Positions 1 to 64,000 of a stretch of DNA of 64,000 bases are shown piece after piece. Within the stretch, counting starts at the first letter, position 1; each line of letters starts with the position of its first letter. This DNA is from Macrobrachium rosenbergii. Lineage: Eukaryota > Arthropoda > Malacostraca > Decapoda > Palaemonidae. The translations under genes and the position numbers were made by a program. The notes under the pieces were generated by a model. The model saw only the letters and a list, made by a program, of their open reading frames with translations. It searched no databases and was not told where the DNA came from. Where the stretch lies: the NCBI RefSeq assembly GCF_040412425.1, contig NC_089781.1:49355227-49419226 (forward strand). The letters are read 5' to 3'.

Positions 1-412
1 TTATGGCAAGGTCGATAGCACGGGCGGCCCGGCTCGGCGATGGGCAGGGAGCAAGCTTCGAGGAGGAACTTTTTTGTGGTGCTGTATGTGAGGTGTGTGT
101 TTGGTACTCGCGAGATGAGTTTTCTGTACCACGTCCTCCGGAAGGGCGTTGAGCACTGTGTCGGCCTGTATTCTGAAGTGGCTCTCCACCCTGCGCAGCC
201 ACATCGATGGGTTCCCCTGCATAAACGGGCGGCAGTTTTACGGTGAGGGCGGCTCACAATTGTGTTGCCCGGCCGTCGGGTGTTCGGGCGCTGGTGTGGA
301 GTTGGGGAGGGCCTCGATGCAGGGGCGGCGCGGGTGTGATGGGAGGTAGGTAAACCTCCGAGTCCGCGGGGTCCGCCTTTAACTGCATGAAGGAGGGGAT
401 ATCCGCGTCCAT
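1..412 (-). pseudogene. K gag N-terminal fragment
   Basis: The likely start is an ATG at 412 (minus), in a context resembling the Gag start of element J (MDADIPS against MDTDIPP). An in-frame TGA interrupts the early part and a frameshift separates it from the segment near 222-130 carrying WLRRVESHF and NALPEDV. Those motifs recur in the Gag of C and B (for example WFYRVEWQF and NALPEEI), the capsid-like region of this clade. The gene is broken and also cut by the window edge. Confidence 0.65.
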
Positions 413-628
413 GCTCGCTCCTTTGACCCCTTACTGGAGTGGGGTACTCGCGTCAGTACGCACTTTTGTGCGCTGTGTGGTTCCGCTAGTGACGCTGGTG
501 GGGTACGCCGACGAGAGTCAGCACGCTCAAACGCTGGTTACAGCGCCGTGTTTAGGCCGTTAAGAGCGTTTTGGAGAAATCCTGGAGCCAAGACTAAGTC
601 GCCGTGTCGGTCCGTTAATGGCTCTGGG

Positions 629-646
629 ATACTCCGGGGGTCACCA
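629..646 (-). other. K primer-binding site, tRNA-Trp type
   Basis: On the minus strand this begins TGGTGACCCCCGG, one base after the LTR end. The first bases are complementary to the 3' end of arthropod tRNA-Trp (TGACCCCG before CCA). CsRn1-clade elements are known to use tRNA-Trp. The similarity decays after about 11 bases. Confidence 0.6.
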
Positions 647-647
647 C

Positions 648-1072
648 TGTAAGGTGTCAAAGAAACGAGCGGGTAAAAGTTACTGCTACTTTATTACAGA
701 TCCAGGCAGTTTATATGGCGGCCGACTGACACTGGCCCGCGAGAGACAATGGAATTGACTGTGACCTGAGGTCGAAACAATAAACAATAATATGCAGTGA
801 ACGAGTACAAATTACAATACAAAACATACAGAACTACAAAATGGATACAGTCTTGATGCCTGTGAATGAAGAAACATGTGATACACAATGTGTGACATTT
901 GTATAAATACGCATAAAGTAAAAATGGTTAAAAATGCGTGACCTGGCACGTTTTAGGTGTGACTAATTGAGTTTGAAGAAAATGGGAAGTCACCAAAGAA
1001 AACATGCTCAGCGGAGACTTAATTAATGGCGCCGCCGAAACACTACGCTGGCGCCGATGTGGTGACTTTACA
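648..1072 (-). repeat. K 5' LTR
   Basis: On the minus strand the LTR starts TGTAAAGTC at 1072 and ends ACA at 648, just before the primer site. It shares blocks with the LTR fragments at 26577-26924 and 60168-60557, including TGACCTGAGGTCG and the AT-rich 3' end. The first 60 bases hold GC-rich sequence not seen in the J LTR, so this is a distinct subfamily or a rearranged start. Confidence 0.7.
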
Positions 1073-1398
1073 AGTGGTTCAGTTGTTGGAGTTCGTTTAC
1101 GGCGCTGTCTGTCTGTCTGTCGGGAGTTTTTCGGAATTGGGGAATTGGGAAGTCTTGGGCAGTTGAGGTCAAACCTTGAAAGTGGACGGGGAGTTCGTCT
1201 GTTTTTTTTTGTATTAACATTAATGGTTCACGTGTCTCTTCTTTTTTTTCGTTTGTTGTTGGTGGAGGGTCGGTTTTAAGTTTTTTGTGGTTTTTGTGTG
1301 CTGTGATTGGCGACTGTGGACCTTTATCCATCTCCAGCAACCGAAGATCGGGGTGAGTGTTGTGTGTTGTTTTGTTTGTGGGTTTGAATTCCACCACA
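1073..1398 (+). repeat. L 5' LTR, 5'-truncated
   Basis: From AGTGGTTCAG this aligns to the 3' LTR (about 8653-8961) through the run of CTGT repeats to the shared end CCACA. The first ~130 bases of the LTR, including the (GA)n tract, are missing because element K abuts here. A short duplication (GGAATTGGGGAATTGGGA) and a few substitutions distinguish it from the 3' LTR. Confidence 0.8.
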
Positions 1399-1405
1399 TT
1401 ATATT

Positions 1406-1423
1406 TGGCGCCCAACGTGGGGC
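1406..1423 (+). other. L primer-binding site, tRNA-Lys(CUU)
   Basis: The 18 bases TGGCGCCCAACGTGGGGC are exactly complementary to the 3' end of animal tRNA-Lys(CUU) (the Lys1,2 isoacceptor). It lies seven bases after the LTR end. The same site with one change is in D at 35047-35064. This is a primer site, not a tRNA gene. Confidence 0.9.
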
Positions 1424-1480
1424 AGCTGGTGTTGCAGCTGCAATTGAGATTGGTGGCTGGTAGTGTGACTGAAGAGAAGG

Positions 1481-3320
1481 ATGGAAGAGGAACTGGTGAG
1501 GTTGAGAGAGGAGAATACGTGGTTGAGGGGTGAGAATGAGAGATTGAGGCCTCAGTTGGAGGAGATGGGGGTAATGCTAAGGAGTGCAAAAGAAGAAATG
1601 AAAGAGGAGATGAAAGAGGGGGTGAAAGAGTCTGAAGAAAGAATGGATAAGAAGTTAGAGTCTGCAGTAAGCAGGATGCAGGAAATGATGAAGGGAATGT
1701 TAGGGAGTTCTTTGGAGAAGGGGCTGTTGGAGGCAGGTCCTCTGGAACGTGTGAAGGGGCAAGAGAGAAAGAAAAGGAGGAAGAAGTGAATGGAAGCGTG
1801 AGTGATGAAAGTGATGTGGAAATAGGAAGTAAGAAACGAGAGAATGAGAGGCAGGGTAAGGAAAAGGGGAATGAAAAGCAAGGGAAGGAACAGAGGGAAA
1901 GTAAGGATAAGTCAGGGGAAGAAGAAGGGAAGAAGGGAAAAGGAAAGGAAACTGGTAAGAAGGGTAAGGAAGTGGGAAAGGTAGGAAAGAAGGGAGAGGG
2001 TAAAGGCAGTAGTGATAGTGAGGTGGATGGAGGTGAATGGATAAAAGTGGATAAAAAGAGGGGGAAGAAGAGTGTAATGAGTAAGATGAATGTAAGTGCG
2101 GAAGTGGACTCTTTGTATTCGGAAGAGGGTATGAAAGGACAGAGTGAAAGTAGCGAAAGTGAGAGTGAAAGTGAGAAAGAAGTGAGAAAGGCTATGTATG
2201 TGAGGGAGGTACCCTGGTGTGAAAGGTATAATGAGTATGGAAGTAGGGATGTGCATGATTTCTTTAGGGAGTATGAAAGGTTTTGTCAGGATAAGTATGG
2301 GGAGAGTAAGAGAGTGTGGGCACGAGAATTAGGAGAATATTTGACTGGGTTTTTGCTTGATATGTATAGGGTTATTATGAGTGTGGGAGATGTTGAGTAT
2401 GACAAGGTGAAAGCTAGACTAGTTGAGCAAGCGAGGGCGTATGAAAGCGAAAGTGTTAAGTATAAGAGGAAGAATGAATTTGATGAGGCAAGAATGAAAG
2501 CTGGGGAAACCTTGTCACTGTATGCTTGTAGGCTGGAGACGTTGGCAAGGAAGAAGTTTGGGGATGATGGGATAGATGAATGTAAGGAGTTAGTACGGAA
2601 GTTGTTAGGGACAGTGCCAGATGGAGTTAGAGAATTTGTGAACTTGAAGCGGAAGGAGAAGAAAAGATGGACGAGTGAAAGGTTGACTTGGGGAGAAATT
2701 TTGGAAATTGTAGAAGATTATGAGCTTGACAGGGTTATAAAAGAGAGCAGAAGTGTGAGTGTAAGGGCTGGGGTAGATGAGAGAGTGCCAGAGTTTGGAA
2801 GCTTTAGGGATGCAGTGTTGAGGGCCCAATGAGAATGGCCGATAGTGTAATAGATAGGAGTGTAATAGCAAGTAATGTGGAGGTGCCAGTGAGGATGAAT
2901 GGTGGGTTTGTAAGGGAACAACAGGTTGGACGGGTTAGGGATAGTAGTGTACAAAGGGGAAGGTCGGTGAGTGGAAGTCGAGCGAGGTGTTTTAGATGTG
3001 GAAAGGAAGGACATACAAAGAATGAGTGTAAGTGGGCTTTAGGAGCGTGTTTCGGGTGTGGGCAGTCGGGACATTTGGTAAGAGAGTGTACGAAAGATAG
3101 GGGGGTTAAATGCTACAGGTGCGGACAGGTGGGTCATATTGCTAATGGTTGTAGGGGTATCCGAGTGAATGTAATATGTGGCAACTGTGGTAAGAATGGG
3201 CATTATGCGAGAATGTGTTCAGAACCGAGAGCGAAGTGTGTCGAATGTGGAATGGAAAGGCATGTATCAAGTGTATGTAGACGAAAGAGGGTGACTGTGA
3301 CAGCGAATTCGGAAAACTGA
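1481..3320 (+). pseudogene. gag: L gag: coiled coil, capsid-like region, five zinc knuckles
   Basis: The start is the ATG at 1481 (MEEELVRLREEN). Residues 1-100 are a heptad-rich coiled coil and are followed by a very Lys/Glu/Ser-rich linker, an alpha-helical capsid-like part (2200-2800) and five CX2CX4HX4C knuckles between 2990 and 3290. Knuckle starts: CFRCGKEGH, CFGCGQSGH, CYRCGQVGH, CGNCGKNGH, CVECGMERH. Gag packages the RNA and forms the particle. The reading frame shifts near 1730-1790, and again near 2822, where one G is missing from a GGGGCCC run that D retains. It ends in TGA at 3318-3320. Confidence 0.85.
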
Positions 3321-3341
3321 GTGTGAAGGGGGTTCAAATGG

Positions 3342-4010
3342 GTGGATCCTCCAGGATGCAAGCGGTGCGTGATGCATGTACGTGAGGGGTTGTTGCATGA
3401 GGGAGGCTTTGCTGGAAAGACTGACGAGTGCATGAGTGTGCAAGTGTGTTGTAAGGGAGTAAGATTGATTGCGTTAATAGATACCGGGTGTAGTATGAAT
3501 GTCATATTTAAGAATGGATGTGAGAAATTGAGGAATACGTGTGAAATTAGGAACTGTCAGGGGGAAGTAAGAGGGATTGGAAATTTAGGGGTAGCAGTGA
3601 TTGGAAGAGTGTGTGAACGGTTAGAAATTGGGGGTGTAATGATGGATGAAAGTGATTTTTGTGTGATTGAGAGTACGAATGATAAATATGATATTTTGTT
3701 GGGATGTAAGTTTTTGGAAAAATGCGGGATGGTGGTCCGTCCTAGTATGAATGTAATTGAATTACATATGAAAGGGGATGTGCTTGGGGATTTGTATTTG
3801 GGGAAGGATGGTAGGGTTGAGCAAAAATTGTGGAAGAGAGTGCCTGTAATTGCGACAGAGAGGGTAAAAGTGCCACATGAGATTGGAGAAGTTGTGAGTG
3901 TGAAAGTGGCATGGCCGGATAGCCTCGGAATAGCCAACAATGATAATTGTGAGTATGCAGTTGAGGGTATAGACGTAAATAAATTAGTCAGGGCAAATGT
4001 GTGTATATGA
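3342..4010 (+). pseudogene. L pol, first aspartic protease domain (PR1)
   Basis: The segment carries a retropepsin active site LIDTGCSMNVI (about 3467-3499) and the partner hydrophobic-hydrophobic-Gly motif DILLGCKFLEK (about 3690-3725). Together these are the expected length and order for a Ty3 protease that matures Gag and Pol. It is in the same frame as the zinc-knuckle ORF only because a 2-base deletion near 3370 (GCGTGATGC where D has GCGTGTGATGC) moved it; the ancestral pol frame was -1 relative to gag. It ends in another frame break near 4005. Confidence 0.8.
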
Positions 4011-5670
4011 TGGGGTTTTGAACATGGGAGATCCGAGGGTATATATAACGTCATTGCCGAGTGTCAGGAAGAAGCGGGTCCGAGGAATATGTGAGGGAGA
4101 TTGTGTGGGAATATTACGTACATTGGTGAATGTGGATGATGAGAGGTACGTGAAGGTATGGCAGGTGATGACAGGTGATTTGAAAGGAGTTAATGATTGG
4201 ACGTATGAGGAGTTGAAAGAAAGAGTAAAGGTAGATGAAAATGTAAGTGATAACGTAAGAGAACGATTGAGGAGAATGTTGTGGGATAGGCAGGGGGCGT
4301 TGAGTCGTGGGGACGAGGATTTTGGGGGATCGAAGCTTCCAGAATTTAAAATAGTTCTGGAAGACGACACCCCCATATATCAGCGTCCCCGACATTTTTC
4401 TCCGTCTATCAATCATGAGATAGAGGAGCAGTGTGAGGAGCTTGAGAGGGTGGGAGTGATTGAAAGGAGTACGAGCGCCTGGAATAGCCCCATTGTACCA
4501 TACGTAAGCCAGATGGAAGTTTGCGAATGTGCGTGGATTATCAGAAGGTGAATGAAGTAACTGTGAAAGAGCGATTCCCGATGAATGTGGTGTCTGATTG
4601 TGTGTACAAGATGAATGGAATGAAAGTGTTTACAAAATTAGATCTGGTAAGGGGCTATTACCAGATGCCTCTGGAGGAGGGGAGCAGGCATATTACGGCC
4701 TTTTCTAGTAGTTCCTGCCACTACCAGTTCCGGAGATTAAGTTTCGGACTGGCTAATGCGCCTGCTGCCTTCCAAAGGGCAATGAATGTGGTTCTGGCTG
4801 GGTTTGATCGCAAGAAGGTAACTGTTTTTATAGATGATATTTTGATTGCGAGTGAGACTGTAGAAGAGAATATGGAACTGCTTGAACGAGTGTTAGAAAG
4901 GTTGGAAGAAGTAGGAATAAAAATAAAACTTGGAAAGTGTGCTTGGTTGGCTGGGGAGGTGGAATTCCTAGGGCATATGGTGAGTGGAAGAGGTGTAAGG
5001 AAGAGTGATAAGTTCGTGAACAAGGTAAGGGAATTTCCACGTCCCCGGACCGTGCGTGAGTTGAAAGGATTTTTAGGTTTAATTGAGTTTGGAAGGAAGT
5101 TTATAAAAGATTGTTCGGGGATCGGAAAACCACTTACTGAATGGACGGGGAAGAGAAATTGTACAAGATTAAAATGGGATGAGCGAATGATCAAAGCGTT
5201 CGAGAGATTGAAAGAGGAGGCTGCAAGAGACGTGACGTTGGCTTTCCCGGACTATAGTGAGACTGTGAATAAACTAGAACTGTATACAGATGCAAGTAAA
5301 TATAGTATGGGAGGATGCCTGGTACAAATGCAGAAGGCGAATGGGGAAGAACAATTGAGAGTAATTGCGTATGTGAGCAAGGCGTTTGGAAGGGCAGAGT
5401 TGAAATATTTGGTGATTGAAAAGGAATTGGCTGCTATAATGTTTTGTGTGAAAGCATTAAAAGTATTTTTGTATGGGGTGGATTTTGTAATACGGACGGA
5501 CCATCGACTGCTAGTATATATGGTTAAAAAAGAGAGTGCGAATGCTAGAATTGCGAGAACGATAGAGGATTTGAATGAGTTTAGTTTTAAGGTAGAGTAT
5601 GTACAAGGTAGACAGAATGTTGTTGCAGATGCTATGTCGCGTATGTGGACTGAACGAGATGATAGGGTTA
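3997..5670 (+). pseudogene. pol: L pol, reverse transcriptase and RNase H
   Basis: The RT starts with a linker ending LEDDTPIYQRPRHFSP (near 4360), followed by a frame break at about 4515. Then come CVDYQKVNEVT, FTKLDLVRGYYQM, FGLANAPAAFQRAM and the active site VFIDDILIA (about 4828-4850). The active site is F-IDD rather than the usual Y-VDD, still with both catalytic Asp. LGHMVSG and FLGLIEFGRKFI complete the thumb region. RNase H follows with LYTDASKYSMGG, EKELAAIMF, RTDHRLL and VVADAMSR (about 5278-5640). It copies element RNA to DNA in the particle. Confidence 0.9.
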
Positions 5671-6159
5671 GGAGCGACTGGGACCCGGACCAAGTACCTG
5701 TAGGATTTGTAGTAAAGCAACAGTATGTAGGGGAGAATCGAGTGTGGGAATGTCTGTTTGGGGGGTTGAGTAATTTGGAAACAAATGGGTTGATTGACGG
5801 AGTACCTGCAAGCATGAATGAGTTACGTGAAAAGGTGATGAGTGAAATGCCGGAAGGAGGAGTGCGCAAGGAAGGAAGGGAATTAGATGAGGAGGAAAAG
5901 TTAGTGAAAGTGTTGTTGGTAGTGGCTGAAATATTTAAAATTACAGTACGATTGTTCTTTGGATGGAATAGGCCGGTGGAGTATAAAGGAGGGGTGAATG
6001 AAAATGGTACGAATGTAATTTTAAATGTTCAATGTGGAAAGGATAATTGTAGATGGCTGGTTAAGAAAGGTGATAGTGAGGAAAATGAGGGAATAAGGGG
6101 TACGGTTGAGAATATCGTTGAAGATGAATGCGATGAGGATGGTTGTGAGGAAGCTAAGA

Positions 6160-6512
6160 AGGTGAATGTAGCCGTGAGAGCGTGTATGCATGAAGCGAAA
6201 GGTAAATTAGTAACGAATGTAGTAGTGAATCAGAGTGAATATTGTAGTTTGGTAGATACGGGAGCACAAGTGTCGTTAGTGAGTAGTACAGTAGTTAGTG
6301 AATTGGAAAGGTGCGATTGGGATATAAAAAGAAAATCAACGAGTGTAAGGATACATGGTTTGGGACAAGGGAGTGTGTTAGTATGGGAGGAGGTACAATT
6401 AAAAATTCAGTTAGGGGGATTTGAAATAATACATAATTTTGTAGTCATGGATGAGAATGATATGCCAACATGTTTTTATTAGGAACTGATTTTATGAGAA
6501 TGCATGATATAA
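6160..6512 (+). pseudogene. L pol, second aspartic protease-like domain (PR2)
   Basis: Between RNase H and integrase there is a second retropepsin-like unit: YCSLVDTGAQVSLVSS (about 6240-6285), VRIHGLGQG, VWEEVQLKIQLGGFEI and, after one missing T near 6475, the motif LLGTDFM. The DTGA plus LLGTDF pattern is complete for an aspartic protease half-dimer. A separate complete DTG protease is already present at 3342-4010. Whether PR2 is catalytic is unknown; it could be a duplicated or captured domain. An Asp/Glu-rich spacer precedes it. Confidence 0.75.
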
Positions 6513-6800
6513 GTGTGGATGTCGGGAGGGAATTTTAGGAAAGGGCGGCAGGAAATAACGAAGGTTAAAGGAGGCGATGTGTCTAAAACTAGTTTTGTAG
6601 GTATGGTAGATATTGCAAGGAGTGAAAATGATTTGTTGAGTGAAGAGGAAATTAAGCAGATGCAAAGTCAGTGCATGAGAATAAGTATGTTAAGAGAGTG
6701 TGTGTTAAGAGGGTGTAAGAGTAGGAAATTGGCCGTCTGAGTTAGAATTCTATAAGCGAAGTGCTAAGAATTTGTTGTATGTAAAGGTATAGTTTATTTT
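6513..6800 (+). pseudogene. L pol linker between PR2 and integrase
   Basis: A short readable stretch (about 6513-6740) contains SEEEIKQMQSQC and ends in a stop; no recognised domain. The stretch to 6800 continues toward the integrase zinc finger in another frame. It corresponds to the usual spacer before the HHCC domain. Confidence 0.5.
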
Positions 6801-8476
6801 TTGCATCAGGACGGAATGTGGGATGGGGAAGTGTATGTGCCAGTGTTTTCGGAAGATGCAGCCGTGGGTATGTGTTTATTAGTGCATGATAGGTTTGGGC
6901 ATCTGGGGAAAAATAAATTATGGGAATGCATGAGAGAGAGATTGTATGTGCCTGAATTGAATAAAATTTGTGCGGATGTAGCGATTACGTGTGCGGACTG
7001 TCAGAAGGGTATCAAAGTGTGCATGCGAATCCACCTGTGTTGCGATTGCAGATGAAAGAGTTATTTGAGATGGTTGTGATTGATTGTGTGTCGTTGCCTG
7101 TGACTGCTAGAGGACATGTGGGAATGGTTGTAATGGTAGATCATTTGAGTAAGTTTGCATATGCAGTAGCGATTCGGAACAAAAAGAGTGAGACTGTAGC
7201 GAGAATGGTGGATCAAGTGATGTTGCCAATGTGTGTGTGCAAGCCGACGCGAATGTTGAGTGACAATGGGCCTGAATTTGTTGGATGGGAGTTTGAGCAA
7301 ATGTTGCGTGATTGGGGCATAGAGCATGTGTACTCTACGCCGTATATGCCCAGTGCGAATGGATTGGCGGAACGAACGGTGAGAACGTTGACAGAGATAT
7401 TATGTATGATGAGTGAATGTGATAATGATTGGGATGTAAATGTTGGGCGAGCGTTGTGGGTATACAACGCCACCGTGCATAAGGGTATTGGTATGTCTCC
7501 GTGTAAATATGTATTAAATTTTGAAAAGATAGTGAGACCGAGATTGGGTATATCTGAGAGTGATAGGGAGGCATGGAAGAAGGCACATGAGAGGTTCGAA
7601 AGTTACAAGGTGGGCGAGAAAGTGTTGAAAGAAGTAATCGAGAAAGGGCGGTTGAGTGTAAATAAAGTGCGTGAAAAATTTGAGGGTCCGTATGAAGTGT
7701 TGGAAGTTGGTCCCAGTGGGCTTAGTTATGTTGTAGGGGAAGTATGTGTAGATGGTAGTGTGAGAGAAATACGAGCGCATCATAACCAATTGCGTAGATG
7801 GAAGGATGTACCGGAATATGTGAGAGAGAATGGGGTGTATAAATGGTTGAAATCGAATGTGGGTGAACCAAGTATGCATGAGAGCTTGTGTATGGAGGAT
7901 CAGCAATTTGTTTTGATAGAGTATGGTAGAAAACGTAAGAAAGGGATGAACGTAAGTGAAAGGAGTGATCATAAGTTGTGTGATAGGGGTGTGAGTGCCA
8001 AAGTGAAAATGAGTGATAAAGCGTGTAATACGGATGAATGGGATGGTATGAATAGAACGTATAGCATATGCGGGTTTGATATAACTGAGTTGACTGAACG
8101 TGTAGGGGTGAGTGAACGGTTGGAGGTGAGCGAAAGTGTAAGAGTAAGAGAGCGTAGCAGTGATAGACCAGTGATTGAAAGCATGAATGAATCGTTGCAA
8201 GAATTGGAAAGGTCAATGAGCGAATGGGATGAGTTAGTTGAAGAATTGGGGGAGGTATTTGGGAATGAGTTAGAGGGTATAGATGAGATTGTGGATGAAA
8301 TTGAGAGTGGTAATAGTGAAGAAGATAGCGTGAATCTGAGAGAGAATGGAGGGGAAGATGTGAATTTGAATGTTGCTAGAAGAGAGAATGATTCTGAGAG
8401 AATGACTGCGTGCCCGCGAACGCGATCTAGAGGACCTGCTAGTGAGCATCCGTGGGTGTTGCGTAAGGCGATTTGA
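6801..8476 (+). pseudogene. L pol, integrase and acidic C-terminal tail
   Basis: The HHCC finger is seen as LVHDRFGHLG and ITCADCQKG (6880-7010). A frame break near 7010 leads into the core: VVIDCVSLP, MLSDNGPEF and GLAERTVR give the D, D and E of the catalytic triad (about 7074, 7258 and 7366). A GPY/F-like module, KFEGPYEVLEVG, is at about 7675-7710. A tail of about 220 residues rich in Glu/Ser/Arg follows and ends RTRSRGPASEHPW. Integrase joins element DNA to the chromosome. Confidence 0.85.
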
Positions 8477-8496
8477 ATGCAGTGTGAAAGGTGTTG

Positions 8497-8568
8497 GTTG
8501 GGAAATGCTAAAAGGGGGGAGAATTCTAGAGGGATGAATAAATTTGTTTGTATTTAGCATTTCCCAAC
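8497..8568 (+). promoter_or_regulatory. Hairpin bracketing the polypurine tract and LTR start of L
   Basis: A perfect 16-base inverted repeat (GTTGGGAAATGCTAAA at 8497-8512 and its complement at 8553-8568) encloses the purine-rich tract AAAGGGGGGAGA (8511-8522) and the first ~30 bases of the 3' LTR. One arm is internal to the element and the other is in the LTR. The same arrangement is conserved in D (32382-32452). The purine tract is where plus-strand DNA synthesis should start. Confidence 0.8.
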
Positions 8569-8572
8569 GTTT

Positions 8573-8636
<64 letters not shown>

Positions 8637-8961
8637 TGTAATTGTCATTGTGAGTGGTTCGGTTGTTGGAGTTCGTTTACGGCGCTGTCTGTCTGTCTGT
8701 CAGGAGTTTTTCGGAATTGGGGAAGTCTTGGGCAGTTGAGGTCAAACCTTGAAAGTGGACGGGGAGTTCGTCTGTTTTTTTTGTATTAACATTAATGGTT
8801 CATGTGTCTCTTCTTTTTTTTCGTTCGTTGTTGGTGGAGGGTCGGTTTTAAGTTTTTTGTGTGCTGTGATTGGCGACCGTGGACCTTTATCCATCTCCAG
8901 CAACCGAAGATCAGGGCGAGTGCTGTGTGTTGTTTTGTTTGTGGGTTTGAATTCCGCCACA
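8523..8961 (+). repeat. L 3' LTR
   Basis: It runs from ATTCTAGAGGG, directly after the polypurine tract, to CCGCCACA. Boundaries were set by comparison with the two D LTRs, where a 4-base target duplication fixes the ends. It contains the hairpin arm, the (GA)n tract and the CTGT-rich segment shared with the 5' LTR. Its right edge touches gag-protease sequence of element P. Confidence 0.85.
8576..8632 (+). repeat. (GA)n microsatellite inside the L LTR
   Basis: About 28 uninterrupted GA repeats. Equivalent tracts lie at the same LTR position in both LTRs of D, so the tract is part of the element. Confidence 0.98.
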
Positions 8962-9879
8962 ACACAGCAGTGCCACTGTCAATCTCAAATGGAACTAAAT
9001 TCTGATTAATACTGAAATAAAATTCATCAGAATTAAGAGCAAAAATCTTTCCTTTAACCATTAACAATCTATCATCACTGTTGTCTTCATAATCATCAAT
9101 AGTTTTTACAGCCTTCTTACCTTCAGCCCTACTATTGGAAGCCTTATACCTAGGTTTAACACTACTAGGCCTATGAAGATACAAATCTTTGTTTGCCTCT
9201 CTACACACCCTTTTTAGATGACCTTTCCTTTTACAAATGTTACAAGTCAGATCTTTAAACCAACAGTCTATACTCTCATGAGAAAAACCACAATGCTTAC
9301 AAGATGACTTTTCTTTTCTCACTGAACTAACCTGTGGCTGTGATTCGTTCCTCTCACCCACAAAAGCTTTTTCCATGTTCAAAATTCTTTCTAAAACTGC
9401 ACTAGAGGTCATAGCTTTTCGGTGAAGATTCAAAGCAACTAAATTGGGAAAATATACTGCATTGTCCACTGCCATAAACAACTGATCTCTGACTCTTGAA
9501 TCGAAATGATTACCAAAATTGCAATCTTTTGCTAAAGCCTTGAGGTCAAACTATTCACTGTCTCATCCCTCCTTTTTTTTCTTTGTTGAAAAGCTATTAG
9601 GCTACGATGATAAGAAGGTTTCACAATGTAATGTGATTTCAATACAGCTACAAGGTCATCGTAAGTCTTTGTATGGGGTAAATCAGGAGCACACAAATTA
9701 CCCACTACACTAAAAACATCAGTTCCAATCGACACTAGCAAAACATTTTTCTTTTTGTTATCTTCCTCCATTCCAAGATTACTAAAATTAGCTTCTAATA
9801 AACTAAGCCAAAGATCCAAGGTTATCTGAGAAGAATTAAAAGGATCAATCTTAATCTGAGTAGGCCTAGTCGTCGCCAT
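8962..9879 (-). pseudogene. Element P: Mag-like Ty3 gag to protease start
   Basis: On the minus strand Gag probably starts at the ATG at 9879 (MATTRPTQIKIDPFN). It has a capsid-like helical region with WLSLLEANFSNLG and SYHRSLIAFQQRK, then a frame break near 9540, then zinc fingers CKHCGFSHESIDC and CNICKRKGHLKRVC near 9300-9200. It ends with VPFEIDSGTAV, the start of a D-S-G protease. The coding sequence stops abruptly at L's LTR end, as if L inserted here or a deletion joined them. The assignment to the Mag group rests on the Gag style and the primer site. Confidence 0.75.
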
Positions 9880-10374
9880 CGTGAACAAAACTGCAAGATG
9901 AAGCAAAACTGTAGGTAGCAGCCTATATGCCAGGTAAGGTAGGGTAAAAACACAATAAATCGAAACATCAACTAGTACAGCTTGGGGTATTGAAAATCCT
10001 CACCCCTAGCATAGGCGACCTCTGCCTAACCTCCGCACCATCGCCGTCAATCAACTGGCCTTATGGAAGTGTCCTCAGAGCCGGAGGCTATGCTGAACTC
10101 ATCAAAACTCCTGGAAAATCCTTACATCCACATGAAGTTCTTGTAGACCCTATGCTCCTCTGCATGGATTCTCGTCGCCATTTGTTAGGACGAGCATAAT
10201 TAAATACAGGGCCGGATGCAAGGTTTATTGTGAATCCGTTACAACAACTTGCCGCCAAGGACCAGCACACTGGCCACATGACAACACAAAACGGTACTGA
10301 GAACTCAAAAACAAAAGACGTTCAAAGCAGGGAATAGAATCAGAATTAACAAAGGATTACCGTACCTTTTTTTA
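9880..10374 (-). mobile_element. Element P: leader, primer site and 5' LTR remnant
   Basis: The primer site (minus) is at 10163-10180 and starts TGGCGACGAGAATCC, matching the tRNA-Ser-type sites of Mag-like elements. Two bases upstream the LTR ends in AACA (10183). The LTR probably extends to about 10374, has an AATAAA signal near 10230, and then meets BEL/Pao coding sequence. The leader 9880-10162 shows no ORF worth reporting. Confidence 0.6.
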
Positions 10375-12076
10375 ACTAAAACTCTACAAACATTAATTCC
10401 GTTCGGAGATAATGTTGAAACTAAAATGTTTGATGTAGTAAGAGTAAAGGTTCGAGCAGGTACTAAACGTATTAAGTTAAATGCTGTTGTTTGTAACCAT
10501 GTTAACACTTCCATACACACACCTGGTCTACACAACGTGTATCTGCGATTGCAAGAACGAGGTGTTAAACTGGCAGATAAGAATATTGAATCAGATACCT
10601 TAAGTGATATAGGTTTGATTATTGGTGCTGATTATTATAATGCATTTGTGTATTGTCACGATAAATACGATGATGTATGTTTGCTTGGTAGCACCGCTGG
10701 TGCTGTTATTTTTGGTCCTATTCCAAATTGGGCTTGTAATGATGTCAGTGATGATGAAAATGTAAGATCTGTAATAAGTACACAAAGTATTGTTTGCTCG
10801 AGAATCACTGCTTCTGTAAATCCTCTTGATGATGAGGATATTTCTAGATTGTGGTCTTTAGATACGATCGGCATCGGGAAGGATGCGCGATCCTATAACG
10901 ATCAAGCAGCGATCGAACATTTCAGTGAAACTATTGTGAAGACTGATAACAAATATACGATTGATTTGCCATTTAAGAGCGATGCCAGACCCCCTACGGG
11001 TTACAGAAAAGCCTTAGGTCAATTATATTCACTTAAGAGAACTTTTCAGTCTAAACCAGAAATGTTTGATCAGTATCAGTGTGTTTTAGATGAGTATGTT
11101 AAATTAGGATTCATTGAGGAAGTAAAGTTAGAAGATAACTCCTATGATCCAGTTGATGGTTGATGGTATTAATCATTATTTACCTCACCATCCAGTTTTT
11201 AAGGAATCTGCTACGACTCCAATTAGGATAGTTTTCAATGCAAGTAGTAAGGAGTCACAACATGCTAAGTCCCTCAATGATTGTTTACATGCGGGACCTA
11301 ATCTGGCGACGAAGTTGACAGATATGCTGCTGGAATTTCGTCAAAACAAATATGCTGTAGTAGCAGACATAAGTAAAGCTTTCCTTAGAATAGGAATTAA
11401 TGAAAATCACAGAGATTTCACGAGATTCTTATGGTTTGCTGATAGCAATTTTAAGCATGTCAAAACTTTCAGATTTAAGGTTTTATTGTTTGGAGCAACT
11501 TGTTCACCTTTTTTGCTGAATCAGACTATACAGTATCATTTGCAGAATCATTCAGATCCCATCGCCAATTCAGTAAAGAAGTCCTTTTATGTGGATAATT
11601 TCATGAAAACTTATGAGAAATGTGAAGATTTCGAACTCGAGAGTAATAAGGTAAACCAAATTATGTTTGAAGCTAATATGCCTTTGGGAGAATGGGCTAG
11701 CAATTTGAGCTCATTTAATGATAAGCATGCCCCAGATACTGTCAACTTGAATGCAGTAAAACTACTCGGTCTTTTGTGGGATACCTATAATGACTCATTG
11801 AGTGTAAAGACCCCTTCTCAGATTGTTACCTATTTGAATAATCTAGGAAATGTTTGTACTTTGACCAAGAGAAAGGTTGTTTCTCTCCTTTCAACCATCT
11901 TTGATCCTTTAGGAATGTTAACTCCCGTAACAATCAAAGGAAAACTATTTGTGAAAAAATTATGGGAACTGAAAACTGATTGGGATGACGAACTGATGAT
12001 GGATTTAAAGGGAGAGTTTGATGAATTGTTAAACCAACTCAAATCTATTGAGGGGATCAAAGTCCCTAGATCTTGT
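10375..12076 (+). pseudogene. pol: Element N: BEL/Pao pol, left part (protease end and RT)
   Basis: Readable protein runs from near 10375. It contains the end of a BEL-type peptidase domain (LQERGVKLADKN, LIIGADYYNAFVY), then an RT with FVDEYVKLGFIEEV-like palm entry (DEYVKLGFIEEV), RIVFNASSK, VVADISKAFLRIGI, FGATCSPFLL and the active site SFYVDNFMKTY (about 11580-11610). One frame break lies near 11150. TKRKVVSLLSTIFDPLG is a typical BEL/Pao signature. The gene is cut at 12076 by the LTR of element Q and resumes at 23962. Confidence 0.88.
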
Positions 12077-12572
12077 TGTCGGGAATTTCGAACTGATCAT
12101 TCGAAGTCCCCGCCATTTAACTTCACAAGTGTTGCGTTAAATTGGGGCAAAACTGAGGGATCTCACGGGCAGTTCATTGTGCAGAAAGTTGTCCAATACG
12201 CGACAGAGTTAAGAAGTAATTCTTAAATGCCTGGAGGGGAAGGAGCGCGTCTTATAGTAATGAAGACACTATGAATTTTCATTAATGAATATGATTTGCT
12301 ATTCCCTAGTACGAGCTAAATTGTCTATGTAGAGATTTGGAGCCAAGGACTCCGGTAGCCATTCAAGAATTTGCAGATTACGGCCTTCAGCCAGAACTTC
12401 GAGTCAATTCATTGATCCCAGATGATAACTTAACTGTCATTCTTCCTATTCACAAGTAAAGTAGATTCATTGATCTCCGTAATGCCTAAATAAGCGATGA
12501 TTCCCGCCTGAATTACAAGGATTCTGTAGTTTACGCGGAAAAGCGTAAGTTTCCTTTGAAGTAGGGCGAAGG

Positions 12573-15247
12573 CAGGGTTGCCAGATTGGCTTTTTTTAAG
12601 CCAAATCTCAGAAATTTGGCTTCTTTTCAAGGTGGTTGGCTTTGTAATATCAGTTTGGCTCTTTTGGCTTTTTCTTGGCTTTTTTTCAAGTTGATTGGCT
12701 TTGCTATATCTATCTGGCTTTTTTGGCTTTTTCTTGGCTTTTATTTCACTTAGATTTAGTTTACAATATCATTTAGTTTACAAAATCATTTTCATAAATA
12801 CATAATAAAACATGAATTGGAAGAAAATATAAGGTACAAAACAAATCCTCAACATTACTGTATTTAAAGGTACTGGTCTCAGTCTCCGCCCAGCTTATTG
12901 CTATAAATATTACACAGGATACGTGTGTGACTTTTATACGTGTTCAAACCGAAGCCTGACCGTCTGGGGCGTGTAATCTCGCCGCACCACCAGAAATTCC
13001 AGGATTCAAAGGTATATCAGTTAGTCATTTGCCGTTGTCCACACACATTAGTTTCATGGTCGTTTAGTGCTATTAAGTGATATATATACATACTTCGTTT
13101 GTGTAAATTTGTGACACCTATTTGGAACTGTCACCTAAGTGGAAGCCATCTTATGACAGTAGTTGTAAATATAACAGTAAATGGGAAGACACTTTTGTTT
13201 GGGTAAAAAAATCAGATGATGGATCAGACTCAGCCTACTGTAAGATTTGTCATTGCAATATTGCTCCAAGAATGAGCAACCTCGCAAATCATGAGAAATC
13301 AGAGAAGCATCGTAAGAAAATCCCATTTAAAGGCCAAACTCGCCTCAGTGTGGAACGTACCCCAATTCAAAGCAATGACAAAATCAAAACTGCAGAACTT
13401 CCCATTGCTGTGAGTATGACTTGCCATTGTGCAATACGTACAATTGACCATTTAAGTGAGATAATGAGAGTACATGGAAAAGGTAGTACATTGGAACACG
13501 TAAGGTTACAGAGGACTAAATGTTCTTGTATAATAAAGAATGTAGTTTCGCCGGCATTAAAAGCTGAGCTTATTGAAGATCTTCAAAACAAAAAGTATGC
13601 AATCATCATTGATGAATCTACTGACATTTCCACTCAGAAACACTTGTGCATTTTAGTTCGTTATTTGAGTGATCAGAGGCAGGAAATTTCTACTGATTTC
13701 TGGGGTTACTTCCAGTGCATGAGGCAACTGGAGAGAATATTTTTAATTTGATTGATGAAGAAATTAACAAATGTGGCCAAACTCTTTCAAACTGCATCGG
13801 ATTTGCATCAGACGGTGCTGCAAACATGATTGGCTGTAATAATTCTGTATGGTCTAGGCTAAAACAAGTTTCTCCATTTTGTGTACAGCTCAGATGTATC
13901 TGTCATTCTTTGGCATTATGCATTCAAAATGCAGTTTCAAAGCTGCCATCAAATATAGGTTTTCTGCTATCTGAAATCCCTCAGCGGTTCAATCACAGTG
14001 AAATTAGAAGAGAGAGATATAAGGAGTTATTCAAAGTAGGCTAATGCATAGGCTACAGTTACAGAATTTGAACAAACACGAACTGCTCCTCTCCCCTTTG
14101 AGAAACTTTCTTCTACTCGTTGGCTTGTGCGTGGAAAGGTAATGTTCAATATACTAATGAATTGGGAGGAGCTTAAGGCTTATTTCACTGTCACGGAACT
14201 AGACAAATTAAAGCTGGATGTAAAATACAAAGCTAAAATGATTAGAGACATGCTGTCTGATCATAAGAATTACTTGTTTTTTGAATTTGCAACACCATTA
14301 GTCCAAGAATTTGAAAGACTGAACAGCTGTTTTCAGCGAACCAAAGCCGATCCCCATGAACTACACCAGGAATTATTCTTGCATCACAAAAGCTTTCACA
14401 ACAGACTGCATGATATTAATGGACAAAAAAAGCATATTGATAAAGTTGATTTTGGCATAAAATTCTTAAGAGAATGTAGCAAGTTCCAGCAAAGGAAAAA
14501 TACAAATGAAACTTTAAAAGAAATAAGGGATGCCAAAGAAAGATGTCTGGCTATGTTACAAGAAGCTCTTAGTCAAGTAAAGAGTAGGCTTCCCTCGACA
14601 AGTGATATTTTTAGAGATCTGGCAAAACCAAACCCCATAGTAGTTTTGAATCAAGCTTCAAGACCAGCATTTTCGGAATTATCATTCTTAAACATTGCTG
14701 AAAGCAATATCAATGTAATTGAAGATCAATATAGAAAATTGCCCTTTATTGATTGGAAAGAAGAGGCTGCATTTAAAAAGCATGGAATCCCTGCAGACTC
14801 TGAACAATTTTGGATTGGTGTACTTCAGCATCAAGCTTTTAAAGAACTAGCCACTTTTGCCCTTACATGTTTAGTAACTCCAGTGAGTAACGCTATAGTC
14901 GAGAGAATATTCTCGCTTGTAACATCTGTAAAAACAAAAGCCAGAAACCGAATGCAGCTAAAACTTCTCGATGCTATTGTTAGAATAAGAGCAGAGCTAC
15001 TGCTCACAAACAAATGTTGCAAAGACTTCGTGGTATCTTCAAGAATGATAAAGGATTTTATCTCTGAGAAAGTTTATGCTAAGGATTCCACTTCTGATGT
15101 AAACGACACTTCCGCATAGGATTTGGAGCTTTTTTTGTAATGTAAGTATTTGGCTAGAATCATAATTATGTAAAAAAAATTGGTTTTTTTTGGCTTTTTT
15201 TCTATTGCTGTTTGGCTTCCTAGCTAGGTTCACATCTGGCAACCCTG
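12573..15247 (+). mobile_element. hAT transposon O in the Q LTR
   Basis: Terminal inverted repeats CAGGGTTGCCAGAT begin and end the element. Flanking 8-mers are GGCGAAGG (left) and GGCGAAGC (right); the unoccupied LTR at 22817-23956 has GGCGAAGC once. An 8-base duplication and CAGGG ends are hAT traits. Near both ends the motif TTGGCTTTTT recurs many times (about 12586-12745 and 15181-15225), probably transposase-binding repeats. It codes for one broken transposase. Confidence 0.95.
13122..15119 (+). pseudogene. O transposase (BED finger, hAT)
   Basis: Three consecutive segments in shifted frames make one hAT-type protein. The first (13122-13751) has a BED-like finger, YCKICHCNIA with NHEKSEKHRKK, then IIIDESTDIS with the first catalytic Asp. 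The second (13715-14044) has IGFASDGAANMIG and CICHSLALC. The third (14127-15119) ends in the dimerisation region TPVSNAIVERIFSL and KARNRM. The frame breaks near 13720 and 14045-14125 inactivate it. The order matches animal BED-hAT transposases that cut and paste the element. Confidence 0.88.
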
Positions 15248-15905
15248 GGCGAAGCGATGCCTCATTCCTGCCCTAGGCCTGAACGTCGTAAGTACCATGA
15301 TGTGTTAGTGTGTCTCTCGATTCTCTGGCAGCCATCGCCATACCAGGTCGAATTCCGTAGTAACTGTGAGTTATCTTTATCCGTGTATAGATGTGTCATC
15401 CTTGCGATGAGGGACTTGATTTGCGCAGCAAACGAAAACTGCAAGTGTAAGAATGTCATTTAATTGTAGTTTAGAGTAAATAGTTCTCGATTTGTTGTGT
15501 TTTTTCGTCCAGTCGTGGACTTAGTGTCTTTCAAGCACGTGATATCAAAGACCCTAAGGGCTACAAGTAACAAAGCCCAGAGAGCTTTCAGGTTCCTTGA
15601 ATTGGATTGGTGAGAGAAAAGAAACTGCGTGTGCAGTGGAAATTTGCTATTAACGTTAATCAGTGTTGGTTCTTAATGCACATTGGCTTAGCCGCCCGTG
15701 ATGCTCATTCATTCATGTTCAGTATTATTAATGGGTTTAAATGTTTGTTTTTTTGTAATAAAACTGTAATTTGTTGACCACATATTATTGAATCCCACCC
15801 AGATAGTTTTAGAGAGTGCGCCTCCTCAAGGCCTTGTCATCGGCCCATAACATCAGGGCACCAATCAGAACAAAAATAATAAAAGTCGAAGAAAATCCCG
15901 ACATT

Positions 15906-15923
15906 TGGTCCTTCAAACCGGAT
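15906..15923 (+). other. Q primer-binding site, probably tRNA-Tyr
   Basis: TGGTCCTTCAAACCGGAT starts two bases after the LTR. It complements the 3' end of tRNA-Tyr (acceptor strand TCGAAGGACCA) with two mismatches, both changes expected from decay of CG pairs. Confidence 0.6.
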
Positions 15924-15969
15924 GACAAGTGCTCTCTAGAGCTTGAAGGAAATTTCAATAAAGTAGCCT

Positions 15970-16512
15970 ATGGTCTATAGGGCAGCCCTGATAGGACACA
16001 GTCAGCTCCCACCGAATCTGCCACAGTGTTCAGATAACCAGATTGAGATCTATAGAAGGCCAGGAGGTCTGGTCAGTCAATTTTTAGATAGTAGTCTATC
16101 ATTCTGGCAGAGATGGTATGAGTTGGTCGTGTTATGTATAGGAGGAAACGACCTGGCAATCGATCACCCCAAAACCGTTTGGGATAATTTACGTACTCTT
16201 ATCGAACGCTTGAGGAAAATTTGTGAAATCATTGCTATCTGCGACGCAGAGATCAGAGAGTATCTCCCTGATAATCATTTTGCTATCAATTCCGTTGAAT
16301 ATATCAAGAAAGTAAAGAACTTTAATGTGAGAATCTCCAAATACTGCAACAAAAGAAGTCGGTACGGAGTCCGACACTTGCCTATGAACTCTCGTGCCTA
16401 CCGCGAAGGCAAACAAAGGGACGGAGTCCATTTTGATTCAGAAATCCGTAACGCGTTCCTCAATCGTTTGATGAGATTGATCAGGAGAGAGAGAGACAGA
16501 CAAAACAACTAG
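15970..16512 (+). CDS. SGNH-hydrolase-like ORF of element Q
   Basis: An uninterrupted 180-residue ORF starts at the first ATG after the primer site and ends in TAG, 133 bases before gag. It shows the SGNH block pattern in order: LIGHSQL (Ser block, residues 7-13, normally GDS), RRPGG (Gly block, about 29-33), CIGGNDLA (GxND block, about 57-64) and DGVHFD (DxxH block, about 153-158). So Ser, Gly, Asn and the Asp/His pair are all present; length suits a small esterase. Basic residues cluster at the C-terminus. Members of this fold are lipases or esterases, and SGNH-like domains occur in ORF1 of some CR1-type LINEs and in some DIRS-group elements; I know of none between primer site and gag in BEL/Pao. 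Activity is unproven, since the block I Asp is His here. Confidence 0.7.
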   Translation: MVYRAALIGHSQLPPNLPQCSDNQIEIYRRPGGLVSQFLDSSLSFWQRWYELVVLCIGGNDLAIDHPKTVWDNLRTLIERLRKICEIIAICDAEIREYLPDNHFAINSVEYIKKVKNFNVRISKYCNKRSRYGVRHLPMNSRAYREGKQRDGVHFDSEIRNAFLNRLMRLIRRERDRQNN

Positions 16513-16645
16513 GCTCAGCTTGTTCCGATGTGCAATTGGCCACACATGCCACTAGTCTTTGTACCCCGCCTTTCTAACGTAAGAAAAATCCTAGTTTCCT
16601 AGTTTACATAACCCCCCCCCTAAGAAGTAGAGTACATAATCCAAA

Positions 16646-17260
16646 ATGGCAGTGGCTATGATTGTCCACATCGAGGCATCGCCGAGTCTCACAGCGGACT
16701 TACTGGCCGAATCACAGCGTGCGTTAGTAGAAACGTATTCTGAGAGCGTGTACCAAAATTTGGTCACGCAGTTGAGACAAGAAGGCCAGCTTCGAGAGCT
16801 GTACAAACGTCAAGTCGTAAAGTTAGAATCTAGCTTAGATGCCAGAATCAGGCAAGCCTTAGCAGAAGCTGTGTGAGCTTCTACCCTTTTGTTGAATCAA
16901 ATCGATAAACAAAGTCACTCAGACAGGGAATGTTTCCCTCCCCAAATTGAAACCGCTGCCTCTCCCCACCTTTGAAGGGGAAGTGCGGGAATATGCTTCT
17001 TACAGAGAATTGTTCACGATCCACGTGGATTGAAGGGCAGATTTGGACGACGTGTCCAAATTTACTTACTTGTTAGGGACTCTGGGCAGGGATCCGCTTA
17101 GGATCGTTAAATCCCTAAGTGTAACCGCCGCAATTACCAGGTAGCGTTAGATCTCTTGGATAAGCAATATGGTAATGTACACCAAACGCTCGTGACCTTG
17201 CATCAAAAACTTGCCAACATATTCGTACCCTCGTTGAACCCCGTGAGAGCTGAAGAAGTT
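16646..17260 (+). pseudogene. gag: Q gag, N-terminal part
   Basis: The ATG at 16646 starts a 76-residue segment with a helical, Gln/Glu/Leu-rich stretch (ALVETYSESVYQNL, QLRQEGQLRELYKRQ) typical of a Gag coiled coil, then a TGA at 16874. Readable pieces continue in other frames to about 17260, including a fragment near 17150 with LLDKQYGN. BEL/Pao Gag usually has such a region before the DUF1759-like capsid segment. Stops and frame breaks make this inactive. Confidence 0.65.
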
Positions 17261-17276
17261 CAGATTTGAGTTAACA

Positions 17277-18320
17277 GTGATCATTGAGCAAATAAAGAGG
17301 CTCAGTACTAATGATATAGGCCATGGCATGGTCATGAGCCTTATCAATCAGAAGTTGTCAGAAGGTAAGCTCTATCGAAAGGTGGTCGAACACCTCAGAA
17401 AATGTGACTATAGTTTAGAAGAATTTTTTGAAGCTATAGACTTCATAATTCGCATGTTGGAAGATGACACGTTACAGCGAGGCAAGCAATTAGGATCTGA
17501 TAAGAAAAACGATGTCAGCGTTAGACCCAAAACGAAACCCATGCAGAATAATTCTTGTCCCTTTTGCAATGAACGGCACCCGCCTCACGGATGCCGCCGA
17601 GTAAGTGACGTGGCTGCCAGACGCCACATTCTACTGAGGAAGGGCCTGTGTTTTAATTGCCTTCAGTCAGGTCACCGTAGTGATAGATGCCCTAACCCCA
17701 ATTCATGTAAAGGATGTGGAAATAATCATAATACTTCCATTTGTGATGATAGCAGCTTCAGAAAAGCACATTCCGTTCCCTCCACTTCGTCCCGAAATAA
17801 TCCCAGTTTAGTAAGTACAGTAGAATCAAAACCATGTAAGAGCGCCAAAGTAGCCCAAACGTCTAGTGTAGATCTTCCCTGTACGATTTTGCCAACGGCC
17901 ATGGCCGAGATCCATCACAAGCAGGGGAGTAAACGGGTTCGCTTGTTTTTGGACACTGGGAGTCAACGAAGCTTTATCTCCGCTAAAACTGCAAAGTAGT
18001 TAGGCCTGCCAGTGGTAGGCAAAGTGGCGTTGAACATTGCTCCCTTTGGTTCAGCAGAAATCAGTGGCCAGTATGACGTTGTGAGTTGCCGGGTAGAGAT
18101 GGGTAACAGAATTGTTCGAATGAAACTAGTTGTTCATGAGAACGTAGACGTCCCGATTCATAACGCAGGTTATGTAAGAGTAAGACAACACCTAGTTGGG
18201 AAGGGAGTCACGTTAGCAGATCCTGACAGTAAGAGCGATAAATTACGAAACGTGCACATTCTTGTGGGTGCAGACTACTTTAATTATTTCATTATTGGAG
18301 TAGAAAGATCGACGGGATAA
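17277..18320 (+). pseudogene. Q gag C-terminus and aspartic protease
   Basis: The first segment (to 17999) ends the capsid region (IGHGMVMSLINQKL, YSLEEFFEAIDFIIRML) and has three Cys/His fingers: CPFCNERHPPHGC, CFNCLQSGHRSDRC and CKGCGNNHNTSIC. The retropepsin follows with LFLDTGSQRSFIS (about 17944-17982). An in-frame TAG at 17997 interrupts it, and the same frame resumes at 18000 with LGLPVVGKV and HILVGADYFNYF, ending in TAA at 18318. It would process Gag-Pol if intact. Confidence 0.85.
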
Positions 18321-19820
18321 GTCTTTTTCTGACCCATAATGGCATGTCGCCATACGGGAGAGTGCGACAGTGGCTATTAAAAGGTCACAAGATAGATCAT
18401 TTGAGAACGCTCAGGGTATGTAGGGTCACGACGAGCGAACCAATTGCATTTGATGTTGATGAATGGTGGCGTTTGGATACCGTGAGGCATCGCCCCATCC
18501 GAGCAGTACACTGTCCGTGAAGCGGAAGCCATGCGTAAGGTTTCGCAGAGTGTAACGAAGAAACCTGAGGGATATCAAGTAAGTTTGCCGTTCCGTTCAG
18601 AAGGTAGGCCAGAAACAAACTTTAGAAATGCTGTAGCACAGCTGGATTCGCTGCAAACCAAATTTCAGAAAGACAAGGAATACTATAATCAATATCAGGG
18701 AGTGATCGACAAATACCTGGAGGAAGGATTTATATATGAAGTAAAAGATCCAAAAATAGAAGGATACTACATGCCGCATTTCGGCATTAAAAAAGATAGC
18801 CGCACGACCCCCCTAAGAATCGTATTCAATGCCTCATCCAAAGCTACGAATAATAAATCCTTAAATGAATGCCTGTTACCTGGGCCTAATTTAGTAGAGT
18901 TGGCCTATAATATGCTTCTAAAGTTTCGAATGAATAAATACGCCATGCTTGCAGACATAAGCAAAGCATTTCATAGAGTACTATTAGATCCCCGTGATGC
19001 CAGATATACAAGATTCCTGTGGTGAGAGGTAGCAGGTCGAGCGCTGACCTTCGCTTTCAGAGTCGTGGTGTTCGGCATCACGGCTAGTCCCTTTTTGTTA
19101 CAACAAGTATTGAGTCATCATTTTAGTTTAGAAGGAAGACCTGAATTAAGCAAGTCATTTTACGTTGATAACTATGTTAGTACTTTTGAAAGTCTGGATG
19201 AGATGAAAAAAGAACAAGAATCTGTCCATGCAATTTTGGATAGGGCCAGAATGCCGTTAGAAGGGTGGGCAACGAACAGTATAGCCTTCGATAGCGAGAG
19301 AGAGTGGAAAGAACCTGTGAATGTGAGCGTGCTCGGGCTGAGATGGGCTCGAGACTTGGACTGTGTGTGTGTGAAAGAGAGTGAGAGGATTCGTGAATTG
19401 GGGGAGAAATGGGTACCTACGAAACGTAGGGTACTAGCTTTGCTAGTGTCAATTTACGATCCGTTAGGTTTAGTCAGTCCTTTATTTGTTAGGGGAAAGC
19501 TGGTTCTCCAACAACTTTGGGAACAAGAGATTGGATGGGATGATGTGCTGTGTAAGGAAAAGGCTAAAGTGCGAGAACTGTTAGCAGAGTTGAAATCAGT
19601 CAGTGATTTAACATGTCCTAGAGCGGCAGGAGTCAGAAGATCCGAACTCCATATATTCACCGATGCCAGTAGTAGGGCATACGGTGCTGTAGCGTATGTC
19701 AGAGATAAAGAAGGTAACGTAATATTACTCACCAGCAAAATGAGAATCACTCCGAAAGGGATGCTCAAAATCACCATCCCTAAATTAGAACTTTTAGCTT
19801 TGCTGCTAGGTTGAAGGCTA
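18321..19820 (+). pseudogene. pol: Q reverse transcriptase and RNase H start
   Basis: Between 18321 and 18530 the frame is broken. From 18531 RT motifs appear: PLRIVFNASSKAT, YAMLADISKAFHRVLL, then TGA at 19023 (after TRFLW), then FGITASPFLL and SFYVDNYVSTF (about 19155-19190). TKRRVLALLVSIYDPLG and SELHIFTDASSRAYGA give the thumb and RNase H start. The YVDN form of the active site is shared with element N. It ends in a stop at 19812. Confidence 0.88.
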
Positions 19821-22020
19821 GCGAAAACGATTAAAGGACTAATAGAGCCACAAGAGATTAGTATCTGGTCAGATAGCAAAGTGGCATTAGCCTGGGTGGC
19901 ATCCCCGGATGCCAAGGACAACAAAAATATCTTTATATCTAACCGTGTGGCGGAAGTTGTTTTTCTCCGCCAGATTTGTGATTTCAGTGTGAAGTATGTG
20001 CCCAGCAAACAGAATCCTGCTGATGTCTTGTCTAGGGGCGCAACAATCCAGCAATTGCAGCAGAACCCTCTTTGGCGCCAGGGTCCAGAGTTCTTGAGAA
20101 TCGCAGGAGAGCCTGTTCCTTTCAAAGAGGCAGATCTAACGAATATCAGAACCGTGGTAGTGGCGGTGCAGGAACTGAGGGAAGAAACAAGCTCTATTCC
20201 CCCAGGAGGGATATGGGACCTACTACTCAAGGAGGTTGAGTTCCGAATTTTGATTAGAGTAACCAGATTAGTGTTAAAGTTTGCAAAAGTGAAAAGGGAT
20301 CCTTTTCGAGCTCTTGTCCTATTAGAGCAAAGATTCTATTTACCTACTGTGTATGCATATTTGGAGGGTAAGATCAGACCCCCTCGTGAGATACTGAATT
20401 TTGTGAGTCAATTAAATTTAATTATAGTAGATAAAATGATTTGCACTAGGGGACGAGTGTCCCAAATTGATGAGATGAAACATTTAATTCTTTTGCCTGC
20501 CAAGGGACACTTAGTCAGAGCATACTTAAAGTATTTGCATTGTTTGCGCCTCCATTGTAATGTCAATACGCTAATGGCGATTTTTCGACAGAAATGCTGG
20601 ACGCCGGGCCTGAGGTCTATTGCTAAGAAAGTTGTACGGAAGTGTCCAGAGTGCGTGCTAGCCTTCCAACCGCTGATGAGACGACCACCGCCACCCCCCC
20701 TGCCGAAGGAAAGGATCACCTTGCAGAAACCATTTGCCGCAGTCGGCGTGGACCACACCGCGGCCATACAAACAGAAACACGACCAGGCTATATCCTCAG
20801 CGTGACGTGCATGGCCACCAGGGCCGTGTATTTAGATTTCTGCCCCTCCTGGAAGCGGAGGAATTTGTTCTAGCTCTTCGAAGATTCAGTGCTACGCATG
20901 GAGCCCCGACCTTAATCACTTCTGATAACCACCAAACGTTCAAGATGGCCAGCAACCTCCTTCAGGGACTTTATGAAGAGGATGAAGTCCAGCAGTTCCT
21001 GAGGAGGACTGGTGTAGAATGGCGATTTCAAACCCCCCGTGCGCTGTGGAAAGGTGGTTTTTTCGAACGTCTGATTGGTGTTACGAAGCGTGCCCTTCAG
21101 ATTGCCCTCGGGAAAAGTATCTAGTGAAAGAGGCGGAGGCGGTAGTTAATAATAGGCCGTTGATGTATAGCGGTGACAAGTGCGAGGACGAGGTCCTCAC
21201 CCCCTCTCATTTAATACGAGGTCACTTAATTAACTTAATGGCACCTGTTTTACCAGATGAAGACCTTAATGCTACCTTCACCTCCCGGAGGCTACGGGAT
21301 CGATATCTAAAGCTAACAGACACTTTAAAAGCCTTCCGGGAGAGGTGGAGGAAGGAGTACCTAAGTGCCCTAAGAGCCCGACACGATTGTCAGTCTGGGG
21401 AACCCACCAAGCTACACCCCGGAGACATCGTGTTAATAAAGCAAGAAAATCAAAAGCGGGCAACGTGGCCCCTTGGACGCGTCGTGGAGACGTACCCGGA
21501 CGACGACGGTGTCGTGCGTTCGGCCAAGGTATTGTTCGAAGATGTTGAGTCCCTGCGTGCTGTCAGCCACTTGGTCCCCCTGGAACTTGCCCCCTCAGAT
21601 GACGATGATGGCGTTGGAGATGAACGGCGTGACGATGTTGATGGTGCGATGGAGGAGATGGTGCGTGACGACGACGGCAACGAAGAGGTCCGAGACGAGG
21701 GAGCGTACAGCCCAGCAGTAGGTGTTCCAGGAAATGTTGTGACGTCTGGGGACGACCAAGGGATGGCACTGGCTGCAACATCCGAACAACCAGCCACAAA
21801 GGTCTTGAGTGACGTAGAAGACACTGACGATGTTGGTAACGATTCGAGCGATACCAATGCGGTAAGTGAGAGTGCTGAAGTGAATGATACTGAGGTATCG
21901 AGTGGTGGTGATGTTGACGTTCAGTTAGGCGGACAAAGATGTTCCGCACGCCCTTTGAGAAAGGCTGCTGCTAAGCAGCGCGAGTTAATGAAGCGCTTAA
22001 TGGAAAGCGACTATATCTAA
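19815..22020 (+). pseudogene. Q RNase H end, integrase and acidic tail
   Basis: Contains YVPSKQNPADVLSRG (RNase H end), the zinc region HCLRLHCNVNTLM with CPEC, then the core with VGVDHTA, LITSDNHQTF and WKGGFFERLIG giving D, D and E. Frame breaks occur near 20845 and 21100. The C-terminal module (LHPGDIVLIKQENQ, RATWPLGRVVETYPDDDG) is the DUF5641-like end found in BEL/Pao integrases. A tail of about 120 Asp/Glu/Val-rich residues ends RCSARPLRKAA. Third positions are more GC-rich than in N. Confidence 0.88.
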
Positions 22021-22816
22021 GTTATAGCTAGAAACAGAAGAAAGAAAACGGGAAGGTCCCTTATTCTAGTAGGCAGGGAGGGTGGACCCAAGTAAGTGTA
22101 CTGTAGGTGAGTTGAATCCTCAGAGGATGGAAGTGCATCGGGTCAGCGTAAGGTAGTGGGAACCCCCTCTTGCGCAAACAAGTCAAGCGTTGTGCGGAGA
22201 TAGCCCCCACCCTCAAGGTAAATTACCAAAATGTATATGAGTAATGAGTACTTATAAGAGAAATGAAAGAGTTTTGAGGGCATGTGTCCTGTGAAAGAGT
22301 ACATACTGATTCAGTGTAATCTATGTTTCCTTAAATGCGAATGGCCTATCGAACTGGTTATGCTTGTTGCACACATTCTAGTGTTATTATTGAAGACGTG
22401 TCGCCTAGAATAACATGCGTGTTGCATGAAGAAGGTTAAAGGCAGATGGCCTTATGAGAGTGTATATTCATGTTTCCTTGATTGTGATTTTCCATTTATG
22501 CTTTTGATCTTATTGCAGGCTCATTGCCTATTGAGTTTCTGTGCTGATTCATGTCTACCTTATGTGAATGGGTACGTTTATATGTATATATCTGCCATTG
22601 ATATTTTGTTTGTATATGTGTGACGTTGATTACTTCGGGTGTGATATTGATGTAATTTTTTTTTTGCCATGTCATGTTTTTTGTGTACTCTGTTAGAGTC
22701 GCTGTGGAGCGCTACGCAGCGAGCCTGGCTGAGTAGTGTAGGAGTGGTTACTCCCCCAGCTCAGTCTTTCCTGAATTGTCCAGCATTTCAACGCCCCATA
22801 CTTCGGGTGTGGAGTA
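22021..22816 (+). other. Q 3' untranslated region
   Basis: No convincing gene. One 65-residue ORF (22426-22623) is hydrophobic but lacks a signal peptide, glycosylation pattern or furin site that would suggest an envelope gene. The purine-rich stretch GGGTGTGGAG just before 22817 may be the polypurine tract. Confidence 0.6.
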
Positions 22817-23956
22817 TGTCGGGAATTTCGAACTGATCATTCAAAGTCCCCGCCATTTAACTTCACAAGTGTTGCGTTAAATTGGGGCAAAACTGAGGGA
22901 TCTCACGGGCAGTTCATTGTGCAGAAAGTTGTCCAATACGCGACAGAGTTAAGAAGTAATTCTTAAATGCCTGGAGGGGAAGGAACGCGTCTTATAGTAA
23001 TGAAGACACTATGAATTTTCATTAATGAATATGATTTGCTATTTCCTAGTACGAGCTAAATTGTCTACGTAGAGATTTGGAGCCAAGGACTCCATAGCCA
23101 TTCAAGAATTTGCAGATTACGGCCTTCAGCCAGAACTTCGAGTCAATTCATTGATCCCAGATGATAACTTAACTGTCATTCTTCCTATTCACAAGTAAAG
23201 TAGATTCATTGATCTCCGTAATGCCTAAATAAGCGATGATTCCCGCCTGAATTACAAGGATTCTGTAGTTTACGCGGGAAAGCGTAAGTTTCTTTTGAAG
23301 TAGGGCGAAGCAACACCTCATTCCTGCCCTAGTCCTGAACGTCGTAAGTACCATGATGTTTTAGTGTGTCTCTCGATTCTCTGGCAGCCATCGCCATACC
23401 AGGTCGAATTCCGTAGTAACTGTGAGTTATCTTTATCCGTGTATAGATGTGTCATCCTTGCGATGAGGGACTTGATTTGCGCAGCAAACGAAAGCTGCAA
23501 GTGTAAGAATGTCATTTAATTGTAGTTTAGAGTAAATAGTTCTCGATTTGTTGTGTTTTTTCGTCCAGTCGTGGACTTAGTGTCTTTCAAGCACGTGATA
23601 TCAAAGACCCTATGGGCTACCAAGTAACAAAGCCCAGAGAGCTTTCAGGTTCCTTGAATTGGATTGGTGAGAGTAGTAAGAAACTGCGTGTGCAGTGGAA
23701 ATTTGCTATTAACGTTAATCAGTGTTGGTTCTTAATGCACATTGGCTTAGCCGCCCGTGATGCTCTTTCATTCATGTTCAGTATTGTTAATGGGTTTAAA
23801 TGTTTTTGTAATAAAACTGTAATTTGTTGACCAAATATTATTGAATCCCACCCAGATAGTTTTAGAGAGTGCGCCTCCTCAAGGCCTTGTCATCGGCCCA
23901 TAACATCAGGGCACCAATCAGAACAAAAATAATATAAGTCGAAGAAAATCCCGACA
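22817..23956 (+). repeat. Q 3' LTR
   Basis: 1,140 bases, TGTCGGGA to TCCCGACA, nearly identical to the left LTR and without the hAT insert, so it records the empty target site of O. Confidence 0.95.
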
Positions 23957-23961
23957 CATGT

Positions 23962-26082
23962 TTTAATGAAGGAACTTGTAGCTTACATGTGTTTGTTGAT
24001 GCCTCTCAGGTGGCTTATGGAGCCTGTGCGTATGTTGTTAGTAGTAAGCACACAAGCCACTTGCTAATGAGCAAGTCTCGAGTAGCCCCGATCCCTCCAC
24101 TCTCTATTCCCCGTCAAGAATTACTTGCTTTGACGGTGAATGTCCAGAACAACTCCGCATGCATAAAGTACCAAAATTAAAAGTAAAATGTAATATTTTT
24201 CATATTTAAAGCGTTTTAGGCCACTTCTTATGATGAGGAAACACCCACAATTTTGCCATATTAGCTATGGAGGGTGTTGGGGGACAGGTATTGTCTAACC
24301 TTATAAGTCAAAAATCGAAAATCATTCGATGGGGAACTAGTTTTTCTGAGAAACATTACAGTAAAAAACCTCATTTTCGAACTAACTCCAGTAAGATTTC
24401 TAGGATGCCGATTAGATAATCATTAATATCTCGGATATGGTGAATCTCCTCAAAAAGTGTTCAGAGACAAAGTTTTATTATTTTATATAGTGAAAATTAT
24501 AGTGTGACCTATTTTCTTATATCTCACCGCGGAGTTGTTCTGGACATTGACCGCTTTGACAATAGGCATGCGCCTAGCTGTTCATTTGTTAGAGATATTT
24601 GGGGATAAAATTTCAGATTGCACTGTTTGGAGTGACTCCCAAGTAGCTTTGAGTTGGGTATTTTATGAAAGATCTAAAGAAGTGTTTGTAGTCAACAGAG
24701 TAAAAGAAATTAAGGACTTGAAGTCCGCTCATAACATCAGGTTGCTATATGTCACCATTGAGGATAATCCTGCTGATTTAGTTACACGAGGTATTTCAAT
24801 GTCTCTTTTGAGTAAGCCGGGTTTGTGGTTTCATGGCCCTACCTGGATTGTTGACAGAAAACAGTTTCCAGAACAAGAGGATGTAGTTTACAGAGAGTCT
24901 GTTAATGTCAATGAAATTATTGTAGAACCAGTTTTGAGGAAACCTGATGATGATGTACTTGTATTTAATTGTTCTGAATTCTCTTCACTGAAACATGCAT
25001 TAAGAATTGTAGGTAGATTGATACTGTTTGGGAGAATAATATTTCCCGACAAATTCAGGGAAAGCAATAATTTACTTATTTTAATCAGAATCATGCAACG
25101 TCAAGCCTTTCCAACACTATATTATGCGTTGACTAATGGGTTACAAACCAGTTCTAGTGTTCCTTCTGAGTTAAGGAATCTTATCAGACAGTTAGGTCTT
25201 TATGTTGATGAAAGCGGTGTCATTCGGTGCCAAGGAAGACTTCACAATGCAGATTTGCCCGAATTCGCTAAGCACCCAGTATACGTCGCCAATCGACACT
25301 CCTTGTGGCAGCTTATAGTGTCTCATTATCACGTACTCAATCTGCACTGCAACACGAATACGCTTGTGGTTATATTGAGACAACAGTTTTGGGCTGGAAA
25401 AATGAGGCAGTCCGTTAAGAAGATTCTGAAAGAGTGTTTATTGTGTAAGAAAGCACAAAATCAACCCCTAAGTCTACCTGGATTTCCCCCACTGCCACCC
25501 GAATGAGTTAAGCATGAAGTACCTTTTTCTTGTGTTGGCGTCGACTATACGGGAAACATTAACGTGTCCGAAAATGAGGCTGAAAATGAGAAGGCGTATG
25601 TCTTGTTATTTACATGCACTACGTCAAGAGCAGTAGCCTTATATGTGTGCAGATCCATGAATGCACAAGAATTCCTCTTTGTTTTTAGACAATTCGCTGC
25701 AAGACACGGACTTCCGAAGGTTTTGATAAGTGATAATGCACCAAACTTTATTGCAGCTAGTAAGTTTCTAAGAGATGTCAGCGAAGAGCCCGAGGTGCGA
25801 AATTATTTGACGGATCATAATTTAGAATGGAAGTTCATAACTCCCCGGTCACCATGGAAAGGCGGCTTTTATGAGAGACTGATCGGAGTAGTGAAATCAT
25901 GCTTACAAAGGGCCTTGTATAGAAAAAGGATCTCCTTTTTAGAACTCACTACCATCGTTGCCGAAGCTGAGAACATCATTAATAACAGGCCGCTAACATA
26001 TGTCAACGAAGATAACGCCGACATCGCGCTCACCCCTGCCAAACTCTTATACGGCAGAACTATTGCAATGGCTCCTCCTTTT
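23962..26082 (+). pseudogene. Element N: BEL/Pao pol, right part (RNase H and integrase)
   Basis: Coding resumes after Q with CLFVDASQVAYGACAY (RNase H) and PRQELLALT, is interrupted by element R, and resumes at 24561 with IGMRLAVHLLEIFG. RNase H ends with NPADLVTRG near 24770. Integrase shows LHCNTNTL with CLLCKKAQ, a TGA at 25504, then VGVDYTGNI, LISDNAPNF and WKGGFYERLIG (D, D and E), and NNRPLTYVNEDN. The gene stops near 26082 where a CsRn1-type LTR end begins. No N LTR was found. Confidence 0.85.
24135..24552. mobile_element. Element R: 418-bp TIR element (MITE) in N
   Basis: Flanked by a perfect 8-base duplication GCTTTGAC (24127-24134 and 24553-24560). Terminal inverted repeats start GGTGAATGTCCAGAACAACT on the left and match the right end over 24 bases with one mismatch. 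No coding capacity. The 8-base duplication allows hAT, P or Merlin groups; the GG start leans to Merlin but this is weak. Confidence 0.9.
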
Positions 26083-26572
26083 AAGAGGTGCGAAAGAAAC
26101 GAGCAGGATAAGGTTACTGCTACTTTATTCATGTTGTTGTTGTTGTATTGTATTAAGCCAACTCTTGTGTTGGCACGGCAGTTGGCTTGATACAATGTTA
26201 ACAACAACGCTACTATTATTCATGTTGTTGTTGTTGTATTGTATTAAGCCAACTCTTGTGTTGGCACAGGTAACCTTATCCTGCTCGTTTTGATTCTTCT
26301 TAAAAGGAGGAGCCATTGCAATAGTTCTGCATATAAGAAAGAAACGACATATGTTAGGATATTAATGATGTTCTCAGCTTCGGCAACGATGGTAGTGAGT
26401 TCTAAAAGAATCCTTTTTCTATACAAGGCCCTTTGTAAGCATGATTTCATGATCAGTCTCTCCAGGTGACCGGGAGTTTAGAACTTTCTAAATTATGATC
26501 CGTCAAATAATTTAGGCACCTCGGCTCTTCGCTGACATCTCTTAGAAACTTACTAGCTGCAATAAAGTTTGG
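25739..26572. repeat. Fold-back: inverted duplication of N integrase end and LTR end
   Basis: Sequence from about 25739-26117 (integrase and start of a CsRn1-type LTR end) recurs in reverse complement at about 26268-26572, with small deletions in the second arm. The centre (26118-26267) holds two direct copies of a TTG-rich hairpin motif. The inverted arm still reads as integrase on the minus strand (for example ELTTIVAEAENI). It is a rearrangement, not a gene. Confidence 0.85.
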
Positions 26573-26924
26573 CGTCGCGCCGTGGAATACAATGAAAACC
26601 TCAGTGACCTGAGGTCGATAATAAATTACAATAAATACAGCGAACCAGTACACTTTACGATGTAAGAACAGACAGAAATGGAATTGGATACAGTCTTGAT
26701 GCCAGTGAAAGAAGAAACATGCGACGCATTTTTGACAGCAGGTAAACAAAATATATACATAAAGTAAATGACTGAACTTTGCGTGACCTGATGCGTTAGG
26801 CGTGACTAATTGTAAGCAAAGAAAATGGGACGCCACCACAGAAAACTTGCCCAGCAGAGACTTTGCAATTAACACTTTTAGCAGGGACTTCACGAATGAC
26901 TTTACGGATGACTTTACTACAGCC
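26083..26924 (-). repeat. CsRn1-type LTR (K/J subfamily), disrupted
   Basis: 26083-26130 matches the LTR 3' end of J in reverse complement (GAGGTGCGAAAGAAACGAGC). 26577-26924 matches the rest of the LTR as in K. The fold-back lies between. No internal region is attached on the 26083 side, so it may be a solo LTR that landed in N. Confidence 0.65.
26121..26267. repeat. Two direct copies of a TTG-rich hairpin repeat
   Basis: Copies at 26121-26176 and 26211-26267 each read (TTG)n, then GTATTAAGCCAACTC and TTGTGTTGGCAC. GCCAAC and GTTGGC can pair. The segment between them can also pair with the flanking TTG runs. Confidence 0.75.
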
Positions 26925-26929
26925 TTATG

Positions 26930-27302
26930 TTCAGGGCCATCTTTGGTTGGTCCATCAGGGGGGTCATTGCATGGGGCGGCGGTACCAGTTTGGAGGTGTG
27001 CGGGGGAGGGGGTTGTGAGAGGGAGGTGTCTGCCTCTGAGAGGTTAGCGGTAATTTGTACATGGTTGGGAACGTCTCCATCCATGTTCTTTTTGCGCTCT
27101 CACTTGGAGTGTGTGGGAGCACTCAAGACAATACACGCTAATGACACTGGCGATCTGCTGACGAGGGTCGGTTAACGCCCGAACGCTTTATTAGAGCGCT
27201 GTAGTTAGTCCGTTAGGGGTGTGGATTAGGTTCATTGGGCCAAGACTTAGTCGCCATTTGGGTCCCTCAATGACTTCTGGGAACCACTCCGGGGGCCAAC
27301 AC
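26930..27302 (-). pseudogene. Element M: CsRn1-type leader and gag start
   Basis: On the minus strand a gag start ATG lies at 27072-27083, in a context matching C's Gag start (MDGDIHNHVQITANLSEADT in C). The reading continues to about 26930 and is then cut by the adjacent LTR. The leader 27084-27302 resembles that of C and begins with a decayed tRNA-Trp-type primer site near 27290-27301. Confidence 0.7.
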
Positions 27303-27686
27303 TGTGAGAGAGGTGCGAAATAATGAGCAGAAGACAAGTACTGCTGGTTTGTTGATGAAAACTAGCTGCTTGTAAAGTGGGATGCAGACGTCTGTGTAGT
27401 TCGCAAAGACCGCTGGTACAAAGATTTACAGGTAACCTGGGGTCAAACTAATTCCTTACAAACACAGGACAGGTTCATACAGAGAACATAGTGATCAACA
27501 ATGTCTGACATATAACATAAATAACTCTATACTTGTACATAAAACATGATTGTTTAGAAAGACAACATATATACACTTTACAATTATGATGATAAATATA
27601 CATTCCAATCGACCTTAGGTCAATGGAAAGGCACCACAGAAAACAGGATGTTCTCTGCAGAGAACATGTTGAGCGGGGACTTTACA
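27303..27686 (-). repeat. Element M 5' LTR
   Basis: 384 bases; on the minus strand TGTAAAGTCC to CTCTCACA. It closely resembles both LTRs of element C (28772-29153 and 36648-37033). Confidence 0.88.
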
Positions 27687-27747
27687 AGTTCCTCACTGCT
27701 GCTACAATGTTTATTGTTGACGAACCAATAGTTATTCTTTTGAAGTG

Positions 27748-28032
27748 TTAATATTTTCGTAGTGTGCTGTCAGATCCAAATAGCATACACTCAGTTTTGT
27801 CTTCATTAATTTTAAATTTCTTCACCAACATCCATTTTTTTATATCTTTCTTTATTGCATTAATTTTACTAACGGTGTCTTCCACCTTTTCGACAGGAAA
27901 ATAGAACTGGGTATCATCAGCATACATTTTATACTTAACCTTGTGCTTATTTAGAATTCTAGATAATTCAACTGTGTAAATACTAATCAGCAGTGGACCC
28001 AGAATGCTGCCTTGGGGCACCCCTTTTGTTAG
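27748..28032 (-). pseudogene. LINE reverse transcriptase fragment T1
   Basis: On the minus strand: TKGVPQGSILGPLL, YKMYADDTQFYF (active site ADD) and FKINEDKTECMLFG. These are non-LTR RT motifs of the CR1/Jockey type. It is cut at 28032 by the LTR start of element B and ends at a stop near 27748. It could belong to the LINE at 56214-59100, see findings. Confidence 0.88.
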
Positions 28033-28372
28033 TGTAAGGGCGACAAATCACGCCCCTCCTTTCTTGTGTTTCTCCCCTCAGATGTACATTAATCACATCA
28101 TGTATATTATCTGTCTTTATTTCAGATTCTTTATGTACCTCATCTTATGCACCATTGTATGGCCTTTCCGCTGACATGTATATCTACCTTTTATATGCCA
28201 TGTAATGAATATTGTACATATTTTAATGCTTGTCAGAAAACACAAATTCTGTATGGACGCAGCGGGGGGCCTCGGGTCACCTGCTATGTTTCCGTCCACT
28301 TTTTGCTTTATAAAACCTGTTGAGAATAATAAAGGATCAGTCTCTCTTTTGACATTTCTCTTGAACCTCACA
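28033..28372 (+). repeat. B 5' LTR
   Basis: TGTAAGGGCGACAAATCACG to CCTCACA, 340 bases. It is aligned with the 3' copy starting at 39325 and is followed after one C by a decayed primer site (TGGAAACCG where related elements have TGGTGACCC). Confidence 0.85.
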
Positions 28373-28517
28373 CTGGAAACCGTGCCATTAACGGACTAAA
28401 TACAGCGTACCTAAAAGGGCACGTTTTGGCACTTCGTTCGACCTCTCGAACAAATCAGCACCATTAACGGACTCAATACGGCACATTTTCCTGCGTTTTG
28501 GTGCGTGAGAAGTAAAG
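28373..28517 (+). other. B leader
   Basis: Short untranslated leader with three copies of a CCATTAACGGACT-like phrase. Related phrases are in the leaders of C, E and J, so it is a feature of this clade. Confidence 0.6.
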
Positions 28518-28771
28518 ATGTCAGAAGCAGAACCTCAATGCGAACCCGCGAGCATCATCTGTATGCCTCTCTCACCACCAAAGCCAGACACAGTCAAACT
28601 TCCCCCGTTCTCGTGGCAAAACACAGCATCATGGTTCCGGCGCTCAGAAGCACACTTTTGCATGGCGTGCATCTCAGATGATGCTACCAAATCAGACATA
28701 GTCATGACAGCGCTCCCGGAAAAAGTATTCAACAGAATCTTCCCCTGGCTGGACACGCAACCGGACAAAGT
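28518..28771 (+). pseudogene. gag: B gag, N-terminal part
   Basis: The ATG at 28518 begins MSEAEPQCEPAS, followed by PPFSWQNTASWFRRSEAHF and TALPEKVFNRIFPWL, the capsid-like N-terminal motif of CsRn1-type Gag. Coding is cut by element C's LTR at 28772 and resumes at 37034 with TFTDLKNKLLSSY. Confidence 0.88.
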
Positions 28772-29153
28772 TGTAAAGTCCCTGCTCAACGTGTTCTCTG
28801 TAGAGAACATCCCGTTTTCTACAGTGCCTTTCCATTGACTTAAGGTAGATTGGAATGTATATTTAATCATCATAATTGTAAAGTGTATATATGTTGTCTT
28901 TCTAAACAATCATGTTTCATGTACAAGTAACGAGTTATGTATATGTCAGACATTGATGATCCCTATGTTCTCTGTATGAACCTGTCCTGTTTTTTGTAAG
29001 GAATTAGTTTGACCCCAGGTCACCTGTAAATCTTTGTACCAGTGGTCTCTGCGAACTATGCAGACATCCGCATCCTGCTTTATAAGCAGCTAGTTTTCAT
29101 CAATAAACCAGCAGTACTTGTCTTCCTGCTCATTTTTTCTCACTTCTCTCACA
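28772..29153 (+). repeat. C 5' LTR
   Basis: 382 bases, TGTAAAGTCC to TCTCACA. A TTATAAG TATA-like box near 29079 and AATAAA near 29102 lie close together near the 3' end, as in the J LTR. Confidence 0.9.
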
Positions 29154-29397
29154 GTGGTGACCCCCAGAGTGGTTCCCAGAAGCCATTAACGGACCCAAAC
29201 GGCAAATAAGTCTTGACCCAATGAACCTAATCCACACCCCTAACGGACTAACTACAGCGCTCTAACAAAGCATTCGGGCGTTAACTGACCCTCGTCAGCA
29301 GATCGCCAGCGTCATTAGTGGACCCACACAGCACGCTCCCCCAGCGTGTATTGGCATGAGTGTTCCCAAACACTCCAAGTGAGAGCGCAAAAAGAGC
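29154..29397 (+). other. C primer-binding site and leader
   Basis: TGGTGACCCCC at 29155-29165 is the tRNA-Trp-type primer site, one base after the LTR. The leader to 29397 repeats phrases such as ATTAACGGACC and CTAACGGACTA and has no ORF of note. Confidence 0.7.
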
Positions 29398-30250
29398 ATG
29401 GACGGAGACATTCACAACCACGTGCAAATTACAGCAAACCTCTCAGAGGCAGACACCTCCCTCTCGCAACCCCCTCCCCTGCACACCTCCACACCGGTAC
29501 TGCCGCCCCACGTGATGACCCCCTTGATGGACCAACCAAAGACGGCCCTTAACATAAGTCTGCCGCCATTCACCAAGGAGAATGCAGCGTCTTGGTTCTA
29601 CAGGGTCGAGTGGCAATTCAGAATAGCAGGCCTGACTGACGAGGTGTTGAAGGCAGACATTGCCATTAACGCCCTCCCAGAGGAGATATATAAGAAGATC
29701 GCCCCTTGGTTGATGATGACGTCGGTCCCCTCCACCTTCCAAGAACTGAAATTCACTCTCGTCGAGACTTGCTCCCTGCCAGTCTCTGAGAGAGCTGCCC
29801 TCGTCCTCGACCTCGCCCTCAACCCCCAGCAGGAGGGAAACTTCTTGGAAGTGTGGCATGACCTCCAGGACCTCCTCCTCCTCCCCGAGACTGACAGCAG
29901 CAGCAGGCGCAAGGAAATCAGTCCGTCGAGGGAGATCTTCCTGTGGGCAGATCACGGATGCGTGAACCCTGCCAGTAAAGGACTTAATCAGGTTGGCGCA
30001 GCAGCTGACAGACTCCACAAAGTCGGCCAAACAGGCGACCACGCCCGCACACTCCGCCAACTGCCTCCTGCCGGAGGACCCCACCATGGAGCCTGTCAAC
30101 TCCATTGAGCAGAAAAGGTCATCCCACCAGCAGAAGAATGAGGGGCCAGGGCTGTGCTACTTCCACCGGAGGTTCAGGAGAGCCACCCAGAGGTGCGAAA
30201 CCCCCTGCCCTTTCTTCCCTTCAAAAAACGGAGGAGGCGGTGGCCAACCC
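29398..30250 (+). pseudogene. gag: C gag with CHCC finger
   Basis: The ATG at 29398 starts MDGDIHNHVQITANLSEAD. PPFTKENAASWFYRVEWQF and NALPEEIYKKIAPWL mark the capsid-like N-terminus, and ERAALVLDLALNPQQ the second half. Frame breaks occur at about 29915 and 30100. The finger LCYFHRRFRRATQRC followed by PC is the C-x2-H-x9-C-x3-C type characteristic of CsRn1-clade Gag rather than the usual CCHC knuckle. Confidence 0.85.
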
Positions 30251-31942
30251 CAAAGGCCCCAGGGAACCCGCCATCTGTTACATTGCACCCCACCAGTATG
30301 GTTCCCTCCTGAAGGAGTTCTGGAGGTCTTTAAACCCAAGCTCCGCCGGATGCCTGGGACTCTGGCCAGACTCGGGATATACCACTACATCGAGACGAAG
30401 GGCCCCCAGACGCACGCGAAATTCCGACGGCTTCCCCCACAGTGCCTTCAGGAGGCCAAAAAGGCCTTCGCAGAGATGGAAAGGATGGGCATATGCAAAA
30501 AGACTCCAGCCCGTGGGCCTCCCCTCTTCACATGGTGCAGAAAGCGGACGGCACCTGGAGGCCCTGCGGCGACTACAGGCGGCTGAACCTGGCAACAGAA
30601 CCAGACCACTACCCCCTGCCGCACATGCAGGACCTGACGGCCTGTTTCCACAGGGACAGGATATTCTCCAAAATGGACCTACTAAAGTCTTATTTTCAGG
30701 TCCCAGTAGTGCCGGAGGACATCCGCAAAACCACCATCATCATGCCCTTCGGGTCCTACGTCTTAGCCTTCTCCACCTTTGACCCGAGGAACATGGGCGC
30801 GACCTTCCAGAGATTGATGGACAGCATCCTGGGGGACCTGGACTTCTGCATCTGCTACGTCGACAATATCCTAATCTTTTCCAGATCCCAGGGGTAACGC
30901 CTGTGACACATCCGGAAGGTCCTGCAGTGCCTGCAGGAAAGTGGCCTCATCGTCAGGTGTGACGAATGCACCTTTGGCATCGAGAAAGTGGAGTTCCTGG
31001 GCCACAAGATATTCCCGGAAGATATCCGCCCAATGTTGTCGAAGCTGTCAAGAAGTTCCCCACCCCTACCTCCATCAGGGCTGTACAAGAATTCCTCGGG
31101 ATGGTCAACTACTACAGGAGATTCATCCCGGGGATTGCTCACACCATGGTCCCCCTGACGGAGGTCCTGAAGGGACGCCCAAAGACCTTAGTGTGGGGCC
31201 TCGACCAGCAGAAGGCTTTCCTCCTGATGAAGGCACCCTCACCAAAGCAACATCTTTGGCCCACCAGGACCCCAGTACTCCCCTCCAGCTGATGACGGAA
31301 GCCAACAACGTCGCCTGCGGAGCAGTCCTGGAACAGGTCATAAGAGGGACCCCTCAGCCCATCGCCTTCTTCAGTAGGAGGCTAAACCCCACCGAGTCCC
31401 ACCACAGCACCTTCGACCAAGAACTCCTCACAGCATACCAGGTGGTACGGCACTTCAAGTTCCTCCTGGAGGGGGACGCCCTTCACAACTTGGACCCACC
31501 ACCAGCTGCTTGTCCATGCCTTCACAAAGCTGGGTGACACATGGTCCTCTAGGCAGCAGTAGCACCTCGCAGCCGTCACAGAGTTCACCTGCACCATCAA
31601 ATACCTCCCTGGCAGGAAGAACCTGGTAGCTGACTCCCTCTCGAGGATTGAGATTAAGATCGGGATCGACTATGAGGACTTCGCCAGCGAACAACCTGCT
31701 GACCCTGAGACCCCAGCCTACCGCACAGCCGTCATGTCACTGAAGTGGAAGGACGTGCCCTTCAGCTCAGGAGGATCAACATTACTGAGTGATGTTAGTA
31801 CCAGACGCCCCCGCCCCATGGTACCCACCTCCAGATGTCGGCTGGTTTTCAACATCTTCCACAGCCTATCCCACCCCTCCAGAAGGACAACAGCCAGACT
31901 GCTGACAGAGAAGTTCGTCTGGCACGGCATACAGAAAGACGC
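30251..31942 (+). pseudogene. pol: C pol, RT and RNase H, left of D
   Basis: Directly after the Gag finger the reading goes to ICYIAPHQYGSLLKEF, the RT entry, so the protease is absent. RT motifs include YRRLNLATEPDHYPLP, FSKMDLLKSYFQVPV and CYVDNILIFS (about 30855-30884); the second Asp of YVDD is Asn. A TAA at 30895 and further breaks follow. FLGMVNYYRRFIPG and RNase H pieces (TEANNVACGAVLEQ, FFSRRLNP) reach 31690. The segment ends in the integrase zinc region (KFVWHGIQKDA) where D begins. Confidence 0.88.
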
Positions 31943-32315
31943 TGTGGCGGAATTCAAAACCACAAAAAACAGTACACAACACTCACCCTGATCCTCGGTT
32001 GCTGGAAGATGGAGTAAGGCGTCCACGGTCGCCAACACAGCACCCAAAACCACACAAACAAAACAAGGGAACATAAAAAAAGAAGATAGAACTATATACA
32101 CAACAAGAACAGCACACTAACAAGAAAAACCAACAACTCTCAAAAAGCACACAAAAAAACTGTCCAAGACCAAACGACTGACCGGCACTAGGTCTGACTC
32201 AAGACTCACTCCAAAACCGAAAATCCTTCACATATTCCACAGACAGACAGCGCCGTAAACAAACTAACGACCTCATCCCTCTTCCAACAACCGAAGCACT
32301 CACCAACGACCATTA

Positions 32316-32379
<64 letters not shown>

Positions 32380-32427
32380 ACGTTGGGAAATGCTAAATAC
32401 AAACAAATTTATTCATCCCTCTATAAT
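31943..32427 (-). repeat. D 3' LTR
   Basis: 485 bases; on the minus strand ATTATAGAGGG to CCGCCACA. It includes a (CT)n tract at 32318-32376. Confidence 0.93.
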
Positions 32428-32452
32428 TCTCCCCCTTTTAGCATTTCCCAAC
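32382..32452 (-). promoter_or_regulatory. Hairpin bracketing the polypurine tract of D
   Basis: GTTGGGAAATGCTAAA at 32382-32397 pairs with its complement at 32437-32452. The loop contains the LTR start and the purine tract (minus strand AAAAGGGGGAGA). Same arrangement as in L. Confidence 0.8.
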
Positions 32453-32461
32453 CAACACCTT

Positions 32462-33132
32462 TCACACCTCTTTCAAATCGCTTTCAAACACCCACGGATG
32501 CTCACTAGCAGGTCCTCTAGATCGCGTTTGCGGGCACGCAATCATTCTCTCAGAATCATTCTCTCTTCTAGCAACATTCAAACTAACATCTTCTCCTCCA
32601 TTCTCTCTCAGATTCACACTATCTTCTTCACTATTACCACTCTCAATTTCATCCACAATCTCATCTATACCCTCTAACTCGTTCCCAAATACCTCCCCAA
32701 TTCTTCAACTAACCCATCCCATTCGCTCATTGACCTTTCCAATTCTTGCAACGATTCATTCATGCTTTCAATCACTTATCGTCTATCACTGCTACGCTCT
32801 CTTACTCTTACACTTTCGCTCACCTCCAACCGTTCACTTACCCCTACACGTTCAGTCAACTCAGTTATATCAAACCCGCATATGCTAATCGTTCTATTCA
32901 TACCATCCCATTCATCCGTATTACACGCTTTATCACTCATTTTCACTTTGGCACTCACACCCCTATCACACAACCTACGACCATTCAGTTTACTTACGTT
33001 CTTCCCTTTCTTACATTTCCTACCATACTCTATCAAAACAAATTGCTGATCCTCATGCAACAACCCCTCACGTACATGCATCACACGCACCGCTTGCATC
33101 CTGGAGGACCCACCCATTTGAACCCCCTTCAC
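32462..33132 (-). pseudogene. D remnant of pol: start joined to acidic tail
   Basis: On the minus strand the -1 frame after gag reads KGVQMGGSSRMQAV, then HVREGLLHE (pol start in L) and directly DQQFVLIEYGRK (the tail of L's integrase). Downstream a frame break near 32776 separates it from the final tail ending QTRSRGPASEHPW. No enzyme domain is left. Confidence 0.85.
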
Positions 33133-33134
33133 AC

Positions 33135-34376
33135 TCAGTTTCCCGAATTCGCTGTCACAGTCACCCTCTTTCGTCTACATACACTTGATACATGCCCTTC
33201 CATTCCACATTCGACACACTTCGCTCTCGGTTCTGAACACATTCTCACATAATGCCCATTCTTACCACAGTTGCCACATATTACATTCACTCGGGTACCC
33301 CTACAACCATTAGCAATATGACCCTCCTGTCCGCACCTGTAGCATTTAACCCCCCTATCTTTCGTACACTCCCTTACCAAATGTCCCGATTGCCCACACC
33401 CGAAACACGCTCCTAAAGCCCACCTACACTCATTCTTTGTATGTCCTTCCTTTCCACATCTAAAACACTTCGCTCGACTTCCACTCATCGACCTTCCCCT
33501 TTGTACACTACTATCCCTAACCCGTCCAACCCGTTGTTCCCTTACAAACCCACCATTCATCCTCACTGGCACCTCCACATTACTTGCTCTTACACTCCTA
33601 TCTATTACACTATCGGCCATTCTCATTGGGCCCCTCAACACTGCATCCCTAAAGCTTCCAAACTCTGGTACTCTCTCATCTACCCCAGCCCTTACACTTA
33701 CACTTCTGCTCTCTTTTATAACCCTGTCAAGCTCATAATCTTCTACAATTTCCAAAATTTCTCCCCAAGTCAACCTTTCATTCGTCCATCTTTTCTTCTC
33801 CTTCTGCTTCAAGTTCACAAATTCTCTAACTCCATCTGGCACTGTCCCTAACAACTTCCGTACTAACTCCTTACATTCATCCATCCCATCATCCCCAAAC
33901 TTCTTCCTTGCCAACGTCTCCAGCCTACAAGCATACAGTGACAAGGTTTCCCCAGCTTTCATTCTTGCCTCATCAAATTCATTCTTCCTCTTATACTTAA
34001 CACTCGCTTTCATACGCCTCGCTTGCTCAACTAGTCTAGCTTTCACCTTGTCATACTCAACATCTCCCACACTCATAATAACCCTATACATATCAAGCAA
34101 AAACCCAGTCAAATATTCTCCTAATTCTCGTGCCCACACTCTCTTACTTTCCCCATACTTATCCTGACAAAACCTTTCATACTCCCTAAAGAAATCATGC
34201 ACATCCCTACTTCCATACTCATTATACCTTTCACACCAGGGTACCTCCCTCACATACATAGCCTTTCTCACTTCTTTCTCACTTTCACTCTCACTTTCGC
34301 TACTTTCACTCTGTCCTTTCATACCCTCTTCCGAATACAAAGAGTCCACTTCCGCACTTACATTCATCTTACTCAT
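33135..34376 (-). CDS. gag: D gag, main ORF with five zinc knuckles
   Basis: 413 residues open from MSKMNVSAEVDSLY to a TGA at 33135-33137. It includes the helical capsid-like part (VHDFFREYERFCQDKYG, LSLYACRLETLARKKFG) and five CCHC knuckles: CFRCGKEGHTKNEC, CFGCGQSGHLVREC, CYRCGQEGHIANGC, CGNCGKNGHYVRMC and CVECGMEGHVSSVC. This copy keeps the base that L lost at 2822. The N-terminal coiled-coil part lies in shifted frames upstream (34377-34992), so full-length Gag is not intact in this copy. Confidence 0.88.
   Translation of the reverse strand: MSKMNVSAEVDSLYSEEGMKGQSESSESESESEKEVRKAMYVREVPWCERYNEYGSRDVHDFFREYERFCQDKYGESKRVWARELGEYLTGFLLDMYRVIMSVGDVEYDKVKARLVEQARRMKASVKYKRKNEFDEARMKAGETLSLYACRLETLARKKFGDDGMDECKELVRKLLGTVPDGVREFVNLKQKEKKRWTNERLTWGEILEIVEDYELDRVIKESRSVSVRAGVDERVPEFGSFRDAVLRGPMRMADSVIDRSVRASNVEVPVRMNGGFVREQRVGRVRDSSVQRGRSMSGSRAKCFRCGKEGHTKNECRWALGACFGCGQSGHLVRECTKDRGVKCYRCGQEGHIANGCRGTRVNVICGNCGKNGHYVRMCSEPRAKCVECGMEGHVSSVCRRKRVTVTANSGN
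33138..33144 (-). promoter_or_regulatory. Candidate -1 frameshift site G GGA AAC at the gag end of D
   Basis: On the minus strand the last gag codons read TCG GGA AAC TGA. G-GGA-AAC fits X-XXY-YYZ in the correct frame, and the -1 frame is open into the pol remnant. The same heptamer acts in some retroviral gag-pro junctions. L has G GAA AAC here, one change from it. Confidence 0.7.
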
Positions 34377-34992
34377 TACACTCTTCTTCCCCTCTTTTTA
34401 TCCACTTTTATCCACTCACCTCCATCCACCTCACTATCACTACTGCCTTCACCCTCTCCCTTCTTTCCTGCCTTTCCCACTTCCTTACCCTTCTTACCAG
34501 TTTCCTTTCCCTTTCCCTTCTTCCCTTCTTTTCCCCTGACTTATCCTTACTTTCCTCTGTTCCTTCCCCTTGCTTTTCATTCCCTTTTCCTTACCCTGCC
34601 TCTCATTCCCTCGTTTCTTACTTCCTATTTCCACATCACTTTCATCACTCACGCTTCCATTCACTTCTTCCTCCTTTTCTTTCTCTCTTGCCCCTTCACA
34701 CGTTCCAGAGGACCTGCCTTCAACAGCCCCTTCTCCAAAAACACCCTTGAACATACCTTTCATCATTTCTTCCACACTTTTCATCATTCCCTCCAACTTT
34801 TTATCCATCCTCTCTTCCATTCTCTCTTCTGACTCTTTCATCTCCCCCTTTCATTTCTACTTTTGCACTCCTTAGCATTCCCCCCATCTCCTCCAACTGA
34901 CTCCTCAACTCCTCATTCTCACCCCTCAGCCTCTCATTCTCCTCTCTTGCCAGCCGCAACTCCTCTCTCAACCTCACCAGTTCCTCTTCCAT
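34377..34992 (-). pseudogene. D gag N-terminal coiled coil and charged linker, frameshifted
   Basis: The ATG at 34992 gives MEEELVRLREELRLAREENE, a strong heptad pattern, in frame to about 34830. A frame break leads to KESEERMEERMDKKLEG and on to EEEVNGSVSDESDVEIGSKK, and another to the main ORF. The order matches L gag 1481-2080. Confidence 0.85.
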
Positions 34993-35046
34993 TCCCTCCA
35001 GTCACACTACTAGCCACTAATCTCAATTGCAGCTGCACCATCAGTT

Positions 35047-35064
35047 GCCCCACGTTGGGCACCA
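35047..35064 (-). other. D primer-binding site, tRNA-Lys
   Basis: On the minus strand TGGTGCCCAACGTGGGGC, one mismatch from the exact tRNA-Lys(CUU) site seen in L. Confidence 0.85.
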
Positions 35065-35071
35065 AATATTA

Positions 35072-35444
35072 TGTGGCGGAATTCAAAACCACAAAAAACA
35101 GTACACAACACTCACCCTGATCCTCGGTTGCTGGAAGATGGAGTAAGGCGTCCACGGTCGCCAACACAGCACCCAAAACCACACAAACAAAACAAGGGAA
35201 CATAAAAAAAGAAGATAGAACTATATACACAACAAGAACAGCACACTAACAAGAAAAACCAATAACTCTCAAAAAGCACACAAAAAAACTGTCCAAGACC
35301 AAACGACTGACCGGCACTAGCTCTGACTCAAGACTCACTCCAAAACCGAAAATCCTTCACATATTCCACAGACAGACAGCGCCGTAAACAAACTAACGAC
35401 CTCATCCCTCTTCCAACAACCGAAGCACTCACCAACGACCATTA

Positions 35445-35510
<66 letters not shown>

Positions 35511-35558
35511 ACGGTGGGAAATGCTAAATACAAACAAATTTATTCATCCCTCTATAAT
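35072..35558 (-). repeat. D 5' LTR
   Basis: 487 bases, same ends as the other D LTR, with a (CT)n tract at 35447-35507. One hairpin arm base is changed (ACGGTGGG against ACGTTGGG). Confidence 0.93.
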
Positions 35559-36430
35559 ACGCGACGGCCTGGGCAAGACAGTGTATGCAGTGTCAGACAA
35601 GCAAAGTGGGACGGCACACCGAATTGGGAGTGGGCGAATTCCCCCCGCCAAAGAGACGCTTTGGGCACATCCACGTTGACGTAGTAGGACCTCTTCCCCT
35701 ATCAGGAGGAGCCAGATAACTTCTGACAGTTGTCGACCGCTCCACCAGGTGGCCCGAAGCTACGCCTATGGAAGAAGCCACCTCCAGTGCATGCGCGGAA
35801 GCCCTCCTCTCCAGCTGGATCAGCCAGTTCGGTGTCCCAGATGACATAACGACAGACAGGGGACACGTTTTCCTGTCCGAGCTGTGGACTGCCCTGGCAC
35901 ATCTAACGGGGACCACTCACCACAGCACCACCGCCTACAACCCCGCAGCCAACGGAATGTTGGAAAGGTTCCACAGGTCTCTGAAGGCGTCCCTCATGGC
36001 TCGCTGCTCCTCTGAAAACTGGAAGTACCAGCTGCCCTGGGTCCTCCTCCGATTGAGGACCGCTCCCAGAACCAATGGCGACCCCTCCTCAGCGGAAAAA
36101 GTGTGGGGAGACTCTGGTAGTCCCAGGGGAACTCGTCACAGAAGACAGGGACGACATAGGAACACAGTGGCTCCGAGATAGGGTTGGAAAGTTCGCCCCC
36201 TGTCAAAAGACATTCACCGACAGGACGTACCCCTTCATGCCCCCTGGGCTGTCCTCCAACACCCACATCTTCGTCAGAGACAACGCCGTATGCCCACCCT
36301 TGACTAGACCCTACAGGGAACCTTTCCTTGTACTGGGAAGGAGCAAGTAGGCATTCCGAATATCCATCCATGGGCAAGAAGACTGGGTGTCAATAGACCG
36401 TCTCAAACCCGCATTCCTGGAGGGGGGCAA
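35559..36430 (+). pseudogene. C pol, integrase, right of D
   Basis: The zinc region (KTVYAVSDKQSG-like, decayed) leads to the core: HVDVVGPLPLSGGAR (first Asp), an in-frame TAA at about 35718, then ITTDRGHVFLSELW (second Asp) and NGMLERFHRSLKA (Glu). So the D, D and E residues survive although the frame does not. The last part contains TRPYREPFLVLGRS and VSIDRLKPAFL, the Pol C-terminal motif of this clade. Confidence 0.85.
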
Positions 36431-36647
36431 TGGAGGCAGACCCCAAGATCTCCTGTGTGATGTGGCAGCCCCTCAAACAACCCTTTTCGCAGGAAGGAGA
36501 TGAGGGCGTCCTTGAAAAACCCAGAAACCTGACAGAAAGGCTCCCCAACAAACCACTGAAGAGGACACCGAGAAAGAGAGGCCCCCTTTGTCGCCCCAGC
36601 AGACACCTGGTTTAATCAGACATTGCCTCTGTCTTGGGGGCGAGTAT
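36431..36647 (+). other. C 3' untranslated segment with polypurine tract
   Basis: No supported gene. The stretch CTTGGGGGCGAGTAT just before the LTR is the probable polypurine tract; a similar phrase precedes LTRs of the E family. Confidence 0.6.
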
Positions 36648-37033
36648 TGTAAAGTCCCCACTCAACGCATTCTCTGCAGAGAACATCCCATTTTCTGCGG
36701 TGCCTTTCCATCGACCTAAGGTCGATCGGAATATATATTTATCATCATAATTGTAAACTGTATATATGTTGTCTTTCTAAACAATCATATTTTATGTACA
36801 AGTAACAAGTTCTTTATGTTATATGTCAGACATTGTTGATGACTATGTTCTCTGTATGAACCTGTCCTGTTTTTTGTAAGGAATTAGTTTGACCCCAGGT
36901 CACCTGTAAATCTTTGTACCAGCGGTCTCTGCGAACTACACAGACGTCCACATCCCACTTTATAAGCAGCTAGTTTTCATCAATAAAGCAGCAGTACTTG
37001 TCTTCCTGCTCATTATTTCGCACCTCTCTCACA
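36648..37033 (+). repeat. C 3' LTR
   Basis: 386 bases, TGTAAAGTCC to TCTCACA, similar to the 5' copy with scattered substitutions. Confidence 0.92.
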
Positions 37034-37560
37034 AAGTCACATTCACGGACTTAAAAAACAAACTGCTGAGTTCTTACTCCATGCCCGTGTCCGAGAAAGT
37101 GCAGCGTGCATTCGACCTGTTATCCCAGCCCCTTAGAGGTGCATCACCAGGGTAGCCTGGGACCAGCTGCGGGGGTTGATAACAATCCCAGGCCGCGGCG
37201 AGAAAGGGAAGAAAAGGACTATAGACCTAACAAAAGCAATTTTCCTTCAGTGTCTCCTGTGGGAAGTTCGGTGCCAGATAAGGGATGCAGAGAACCTATG
37301 CATGGATGCTTTAGTCGACGATGCCCAGGAACTATATGAGGTCATCAAGGCCTCGACACACGCCACTGCCCTCACAGCCGCCGCCCTGGGAGGCTGCAAC
37401 CTGTCGTAAGACGACGACGACGGAGACATCAACACCGTTTATAAGAAGAGACTGCCACTCAGAGAGCACAGGACATGGTCAAACCCTGCATGGTGCTTCT
37501 ACCTTAGAAAGTTTGGGACCAACGGCAGAACCTGCAGCCCTCCCTGTTCTTTCACAAAAA
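37034..37560 (+). pseudogene. B gag, C-terminal part
   Basis: Continues from 28771 with TFTDLKNKLLSSYSMPVSEK, then ends in stops near 37158 and resumes in other frames (IFLQCLLWEVRCQIRDAENL, ALTAAALGGCNLS). The finger near 37490 reads CFYLRKFGTNGRTC then PPC, the CsRn1 CHCC type with the His replaced by Leu. Confidence 0.8.
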
Positions 37561-37599
37561 ACGACAAAGGTGGCCACAAATAACAGCTGTGGCCACTAA

Positions 37600-39267
37600 A
37601 TCCAACTCGCCCTGCCCAGCAGGTTTTTTCATCACAGACGAAATTTTCAAACGTTGCCTGCTGGTAGATACAGAGGCAATGCAGTCGGTCTTCCTGCCCT
37701 CCAGGGAAGGTTAGAAAAAATACCTGACTCAATACCCGCCCTCATAGCAGCAAACAGAACTCCCATCCACACTTATGGCACAACGACCTGGGCTATCTCA
37801 ATCCTGGGGTGCAGATACCACTGGCCTTTCATCGTAGTGGATGTTAAGTTCCCCCTGCTGGGTGCGGACTTCCTAGGGCACCACTGACTTCTAGTCGATG
37901 TCGCCAGACAACGCCTCCTCGACACAGGAACATGCCACTCCTGTCAGCTCTTCACCGGACCTGGAATGCCCACCATCTGCTCCGCAGCCCCCAACAGCTA
38001 AACATCCCTCCTACTGGAGTTCCTGGACGTATTCAAACCAGAACTGCGCCAGTCACCTGGGGCTTCAGCAAAGCACAGCATCTTCCACCACATCACCACG
38101 ATGGGCCCACTAACCCATGCCAAGTTCCGACGATTGTTCCCCCAGAAGTTACAAGACGCCAAACGAGCTTTTGCAGAAATGGAACGCATGGGCATCTGTA
38201 AAAAGTCATCAAGCCCATGGGCATCTCCCCTCCACATGGTAAAGAAATCTGATGGCTCATGGAGGCCCTGCGAGAACTATCGGCGCCTGAATTTGGTAAC
38301 AACACCAGACCACTACCCCCTCCCTAACATGCAGGACCTGATGGGAGCCCTCCACAGAGCCAAAATTTTTCCAAGTCCCTGTACATCCCAACGACATCCC
38401 AAAACCGCCCATCATCATGCCTTTGAGGAGCTACACATTTTCCTATTCCACTTTCAGTCTCAGGAACGCAGGTGCCATATTCCAGTGCCTGATGGACACC
38501 ATTTTGGGAGATCTGCCTTTCTGCATCTGCTACGTCGACGACATCCTCATTTTCTCCAGGTCCCCAGAGGAACACCTTCACCACGTCCATGCCATCATGA
38601 AACGCCTGCAGGACAGCGGATTAGTTGTCAGGTTCGACAAGTGCATTTTCAGGAAAGAAAAAGTAGACTTCCTTGGCCATGAGATTTCCCCAGCAGGATC
38701 TTCAGGAGTTTCTTGGGATGATAAATTACTACCGGCGCTTCATCCCAGATATTGCCCACATCATGTACCCCCTGACGTCAATCCTGAAGGGGAAACCAAA
38801 AGCACTAACACGGGAAGCTCCGCAGCAGCAGGCATTCATTCAGATGAAAAGGGCCCTCTCCAGTGCCACCACCTTAACTCACTGCCTTACACTCCTGTGC
38901 CTATGTCTTCGTCAGGGTGGACGCCTGCCGGCCGCCCTTAACCAGGCCCTACAGGGAGCCCCACTGAGTCATCAGGTGAGCCAGCAAAGCATTCCTCCTC
39001 GACATCCACGGGTGGGAGGACTGGATCACCGTCGACAGACTGAAACCCGCATTCCTGTTGGACAGCGAAGTATGCGAAGAAGAAGGCAGGCGCCCCAGAG
39101 TCCCCCCTCAATACCTGCCTGCAGGCGCACCCGCTTCCCCACCAAGGCAGGGCCCGGGGCGGCCCAGGAAACTCATCCAGCCAACCCCAGATGTCAGCTC
39201 CACCCCACGCCCACAGTTCTCCAGAAGCAGTGGCCCACTCCAACTGCCCCAGCGCCTCTGTGATTAA
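37600..39267 (+). pseudogene. pol: B pol: protease, RT and Pol C-terminus with internal deletions
   Basis: The protease site reads LLVDTEAMQSVFLPS (about 37655), with Gly of DTG changed to Glu, and FPLLGADFLGHH follows near 37850. RT motifs: WASPLHMVKKSDGSWRPC, then a deletion near 38365, then CYVDDILIFS (about 38528-38557) and DFLGHEIS. FLGMINYYRRFIPD follows after another small deletion. RNase H breaks off near 38900 and is joined to the Pol end (DWITVDRLKPAFLLD), so integrase is missing. The Pro/Arg-rich tail ends near 39267. Confidence 0.82.
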
Positions 39268-39324
39268 TGTTTTTTCATCCAATAATTGCTCCTCTAATTA
39301 TTGTCTTGTGGGGGGGCGGGTATT

Positions 39325-39547
39325 TGTACGACAAATCGCGTCTCTCCTTTCTTGTGTTTCTCCCTTCAGATGTACATTAATCACGTCATGTATATTACCT
39401 GTCCATTACAGATTCTTTATGTACCTCATCTTATGCATCATTGTACGGCCTTTCTGCTGATATGTATATCTACCATTTTTTATGCAATATAACGAATATT
39501 GTACATATTTTTATGGTTTTCAGAAAACACAAATTCTGTATGGACGT
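39325..39547 (+). repeat. B 3' LTR, truncated
   Basis: TGTACGACAAATCGCG follows a polypurine tract (GGGGGGGCGGG). It matches 28033-28260 and breaks off at CTGTATGGACG, where an E-type LTR begins. Confidence 0.85.
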
Positions 39548-39889
39548 GTAAGAGCCCGACGTCGTCTCTTCCAAACACATGTGTGTTTGTGTGTGCGTCA
39601 TCCATTGGAGGGGACAAGATACAACAAGAGCATCTCGTTTTCTTTCTCTGACGGAACGTGACTTCAACCATACAATATTTCTGTCTGTTTCTCCCTAACC
39701 ATTGTTGTCTCGATTTATGTACAATCACCACTACTTGCATTGCCATGCAAGCATTCTAATCATATACTCAATGTTCCACCGAATCTTCTGTATCAAACTG
39801 TATGTGTTTCTGTTTGTGAAGACGCCAAACGTCTCGCCATTTCTCATATATTATGCTACTGCATTGTATTCATTAATCTGTCTCGATCT
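39548..39889 (+). repeat. E LTR, left copy, truncated
   Basis: TGTAAGAGCCCGACG onward matches 50542-50880. It stops at ATTAATCTGTCTCGA and passes straight into protease coding sequence. Confidence 0.8.
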
Positions 39890-41644
39890 CCATCCTTGGC
39901 CGGAGGTATTCCTGGGATTTCGTCATTGCGGACGTAAGGGCCCCGCTCCTGGGTGCGGATTTCCTTGCCCACTTTGGGCGGGCAGTCGATGTCAGTCGGA
40001 AGCGCCTCCTTGACACCGACTCCTGCCAGTCCCACCATCTGCTACATCAGCCCCCATCAGTACTCACAGCTGCTGAAGGAGTTCCCTGACGTGTTCAGGC
40101 CCAAGCTCTGCCAGGTACCCGGGGCCCCAGCTAAACATGGCATCTACCATCGCATAAAAACAAAGGGGCCCCCTGCACACGCAAGGTTCTGGAGGCTTCC
40201 CCTCGGCACCTTCAGGAGGCCAAGAACGCCTTCGCCGAAGTGGAACAGATGGGAATATGCAAGAAGGCCTCCAGCCCGTGGGTCTCTCCTCTCCACATGG
40301 TGCAGAAACCGGACGGCTCCTGGAGACTCTGCAGCGACTACAGGCGGCTCAACCTCGCAACGGAACCTGGCCATTACCCTCTGCCGAACATGCAGGATCT
40401 CACGGCCTCCTTCCACGAAGTCAAAATATTTTCTAAGTTGGATCTCTTGAAATCTTATTTCCAGGTACCAGTCGCGCCAGAGGACGTCCCGAAGACCACC
40501 ATCATCACACCTTTCGGGTCCTATGTCTTCGCCTTCTCCACCTTCGGCCTGAGGAACGCGGGGGCGACTTTCCAGCGGCTCATGGACAGCATCCTGGGGG
40601 ACCTGAAGTTCTGTGTCTGCTACGTGGATGATATCCTTATATTTTCCAGGTCCCACAAGGAGCACCAGAGGCACATCCGGGCAGTCCTGCAGCGCCTGCA
40701 GGAGAACAGCCTCGTCGTAAGGTTTGACAAGTGCACCTTTGGCGTCCAGAAAGCCGATTTCCTGGGCCACGAGATATTCCCGGATGGTGTCCACCCGCTC
40801 ACATCTAAAGTCGCGGCCGTCGCCAGGTTTCCCGTCCCCACCTCCGTCAAGGCTGTCCAGGAGTTCCTCGGGATGGTCATCTGCTACAGGAGGTTCATCC
40901 CCGGGATAGCACACACCATGGCCCCCCTGACGGAAACCCTGAGAGACCAACCAAAATCCTTAGTGTGGGGACCCAGCCAGCAGCAGGCCTTCTCCCTGAC
41001 GAAGGCCGCCCTCACTGAGGCAACTGCTTTGGCCCACCAGGACCCCACCGCTCCTCTCCAGCTGACGACGGACGCCAACAGCATCGCCTGTGGAGCCGTC
41101 CTGGAGCAGGTCGTCGACGGCGGCCCCCAGCCCATCGCCTTCTTCAGCAAGAGGTTCAACCCCGCAGAGGCCCGCTACAGCACCTCCGACAGGGAACTCT
41201 GGCAGTATACTGGGCAGTCCGGCACTGCAAGTTCCTCCTGGAGGGCACACCCTTTACAATCTACACGGACCACCAGCCGCTGGTCTATGCCTTCACCAAG
41301 CAGGGCGACGCATGGTCTTCCAGGCAGCAGCGACACCTTGTGGCCATCACGGAGTTCATCTGCTCCATCAAGTACCTCCCCAGCAGGAAGAACCCTGTGG
41401 CAGACGCCCTCTCCAGAGTCGAGCTTAACTCGGTGCAGCTCGGGATCAACTACGAGGACCTCACCAGGGAGCAGGCCGCCGACCCAGAAACCCCACCCTA
41501 CCACACTGCCATCATGTCCCTGAAGTGGAGAGATGTGCCCCTTGTCCCCGGGGGCCCAAATCTCCTCTGCGACGTCAGTACCGGCCAGCCCCGCCCTCTG
41601 GTGCCTGCCTCCCGCTGCCGCCAGGTATTCGACGTCATCCACGG
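39890..41644 (+). pseudogene. pol: E pol: protease end, RT and RNase H
   Basis: It starts in the protease C-terminal half (APLLGADFLAHF) with no DTG part. A 427-residue ORF (40240-41523) carries RT: WVSPLHMVQKPDGSWRLC, FSKLDLLKSYFQVPV, FGLRNAGATFQRLM, CYVDDILIFS (about 40615-40644) and DFLGHEIF. FLGMVICYRRFIPG follows, then RNase H with LTTDANSIACGAVLEQ. A frame break near 41200 separates the RNase H end (KNPVADALSRVEL, 41392-41430). This is the best preserved CsRn1-type RT domain here. It is cut at 41644 by F. Confidence 0.88.
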
Positions 41645-42146
41645 TAATTTGGACAACGATGAGATTCCACAAGTCAAGGAAAACCAATTCTACCACTTCT
41701 CTTTATTTGGTGAAGTCTACAAAGAAGAAAAAACACAAAATAAATGACAAATAAAACTGCACAAAGTAATGACAAAAATACGAACTGCTTATGGTATAAC
41801 GAAAATAAAGACAAATATTTAAATGCAAAGAGTAAAATAGATACAACAAAATGCAACTTAATAGTGACTAATACAGTAAGTATTAATATCACTCACAAAG
41901 TCCACCCGACTATATGTAAACAGTTATCCAAATTTAAAACAAGAGCGTATTCACTCATGGTCTGTCAGTCAGACCTTGCTACTAAAGACTAAACGTTAAA
42001 ATATAAACAGCCTGGAAGCAACCACTAGCAAATAGACAGTAACCATATTAATGCTCGTTTAAGGGTAAACAGCATTTACAGACACCCATATCTTTAGAGT
42101 AATAAATACTTAAACAGCGCAAACAACCGTCTGAAAGTCCGCTACA
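41645..42146 (-). repeat. F 3' LTR
   Basis: On the minus strand TGTAGCGGACTTTC to TCCAAATTA. The preceding purine tract CTAGGCGGGAG (minus, 42147-42157) is the likely polypurine tract. Confidence 0.9.
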
Positions 42147-42262
42147 CTCCCGCCTAGTGGAGAATGCAATGAACCACAATAATTTAAAGGACTTTCAAAA
42201 CATATACATGTAGAGAGAGACCAAATCAGTTTGGTTTACAATATAAATGAAATTCTGCCAAT

Positions 42263-43168
42263 TTAATTTTGAGCATCTTTATCTGCCTTAGCTTGGAATC
42301 CATGTTGAAGCTCTTGTACTGTAGCAATTAAGCAAAGTTTATGAATGGGTCTCTCCCAGTGAACCACCTTTCCATTCTCCACTGTTCGAACAGTAACTCT
42401 TCGAACAAGCCCATCTTTTCCGGGATGAATCCTCTCAACAAGACCGCGCCTCCACAGTCCCCTAGGAGCGACACCTCCCTTTAGGCCTGGTTCCAGAAGA
42501 AGAACCAAATCACCAACTTGAAGATTCTGTTTGGGATGAAACCATTTCGATCTTTGTACTAGCTGAGGAGGCATATAACGAATCCAAGTCTCCCAAAATA
42601 TCTGAATTCTCTGTTGAGCTACCTCTACCATGCTTCTCAAGTTCACTTCGTTACCGGTATATGGTTGTAGAACTGAAGGTTGCCCATGAGGAAACAGTAA
42701 GTCATTGCCGGTTATAGTTGGGGACTCAAGAGGATCTGGTCCATTTGGGAAAAGTGGTCGTGAATCAACAAGGTACGTCACCTCTGACAGTATTGTTTGC
42801 CATTCCAAAGCACTGAATTTCTTGTGGTGATATTCTGTTACTGCATCTAAACCTCTTCTACAGCTTCTGATCAATGATTCAACAACACCATTCATATGAG
42901 AAGCGTGAGATGTGTTGAATTTCCACTCAAATTTTGTCCCAGCAATTGCAAACGTGTCCTTTATTAGGCTCTCGTTCCAAGAATTTATCCACTTTTGCAA
43001 TTTCTCTTGAGCCCCTATGAAATTGCGTCCTCTGTCACTTACTGCCAAAACTGGATGGATTCCATGATTACAAGTAAATCTTCTCCAAGCACAGAGAAAA
43101 GCATCTGAAGACAATGAGTCGACCAGTTCAAGAGATATGACACGAGTGACGGTGCAAATTATGATCAT
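42263..43168 (-). pseudogene. F pol, integrase core and C-terminus
   Basis: 301 residues open on the minus strand. SDRGRNFIGAQEKLQ gives the second catalytic Asp and SHASHMNGVVESLIRS the Glu; the first Asp lies in the preceding decayed part (ISLELVDSL region). NDLLFPHGQPSVLQP and QVGDLVLLLEPGLKGG with GLVERIHPGKDG form the DUF5641-like C-terminal module usual in BEL/Pao. A frame break near 43190-43230 separates it from the upstream ORF. Confidence 0.85.
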
Positions 43169-43227
43169 TATACTTCCTTCAGTGCTTGCATTACGAGTTA
43201 ACTTTATTTTGATAGGGTCAAAGAAAT

Positions 43228-44832
43228 CTAATGCAACTCTGCTAAAGGGGGTGGGGTATTGGGCTCACCTCTGAAACTTGGCAGTTCCCCCATCTGTTGG
43301 CCCAACAATAGGCGACGTCTGGTTCTGCAGAAACAACACTTGAAAGCAATGTCCTTAAATAATCTTGCTCCTCCAATAATGTAAACTCCATGCTTAAAAG
43401 CTAAAGCAATTGCGACTCTATATCCTTGATGACCTGTATATCGATGAATCATCTGACCGAATGCTTCAGCCAGGGAAGAATTCCTCACCAATAAAACTGG
43501 ATGCCTCTGCTCATAAGGTAAATGGAGCTTATGTAGTCTGCTTCCAATTCTTAAAATGCCTTTTTCATCCAACTTTGGGTCAAGCTTCTTAATCTGTTTA
43601 TGATTAACTTCATCTTGATTTTTTAAAGACTTCTGGCTTGCATAAAATAAAGCCAGTTCTGCTTCTTGTATTTCTTTAGGTTCTAGATGACTTTGATAAT
43701 TTTCTGGGTTTTGTTGTAATAGCAAACGGCGGCAGTAAGCAGTTATTCGCACAAGTCTATTCCAGTCTGAAGAGAGTTCTGTAAATCTTTCCTCAAAACT
43801 CTCATCAGCCAAAATTCCAACAAATTGGATCCTTTTAAGAGATTCTGGTGTGTACTCTTTAACAATACAACGCTTCTTTTCAAAATCATATGTTGGTTCC
43901 CCAAAATCACAATCTTGAGAACTGTTCAGAAGAAAATCAGGACCATTGATCCATCCTTGTAGTTCACTTGGCTTTATTGGCTTGGTTAATGCATCGCCAG
44001 GATTCAATTGTGAAGGAACATAGCAAAATTCTTTTGAAAATCCTGGCAAAGCATCCTGAATCTCCTGAACTCTAGCTGACACAAATGGTTTAAAGGTTCT
44101 AGCAGGAGAGCGAACCCAGGCCAACACTACTTCTGAATCGGTCCAAAATTTCATGGTACTAACCCTGCCAACCACTTGCAAAACAAGCAAGGCAAGTCTA
44201 GCTAGCATAACCACAGCAGCAGTAAGCTCAAGACGTGGAATAAAACGCTGTTTCAACGGAGCCACTAAAGACTTTGCGATGACGAATTTCAGTTTTACTC
44301 CATGAGAAGTATTCCATTTCAGCCAGATCACAGAACCTAGGGCAGATTCACTGGCATCACTAAATCCATGAAGTTGAGGGTCTCCTAGAGAATCCTCTGG
44401 CTTTATCATCCGAGCTAGTCTAAATCCAATTAATTGATTCATTTCATGAACATATCCCTTCCACATTTTGATTTGTTCTTCACTCAATTCATCATCCCAA
44501 CCAACTCCACCAGCCCATAAATCCTGAAGACAAATCTTGTATCTAATTGTTACAGGAGATAACATACCTGTAGGATCCCACAACTTTGATACCAAACTAG
44601 CAACCTTCCGCTTTGTTAGTTTTGAAAACTCCTCACTGAATTTGTCTAGCTGAATAGCCACACTATCCATAGCCTTATCCCATACATGACCCAAAACTCG
44701 TGTTTGCTTGTCTTCTGGGCATCGGTCAACAGAGGGGTCATTAGAATGCCATTCTTTTATTCTGAAGGAGCCTTTTCCTAATATCCGATCCACCTGATCC
44801 ATGGCTGCAATAGCTAATTCACCAAAGTGCAT
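43228..44832 (-). pseudogene. pol: F pol, RT thumb, RNase H and integrase zinc region
   Basis: A 534-residue ORF on the minus strand. It begins at VDRILGKGSFRIKEWHSND, the part after the RT active site in BEL/Pao. LTKRKVASLVSKLWDPTG is the typical signature. RNase H is seen in LHGFSDASESALGSVIW, PRLELTAAVVMLARL, FWTDSEVVLAWV and VPSQLNPGDALTK. The integrase zinc region is RYTGHQGYRVAIALAF with CCFCRTRR. Its start at 44832 is arbitrary because the frame is broken there. Confidence 0.85.
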
Positions 44833-45745
44833 ACAGCCATCATAGCTATGTCTGGTGCTGGTTTATCCCCAAAAGGAAGGCGCAGCCACTGCCAGTGACG
44901 AATTGGAGAAGATAAATCAAAACGCCATACAAACCGGTGATATCTCTAATCCTTTTCAGCCATAAGTATTTGATTAAACATTTTTTGAACATCGCCTGCA
45001 ATTCCTATGCTTTTCATTCTCCAGTGAAGAAGGCAATACAGAAGAGAGTTCAAGAAATCTGGCCCTTTGTAAAATCCATCATTCAAACACAAGCCATTGA
45101 ACTTGGCAGCAGAATTCCATACGATGCGAACCTCTGTTGATTTGTGTAGCTGATATACAGCATGATGTTGTAAGTACCATCCCTCATCTCTGGATTCCTC
45201 TGGATATAATTCTCTGACAAAGCAACTGTCAATTAATTTCTGGATTTCTTCGCTATATTCATCAAAGGTTCCATTCTTAATTAATCTTTTTTCTTGGCTC
45301 GTAAGTCTTATTTCTGCTTGAGGCTTGTTACACTCCAATGCTTCAGGGAAACCGGGCTTCCAAGGCATTTCCACAGTCATGCGACCATCCGCATTAAAGC
45401 AAAGCTTATTTCGACAATGTTTTATGAACTGAGACTCTGCTATTTCCCTATCTGAGCAAACACACAAATGTTGTTGGTTTGACACCAACAACATCAGATG
45501 TATATAATTTCTGCAAATCCTCAAATGACTCAAAAACTGGACCCTGGATGCAGCATGTGGTTTGGGTTTTGGAATATTCCCTCCAAAAATGGTCTACCCT
45601 AAGATACTTCTGACGGCAACTGGAGACGATTCAGGAGACACAGAGTCTTTTACGCTCTCAACTGGCATTGTAAAGAAATAATAGTCATAACCAATGATGA
45701 TATCAATTTCTGCTTCATCTGTGGGTAACGTTCCTTGGCAGCGTT
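44833..45745 (-). pseudogene. F pol, protease-RT linker and RT fingers, active site missing
   Basis: On the minus strand: NGTFDEYSEEIQKLIDSCFV, WYLQHHAVYQLHKSTEVRIVWNSAAKFNGLCLN, GPDFLNSLLYCLLHWRM, IAGDVQKMFNQILMAEKD, then a stop, then RLPFGDKPAPDIAMMAV. The next readable motif is VDRILGKG, so about 60-100 residues carrying YxDD are absent. Upstream (45534-45745) is decayed linker. Confidence 0.82.
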
Positions 45746-46527
45746 CAGATGAGGATACTCATAAAAATATCCCCAACTGCAGAACTGTTATGGCCTGGTT
45801 TTCCAATTCCAATTGCAATTACATTGTATGACTTAATTCCATTCACTGGTCTAATTTGGATAGAAAACTTGGCACTGCTTTCCTCAGCAATACCTCCTCC
45901 AGCTACTCTGTATCGAAACTTGAATGGTTCACCTTGTAAGCCAAAATGCTTGGCTGTGGATAACTTAAGCAATGTTGTATCAGCACCTGTATCAATAAAT
46001 GCAACCACGCGATGCCATTTTTTCTCAACATCTTGCAGTTCTACATACGTTGTAGGGGAGTAGTGTCGATGAATTTTTCCTTCCTGGCTTGAGTTCAGGG
46101 TCCCTACTGTGTTGAATGTTGCATCTGCATCTGAAGCAACCTCCCGTGCATGACCAATGTTGCACTCAAAAGCACTTCCCGACAGAGTTAGATTCGTGTT
46201 CAAAGCAGAAGTACCTCCCGCCCGTGAACTTTCCAACCCAGAAAAAGTCCTTGGCTGTACTTTATTTCCGTATGGTGGGCAGGCTACAAATCGATGATGA
46301 TAAAGTTGGCAATCTACACAGCGTTTCTTATCCGGGCGTGTACAATTGATTGCGTTGTGGTTGGCTCTAAGACAAAAGAAACATCTCTTACTGCTCACAA
46401 TCATCCTTCGTCTTTCTTCCTTGGTTTTTGATATAAAGATAGGACATTTAATGATCAAATGAGTTTTATCTATGCAAAAGGGGGCAAGCCCTCCCATCAT
46501 CAACCAATGTAGCCACGGATTCATCAC
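45745..46527 (-). pseudogene. F gag fingers and aspartic protease
   Basis: Cys/His fingers: CPIF and CFFCLRANHNAINC, CVDCQLYHHRFVAC. Protease site VVAFIDTGADTTLLKLS (about 45960-46010), followed by the flap-like region and IAIGIGKP. BEL/Pao layout. A frame break joins it to the upstream gag ORF near 46500. Confidence 0.82.
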
Positions 46528-47574
46528 ATTCTGAGCTTTTGTCTCTAAAATAGTTTACAGCTGACTTGTTAGTATTATCACTCAGGGAATGGGGATGTTC
46601 TCGACGCTCTCTAGCTTCTGTTTCTCTCCGTAGATATGTAATCAACTCTGCTAATGTCTGATTATGACATTTTGATTGCCGCATATATTCGTAATAAATT
46701 CCAGAATCGATCTTTCTGCTGGCAATTTCAATTGCCATGAATGAATCCAATTCCCTTTCTTGACCAAGTTCTCTCATTCGCCGAGCAAAATCAGCCAGTC
46801 CATCCAAAACTTGTCTCATCTCCCTTGCTGCTGTAGACTTCATTGGTTTCAAGGCATCTAAACTAAGTAGTACATCTCGTATGATGGCAGATGTTGGTAC
46901 CTTCTCTTCAAGACGCCTCCAAGCTCCATTTTCACCATCAACAGAACTGCAATCCACAATAGTATCTTGAACTACTTTTGGTAATGCATTGCCATTTAAC
47001 AAGATCATGAGCTTTTCTTTACCATCAGTCATACCAGCTGACTCAAAGTACTGGTCCATTCAAACCCTCCACGACTGAAAGTTTCGGGTGCTCCATCCCA
47101 ACACGGTGCATGAAGACCTGGAATTCGGATAGCAGGTCGTGATTTCTCTGCTATTCGAATATCATCCAACTTAGTCGAAAGCTTCTCGATAAGCTTCAAC
47201 ATTTCTTCGTCCTTTGTAGAGTCAGTTGGCGTGTGTTTGTCTAAAAACTCCGAGCGTAGAGAAGACAATATGACAGCTCTTAAGTCCAATTCCTCTGACT
47301 GGGTCTCCAGATCACGAGCCCACTCGGTCATATTACCTTCTTTGTTATATATTATATCATTGCATGATAGAATTTTTTCCATCTGATTCAAAATTTCCTG
47401 AAAATTATTTATTCGTCCCTCCATCGTGGATATTCTGCGATTTATTTCAACATTGTCGGTACAGCCCTTTTCAAGGAGTTCCTTTAGCCCATTTATCCCT
47501 CGGGTAATTTGAGACTTCAAGTATATCCGAGTTTTTTTAAATTTTTCGTAGTCCGCTGCTACAAAATCCTCCAT
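46466..47574 (-). pseudogene. gag: F gag, capsid-like region
   Basis: The ATG at 47574 begins MEDFVAADYEKFKKTRIYL, a charged helical N-terminus. PAIRIPGLHAPCWDGAPETF resembles the PxPxFxG entry of BEL/Pao Gag (DUF1759). A frame shift near 47040 leads to DGKEKLMILLNGNALPKVVQD, LLSLDALKPM and TLAELITYLRRETEARE. It forms the particle in this family. Confidence 0.82.
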
Positions 47575-47602
47575 GGCAGAAGTCGATTTGGGTTTACTTC
47601 AC

Positions 47603-48104
47603 TCATTTGGACAACGATGAGATTCCACAAGTCAAGGAAAACCACTTCTACCACTTCTCTTTATTCGGTGAAGTCTACAAAGAAGAAAAAACACAAAATA
47701 AATGACAAATAAAACTGCACAAAGTAATGACAAAAATACGAACTGCTTATGGTATAACGAAAATAAAGACAAATATTTAAATGCAAAGAATAAAATAGAT
47801 ACAACAAAATGCAACTTAATAGTGACTAATACAGTAAATATTAATATCACTCACAAAGTCCACCCGACTATATGTAAACAGTTATCCAAATTTAAAACAA
47901 GAGCGTATTCACTTATGGTCTGTCAGTCAGACCTTGCTACTAAAGACTAAACGTTAAAATATAAACAGCCTGGAAGCAACCACTAGCAAATAGACAGTAA
48001 CCACATTAATGCTTGTTTAAGGGTAAACAGCATTTACAGACACCCAAATCTTTAGAGTAATAAATACTTAAACGGCACAAACAACTGATTGAAAGTCCGC
48101 TACA
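47603..48104 (-). repeat. F 5' LTR
   Basis: 502 bases, same ends as the other copy. No TGG-type primer site is seen at its inner end. Confidence 0.9.
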
Positions 48105-48109
48105 CACGG

Positions 48110-48960
48110 GCTGTCCCACCCCTCCGGCAGGACGACGACCAAGCTGCAGGCAGCGAAGTTCTGTCTGGCACGGAGTGCAGAAGGACGCAAGGACCTGGGC
48201 GAGGCAGTGCCTGCAGTGCCAAACCAGCAAAGTGGGGTGTCATACAGAGTCTGGAATTGGCGAGTTTCCGCTGCCAGGGCGGCGGTTCGGCCATTTTCAC
48301 ATCAACATCGTTGGGCCCCTTCCCCCATCAGGCGGGGCCAGATATCTCCTCACAGTGGTCGACCGCTCAACAAGGTGGCCCAAAGCCATGCCCATGCAAG
48401 AAGCCACTGCCAGCGCGTGCGCCGAGGCCCTACTCTCCAGTTGGATCAGCCGCTTCGGCGTCCCTGACCACATTACAACCTTCCTATCTGGATTGTGGTC
48501 CACCCTGGCACGACTGCTGGGGACAACTCATCACACCACCATGGCCTACAACCCCGCAGCCAACGGCTTGGTCGAGCGGTTTCACAGGTCCCTGAAGGCG
48601 TCCCTCATGGCCCGCTGCACTGCTGAGGATTGGAAATACCAGCTGCCGTGGGTCCTCCTTGGGCTGAGAACCGTCCCCAGGGCCAACAGTGCCCCGTCCG
48701 CAGCTGAGAGAACCTACGGCGAGCCCCTCGTGGTCCCGGGCGAGCTAGTTAGAGAGGACCACCACAACCCATCTGCCCAGAGGCTTCGCGACATAGTCGA
48801 CAAGTTTGCCCCTGCAAGCGGAGATATACCGACAGGTCGGTCACCTTCTCGCCGCCCGGCTTGTCCTCCACCACCCACGTCTTCGTCAGGGATGACGCCG
48901 TCCGCCCGCCACTGACCAAGCCCTACGGGGGGCCCTTCTGCGTGCTGGACCCAAGATGAT
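48110..48960 (+). pseudogene. E pol, integrase
   Basis: Resumes E coding after F. A 246-residue ORF (48175-48915) has the zinc region end CLQCQTSK, HINIVGPLPPSGGAR (first catalytic Asp replaced by Asn), GVPDHITT directly joined to FLSGLW (the DRG-type segment with the second Asp deleted) and NGLVERFHRSLKA (Glu). So two of three catalytic residues are lost. KPYGGPFCVLDPR marks the C-terminal motif, where leader-like sequence begins. Confidence 0.85.
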
Positions 48961-49457
48961 GACCCACGCGCCAACAGACCCTTCGCCGCCACCCCGCTTC
49001 CCACCGTTCCCGAGTTCTCAGTAGATGTCCGACCCAGGTCGGTGACCCTCCGAGATGACCCACCCCACCACCGGAGCCCTGGACACCTCCTCCAGGAAAC
49101 CTGAAGCCGCCTCCACAATCGTACCGGACGAGCTGACCAACAAAGGACCAGCCAACGTCATCCTTCAGCCTGCTGCCGCCCCCCTCGAGCTGGCTACCAA
49201 GGATCAGCCGCCGTCATCCTTCAGCCCTCGAGCCGGCTACCGAAGGATCAGCCTCCTTCAGCCGTCCCCCTCCAGCTGGCTACAGAAGGATCATCCGACA
49301 TCACCCTTCAACCCGCTCCCATCCTCCTCAAGCTCTTGCCGGCCGGCGCCACCCTTCAGCCTCCTACCTGCCCCTAGCCGAAGCCCTTCGAGCCAACTAC
49401 AGTTGTCAGCAAGACGATTTCCACGGCGATGCCTTGCTTGGGGGGGAGGGGAGTATT
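48955..49457 (+). repeat. Leader-like copy with tandem repeats after E integrase
   Basis: From GACCCAAGATGATGACCCAC this aligns to the segment 50038-50475 after a true primer site. It contains imperfect ~40-base repeats built on CTCGAGCTGGCTACCAAGG and TCATCCTTCAGCC. No protein is supported. Confidence 0.7.
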
Positions 49458-49634
49458 TGTAAGAGTCCGTCGCCCTGACGCCATCTCTTCCAAACACACG
49501 TGTGTGTTCACCCGCAGCCAGCCGTGCCCACGAACAGCACTACCCCCGCTTACTTTGTGTAGCCGCAGCACTCTTCAACGCCCCAGCAGATACGTAGATT
49601 AATCAGATGTTACCCACGTCTTGGGGGAGAGTAT
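49458..49634 (+). repeat. E-type LTR start fragment
   Basis: TGTAAGAGTCCGTCG after a purine tract (GGGGGGAGGGGAGTAT); it breaks off and ends at another purine tract before the next LTR. Confidence 0.7.
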
Positions 49635-50001
49635 TGTAAGAGCCTGACGCCGTCTCTTCCAAACACATGTGTGTTCGTGTGTGCGTCATCCATTGGAGGG
49701 GACTAGATATAACAGCATCTCATGCAATTGGCCATATGTAGAATTTCCTGTCCTTTCCATTGATATATGTTTCATCACTGTATGTTAATCATGTCTATCA
49801 ATATCGCCATCTGTTTGTCTCCCGACAAACACAGATGTCTGAGTCTGTATCTCTGTTTTACCTGTCTGTGTGTAGAGGCTACCATACAGCTCGCACGCGT
49901 CAATAGCATCTTTGAAGATTCTGTACATTTATTTCAGTAAGGAACCACCAATAAACCAGTTAACACCCAACCAGTATGTCGCTCATTCCCCAGTCCTTAC
50001 A
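49635..50001 (+). repeat. E-type LTR, most complete copy
   Basis: TGTAAGAGCCTGACG to CCAGTCCTTACA, 367 bases. It lacks an internal ~300-base block present in the 39548 and 50542 copies. A primer site follows. Confidence 0.85.
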
Positions 50002-50478
50002 CTGGTGACCCCGGAGTGACCTGAAGGACCTGGCCGACCCAAGATGACGACCCACGCACCGACAGACCCTTCGCCGTCTCGCTGCTTCCCGCCATTCCTG
50101 AGTTCTCAGTAGAAGTCCAACCCTCCGAGATGACCCACCCCACCACCGGAGCCCTGGATGCCTCCTCCAGGAAACCTGAAGCCGCCCCCGCACTCGTACT
50201 GGTGAGCTGACCAACGAAGGACCAGCCATGTCATCCTTCAGCCTGCTGCTGCCCCTCTCGAGCTGGCTACCAAGGATCAGCCGCCATCATCCTTCAGCCC
50301 TCGAGCTGGCCACGAAGGATCATCCGATGTCACCCTTCAACCCGATCGCGTCCTCCTCGAGCTCCTGCTGGCGGCGCCGCCCTTCAGCCTCTTTACCCGC
50401 CCTAGCCCAAGCCCTTTGAGCCAACTACAATTGTCGGCAAGACAATTTCCGCATCGATGCCTTGCTTGTGGGGAACGT
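50002..50478 (+). other. tRNA-Trp primer site and leader with tandem repeats
   Basis: TGGTGACCCCGGAGTGACC starts at 50003; the first 11 bases match the tRNA-Trp complement. The leader aligns to 48955-49457 and holds further copies of the CTCGAGCTGGC and TCATCCTTCAGCC repeat (50215-50345). Confidence 0.75.
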
Positions 50479-50541
50479 TGTAAGAGCCCGTCGCCGTCTC
50501 TTCCAAACAATCAGACGTTACCCACGTCTTGGGAGAGTATT
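50479..50541 (+). repeat. Short E-type LTR start fragment
   Basis: TGTAAGAGCCCGTCG, then a switch to CAATCAGACGTTACCCACGTC as before the LTR at 49635. Confidence 0.6.
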
Positions 50542-52106
50542 TGTAAGAGCCCGACACTGTCTCTTTCCAAACACGTGTGTTCGTCAATCGTCATCCATCG
50601 GAGTGGACAGGACAAAACAAGCGCTCGTTTTCTTTCTCTGGCAGAACACGATTTCAACCATACAATATTTCCGTCTGTTTCTCCCTAACCATTGTTGTCT
50701 CGATTTGTGTACAATCACCATTACTTGCATTGCCATGCAAGCATTCTAATCATGTACTCATAATGTTCCACCAAATCTTCTGTACCAAACTGTATGTGTG
50801 TTTCTGTTTGTGAAGACGCCAAACGTCTCTCCATTTTACATATATTATGCTACTGCATTGTATTCATTAATCTGTCTTGAATCTCATGCAATTGGCCATA
50901 TGTAGAATTTCCTGTCCTTTCCATTGATATATGTTTCATCACTGTATGTTAATCATGTCTATCAATATCTCCATCTGTTTGTCTCCCGACAAACACAGAT
51001 GTCTGAGTCTGTATCTCTGTTTAACCTGTCTGTGTGTAGACGCTACCTTACCGCTCACACGCGTCAATAACATCTTCGAAGATTCTGTACATTTATCTCA
51101 GTAAAGCCCCATACACACTATGCATCATGATGCGCGCAGTGTTGAACGGATGTGTTGAAAAGCCAGTTTTTCAACACTACGTTGCATCATGAATGTGTTG
51201 GTGGGGCAAACCGATTTCAAAGGCCTTCGCAGCAGTGTTCCCAGTGGCGGTACGAAAGTACCGTTTTGATACGTTTTGGTTTTTCCTGTACGTTTTTACG
51301 CCGCTCATATAAAACGGTACTAAATGAGAAAAACCGGTACCTTTTGACTAATTTACGTATCTTTACATTAAAATAAGGATTTATGGTTAAAAACTATATA
51401 TTTCATTACTATGTTACACTACTACTTAATAACTAGCATAAAATGCATTTATTCCTAACCTTAGACAAGTATTTATCGCATCTGCAGTCACTTAAGATAC
51501 CCTTTACTTCATTACTTTGACCTTTTCAGCATCATACAATAAGAGTCTGTTTAGCATGTGTGACGAATGTCTCCGCTTATATGATGAGGATCGAAAAATT
51601 CATCTCTTATGAACGACTCTTTTAGAGTCATTATTGCGTGTCTTTCCCAAAAGACACCATTCTAGGAAGCGGCAAAGTTGCAAACGCGACAGTCTCGGAC
51701 TGAACTGCCTGACGCCTGACGGTCTGACCGTCTGAGTCAGGAGACTCAGCCTCAGGACTCAGGACAACGGTCAACCTATATTATAGTAGTGTCAGTGACA
51801 GTGAGTGAATCTTTAAGATATGTCTCTTCTAAACTGGATTAGAAAAGGAAAAGGTAAGCAGATGCGCTTGAATAACAGATTACGTTAACTTACGCTGATA
51901 ATCATAAAAAGCCATAGTTAAGCAACTCCATAGAGTGCTTTCATAGCCTCTTAGGCCTATAGGCTAGATCTGGCTTGTCGTCTACAGTGCCCAAACAAGT
52001 TATTTTATATATGAGAGTGCTGAATGATTATAATTATTATATTCTCCCCACAATTGTTACACATATCAGCACCTGGTACATGAATAACACACACACACAA
52101 ACAATA

Positions 52107-52107
<1 letters not shown>

Positions 52108-52181
<74 letters not shown>

Positions 52182-52189
52182 ATATATAT
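52108..52189. repeat. (TA)n and neighbouring (CA)n/(TG)n microsatellite
   Basis: About 80 bases of TA repeats in the first intron of H, with short CA and TG runs beside it. ORFs of Tyr and Ile here are artefacts. Confidence 0.95.
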
Positions 52190-52687
52190 TGTGTGTGTGT
52201 GTGTGTATTTAGCTAATAGGCCTACATTATCATTCAGGGAAAGATGTTGGGAAGAGAAAACGATCTTCGGAGGACCCTGATGATCCAGACCCAGTTGATT
52301 TTGACCCTGGTCTTCCTGGCCCAAGCTCTGGCATCACAGCTCGTGTGTCTGATGATGCAAGTGATCCAACTATAGGTCATATTCCGGAACATGTGCATAA
52401 TATATCAAGTGAAGGTTAGCTTATGATTTATTTACCTTTATCTAAATTATCATTCAGGTACTAAAATATTTAGATTATGGTGATTCAGTTTATTAGGGCA
52501 TTCTTTAAATTAATGACTTCCATTTAGTATATTATAGGTCTAGTGGAATCACCTCTATCCATTTCTTTTAAAACAAAATTTGATGTTCTAGCCTAGGGCT
52601 AGAAATGAAGTGTGAACAGTTGTATCTTATCTACCAAATAAAAATTTTAGTGGACATTGGATCTTACTCTTATGCTTTCACACACAC

Positions 52688-52690
<3 letters not shown>

Positions 52691-52725
<35 letters not shown>
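52691..52725. repeat. (CT)n microsatellite
   Basis: A run of CT repeats in the second intron of H, after a short CA run. Confidence 0.95.
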
Positions 52726-52728
<3 letters not shown>

Positions 52729-54960
52729 TACTATAATTTATTCTTACACACTACTTTCTAGTCAGGAACATTATTTTTTCTTGATATTTGGATTGTTTTG
52801 AAAATTACTATATTCGGGTACACATTTCCTTTTAGGTTTTGAGACAGTTGAGGATGAAAGTAATCCAATAGGTCCAAACATCTTATCCGATCATTCCAAT
52901 GACGATGTTGACGATGATGATCAATTAAAGGAACCCTCAATGACCAAAGACAAATCAAACACCGAGGTAGAAATAACATCGGCAGGAACTTCATGTAAAC
53001 GCACTAGCAAGAAAAGGATATACAAATATAGTGAGACTTGGTCATCACATCCAGAATTGAAGTGTTTTTCAAAATATCAAGGTCCGAGAAAAAGACTTAA
53101 AAGATAAAGCTGTTTGTGATGTATGTGGTAAGATTATTGCTGGCAGCATATCCCACATGGTAAGACACATAAAGACTGAGTATCATAAAATTAGAGCAGT
53201 GTCTGTGAAAGAAGATTCGGTAGTGCCCTTACTAAGTAGGAAGAATGCATCTCAGAGAGACATTGAACGATGTCGACTTATAATGCTTAAATTTCTATGT
53301 GACCATAACATTTCATTCAATGTAATGGATCACCTTATACCTGTTATGAAAAAATTGTGCCCCAGACTCTAAGATATTGCAGAATGTGAAATCTGCACGA
53401 CAGACATCTCGGGATATAGTAGTTAATTGCATGGGGAAGGAGAGTTTAGATGAGATAGTTGAGATATTAAAAGTACAAAAATTTTCCCTCTTATTAGACG
53501 AAAGTACAGATGTTTCAAGCACTAAACAACTGGCTGTTGTTGTACGAATAGTAAATAAGGAAAAAGGAAATAGTTGAAGACAAGTTTCTTCACTTGCTAG
53601 ATGTTGAGGATTGTAGTGCTGAATCTTTGTTCCAAATCATTAAACAATTTTTTTGAAAAACATGGAATACCCTTTGAAAACATGATAGGATATGCAAGTG
53701 TCATGATGGGGAACATGGGGATTGAAGGCTAAATTTAAATCCATATTGCCAAATTTGTTTGTTATTGGGTGTATATGTCACTCATTGCATTTATGCTCAA
53801 ATAATGCGTGTCTAATGCTTCCTAGGTCTGTTGAAGAGTTGTGCAAGGATGTCCATAACTATATCAATCATAGCCCAAAAAGGTTAATAAAATTCAAAGA
53901 GTTTCAAGATTTCGTTCGAGTTGATTGCCATCGAATCTTACATCCTTGCCAGACCAGATGGCTTTCACTTGAGTCTGTTGTAAGCAGAATGCTAGAACAG
54001 TGGTCTGCTTTACAGTTATTTTTCCAATCTGAATTTTTGGAAAATAAAGTAAAATCTGCGCAAGGTATTTTAGATGCATTGAATACTCCAGTTATTAGAT
54101 TATATTTTTCCTTTTTAAGCTATGTATTGCCAATTGTAAACAAAATGAACAAAGAGTTTCAAAGTGAAACAGTACAGATTCACGTGGCATACAGTAACCT
54201 ATGTACACTTTTAGGACCATCCTTAGTAATTATATTAAGAAGAGTGTCCTGGTGGAAACCTCAGATGTATTCTCTGTGAAATTTAATGACCCTAATAATT
54301 TCTTACCACAGTCGGAGTTCCACTTTGGTAGTAAAGTTGAAACCAGTTTAGTGCAGGGATGTCATACCAGAGTCAGAACTTTCAAGTTTCAAAGTAAATT
54401 GCTTTAACTTTTATTTAGAATTAGCAACTCAGATCTATAGGAGATTAAGTGGTATGAACACAATAATGCCTCTTTTAAGCGTGTGTGATCCAAATGTAGT
54501 CAAAGCTGAGACAGTAAAATCTTTGGTGCCTTTGTTTTCTAAGTTTCCACAGTTGATAACGGATGAGTATTATGATGAATGTAATGATGAATGGCGTAAT
54601 TTACCATTTTATTTTGATAAATTCAAGGAATTAAGTAATCCTGTTAAATTCTGGTATGAAGTAGCAAATTGAAACAAGCCGATGGGCAGTCATTATTTCC
54701 TAAATTATCTCAACTAATGCTCAATTTACTGGTACTGCCACATTCATCTGCAGCAGTTGAGATGATTTTCTCCCAAGTCAATCTCATAAAAACTGACACG
54801 AGAAATAGACTTAATACCGAGTCAGTTAATGGCCTATCATGCAAAGAGAATGGAGGAAACATGCCATGTTATGACTGGGAACCCAGTTTAAAAATGATTA
54901 CCTCTGCACAAAAAGTTTACAAGAATATATCCTCTCTCTAAACCATCCATAATCAATTGT

Positions 54961-55510
54961 CCTTTTGATAAAATAAATCCATCTAAATTAGCGTATACAC
55001 TTTTGTAATTGAAAAATCTATGTATCAGGTTTGAAAAAAAAATTCTTTCTTTTGTCAGCGTGGCCTGTTTATTATGTTTTAAATATTTGTTTACAATATA
55101 TTGTTTTTGTCAATCTAGCTACATTCAGATATTCTAATTCAAGCAAATTAATTCAAAATTAAAACATCATATATCATTACGGCTTTAACTGTAAACCTGA
55201 AATTATTATTGTGAGTATAATTATATATAGAATGTTACCTAATCTTGCTGTGAAGGTTTAGCAAATAATTTTGCAAGGTCTGTTCTTTTCTCACTACATT
55301 CTTCTAGCAAATAATTTTGCAAGGTCTTGTCTTTTCTCACTAATTCTTCTCTTTTTGTATCTTTAGAGGAGGATTGAATGAATTCGGATCACCTTATACA
55401 GAAAAAATTAGGTGAGTACCTTTTCTGTACATTCTGATAAAGTGTGATACGAAAATGATACGTTTTGGTGAAAATTGTGTTACTTTTGAATTTTCCCACT
55501 GGGAACACTG
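54961..55510 (+). other. H 3' region
   Basis: AT-rich, no supported ORF. It holds a duplicated phrase AGCAAATAATTTTGCAAGGTC (about 55260 and 55308) and the right terminal inverted repeat. Confidence 0.7.
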
Positions 55511-55669
55511 CTTCAGCAGTGATGCATGAGCAGTCAGATAGGGAGGACGTCCACTCAGCTCCAGCGCCGATGGCTAGATAACTACCACCAGCCAAACACA
55601 GACCAACACTCTAACACTGTTGTATTTTCCAGCTTCAAATTGAGTGTTTGGTGGCTGGGATGATTGGGA

Positions 55670-55866
<197 letters not shown>

Positions 55867-56213
55867 CATACTGAAAAGCTTATAGGTCACAAAACATTTT
55901 ATGAATTACAATACACAGTAGATGTTTGAATAATATGTGGCTAAAGGCATTTTGAAGAATCTTGACAAGAAAGGGCAAAATGAATATTTGCCCTCCTTAA
56001 TCCAGTAATCGCGCTCTGTATAGTCAGATCTGGCCGGAGAACAAGTGAGCAGTGTTGCAGTACAGTTTGGCCGCTAATAATTTTTTTTTCAGCGCCACTA
56101 CTGCATCACGTGGCTGATACATGATGCATAGTGTGTACGGGGGCTTAAGGAACCACCAATAAACCAGTTAACACGCAACCAGTATGTCGCACATTCCCCA
56201 GTCCTTACAGATC

Positions 56214-57150
56214 TTCCATTTTTTTTTTCTTTTTCTTAACTTCACGTAATTCACTGTTGAACCATTTGGCATTTTCTTTAACTATTATTTGCCTCATTAC
56301 TTCTAGACATTTATCGTTGTAGCTTGACGCCAATATACTCGTACTTTTGCTATAGAATGGAAAACAGTTTTTTCACATACTTGGTCACCTGTCAATGTGC
56401 TCGTATTCCTCAAATTCCACCTGCACTCATGGCTTGTTTCTCTTATTTTCTTGATGCTCTCAACAATAAATTCATCAGCTTTATTTAAAGTTGGTTTTGT
56501 TTCTGTAAGTGATAGTTTTTCAATGTACGAGTATGACCTTTCCAGATATTTATACTAAATGGAACTAGTTTATGTATGTATTGAGATGTCGCATTCAGGC
56601 TCAACTTGTATGTCACTCACAATCTCGCTGTTTTTGTTTTTTCTATCACTAGGTCAATGGTATGGTTCAATAATGATGTCGGTTTTTCATAACATTTACG
56701 ATGTCGTGGTTTTCAAGTAACTATAAATTCGTTGACATATTTGTCATCGTTATCATCCAGATGTAGGTTGAAATCACCACAAATGAGTATATTTTTTTTT
56801 ATCAGCCAGCAAGTGGAGGAAGTCACTGAATTCATCTAGGAATGATCTCTTACTTGTGCTTGGTGGTTATAAACTGTTATGATTTGTATGAGTTTGTTTA
56901 TGTGTGTAATTTTGGTGCTGATGTATTCAAATGTACTGAACACATTTTGGTTCAGTATAGAAACTTTGTACACTTTTTGGCAAAGATTCCTGTACTCCAC
57001 CACCCCCTTTTTTTCTCTCTCTCTCTCAGTAGGCTACATGGTAAAAGTTGTGAGACCTGGCGTCATTTCGTTTATTTTAGAATAATCACTTGCATTATTG
57101 CTTGTGAGGACAAGAAAGGTCAACTGGGTATTAAATTATTTATTATGTTG
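56214..57150 (-). pseudogene. LINE ORF2 endonuclease region (T2)
   Basis: On the minus strand an APE-type endonuclease motif ILICGDFNLHLDDN is seen near 56785-56745 and DEFSDFLHLLADKK just before it. Near 56290-56230 NAKWFNSELREVKKK resembles the stretch before the RT of CR1/Jockey-type LINEs. Many stops. It is cut at about 56210 by the E-type LTR. Confidence 0.75.
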
Positions 57151-57156
57151 TTTCAG

Positions 57157-57283
57157 ATTTAGCTGGCCTTGTGCCAGCACGGCTCTTGCTCTGAGAGCAG
57201 CCCAACAACATTATTTATTAGTTGTTGTTGTTTTAGATTTTAGCTGGCCTTGTGCCAGCACGGGCTCTGCTCCTAGAGCAGCC
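57157..57283. repeat. Two direct copies of a double-hairpin repeat
   Basis: Copies at 57157-57203 and 57237-57283 read AGCTGGCCTTGTGCCAGCAC followed by GGCTCTTGCTCTGAGAGCAG (first copy). GCTGG pairs with CCAGC, and GGCT/GCTC pair with GAGC/AGCC. A TTG run precedes the second copy. The layout resembles 26121-26267. Confidence 0.75.
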
Positions 57284-58020
57284 TGTAACTCTATTTTTGA
57301 TGATGAGTTTGTGAGATGGGTAGGTTGGTTGAAAACTTTATTATGATGCATGAAAGTGATTTTGGTGGGGGTGATTTTTGAAAGGAAAAGATTTAACAGG
57401 CAAGGTTGCAACCTCTTTGAACCCTAAGGTACCCATCAGATGAGGACAAAAGTATGATAGCAGTGAGTGTTGGCTAGTGGGAGAGGCCAACAGATGGAAA
57501 AAAGAAGAATTGAGTAGTAGGCACAGGTAGTTATTTATTATTTATTACCTGAGCGCAGGTATACATGGCAGAGCGCGGAGGGAAACGTGGTGCTCGACCT
57601 CCGATCGCCGTGACCCGCACTCTGAGCAATTTGTGTTTGTTGACAGACAAACAAATGGCAATTATGAGAGACATAATAAATGTACAATGATGAAATACAT
57701 ATCGGCGGAAAGGCAAGAAAAATTCTACACATGAATATTTACACGAGAGTCTTGGCATATTAGGAAATGCAATGCATGACGTGATTGGTGCGAAAACGAA
57801 GAGGCGTCTGACGTCTTTACATGCGTAGCCAAGTCTCCGTTAGCATGCATATATCTAGAGATTGTGATCATTTATAAGATTTCTAATAGTGTTAGTTTTA
57901 TTTCCTACGGACTGTATGTTTATTAAATTGCATAGAAGATTATTAGTCAAAGCCATGGTCCGTATTATTTTTCACCTTTGACACATTTTCTTTATATAGC
58001 CTACTGTGTAGGCTACTTAT
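57284..58020. other. No gene recognised
   Basis: AT-rich sequence with stops in all frames beyond short ORFs. A GC-richer patch at 57540-57620 (GCGCAGGTATACATGGC) has no identified role. Confidence 0.6.
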
Positions 58021-58029
58021 TAGCATCAC

Positions 58030-59100
58030 ATGTTTTATGTTTAGTATCACTATGGCCTTTCTTTACACAGTTTTTACACTTGAAGATGCTGCTACACATT
58101 CATTTGATTTGTGATTTTCACCACATCTAGGGCAAGCTTGGTCATTTCTACAATTTGTTGCGCTATGACCAATTCTGACATTTATAGCATTGATTGATAG
58201 GGCATGTAACAGTCGAATAAGCTACTTTGCGACGGCTATACAGTGTAAACAATTTGTCACCTCTATCATAGATAGCCTTTCGTATTTGTGGTGTGCATTT
58301 GATGATATAGTGTTTATATTTGTCATCTTTGGCTATCATTTCCTTTACAATTTTCAGGTCGTCATTTTCAGAAATGAGGCTTCCTGTCCATGGATTTTTT
58401 CTTTACAATGTTATCGACAATGTCATCCTCATCCTTCAGGACATAGACTACTTTTATTTTTGTTTTAAGTTTACCCTTCTTATTTGCTGATATATTGCTG
58501 ATATTCTGAATCTCCATTTTTGCCTTTTCCAAGTTTTTTCCTGTCTGGAAATCTTACAAATAAGCGTCCACCCTTGTTGTTTTAACCTGTTCACCTGTCG
58601 CCATTATTTTACTCATAATTTGTCTTTTCATTAGCTGCTGTGCTCTCTTCGTTTGTAGACTTGATCAAAGCACTTTTTTGTCTTTAGTGATTCAGCATAA
58701 GTTTTGTCCATGTTTGTCAGTGTCTTTACTTTACATCTTTATCAACACTGTCAATTTTGTTTTGGATTGCTTCTATGCTGAGCATTACGTCACTAGTTTT
58801 CTGAGCCGAATCCTTAATGAACTTTGTTAATATCTCTGTTTTCTTGTATTTCTTCAAGTTCATCTTCAATGAGTTTTTAGCGTGTTCTTTGTGACAACAT
58901 ATTGTACAGATGTACAATATGTTATCACTACAAGTATGGGTGTGTAGCCTATCTGACCTCTATGCCTGAGCATTCATAGTGAAACCATGTGTCACACATT
59001 TCACAGCAAGATCATTCATCATGAACTTCTCCAGAGCAATGTCCGCAGGTTGCTGACTTTCTCTCGATTTGGGTTGACTCATCCTTCTCAGTATTTTCTT
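58030..59100 (-). pseudogene. LINE ORF1: PHD-like finger, coiled coil, CCHC knuckles (T2)
   Basis: On the minus strand the order is a PHD-like finger near 59060-58900 (CGHCSGEV, CEMCDTWFHYEC, then ICTICC), a Lys-rich helical segment (KIDSVDKDVK end, 58917-58726), decayed middle, KIVKEMIAKDDKYKHYII, and knuckles CYKCQNWSHSATNC and CPRCGENHKSNEC near 58190-58100. This order fits ORF1 of CR1/Jockey-related LINEs, an RNA-binding protein. Stops and shifts break it. It lies upstream of the endonuclease region as expected for one element. Confidence 0.75.
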
Positions 59101-59231
59101 CAGCGTTACATCTTTACGTGCTGCTTCGATAATTATGAGATCATGTTCGTAGTAAAAGATATACCAGATTAAAGGAATAGTTATCTACTTTGCTGCTTCA
59201 TCCAACTTTGGGCTACATTGTAATACAGCTG

Positions 59232-59700
59232 TTAACTGCTTTCTAAACAGTCGAGCATGTCTTTAACACAAGACTTTTGGATTTTAATGCACTCAGAAGC
59301 CAACAAAGCCCTATTAAGAGTATCTGTGTTTAAACCACTTCTGATTTTTGTCTCAAATAGACTGATTTTGCTGAATACTCTTTCACATTCAGCATTAGAA
59401 TGGGGAAGACTGACCACACATACAGCAAAATTTGTCAGTTCAAAAAAGCTATCTCGACTCTGTAAAACTTCTACCCAGAATTTATCTGCTGGCAATTTAT
59501 CATCAATATTTAGTGCATCTCTGAATACTGGCAAAATTGGCCACTGATCATCGATTTTTGTTTTATTGAACAATTATCTGGTGACGCAATTAAATGCAGT
59601 TCAACTATGGGGATGGTACAAAGAGGAGTTGATTTCCTAAAAGAATTAGACAGGGCATTTTCAGGAGGAAGGCAATACAGCTTCGAGATCACACTGTCCT
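59232..59700 (-). pseudogene. hAT transposase C-terminal fragment
   Basis: On the minus strand a 113-residue ORF has KFWVEVLQSRDSFFELTNFA, SLPHSNAECERVFSKI and TKIRSGLNTDTLNRALLA, the hAT dimerisation region. The upstream part to about 59700 is readable in another frame (LYCLPPENALSNSFRK). No terminal repeats were found for it. Confidence 0.85.
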
Positions 59701-60167
59701 TAAAATCATACTTTTCTTGATCTCCTCACATGCCTCTACTAAGAAGTTCCTACAGCGTTTATAAAAATTAGTCAGCATAGCCTTAAAAAGTTCAAATCCT
59801 AAATTGTCGTGTAAAACGAACGATAATTAGAAAAGATATCATACCAGAGGCAGTTTAATGTTACATTTATGATAATTATTGTACACATGGCAGCCTGGGT
59901 AAGGCCTGTGGATGTGTTTCCTTGCCAGACGTAAAGTATTTCTGGACTCCTGACATTATACCTGGTGACAAAGTTTACTCTTCTGTAAGCATTAGTAGAA
60001 AGAAAAAATATAGGCGAAGAGATCATGGAATATTTACATAAATGAAATCCTCTATATAGTGGTCTTATTTTCGTTTCATTCAAAGTAATGCGACCGCTTC
60101 ATTTACGGACTCGGTTATGCTTCACTATAGTACGAGCGAAAAACTGATTGTGTGGATGAAGTGAACT
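59701..60167. other. No gene recognised
   Basis: AT-rich flank between the hAT fragment and the LTR of element J. I see no ORF, repeat or motif that I can support. Confidence 0.6.
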
Positions 60168-60557
60168 TGTAAAGTCCCCGCTAAGTGGGTTTTCTGTGGT
60201 AGCGACCCGTTTTCTTTGCCTCTCCTAGGATCGCTGCTCCTAGGATAACGGGTCACGCAGATCCAGTCATACCCAATCATTTAAATTGATTTATGTAAAT
60301 ATTTACCTGTCACCAACTTGTATGTTATGTGTTTCTTTTTCTCAGGTATCAGAATGTATTCAACTAAGTTATTGTCCATTTGTGTAACTCAAAGTGTATT
60401 GGTTCATTGTATTTATTGTCAAATGTTATTGACCTCAGGTCACCCTAGTTATCATTGTATTCTCAGCATGACTCGGTCCGCCGCTATATAAACCGCCTGT
60501 GTCCTCAATAAATCAGTAGTAACCTTGTCCTGCTCTGTTTCTTTCGCACCTCTTAAA
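60168..60557 (+). repeat. J 5' LTR
   Basis: TGTAAAGTCCCCG to CACCTCTTAAA, 390 bases. The 3' end is expected to be ACA, so one base has probably changed. Confidence 0.85.
60485..60512 (+). promoter_or_regulatory. J LTR TATA box and poly(A) signal
   Basis: TATATAAA (60485-60492) is followed 15 bases later by AATAAA (60507-60512). Such a close pair implies a very short R region, with transcription starting just before the LTR end. The C LTR has the same arrangement. Confidence 0.65.
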
Positions 60558-60558
60558 G

Positions 60559-60785
60559 TGGTGACCGGAGAGGTTCCCGGAGCCATTAGTGGACTCACAC
60601 ATGGAGACTCAGTCTCGGCTCCAGGAACTACCCACGCCCTAGAGGACTCATTATGGCGCTGTAACCAGCGTTCGGGTGTGCTGACTCTCGTTGGCAAATC
60701 ACCAGCGTTATTAACGGACTCACACAGCGTGCTTCCAGCCAGATGACACGAGTATCCCACTCCTATTAAGAGGGCAAGAGCGAGC
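60559..60785 (+). other. J primer-binding site and leader
   Basis: TGGTGACCGGAG at 60559 is a tRNA-Trp-type site decayed after eight bases. The leader has phrases GCCATTAGTGGACTC and ATTAACGGACTC as in B and C. Confidence 0.65.
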
Positions 60786-61560
60786 ATGGACACGGATATC
60801 CCCCCTCGTTCAATTAACTGCAACCTTGCAGATTCAGATGTTTACCTCCTGCCCATATCACCTGCGCCCTCCCGCGCCGAGGCTCTCGCACTCCTCCACA
60901 CCGCTGCCCGCCCCCACATGCTCCTGCCTGGTGCCCTGCCCAGCAGGACAAAACAAAGCCGCCCTCGCCATAAAGCCTTTCACTCAGGAGAACCCGTCAT
61001 CGTGGCTGTACAGGGTCGAGTCAGTTCAGTCTGGCAGAACTCAGGACGAGATGCTGCAAGCTGACGCAGTTTAACGCCCTGCCGGAGATCTACAGGAAAC
61101 TTCGTCCCGTGGGTGTCTGCCGACACCCTCACCTACCACCTCCTAAAGAAAACCCTCATCGAGACTTTGCTCCCCTGTCGGTTGCCGAGAGAGCCGCCTG
61201 CGCCTCGACCTCATCACCAACCAGTGGCAGGAACAGAGCGTCTTGGAGTTGTGGGGCATGATCCAGGATTTCTTCATCCTCCCCACACCAACAGCAGCAG
61301 AAAGCAGTCCGAGATAAGCCTGTAGCGGGAGATTCTCCTCCGCCAGCTCCTCCTGGAGGTCCGCACTCAGATCCTCGAGCCCTACACCATGCCCCGGGAG
61401 GTCTTGATCTGCACAGCGCAACAGCTGACTGACTCCGCAAAGGCAGCAAGGCGGGCATCAGCACCCCACACCCCATCAGTGCCATTCAACAGGAGGAGGG
61501 AGCAGAGGAGGAGATAAGTGCTGTTACCAGGAGGTGGCCACCGTATCACCACAAGTGGAA
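60786..61560 (+). pseudogene. gag: J gag
   Basis: The ATG at 60786 gives MDTDIPPRSINCNLADSDVY. Frame breaks near 60930 and 61060 lead to segments with KPFTQENPSSWLYRVESVQS and LLKKTLIETLL, matching C Gag. The C-terminal part (61400-61640) is GC-rich and broken; a finger of the CHCC type is only partly visible (CYYHKQYGRMPGTA near 61575). Confidence 0.75.
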
Positions 61561-61600
61561 CCCACCGGGCCCTTGCTACTACCACAAGCAGTACGGCAGG

Positions 61601-63757
61601 ATGCCCGGAACTGCCAACCCCATGTTCATTTGCCCGTCCAAAACGGGGGTGGCAGCCAGCAGGACAGGCCGCCACGGCAACAGAAGAACCCAGGAGCCCA
61701 GGGCCATTAGGGCTTCTACGTCCCACGACACCATCTCCAGCAGAATGATGTTGGTTGACACAGGGGCCGTTAGATCAATCTTTCCGCTATCCAGAGAGAC
61801 TGCAAGCGCTCACGGACCGGCTGCCTTTCCTGACGGCTGCCAACAGGTCCCCCATCCTCTCCTACGGCACCAGGCTCCTGTCGGTCTCCATCCTTGGCCG
61901 GAGGTATTCCTGGGACTTCGTCGTTGCGGACGTAAGGACTCCACTCCTAGGTGCGGATTTCCTGCCCACTTTGGGCTGGCAGTCGATGTCGATCGCAAGC
62001 ATCTCCTCAACACCGATTCCTGCCAGTCCTCCCGTTGGCAACGGTACCCAGCGCACCTACCATCTGCTCCATCGCCCCACCAGTACGCCCAGCTGCTGAA
62101 GGAGTTCCCGACGTATTCAGGCCCGAGCCCACCAGGTACCCGGGGCCCCAAAAACATGGCATCTACCACACACATGCAAGGTTCCGAGGCTTCCCCTCGG
62201 TGCCTTCAGGAACAGATGGGGATATGGAACAGATGGGATCCAGCCTGTGGGCCTCTCCTCTCCACATGGTGCAGAAACCGAATGGCTCCTGGAGACCCTG
62301 CGGCGACTACAGGAGGCTCAACCTCGCAACTGAACCTGACCATTATCCCCGCCCGAACATGCAGGATCTCATGGCCACCTTCCACAGTGCCAAAATATTT
62401 TCTAAGTTGGTTCTTTTTGAAATCTTACTTTCAGGTGCCAGTTGCTCCAGAGGATATCCCGAAAACCGCCATCATCAAGCCTTTCGGGTCCTATGTCTTC
62501 GCCTTCTCCCCCTTCGGCCTGAGGAATGCGGGGGCAACATTCCAGCGGCTCATGGATAGCATCCTGGGGGACCTGAAGTTCTGCGTCTGCTACGTGGATG
62601 ATATCCTTATATTTTCCAGGTCCCATAAAGAGCATCAGCGGCACATCTGGGCAGTCCTGCAGCACCTGCAGAACGGCCTCGTCGTCAGATTCGACAAGTG
62701 CACCTTCGGCGTCGAGAAAGCTGACTTCCTAGGCCACGAGATATCCCCGGATGGTGTCCGCCCGCTCACATCAAAGGTCGCAGCCATCACCAGGTTCCCC
62801 GTCCCCACCTCCGTCAAGGCCGTCCAGGAGTTCCTTGAGATGGTGAATTACTACAGGAGGTTCATCCCCGGGATCGCACACACCATGGCCCCCCTGACAG
62901 AGATCCTGAAAGGCCAACCGAAATCCTTAGTGTGGGGACACAGCCAGCAGCGGGCCTTCTCCCTGACAAAGGCCGCTCTCGCCGAGGCAACCGCCTTGGC
63001 CCACCAGGACCCCAGTGCTCCCCTCCAACTGACGACGGACGCCAGCAGCGTTGCATGTGGAGCCGTCCTGGAGCAGATTGTCGACGGCGCCTCCCAGCCC
63101 ATTGCCTTCTTCAGCAAAAAGTTCAACCCCGCGGAGGCCCGCTACAGCACCTTCGACAGGGAACTCTGCGCAGTATACCGGGCAGTCCGGCACTTCAAGT
63201 TCCTCCTGGAGGGTACGCCCTTCACAATCTACACGGACCACCAGCCGCTGGTCCACGCCTTCACCAAGCAGGGGGAGGCATGGTCTTCCAGACAGCAACG
63301 ACACCTCGCGGCCATCGCAGAGTTCACCTGCTCAGCCAGATACCTCCCTGGCAGGAAGAACCCTGTAGCAGACGCCCTCTCCAGGATTGAGCTCAATGCG
63401 GTGCAGCTTGGGATCAACTACGAGGACCTCGCCTGGGAGCAGGCTGCCGACCCGGAGACTCCAGCCTACCACACCGCCATCACGTCCCTGAAGTGGAGGG
63501 ATGTGTCCCTCGTGGCGGGGTCCAAATCTCCTCTGCGATGTCAGCACCGCCAGCCTCACCTCCTGGTGCCCGCCTCCTGTCGCCGCCAGGTATTCGGACG
63601 TCATCCATGGGCTCTCCCACCCCTCCGGCAGGACGACGCCAAGCTGCTGACAGAAAAGTTTGTCTGGCACGGAATGTGGAAGGATGTGAGGACCTGGGCG
63701 AGACAGTGCCTTCAGTGCCAAACCAGCAAAATTGGTCATCACACCGAGTCCGAGTAG
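61601..63757 (+). pseudogene. pol: J pol: protease, RT, RNase H, integrase zinc region
   Basis: A single 718-residue frame is open here, though parts are in a shifted frame relative to the family. MMLVDTGAVRSIFPLS (61747-61794) is the protease site, and LLGADFLPTLG lies in another frame near 61950. RT: FLKSYFQVPVAPED, FGLRNAGATFQRLM, CYVDDILIFS (62587-62616) and DFLGHEISPDG. FLEMVNYYRRFIPG and RNase H (LTTDASSVACGAVLEQ, STFDRELCAVYRAVRH, YTDHQPLVHAFTK, NPVADALSRIE) follow in frame. KFVWHGMWKDVRTWARQC and CQTSK give the integrase zinc region. Confidence 0.9.
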
Positions 63758-64000
63758 GCGAGTTTCCACAACTGGGGCGGCGGTTTGTCCATATACACAT
63801 CGACGTTGTTGGGCCTCTTCCCCCCATCAGGCGGGGCCAGATATCTCCTGACGATTGTCGACCGCTCAACCAGATGGCCCGAAGCTACGTCCATGCAGGA
63901 AGCCACCACCAGTGCGTGTGTTGAGGCCCTCCTTTCCAGCTGGATCAGCTGGTTCGGTGTCCCCGGACCACATAACCACCGGGGAGGGCCCTGCCTTCTT
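63758..64000 (+). pseudogene. J integrase core, start only
   Basis: After a TAG near 63755, GEFPQLGRRFVHIHIDVVGPLP carries the first catalytic Asp. Further frame breaks follow, with readable pieces of TRWPEATSMQE-like sequence. The domain continues past the edge. Confidence 0.8.

What the first reader, a model, noticed from the sequence alone, without database searches (positions are those of the whole stretch)
15970..16512. SGNH-hydrolase-like ORF between the primer site and gag of a BEL/Pao retrotransposon
Seen: an uninterrupted 180-codon ORF 46 bases after the primer site and 133 bases before gag, with LIGHSQL, RRPGG, CIGGNDLA and DGVHFD in the order and spacing of SGNH blocks I, II, III and V. 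The rest of Q has many stops. Known: SGNH-type domains occur in ORF1 of some CR1-type LINEs and in some DIRS-group elements. Inference: Q acquired a hydrolase, perhaps for membrane or lipid contact of particles, or to aid release or entry into the nucleus. A BEL/Pao element with a leading hydrolase gene would be new to me.
Basis: partly seen in the sequence, partly recalled or inferred. Interest (0 to 1): 0.88.

Follow-up and report, generated by a model that had tools for sequence, protein, structure and literature searches.

The report
Esterase gene in a BEL/Pao retrotransposon
A jumping gene of the BEL/Pao type in what appears to be a freshwater prawn genome carries, ahead of its usual genes, a small gene for a lipid-cutting type of enzyme (SGNH hydrolase), and other independent insertions of the same jumping gene carry it too, which suggests that the element adopted an enzyme for dealing with membranes.

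The parts
12077..12571 (+). 5' LTR of element Q, first part (TGTCGGG...)
   Evidence: 98.4% to 22817-23310; start
12572..15246 (+). hAT transposon inserted in the 5' LTR (not part of Q itself)
   Evidence: 8-base direct repeat GGGCGAAG on both sides; Dimer_Tnp_hAT 28.5 bits, cut-off 21.4; the 3' LTR is continuous over this point
15247..15903 (+). 5' LTR of Q, second part (...CCCGACA)
   Evidence: matches 23303-23956
15906..15923 (+). primer binding site, TGGTCCTTC...; complementary to the 3' end of tRNA-Tyr (tRNA identity recalled)
   Evidence: sequence; TGGTCCTTCGAACCGGAT stands in 15 of the 23 loci L002-L024, the window copy not among them
15970..16512 (+). SGNH hydrolase ORF, 180 aa; Ser11, Gly32, Asn60, Asp151, His154
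16513..16645 (+). 133-base spacer, with TTCTAAC and a C-rich tract that resemble a 3' splice site
   Evidence: splice role is inference
16646..17999 (+). gag with zinc knuckle and start of protease, broken by stops and frame changes
   Evidence: zf-CCHC 17.4 bits and aspartyl protease 14.8 bits, both below their cut-offs; stops
18000..22020 (+). pol: RT, RNase H region (Peptidase_A17), integrase zinc domain, DUF5641; several stops and frame changes
   Evidence: Peptidase_A17, Integrase_H2C2 and DUF5641 above cut-off, RVT_1 below it
22817..23956 (+). 3' LTR of Q
   Evidence: 19 substitutions and 4 indels against the 5' LTR over 1145 aligned bases

Best explanation
Q is a BEL/Pao LTR retrotransposon with an extra gene: a stand-alone SGNH hydrolase between the primer site and gag. 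Shown: the ORF, its predicted fold, its kept active-site residues, its fixed place in the element, and repeated mobilisation of elements that carry it. Inferred: it is translated from the first well-placed AUG of the full-length RNA, stays in the cytosol (the protein is only the basic SGNH domain) and works like the ZfL2-1 LINE ORF1 esterase. It would bind acidic membrane lipids and cut an ester slowly, so as to place or release Gag particles at membranes. Gag would then come from a spliced RNA or from re-initiation.
Against: Variants shared by two or more prawn copies are 7 synonymous and 14 non-synonymous, near the neutral ratio (binomial p 0.62). 5 of 24 near-full copies are open to the end. 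Decay after insertion alone gives about 0.44 chance that the window ORF survives, so its being intact says little. Some frame-breaking deletions are shared by two or more loci, so broken copies may have moved. 20 of the 103 homologues aligned at all five catalytic positions lack at least one. Foldseek finds 4c1b at E 4.0e-5 but superposes it poorly (TM 0.42-0.47, rmsd 19-20), and it is not among the 50 entries shown by VIA. The transposon-specific His191 of LINE esterases is Cys56 here. The window copy itself lacks the A at -3. No activity, expression, localisation or lipid data.
Confidence: 0.5

Rival explanations
1. The ORF is a true SGNH enzyme but acts on host defence or signalling (removal of acyl or acetyl groups from a protein, sugar or lipid messenger) and not on particle membranes.
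For: SGNH enzymes have broad substrates; the model matches PAF-acetylhydrolase, sialate and xylan acetylesterases about equally well. The LINE esterase paper lists depalmitoylation and deacetylation as options.
Against: No substrate is indicated by any result; the only solved chain reached by the sequence profile is a retroelement esterase that binds lipids.
Confidence: 0.25
2. The ORF is a captured passenger, carried along by a successful element and not needed for its spread.
For: Shared variants look neutral; of 24 near-full copies 18 meet an early stop and one more (L016) has lost its proper end; frame-breaking deletions shared between loci; the bdelloid authors also found no significant departure from neutrality for their extra ORFs (PMC5408684, passages).
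Against: Active-site blocks are kept over the distance to homologues of about 27-36% identity; start codon and its context kept in all 22 other loci L003-L024. Pairwise dN/dS in the 9 pairs I chose, of 276 possible, is 0.44-0.92, not tested for significance. The shared-variant test rests on 21 changes and has little power.
Confidence: 0.2
3. The 180-codon frame is a chance ORF with accidental motif likeness.
For: 1 of 1000 simulations reaches this length.
Against: Pfam, homologue profile, predicted fold and conserved residues.
Confidence: 0.01

Closest known systems
ORF1 esterase of CR1/L2/RTEX LINEs (ZfL2-1, PDB 4c1b; PMC3905857)
   Same: SGNH fold and catalytic residues; encoded ahead of pol in a retroelement; only solved chain reached by the sequence profile
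   Different: LINE esterase is one domain of an ORF1p with a coiled coil; here a stand-alone 180-aa protein, in an LTR element that keeps its own gag; Cys in place of the transposon-specific His191
GDSL ORF3 of bdelloid Vesta LTR retrotransposons, related ORFs in Athena elements (PMC5408684, abstract, passages and section 8)
   Same: SGNH-type ORF captured by an LTR retrotransposon, invariant residues intact in the LTR elements (lost in Athena-L)
   Different: There it is ORF3, in a rotifer-specific retrovirus-like lineage; here before gag, in BEL/Pao
SGNH ORF of Ngaro tyrosine-recombinase retrotransposons (PMC9210276, passages)
   Same: Extra hydrolase ORF in a retroelement, role unproven
   Different: Ngaro has a tyrosine recombinase and the ORF lies after it
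BEL/Pao retrotransposons (survey PMC3118150, abstract and passages)
   Same: LTRs, gag, Peptidase_A17 region, integrase, DUF5641, 5-bp duplications (the last three as BEL/Pao traits are recalled)
   Different: The words hydrolase and esterase do not occur in that survey's main text

Membership tests
SGNH hydrolase superfamily | Catalytic Ser in block I | tested here: met
   GHS with Ser11; Ser in 111 of 121 aligned proteins, query included
SGNH hydrolase superfamily | Gly of block II and Asn of block III (GxND) | tested here: met
   Gly32 115 of 121, Asn60 119 of 121
SGNH hydrolase superfamily | DxxH of block V | tested here: met
   Asp151 103 and His154 104 of 121, gaps counted as misses; all five residues present in 83 of the 103 homologues aligned at all five, of 120 listed
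SGNH hydrolase superfamily | Three-layer fold of SGNH enzymes | tested here: met
SGNH hydrolase superfamily | Pfam curated cut-off | tested here: met
   PF00657 24.9 bits, cut-off 23.6; PF13472 28.5 bits is below its cut-off 32.9
SGNH hydrolase superfamily | Ester hydrolysis | not testable with these tools
   no assay
BEL/Pao LTR retrotransposon | LTRs with TG...CA ends and short duplications | tested here: met
   TGTCGGG...CCCGACA; perfect 5-bp duplications in 12 of 15 bounded copies, 4 of 5 bases in the window copy
BEL/Pao LTR retrotransposon | Pao-type pol with integrase | tested here: met
   PF05380 119.8 bits, PF17921 33 bits, PF18701 68.7 bits, all above cut-off; RVT_1 below its cut-off
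LINE ORF1 esterase group | Transposon-specific His191 | tested here: not met
   aligned residue is Cys56, Cys in 112 of 121; residue number worked out by me from the alignment
LINE ORF1 esterase group | Transposon-specific Ser228 | tested here: inconclusive
   the profile alignment stops before it
LINE ORF1 esterase group | Coiled coil in the same protein | tested here: not met
   the ORF starts at the first strand of the SGNH domain (residues 3-9) and ends with its last helix (157-179) in the model; no coiled-coil program was run
Bdelloid GDSL ORF3 type | Extra ORF after pol | tested here: not met
   ORF lies before gag in 22 of 26 genome matches

The most novel reading that the evidence does not exclude
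A lineage of BEL/Pao elements, spread beyond this prawn, carries a leader esterase gene ahead of gag as a dedicated membrane-handling enzyme in place of an envelope; the 250 compact SGNH homologues belong to such elements.
Probability: 0.3. Interest if true: 0.78.

Novelty: new variant of a known kind. Interest (0 to 1): 0.62.

Why it matters
SGNH esterases have been reported in LINEs, Penelope-like, Ngaro and bdelloid LTR elements; a further case in BEL/Pao, placed before gag, would mean repeated adoption of one enzyme type by retroelements. That points to a shared, still unknown, lipid or ester step in retroelement life. Here the enzyme is separate from Gag, so two roles that are joined in LINE ORF1p can be studied apart.

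Tried and rejected
Chance ORF: rejected. Insertion private to this copy: rejected. Intactness as proof of selection: rejected, decay alone leaves it intact with probability about 0.44 (the nonsense share of 0.045 per change and the frameshift share of 2/3 were assumed values). Selection among copies: no signal in shared against singleton variants (21 of 24 near-full copies kept after dropping 3 with identical ORFs; variant codons with more than one change and codons with fewer than 10 copies were skipped). Pairwise dN/dS was computed for 9 chosen pairs only, 0.44-0.92, codons with gaps or stops dropped.

Linking the SGNH homologues to BEL/Pao by equal contig lengths: none of the 62 RT-fragment hits with a listed length (of 64) shared one with the 120 listed SGNH hits of 250. 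The RT search could find only proteins of about 137-436 aa, so this is weak. The SGNH search was itself limited to proteins of 0.55-1.75 times the query's length, so longer fusions would have been missed. No relatives in viral contigs (with SGNH; 32, 70 with RT) or, for SGNH, in genome contigs; one search gave one BEL/Pao-like match in a short contig of an archaeal MAG, probably contamination. Solved structures searched with the single ORF gave best an ATP synthase chain, E 0.0076, which I take as chance, and no SGNH chain. NCBIfam gave nothing for the ORF. The viral structure library gave mostly phage esterases and tail proteins as general SGNH matches. ZfL2-1 (4c1b) is absent from the 50 entries shown by VIA.

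Papers: PMC5408684 (abstract, passages, section 8), PMC3905857 (abstract, sections 12, 16, 19), PMC3118150 (abstract, passages); PMC9210276, PMC7599744, PMC8556966, PMC5718144, PMC2685390 (passages found by term only). Search listings. The phrase search with a space may miss the usual slash spelling of BEL/Pao. No search was aimed squarely at hydrolase ORFs placed before gag (nearest). Repbase was not available.

Not settled: whether Q-like gag copies without the ORF exist, and whether more distant SGNH elements exist in this genome. The gag search and the protein search did not complete.

Full report
What is there. The reported ORF exists exactly as described: 15970-16512, plus strand, 180 codons and a stop. 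It lies in a BEL/Pao LTR element. The LTRs are 12077-12571 plus 15247-15903 and 22817-23956; the 5' LTR is split by a hAT transposon at 12572-15246 with an 8-base direct repeat. The two LTRs differ by 19 substitutions and 4 indels over 1145 aligned bases. The element sits inside another BEL/Pao element, whose RT/RNase H region is cut at 12076 and goes on at 23980, with CTTGT and CATGT at the two edges. Pol is recognised by Peptidase_A17 (119.8 bits), the integrase zinc domain and DUF5641, all above cut-off; the zinc knuckle, protease and RVT_1 matches are below theirs.

Identity of the ORF. Pfam gives Lipase_GDSL above its curated cut-off and Lipase_GDSL_2 at E 2.6e-6 but below its cut-off. 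One sequence finds 2 homologues; the alignment of three finds 250 at E 0.01 or better, of which 120 were listed. The 120 are 128-194 aa long, 93 of them 170-194; the search admits only proteins of 0.55-1.75 times the query's length. Ser11, Gly32, Asn60, Asp151 and His154 are found in 111, 115, 119, 103 and 104 of 121 aligned proteins; all five stand in 83 of the 103 homologues aligned at all five. The window protein agrees with the homologues' commonest residue at 12 of 12 motif positions and 44 of 164 other positions. The model from 51 sequences is good (pLDDT 87.8), while the single-sequence model failed. Its leading structural matches are mostly SGNH acylhydrolases, PAF-acetylhydrolase and acetylesterases. 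With the profile, the only solved chain at E 0.01 or better is the ZfL2-1 LINE ORF1 esterase (E 0.001); Foldseek also lists it (E 4.0e-5) but with poor superposition (TM 0.42-0.47, rmsd 19-20), and VIA's 50 entries do not show it. The paper describes that crystal as two dynamic half-domains, which may be why.

It belongs to the element. The window is part of a 3.18-Gb genome, in which the ORF's DNA has 26 matches, the window's own included, a lower bound. The host is probably Macrobrachium rosenbergii: contig C48 is 78,205,474 bases long, the same as the contig of an NCBI M. rosenbergii protein found with the RT piece. In 22 of 26 matches the LTR end, primer site, SGNH, spacer and gag all match in the same order (in one, L023, only 43 bases of the LTR end). 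Of the other four, one lacks gag in the fetched stretch, one lacks a primer-site match, one keeps only the end of the ORF with gag, and one is a fragment. Five of those 22 fall into two groups with identical ORFs. Of 20 copies examined for both LTRs, 15 could be bounded; 12 of 15 have perfect 5-bp target duplications, 11 of them different. LTR identity is 98.0-99.6% in 12 of 15 and 91.5-94.8% in 3. The gene was therefore carried through many separate insertions.

Selection. Of 24 near-full copies, 5 read from the ATG to a stop at codon 180 or 181, 18 meet an early stop, and one has no stop in its 170 codons but has lost its proper end. Variants shared by two or more copies are 7 synonymous, 14 non-synonymous, 0 stop; singletons are 26, 58 and 4; the neutral ratio expected is about 2.7 non-synonymous per synonymous. 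This shows no constraint within this young family, though few changes are informative. Pairwise dN/dS in 9 chosen pairs is 0.44-0.92, a hint of constraint at most. Several frame-breaking deletions are found in more than one locus; they may recur at short repeats or may mean that broken copies moved. Constraint is clear only at long distance, in the kept active site.

How it may work. The protein is one basic domain (calculated pI 9.64). In all 22 other loci L003-L024 the AUG has A at -3 and G at +4; the window copy differs by a few bases there and lacks this. The ORF would be the first main reading frame of the full RNA; a short frame from an AUG at the primer site precedes it. Gag would need another route; a GTAAGT in the LTR and a C-rich tract with TTCTAAC before gag suggest splicing, which is only inference. 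By analogy with the ZfL2-1 esterase, which binds acidic phospholipids and turns over slowly (PMC3905857), I propose membrane contact and release of particles. Acting on host signalling or defence is a serious rival, and a carried passenger is a third.

Known and new. SGNH-type ORFs are reported in LINEs and Penelope-like elements, in bdelloid LTR elements as ORF3 and in Ngaro elements after the recombinase. In the held library I found no report in BEL/Pao (the main text of survey PMC3118150 has neither hydrolase nor esterase). None of the papers seen places such an ORF before an LTR element's gag, in the parts I read. Hence a new variant of a known kind. The LINE-specific His191 is Cys here, which fits a separate capture.

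Limits. The protein and gag searches of the host genome did not complete by the tool, the homologues' surroundings are unknown, and no activity or expression data exist.

Noticed in passing
window 12572-15246: hAT transposon inserted in the 5' LTR of Q, with 8-base direct repeat GGGCGAAG on both sides and a hAT dimerisation domain; its coding region is split over several ORFs.
   Followed up: partly
window 10426-12076 and 23980-26190: Another BEL/Pao element interrupted by Q; its RT and integrase pieces continue on the far side.
   Followed up: partly
window 42263-47574, minus strand: A third BEL/Pao element (Peptidase_A17, DUF5641); tblastn of 121 SGNH proteins hit nothing in the window but the Q ORF.
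   Followed up: partly
window 25741-29562: Large inverted repeats with arms of 40-220 bases at 89-100% complementarity; cause unknown.
   Followed up: no
L018/L019 and L022/L023/L024: Copies with identical ORFs, and the same flanking bases ATTAG at L009 and L018: segmental duplication or a repeated target.
   Followed up: no
L009, L013, L022-L024; L010, L011; L020, L025: Frame-breaking deletions in the SGNH ORF shared between loci.
   Followed up: partly
L001 1089-1844: BEL/Pao-like pol in a contig assigned to a Bathyarchaeota MAG, probably eukaryotic contamination.
   Followed up: no
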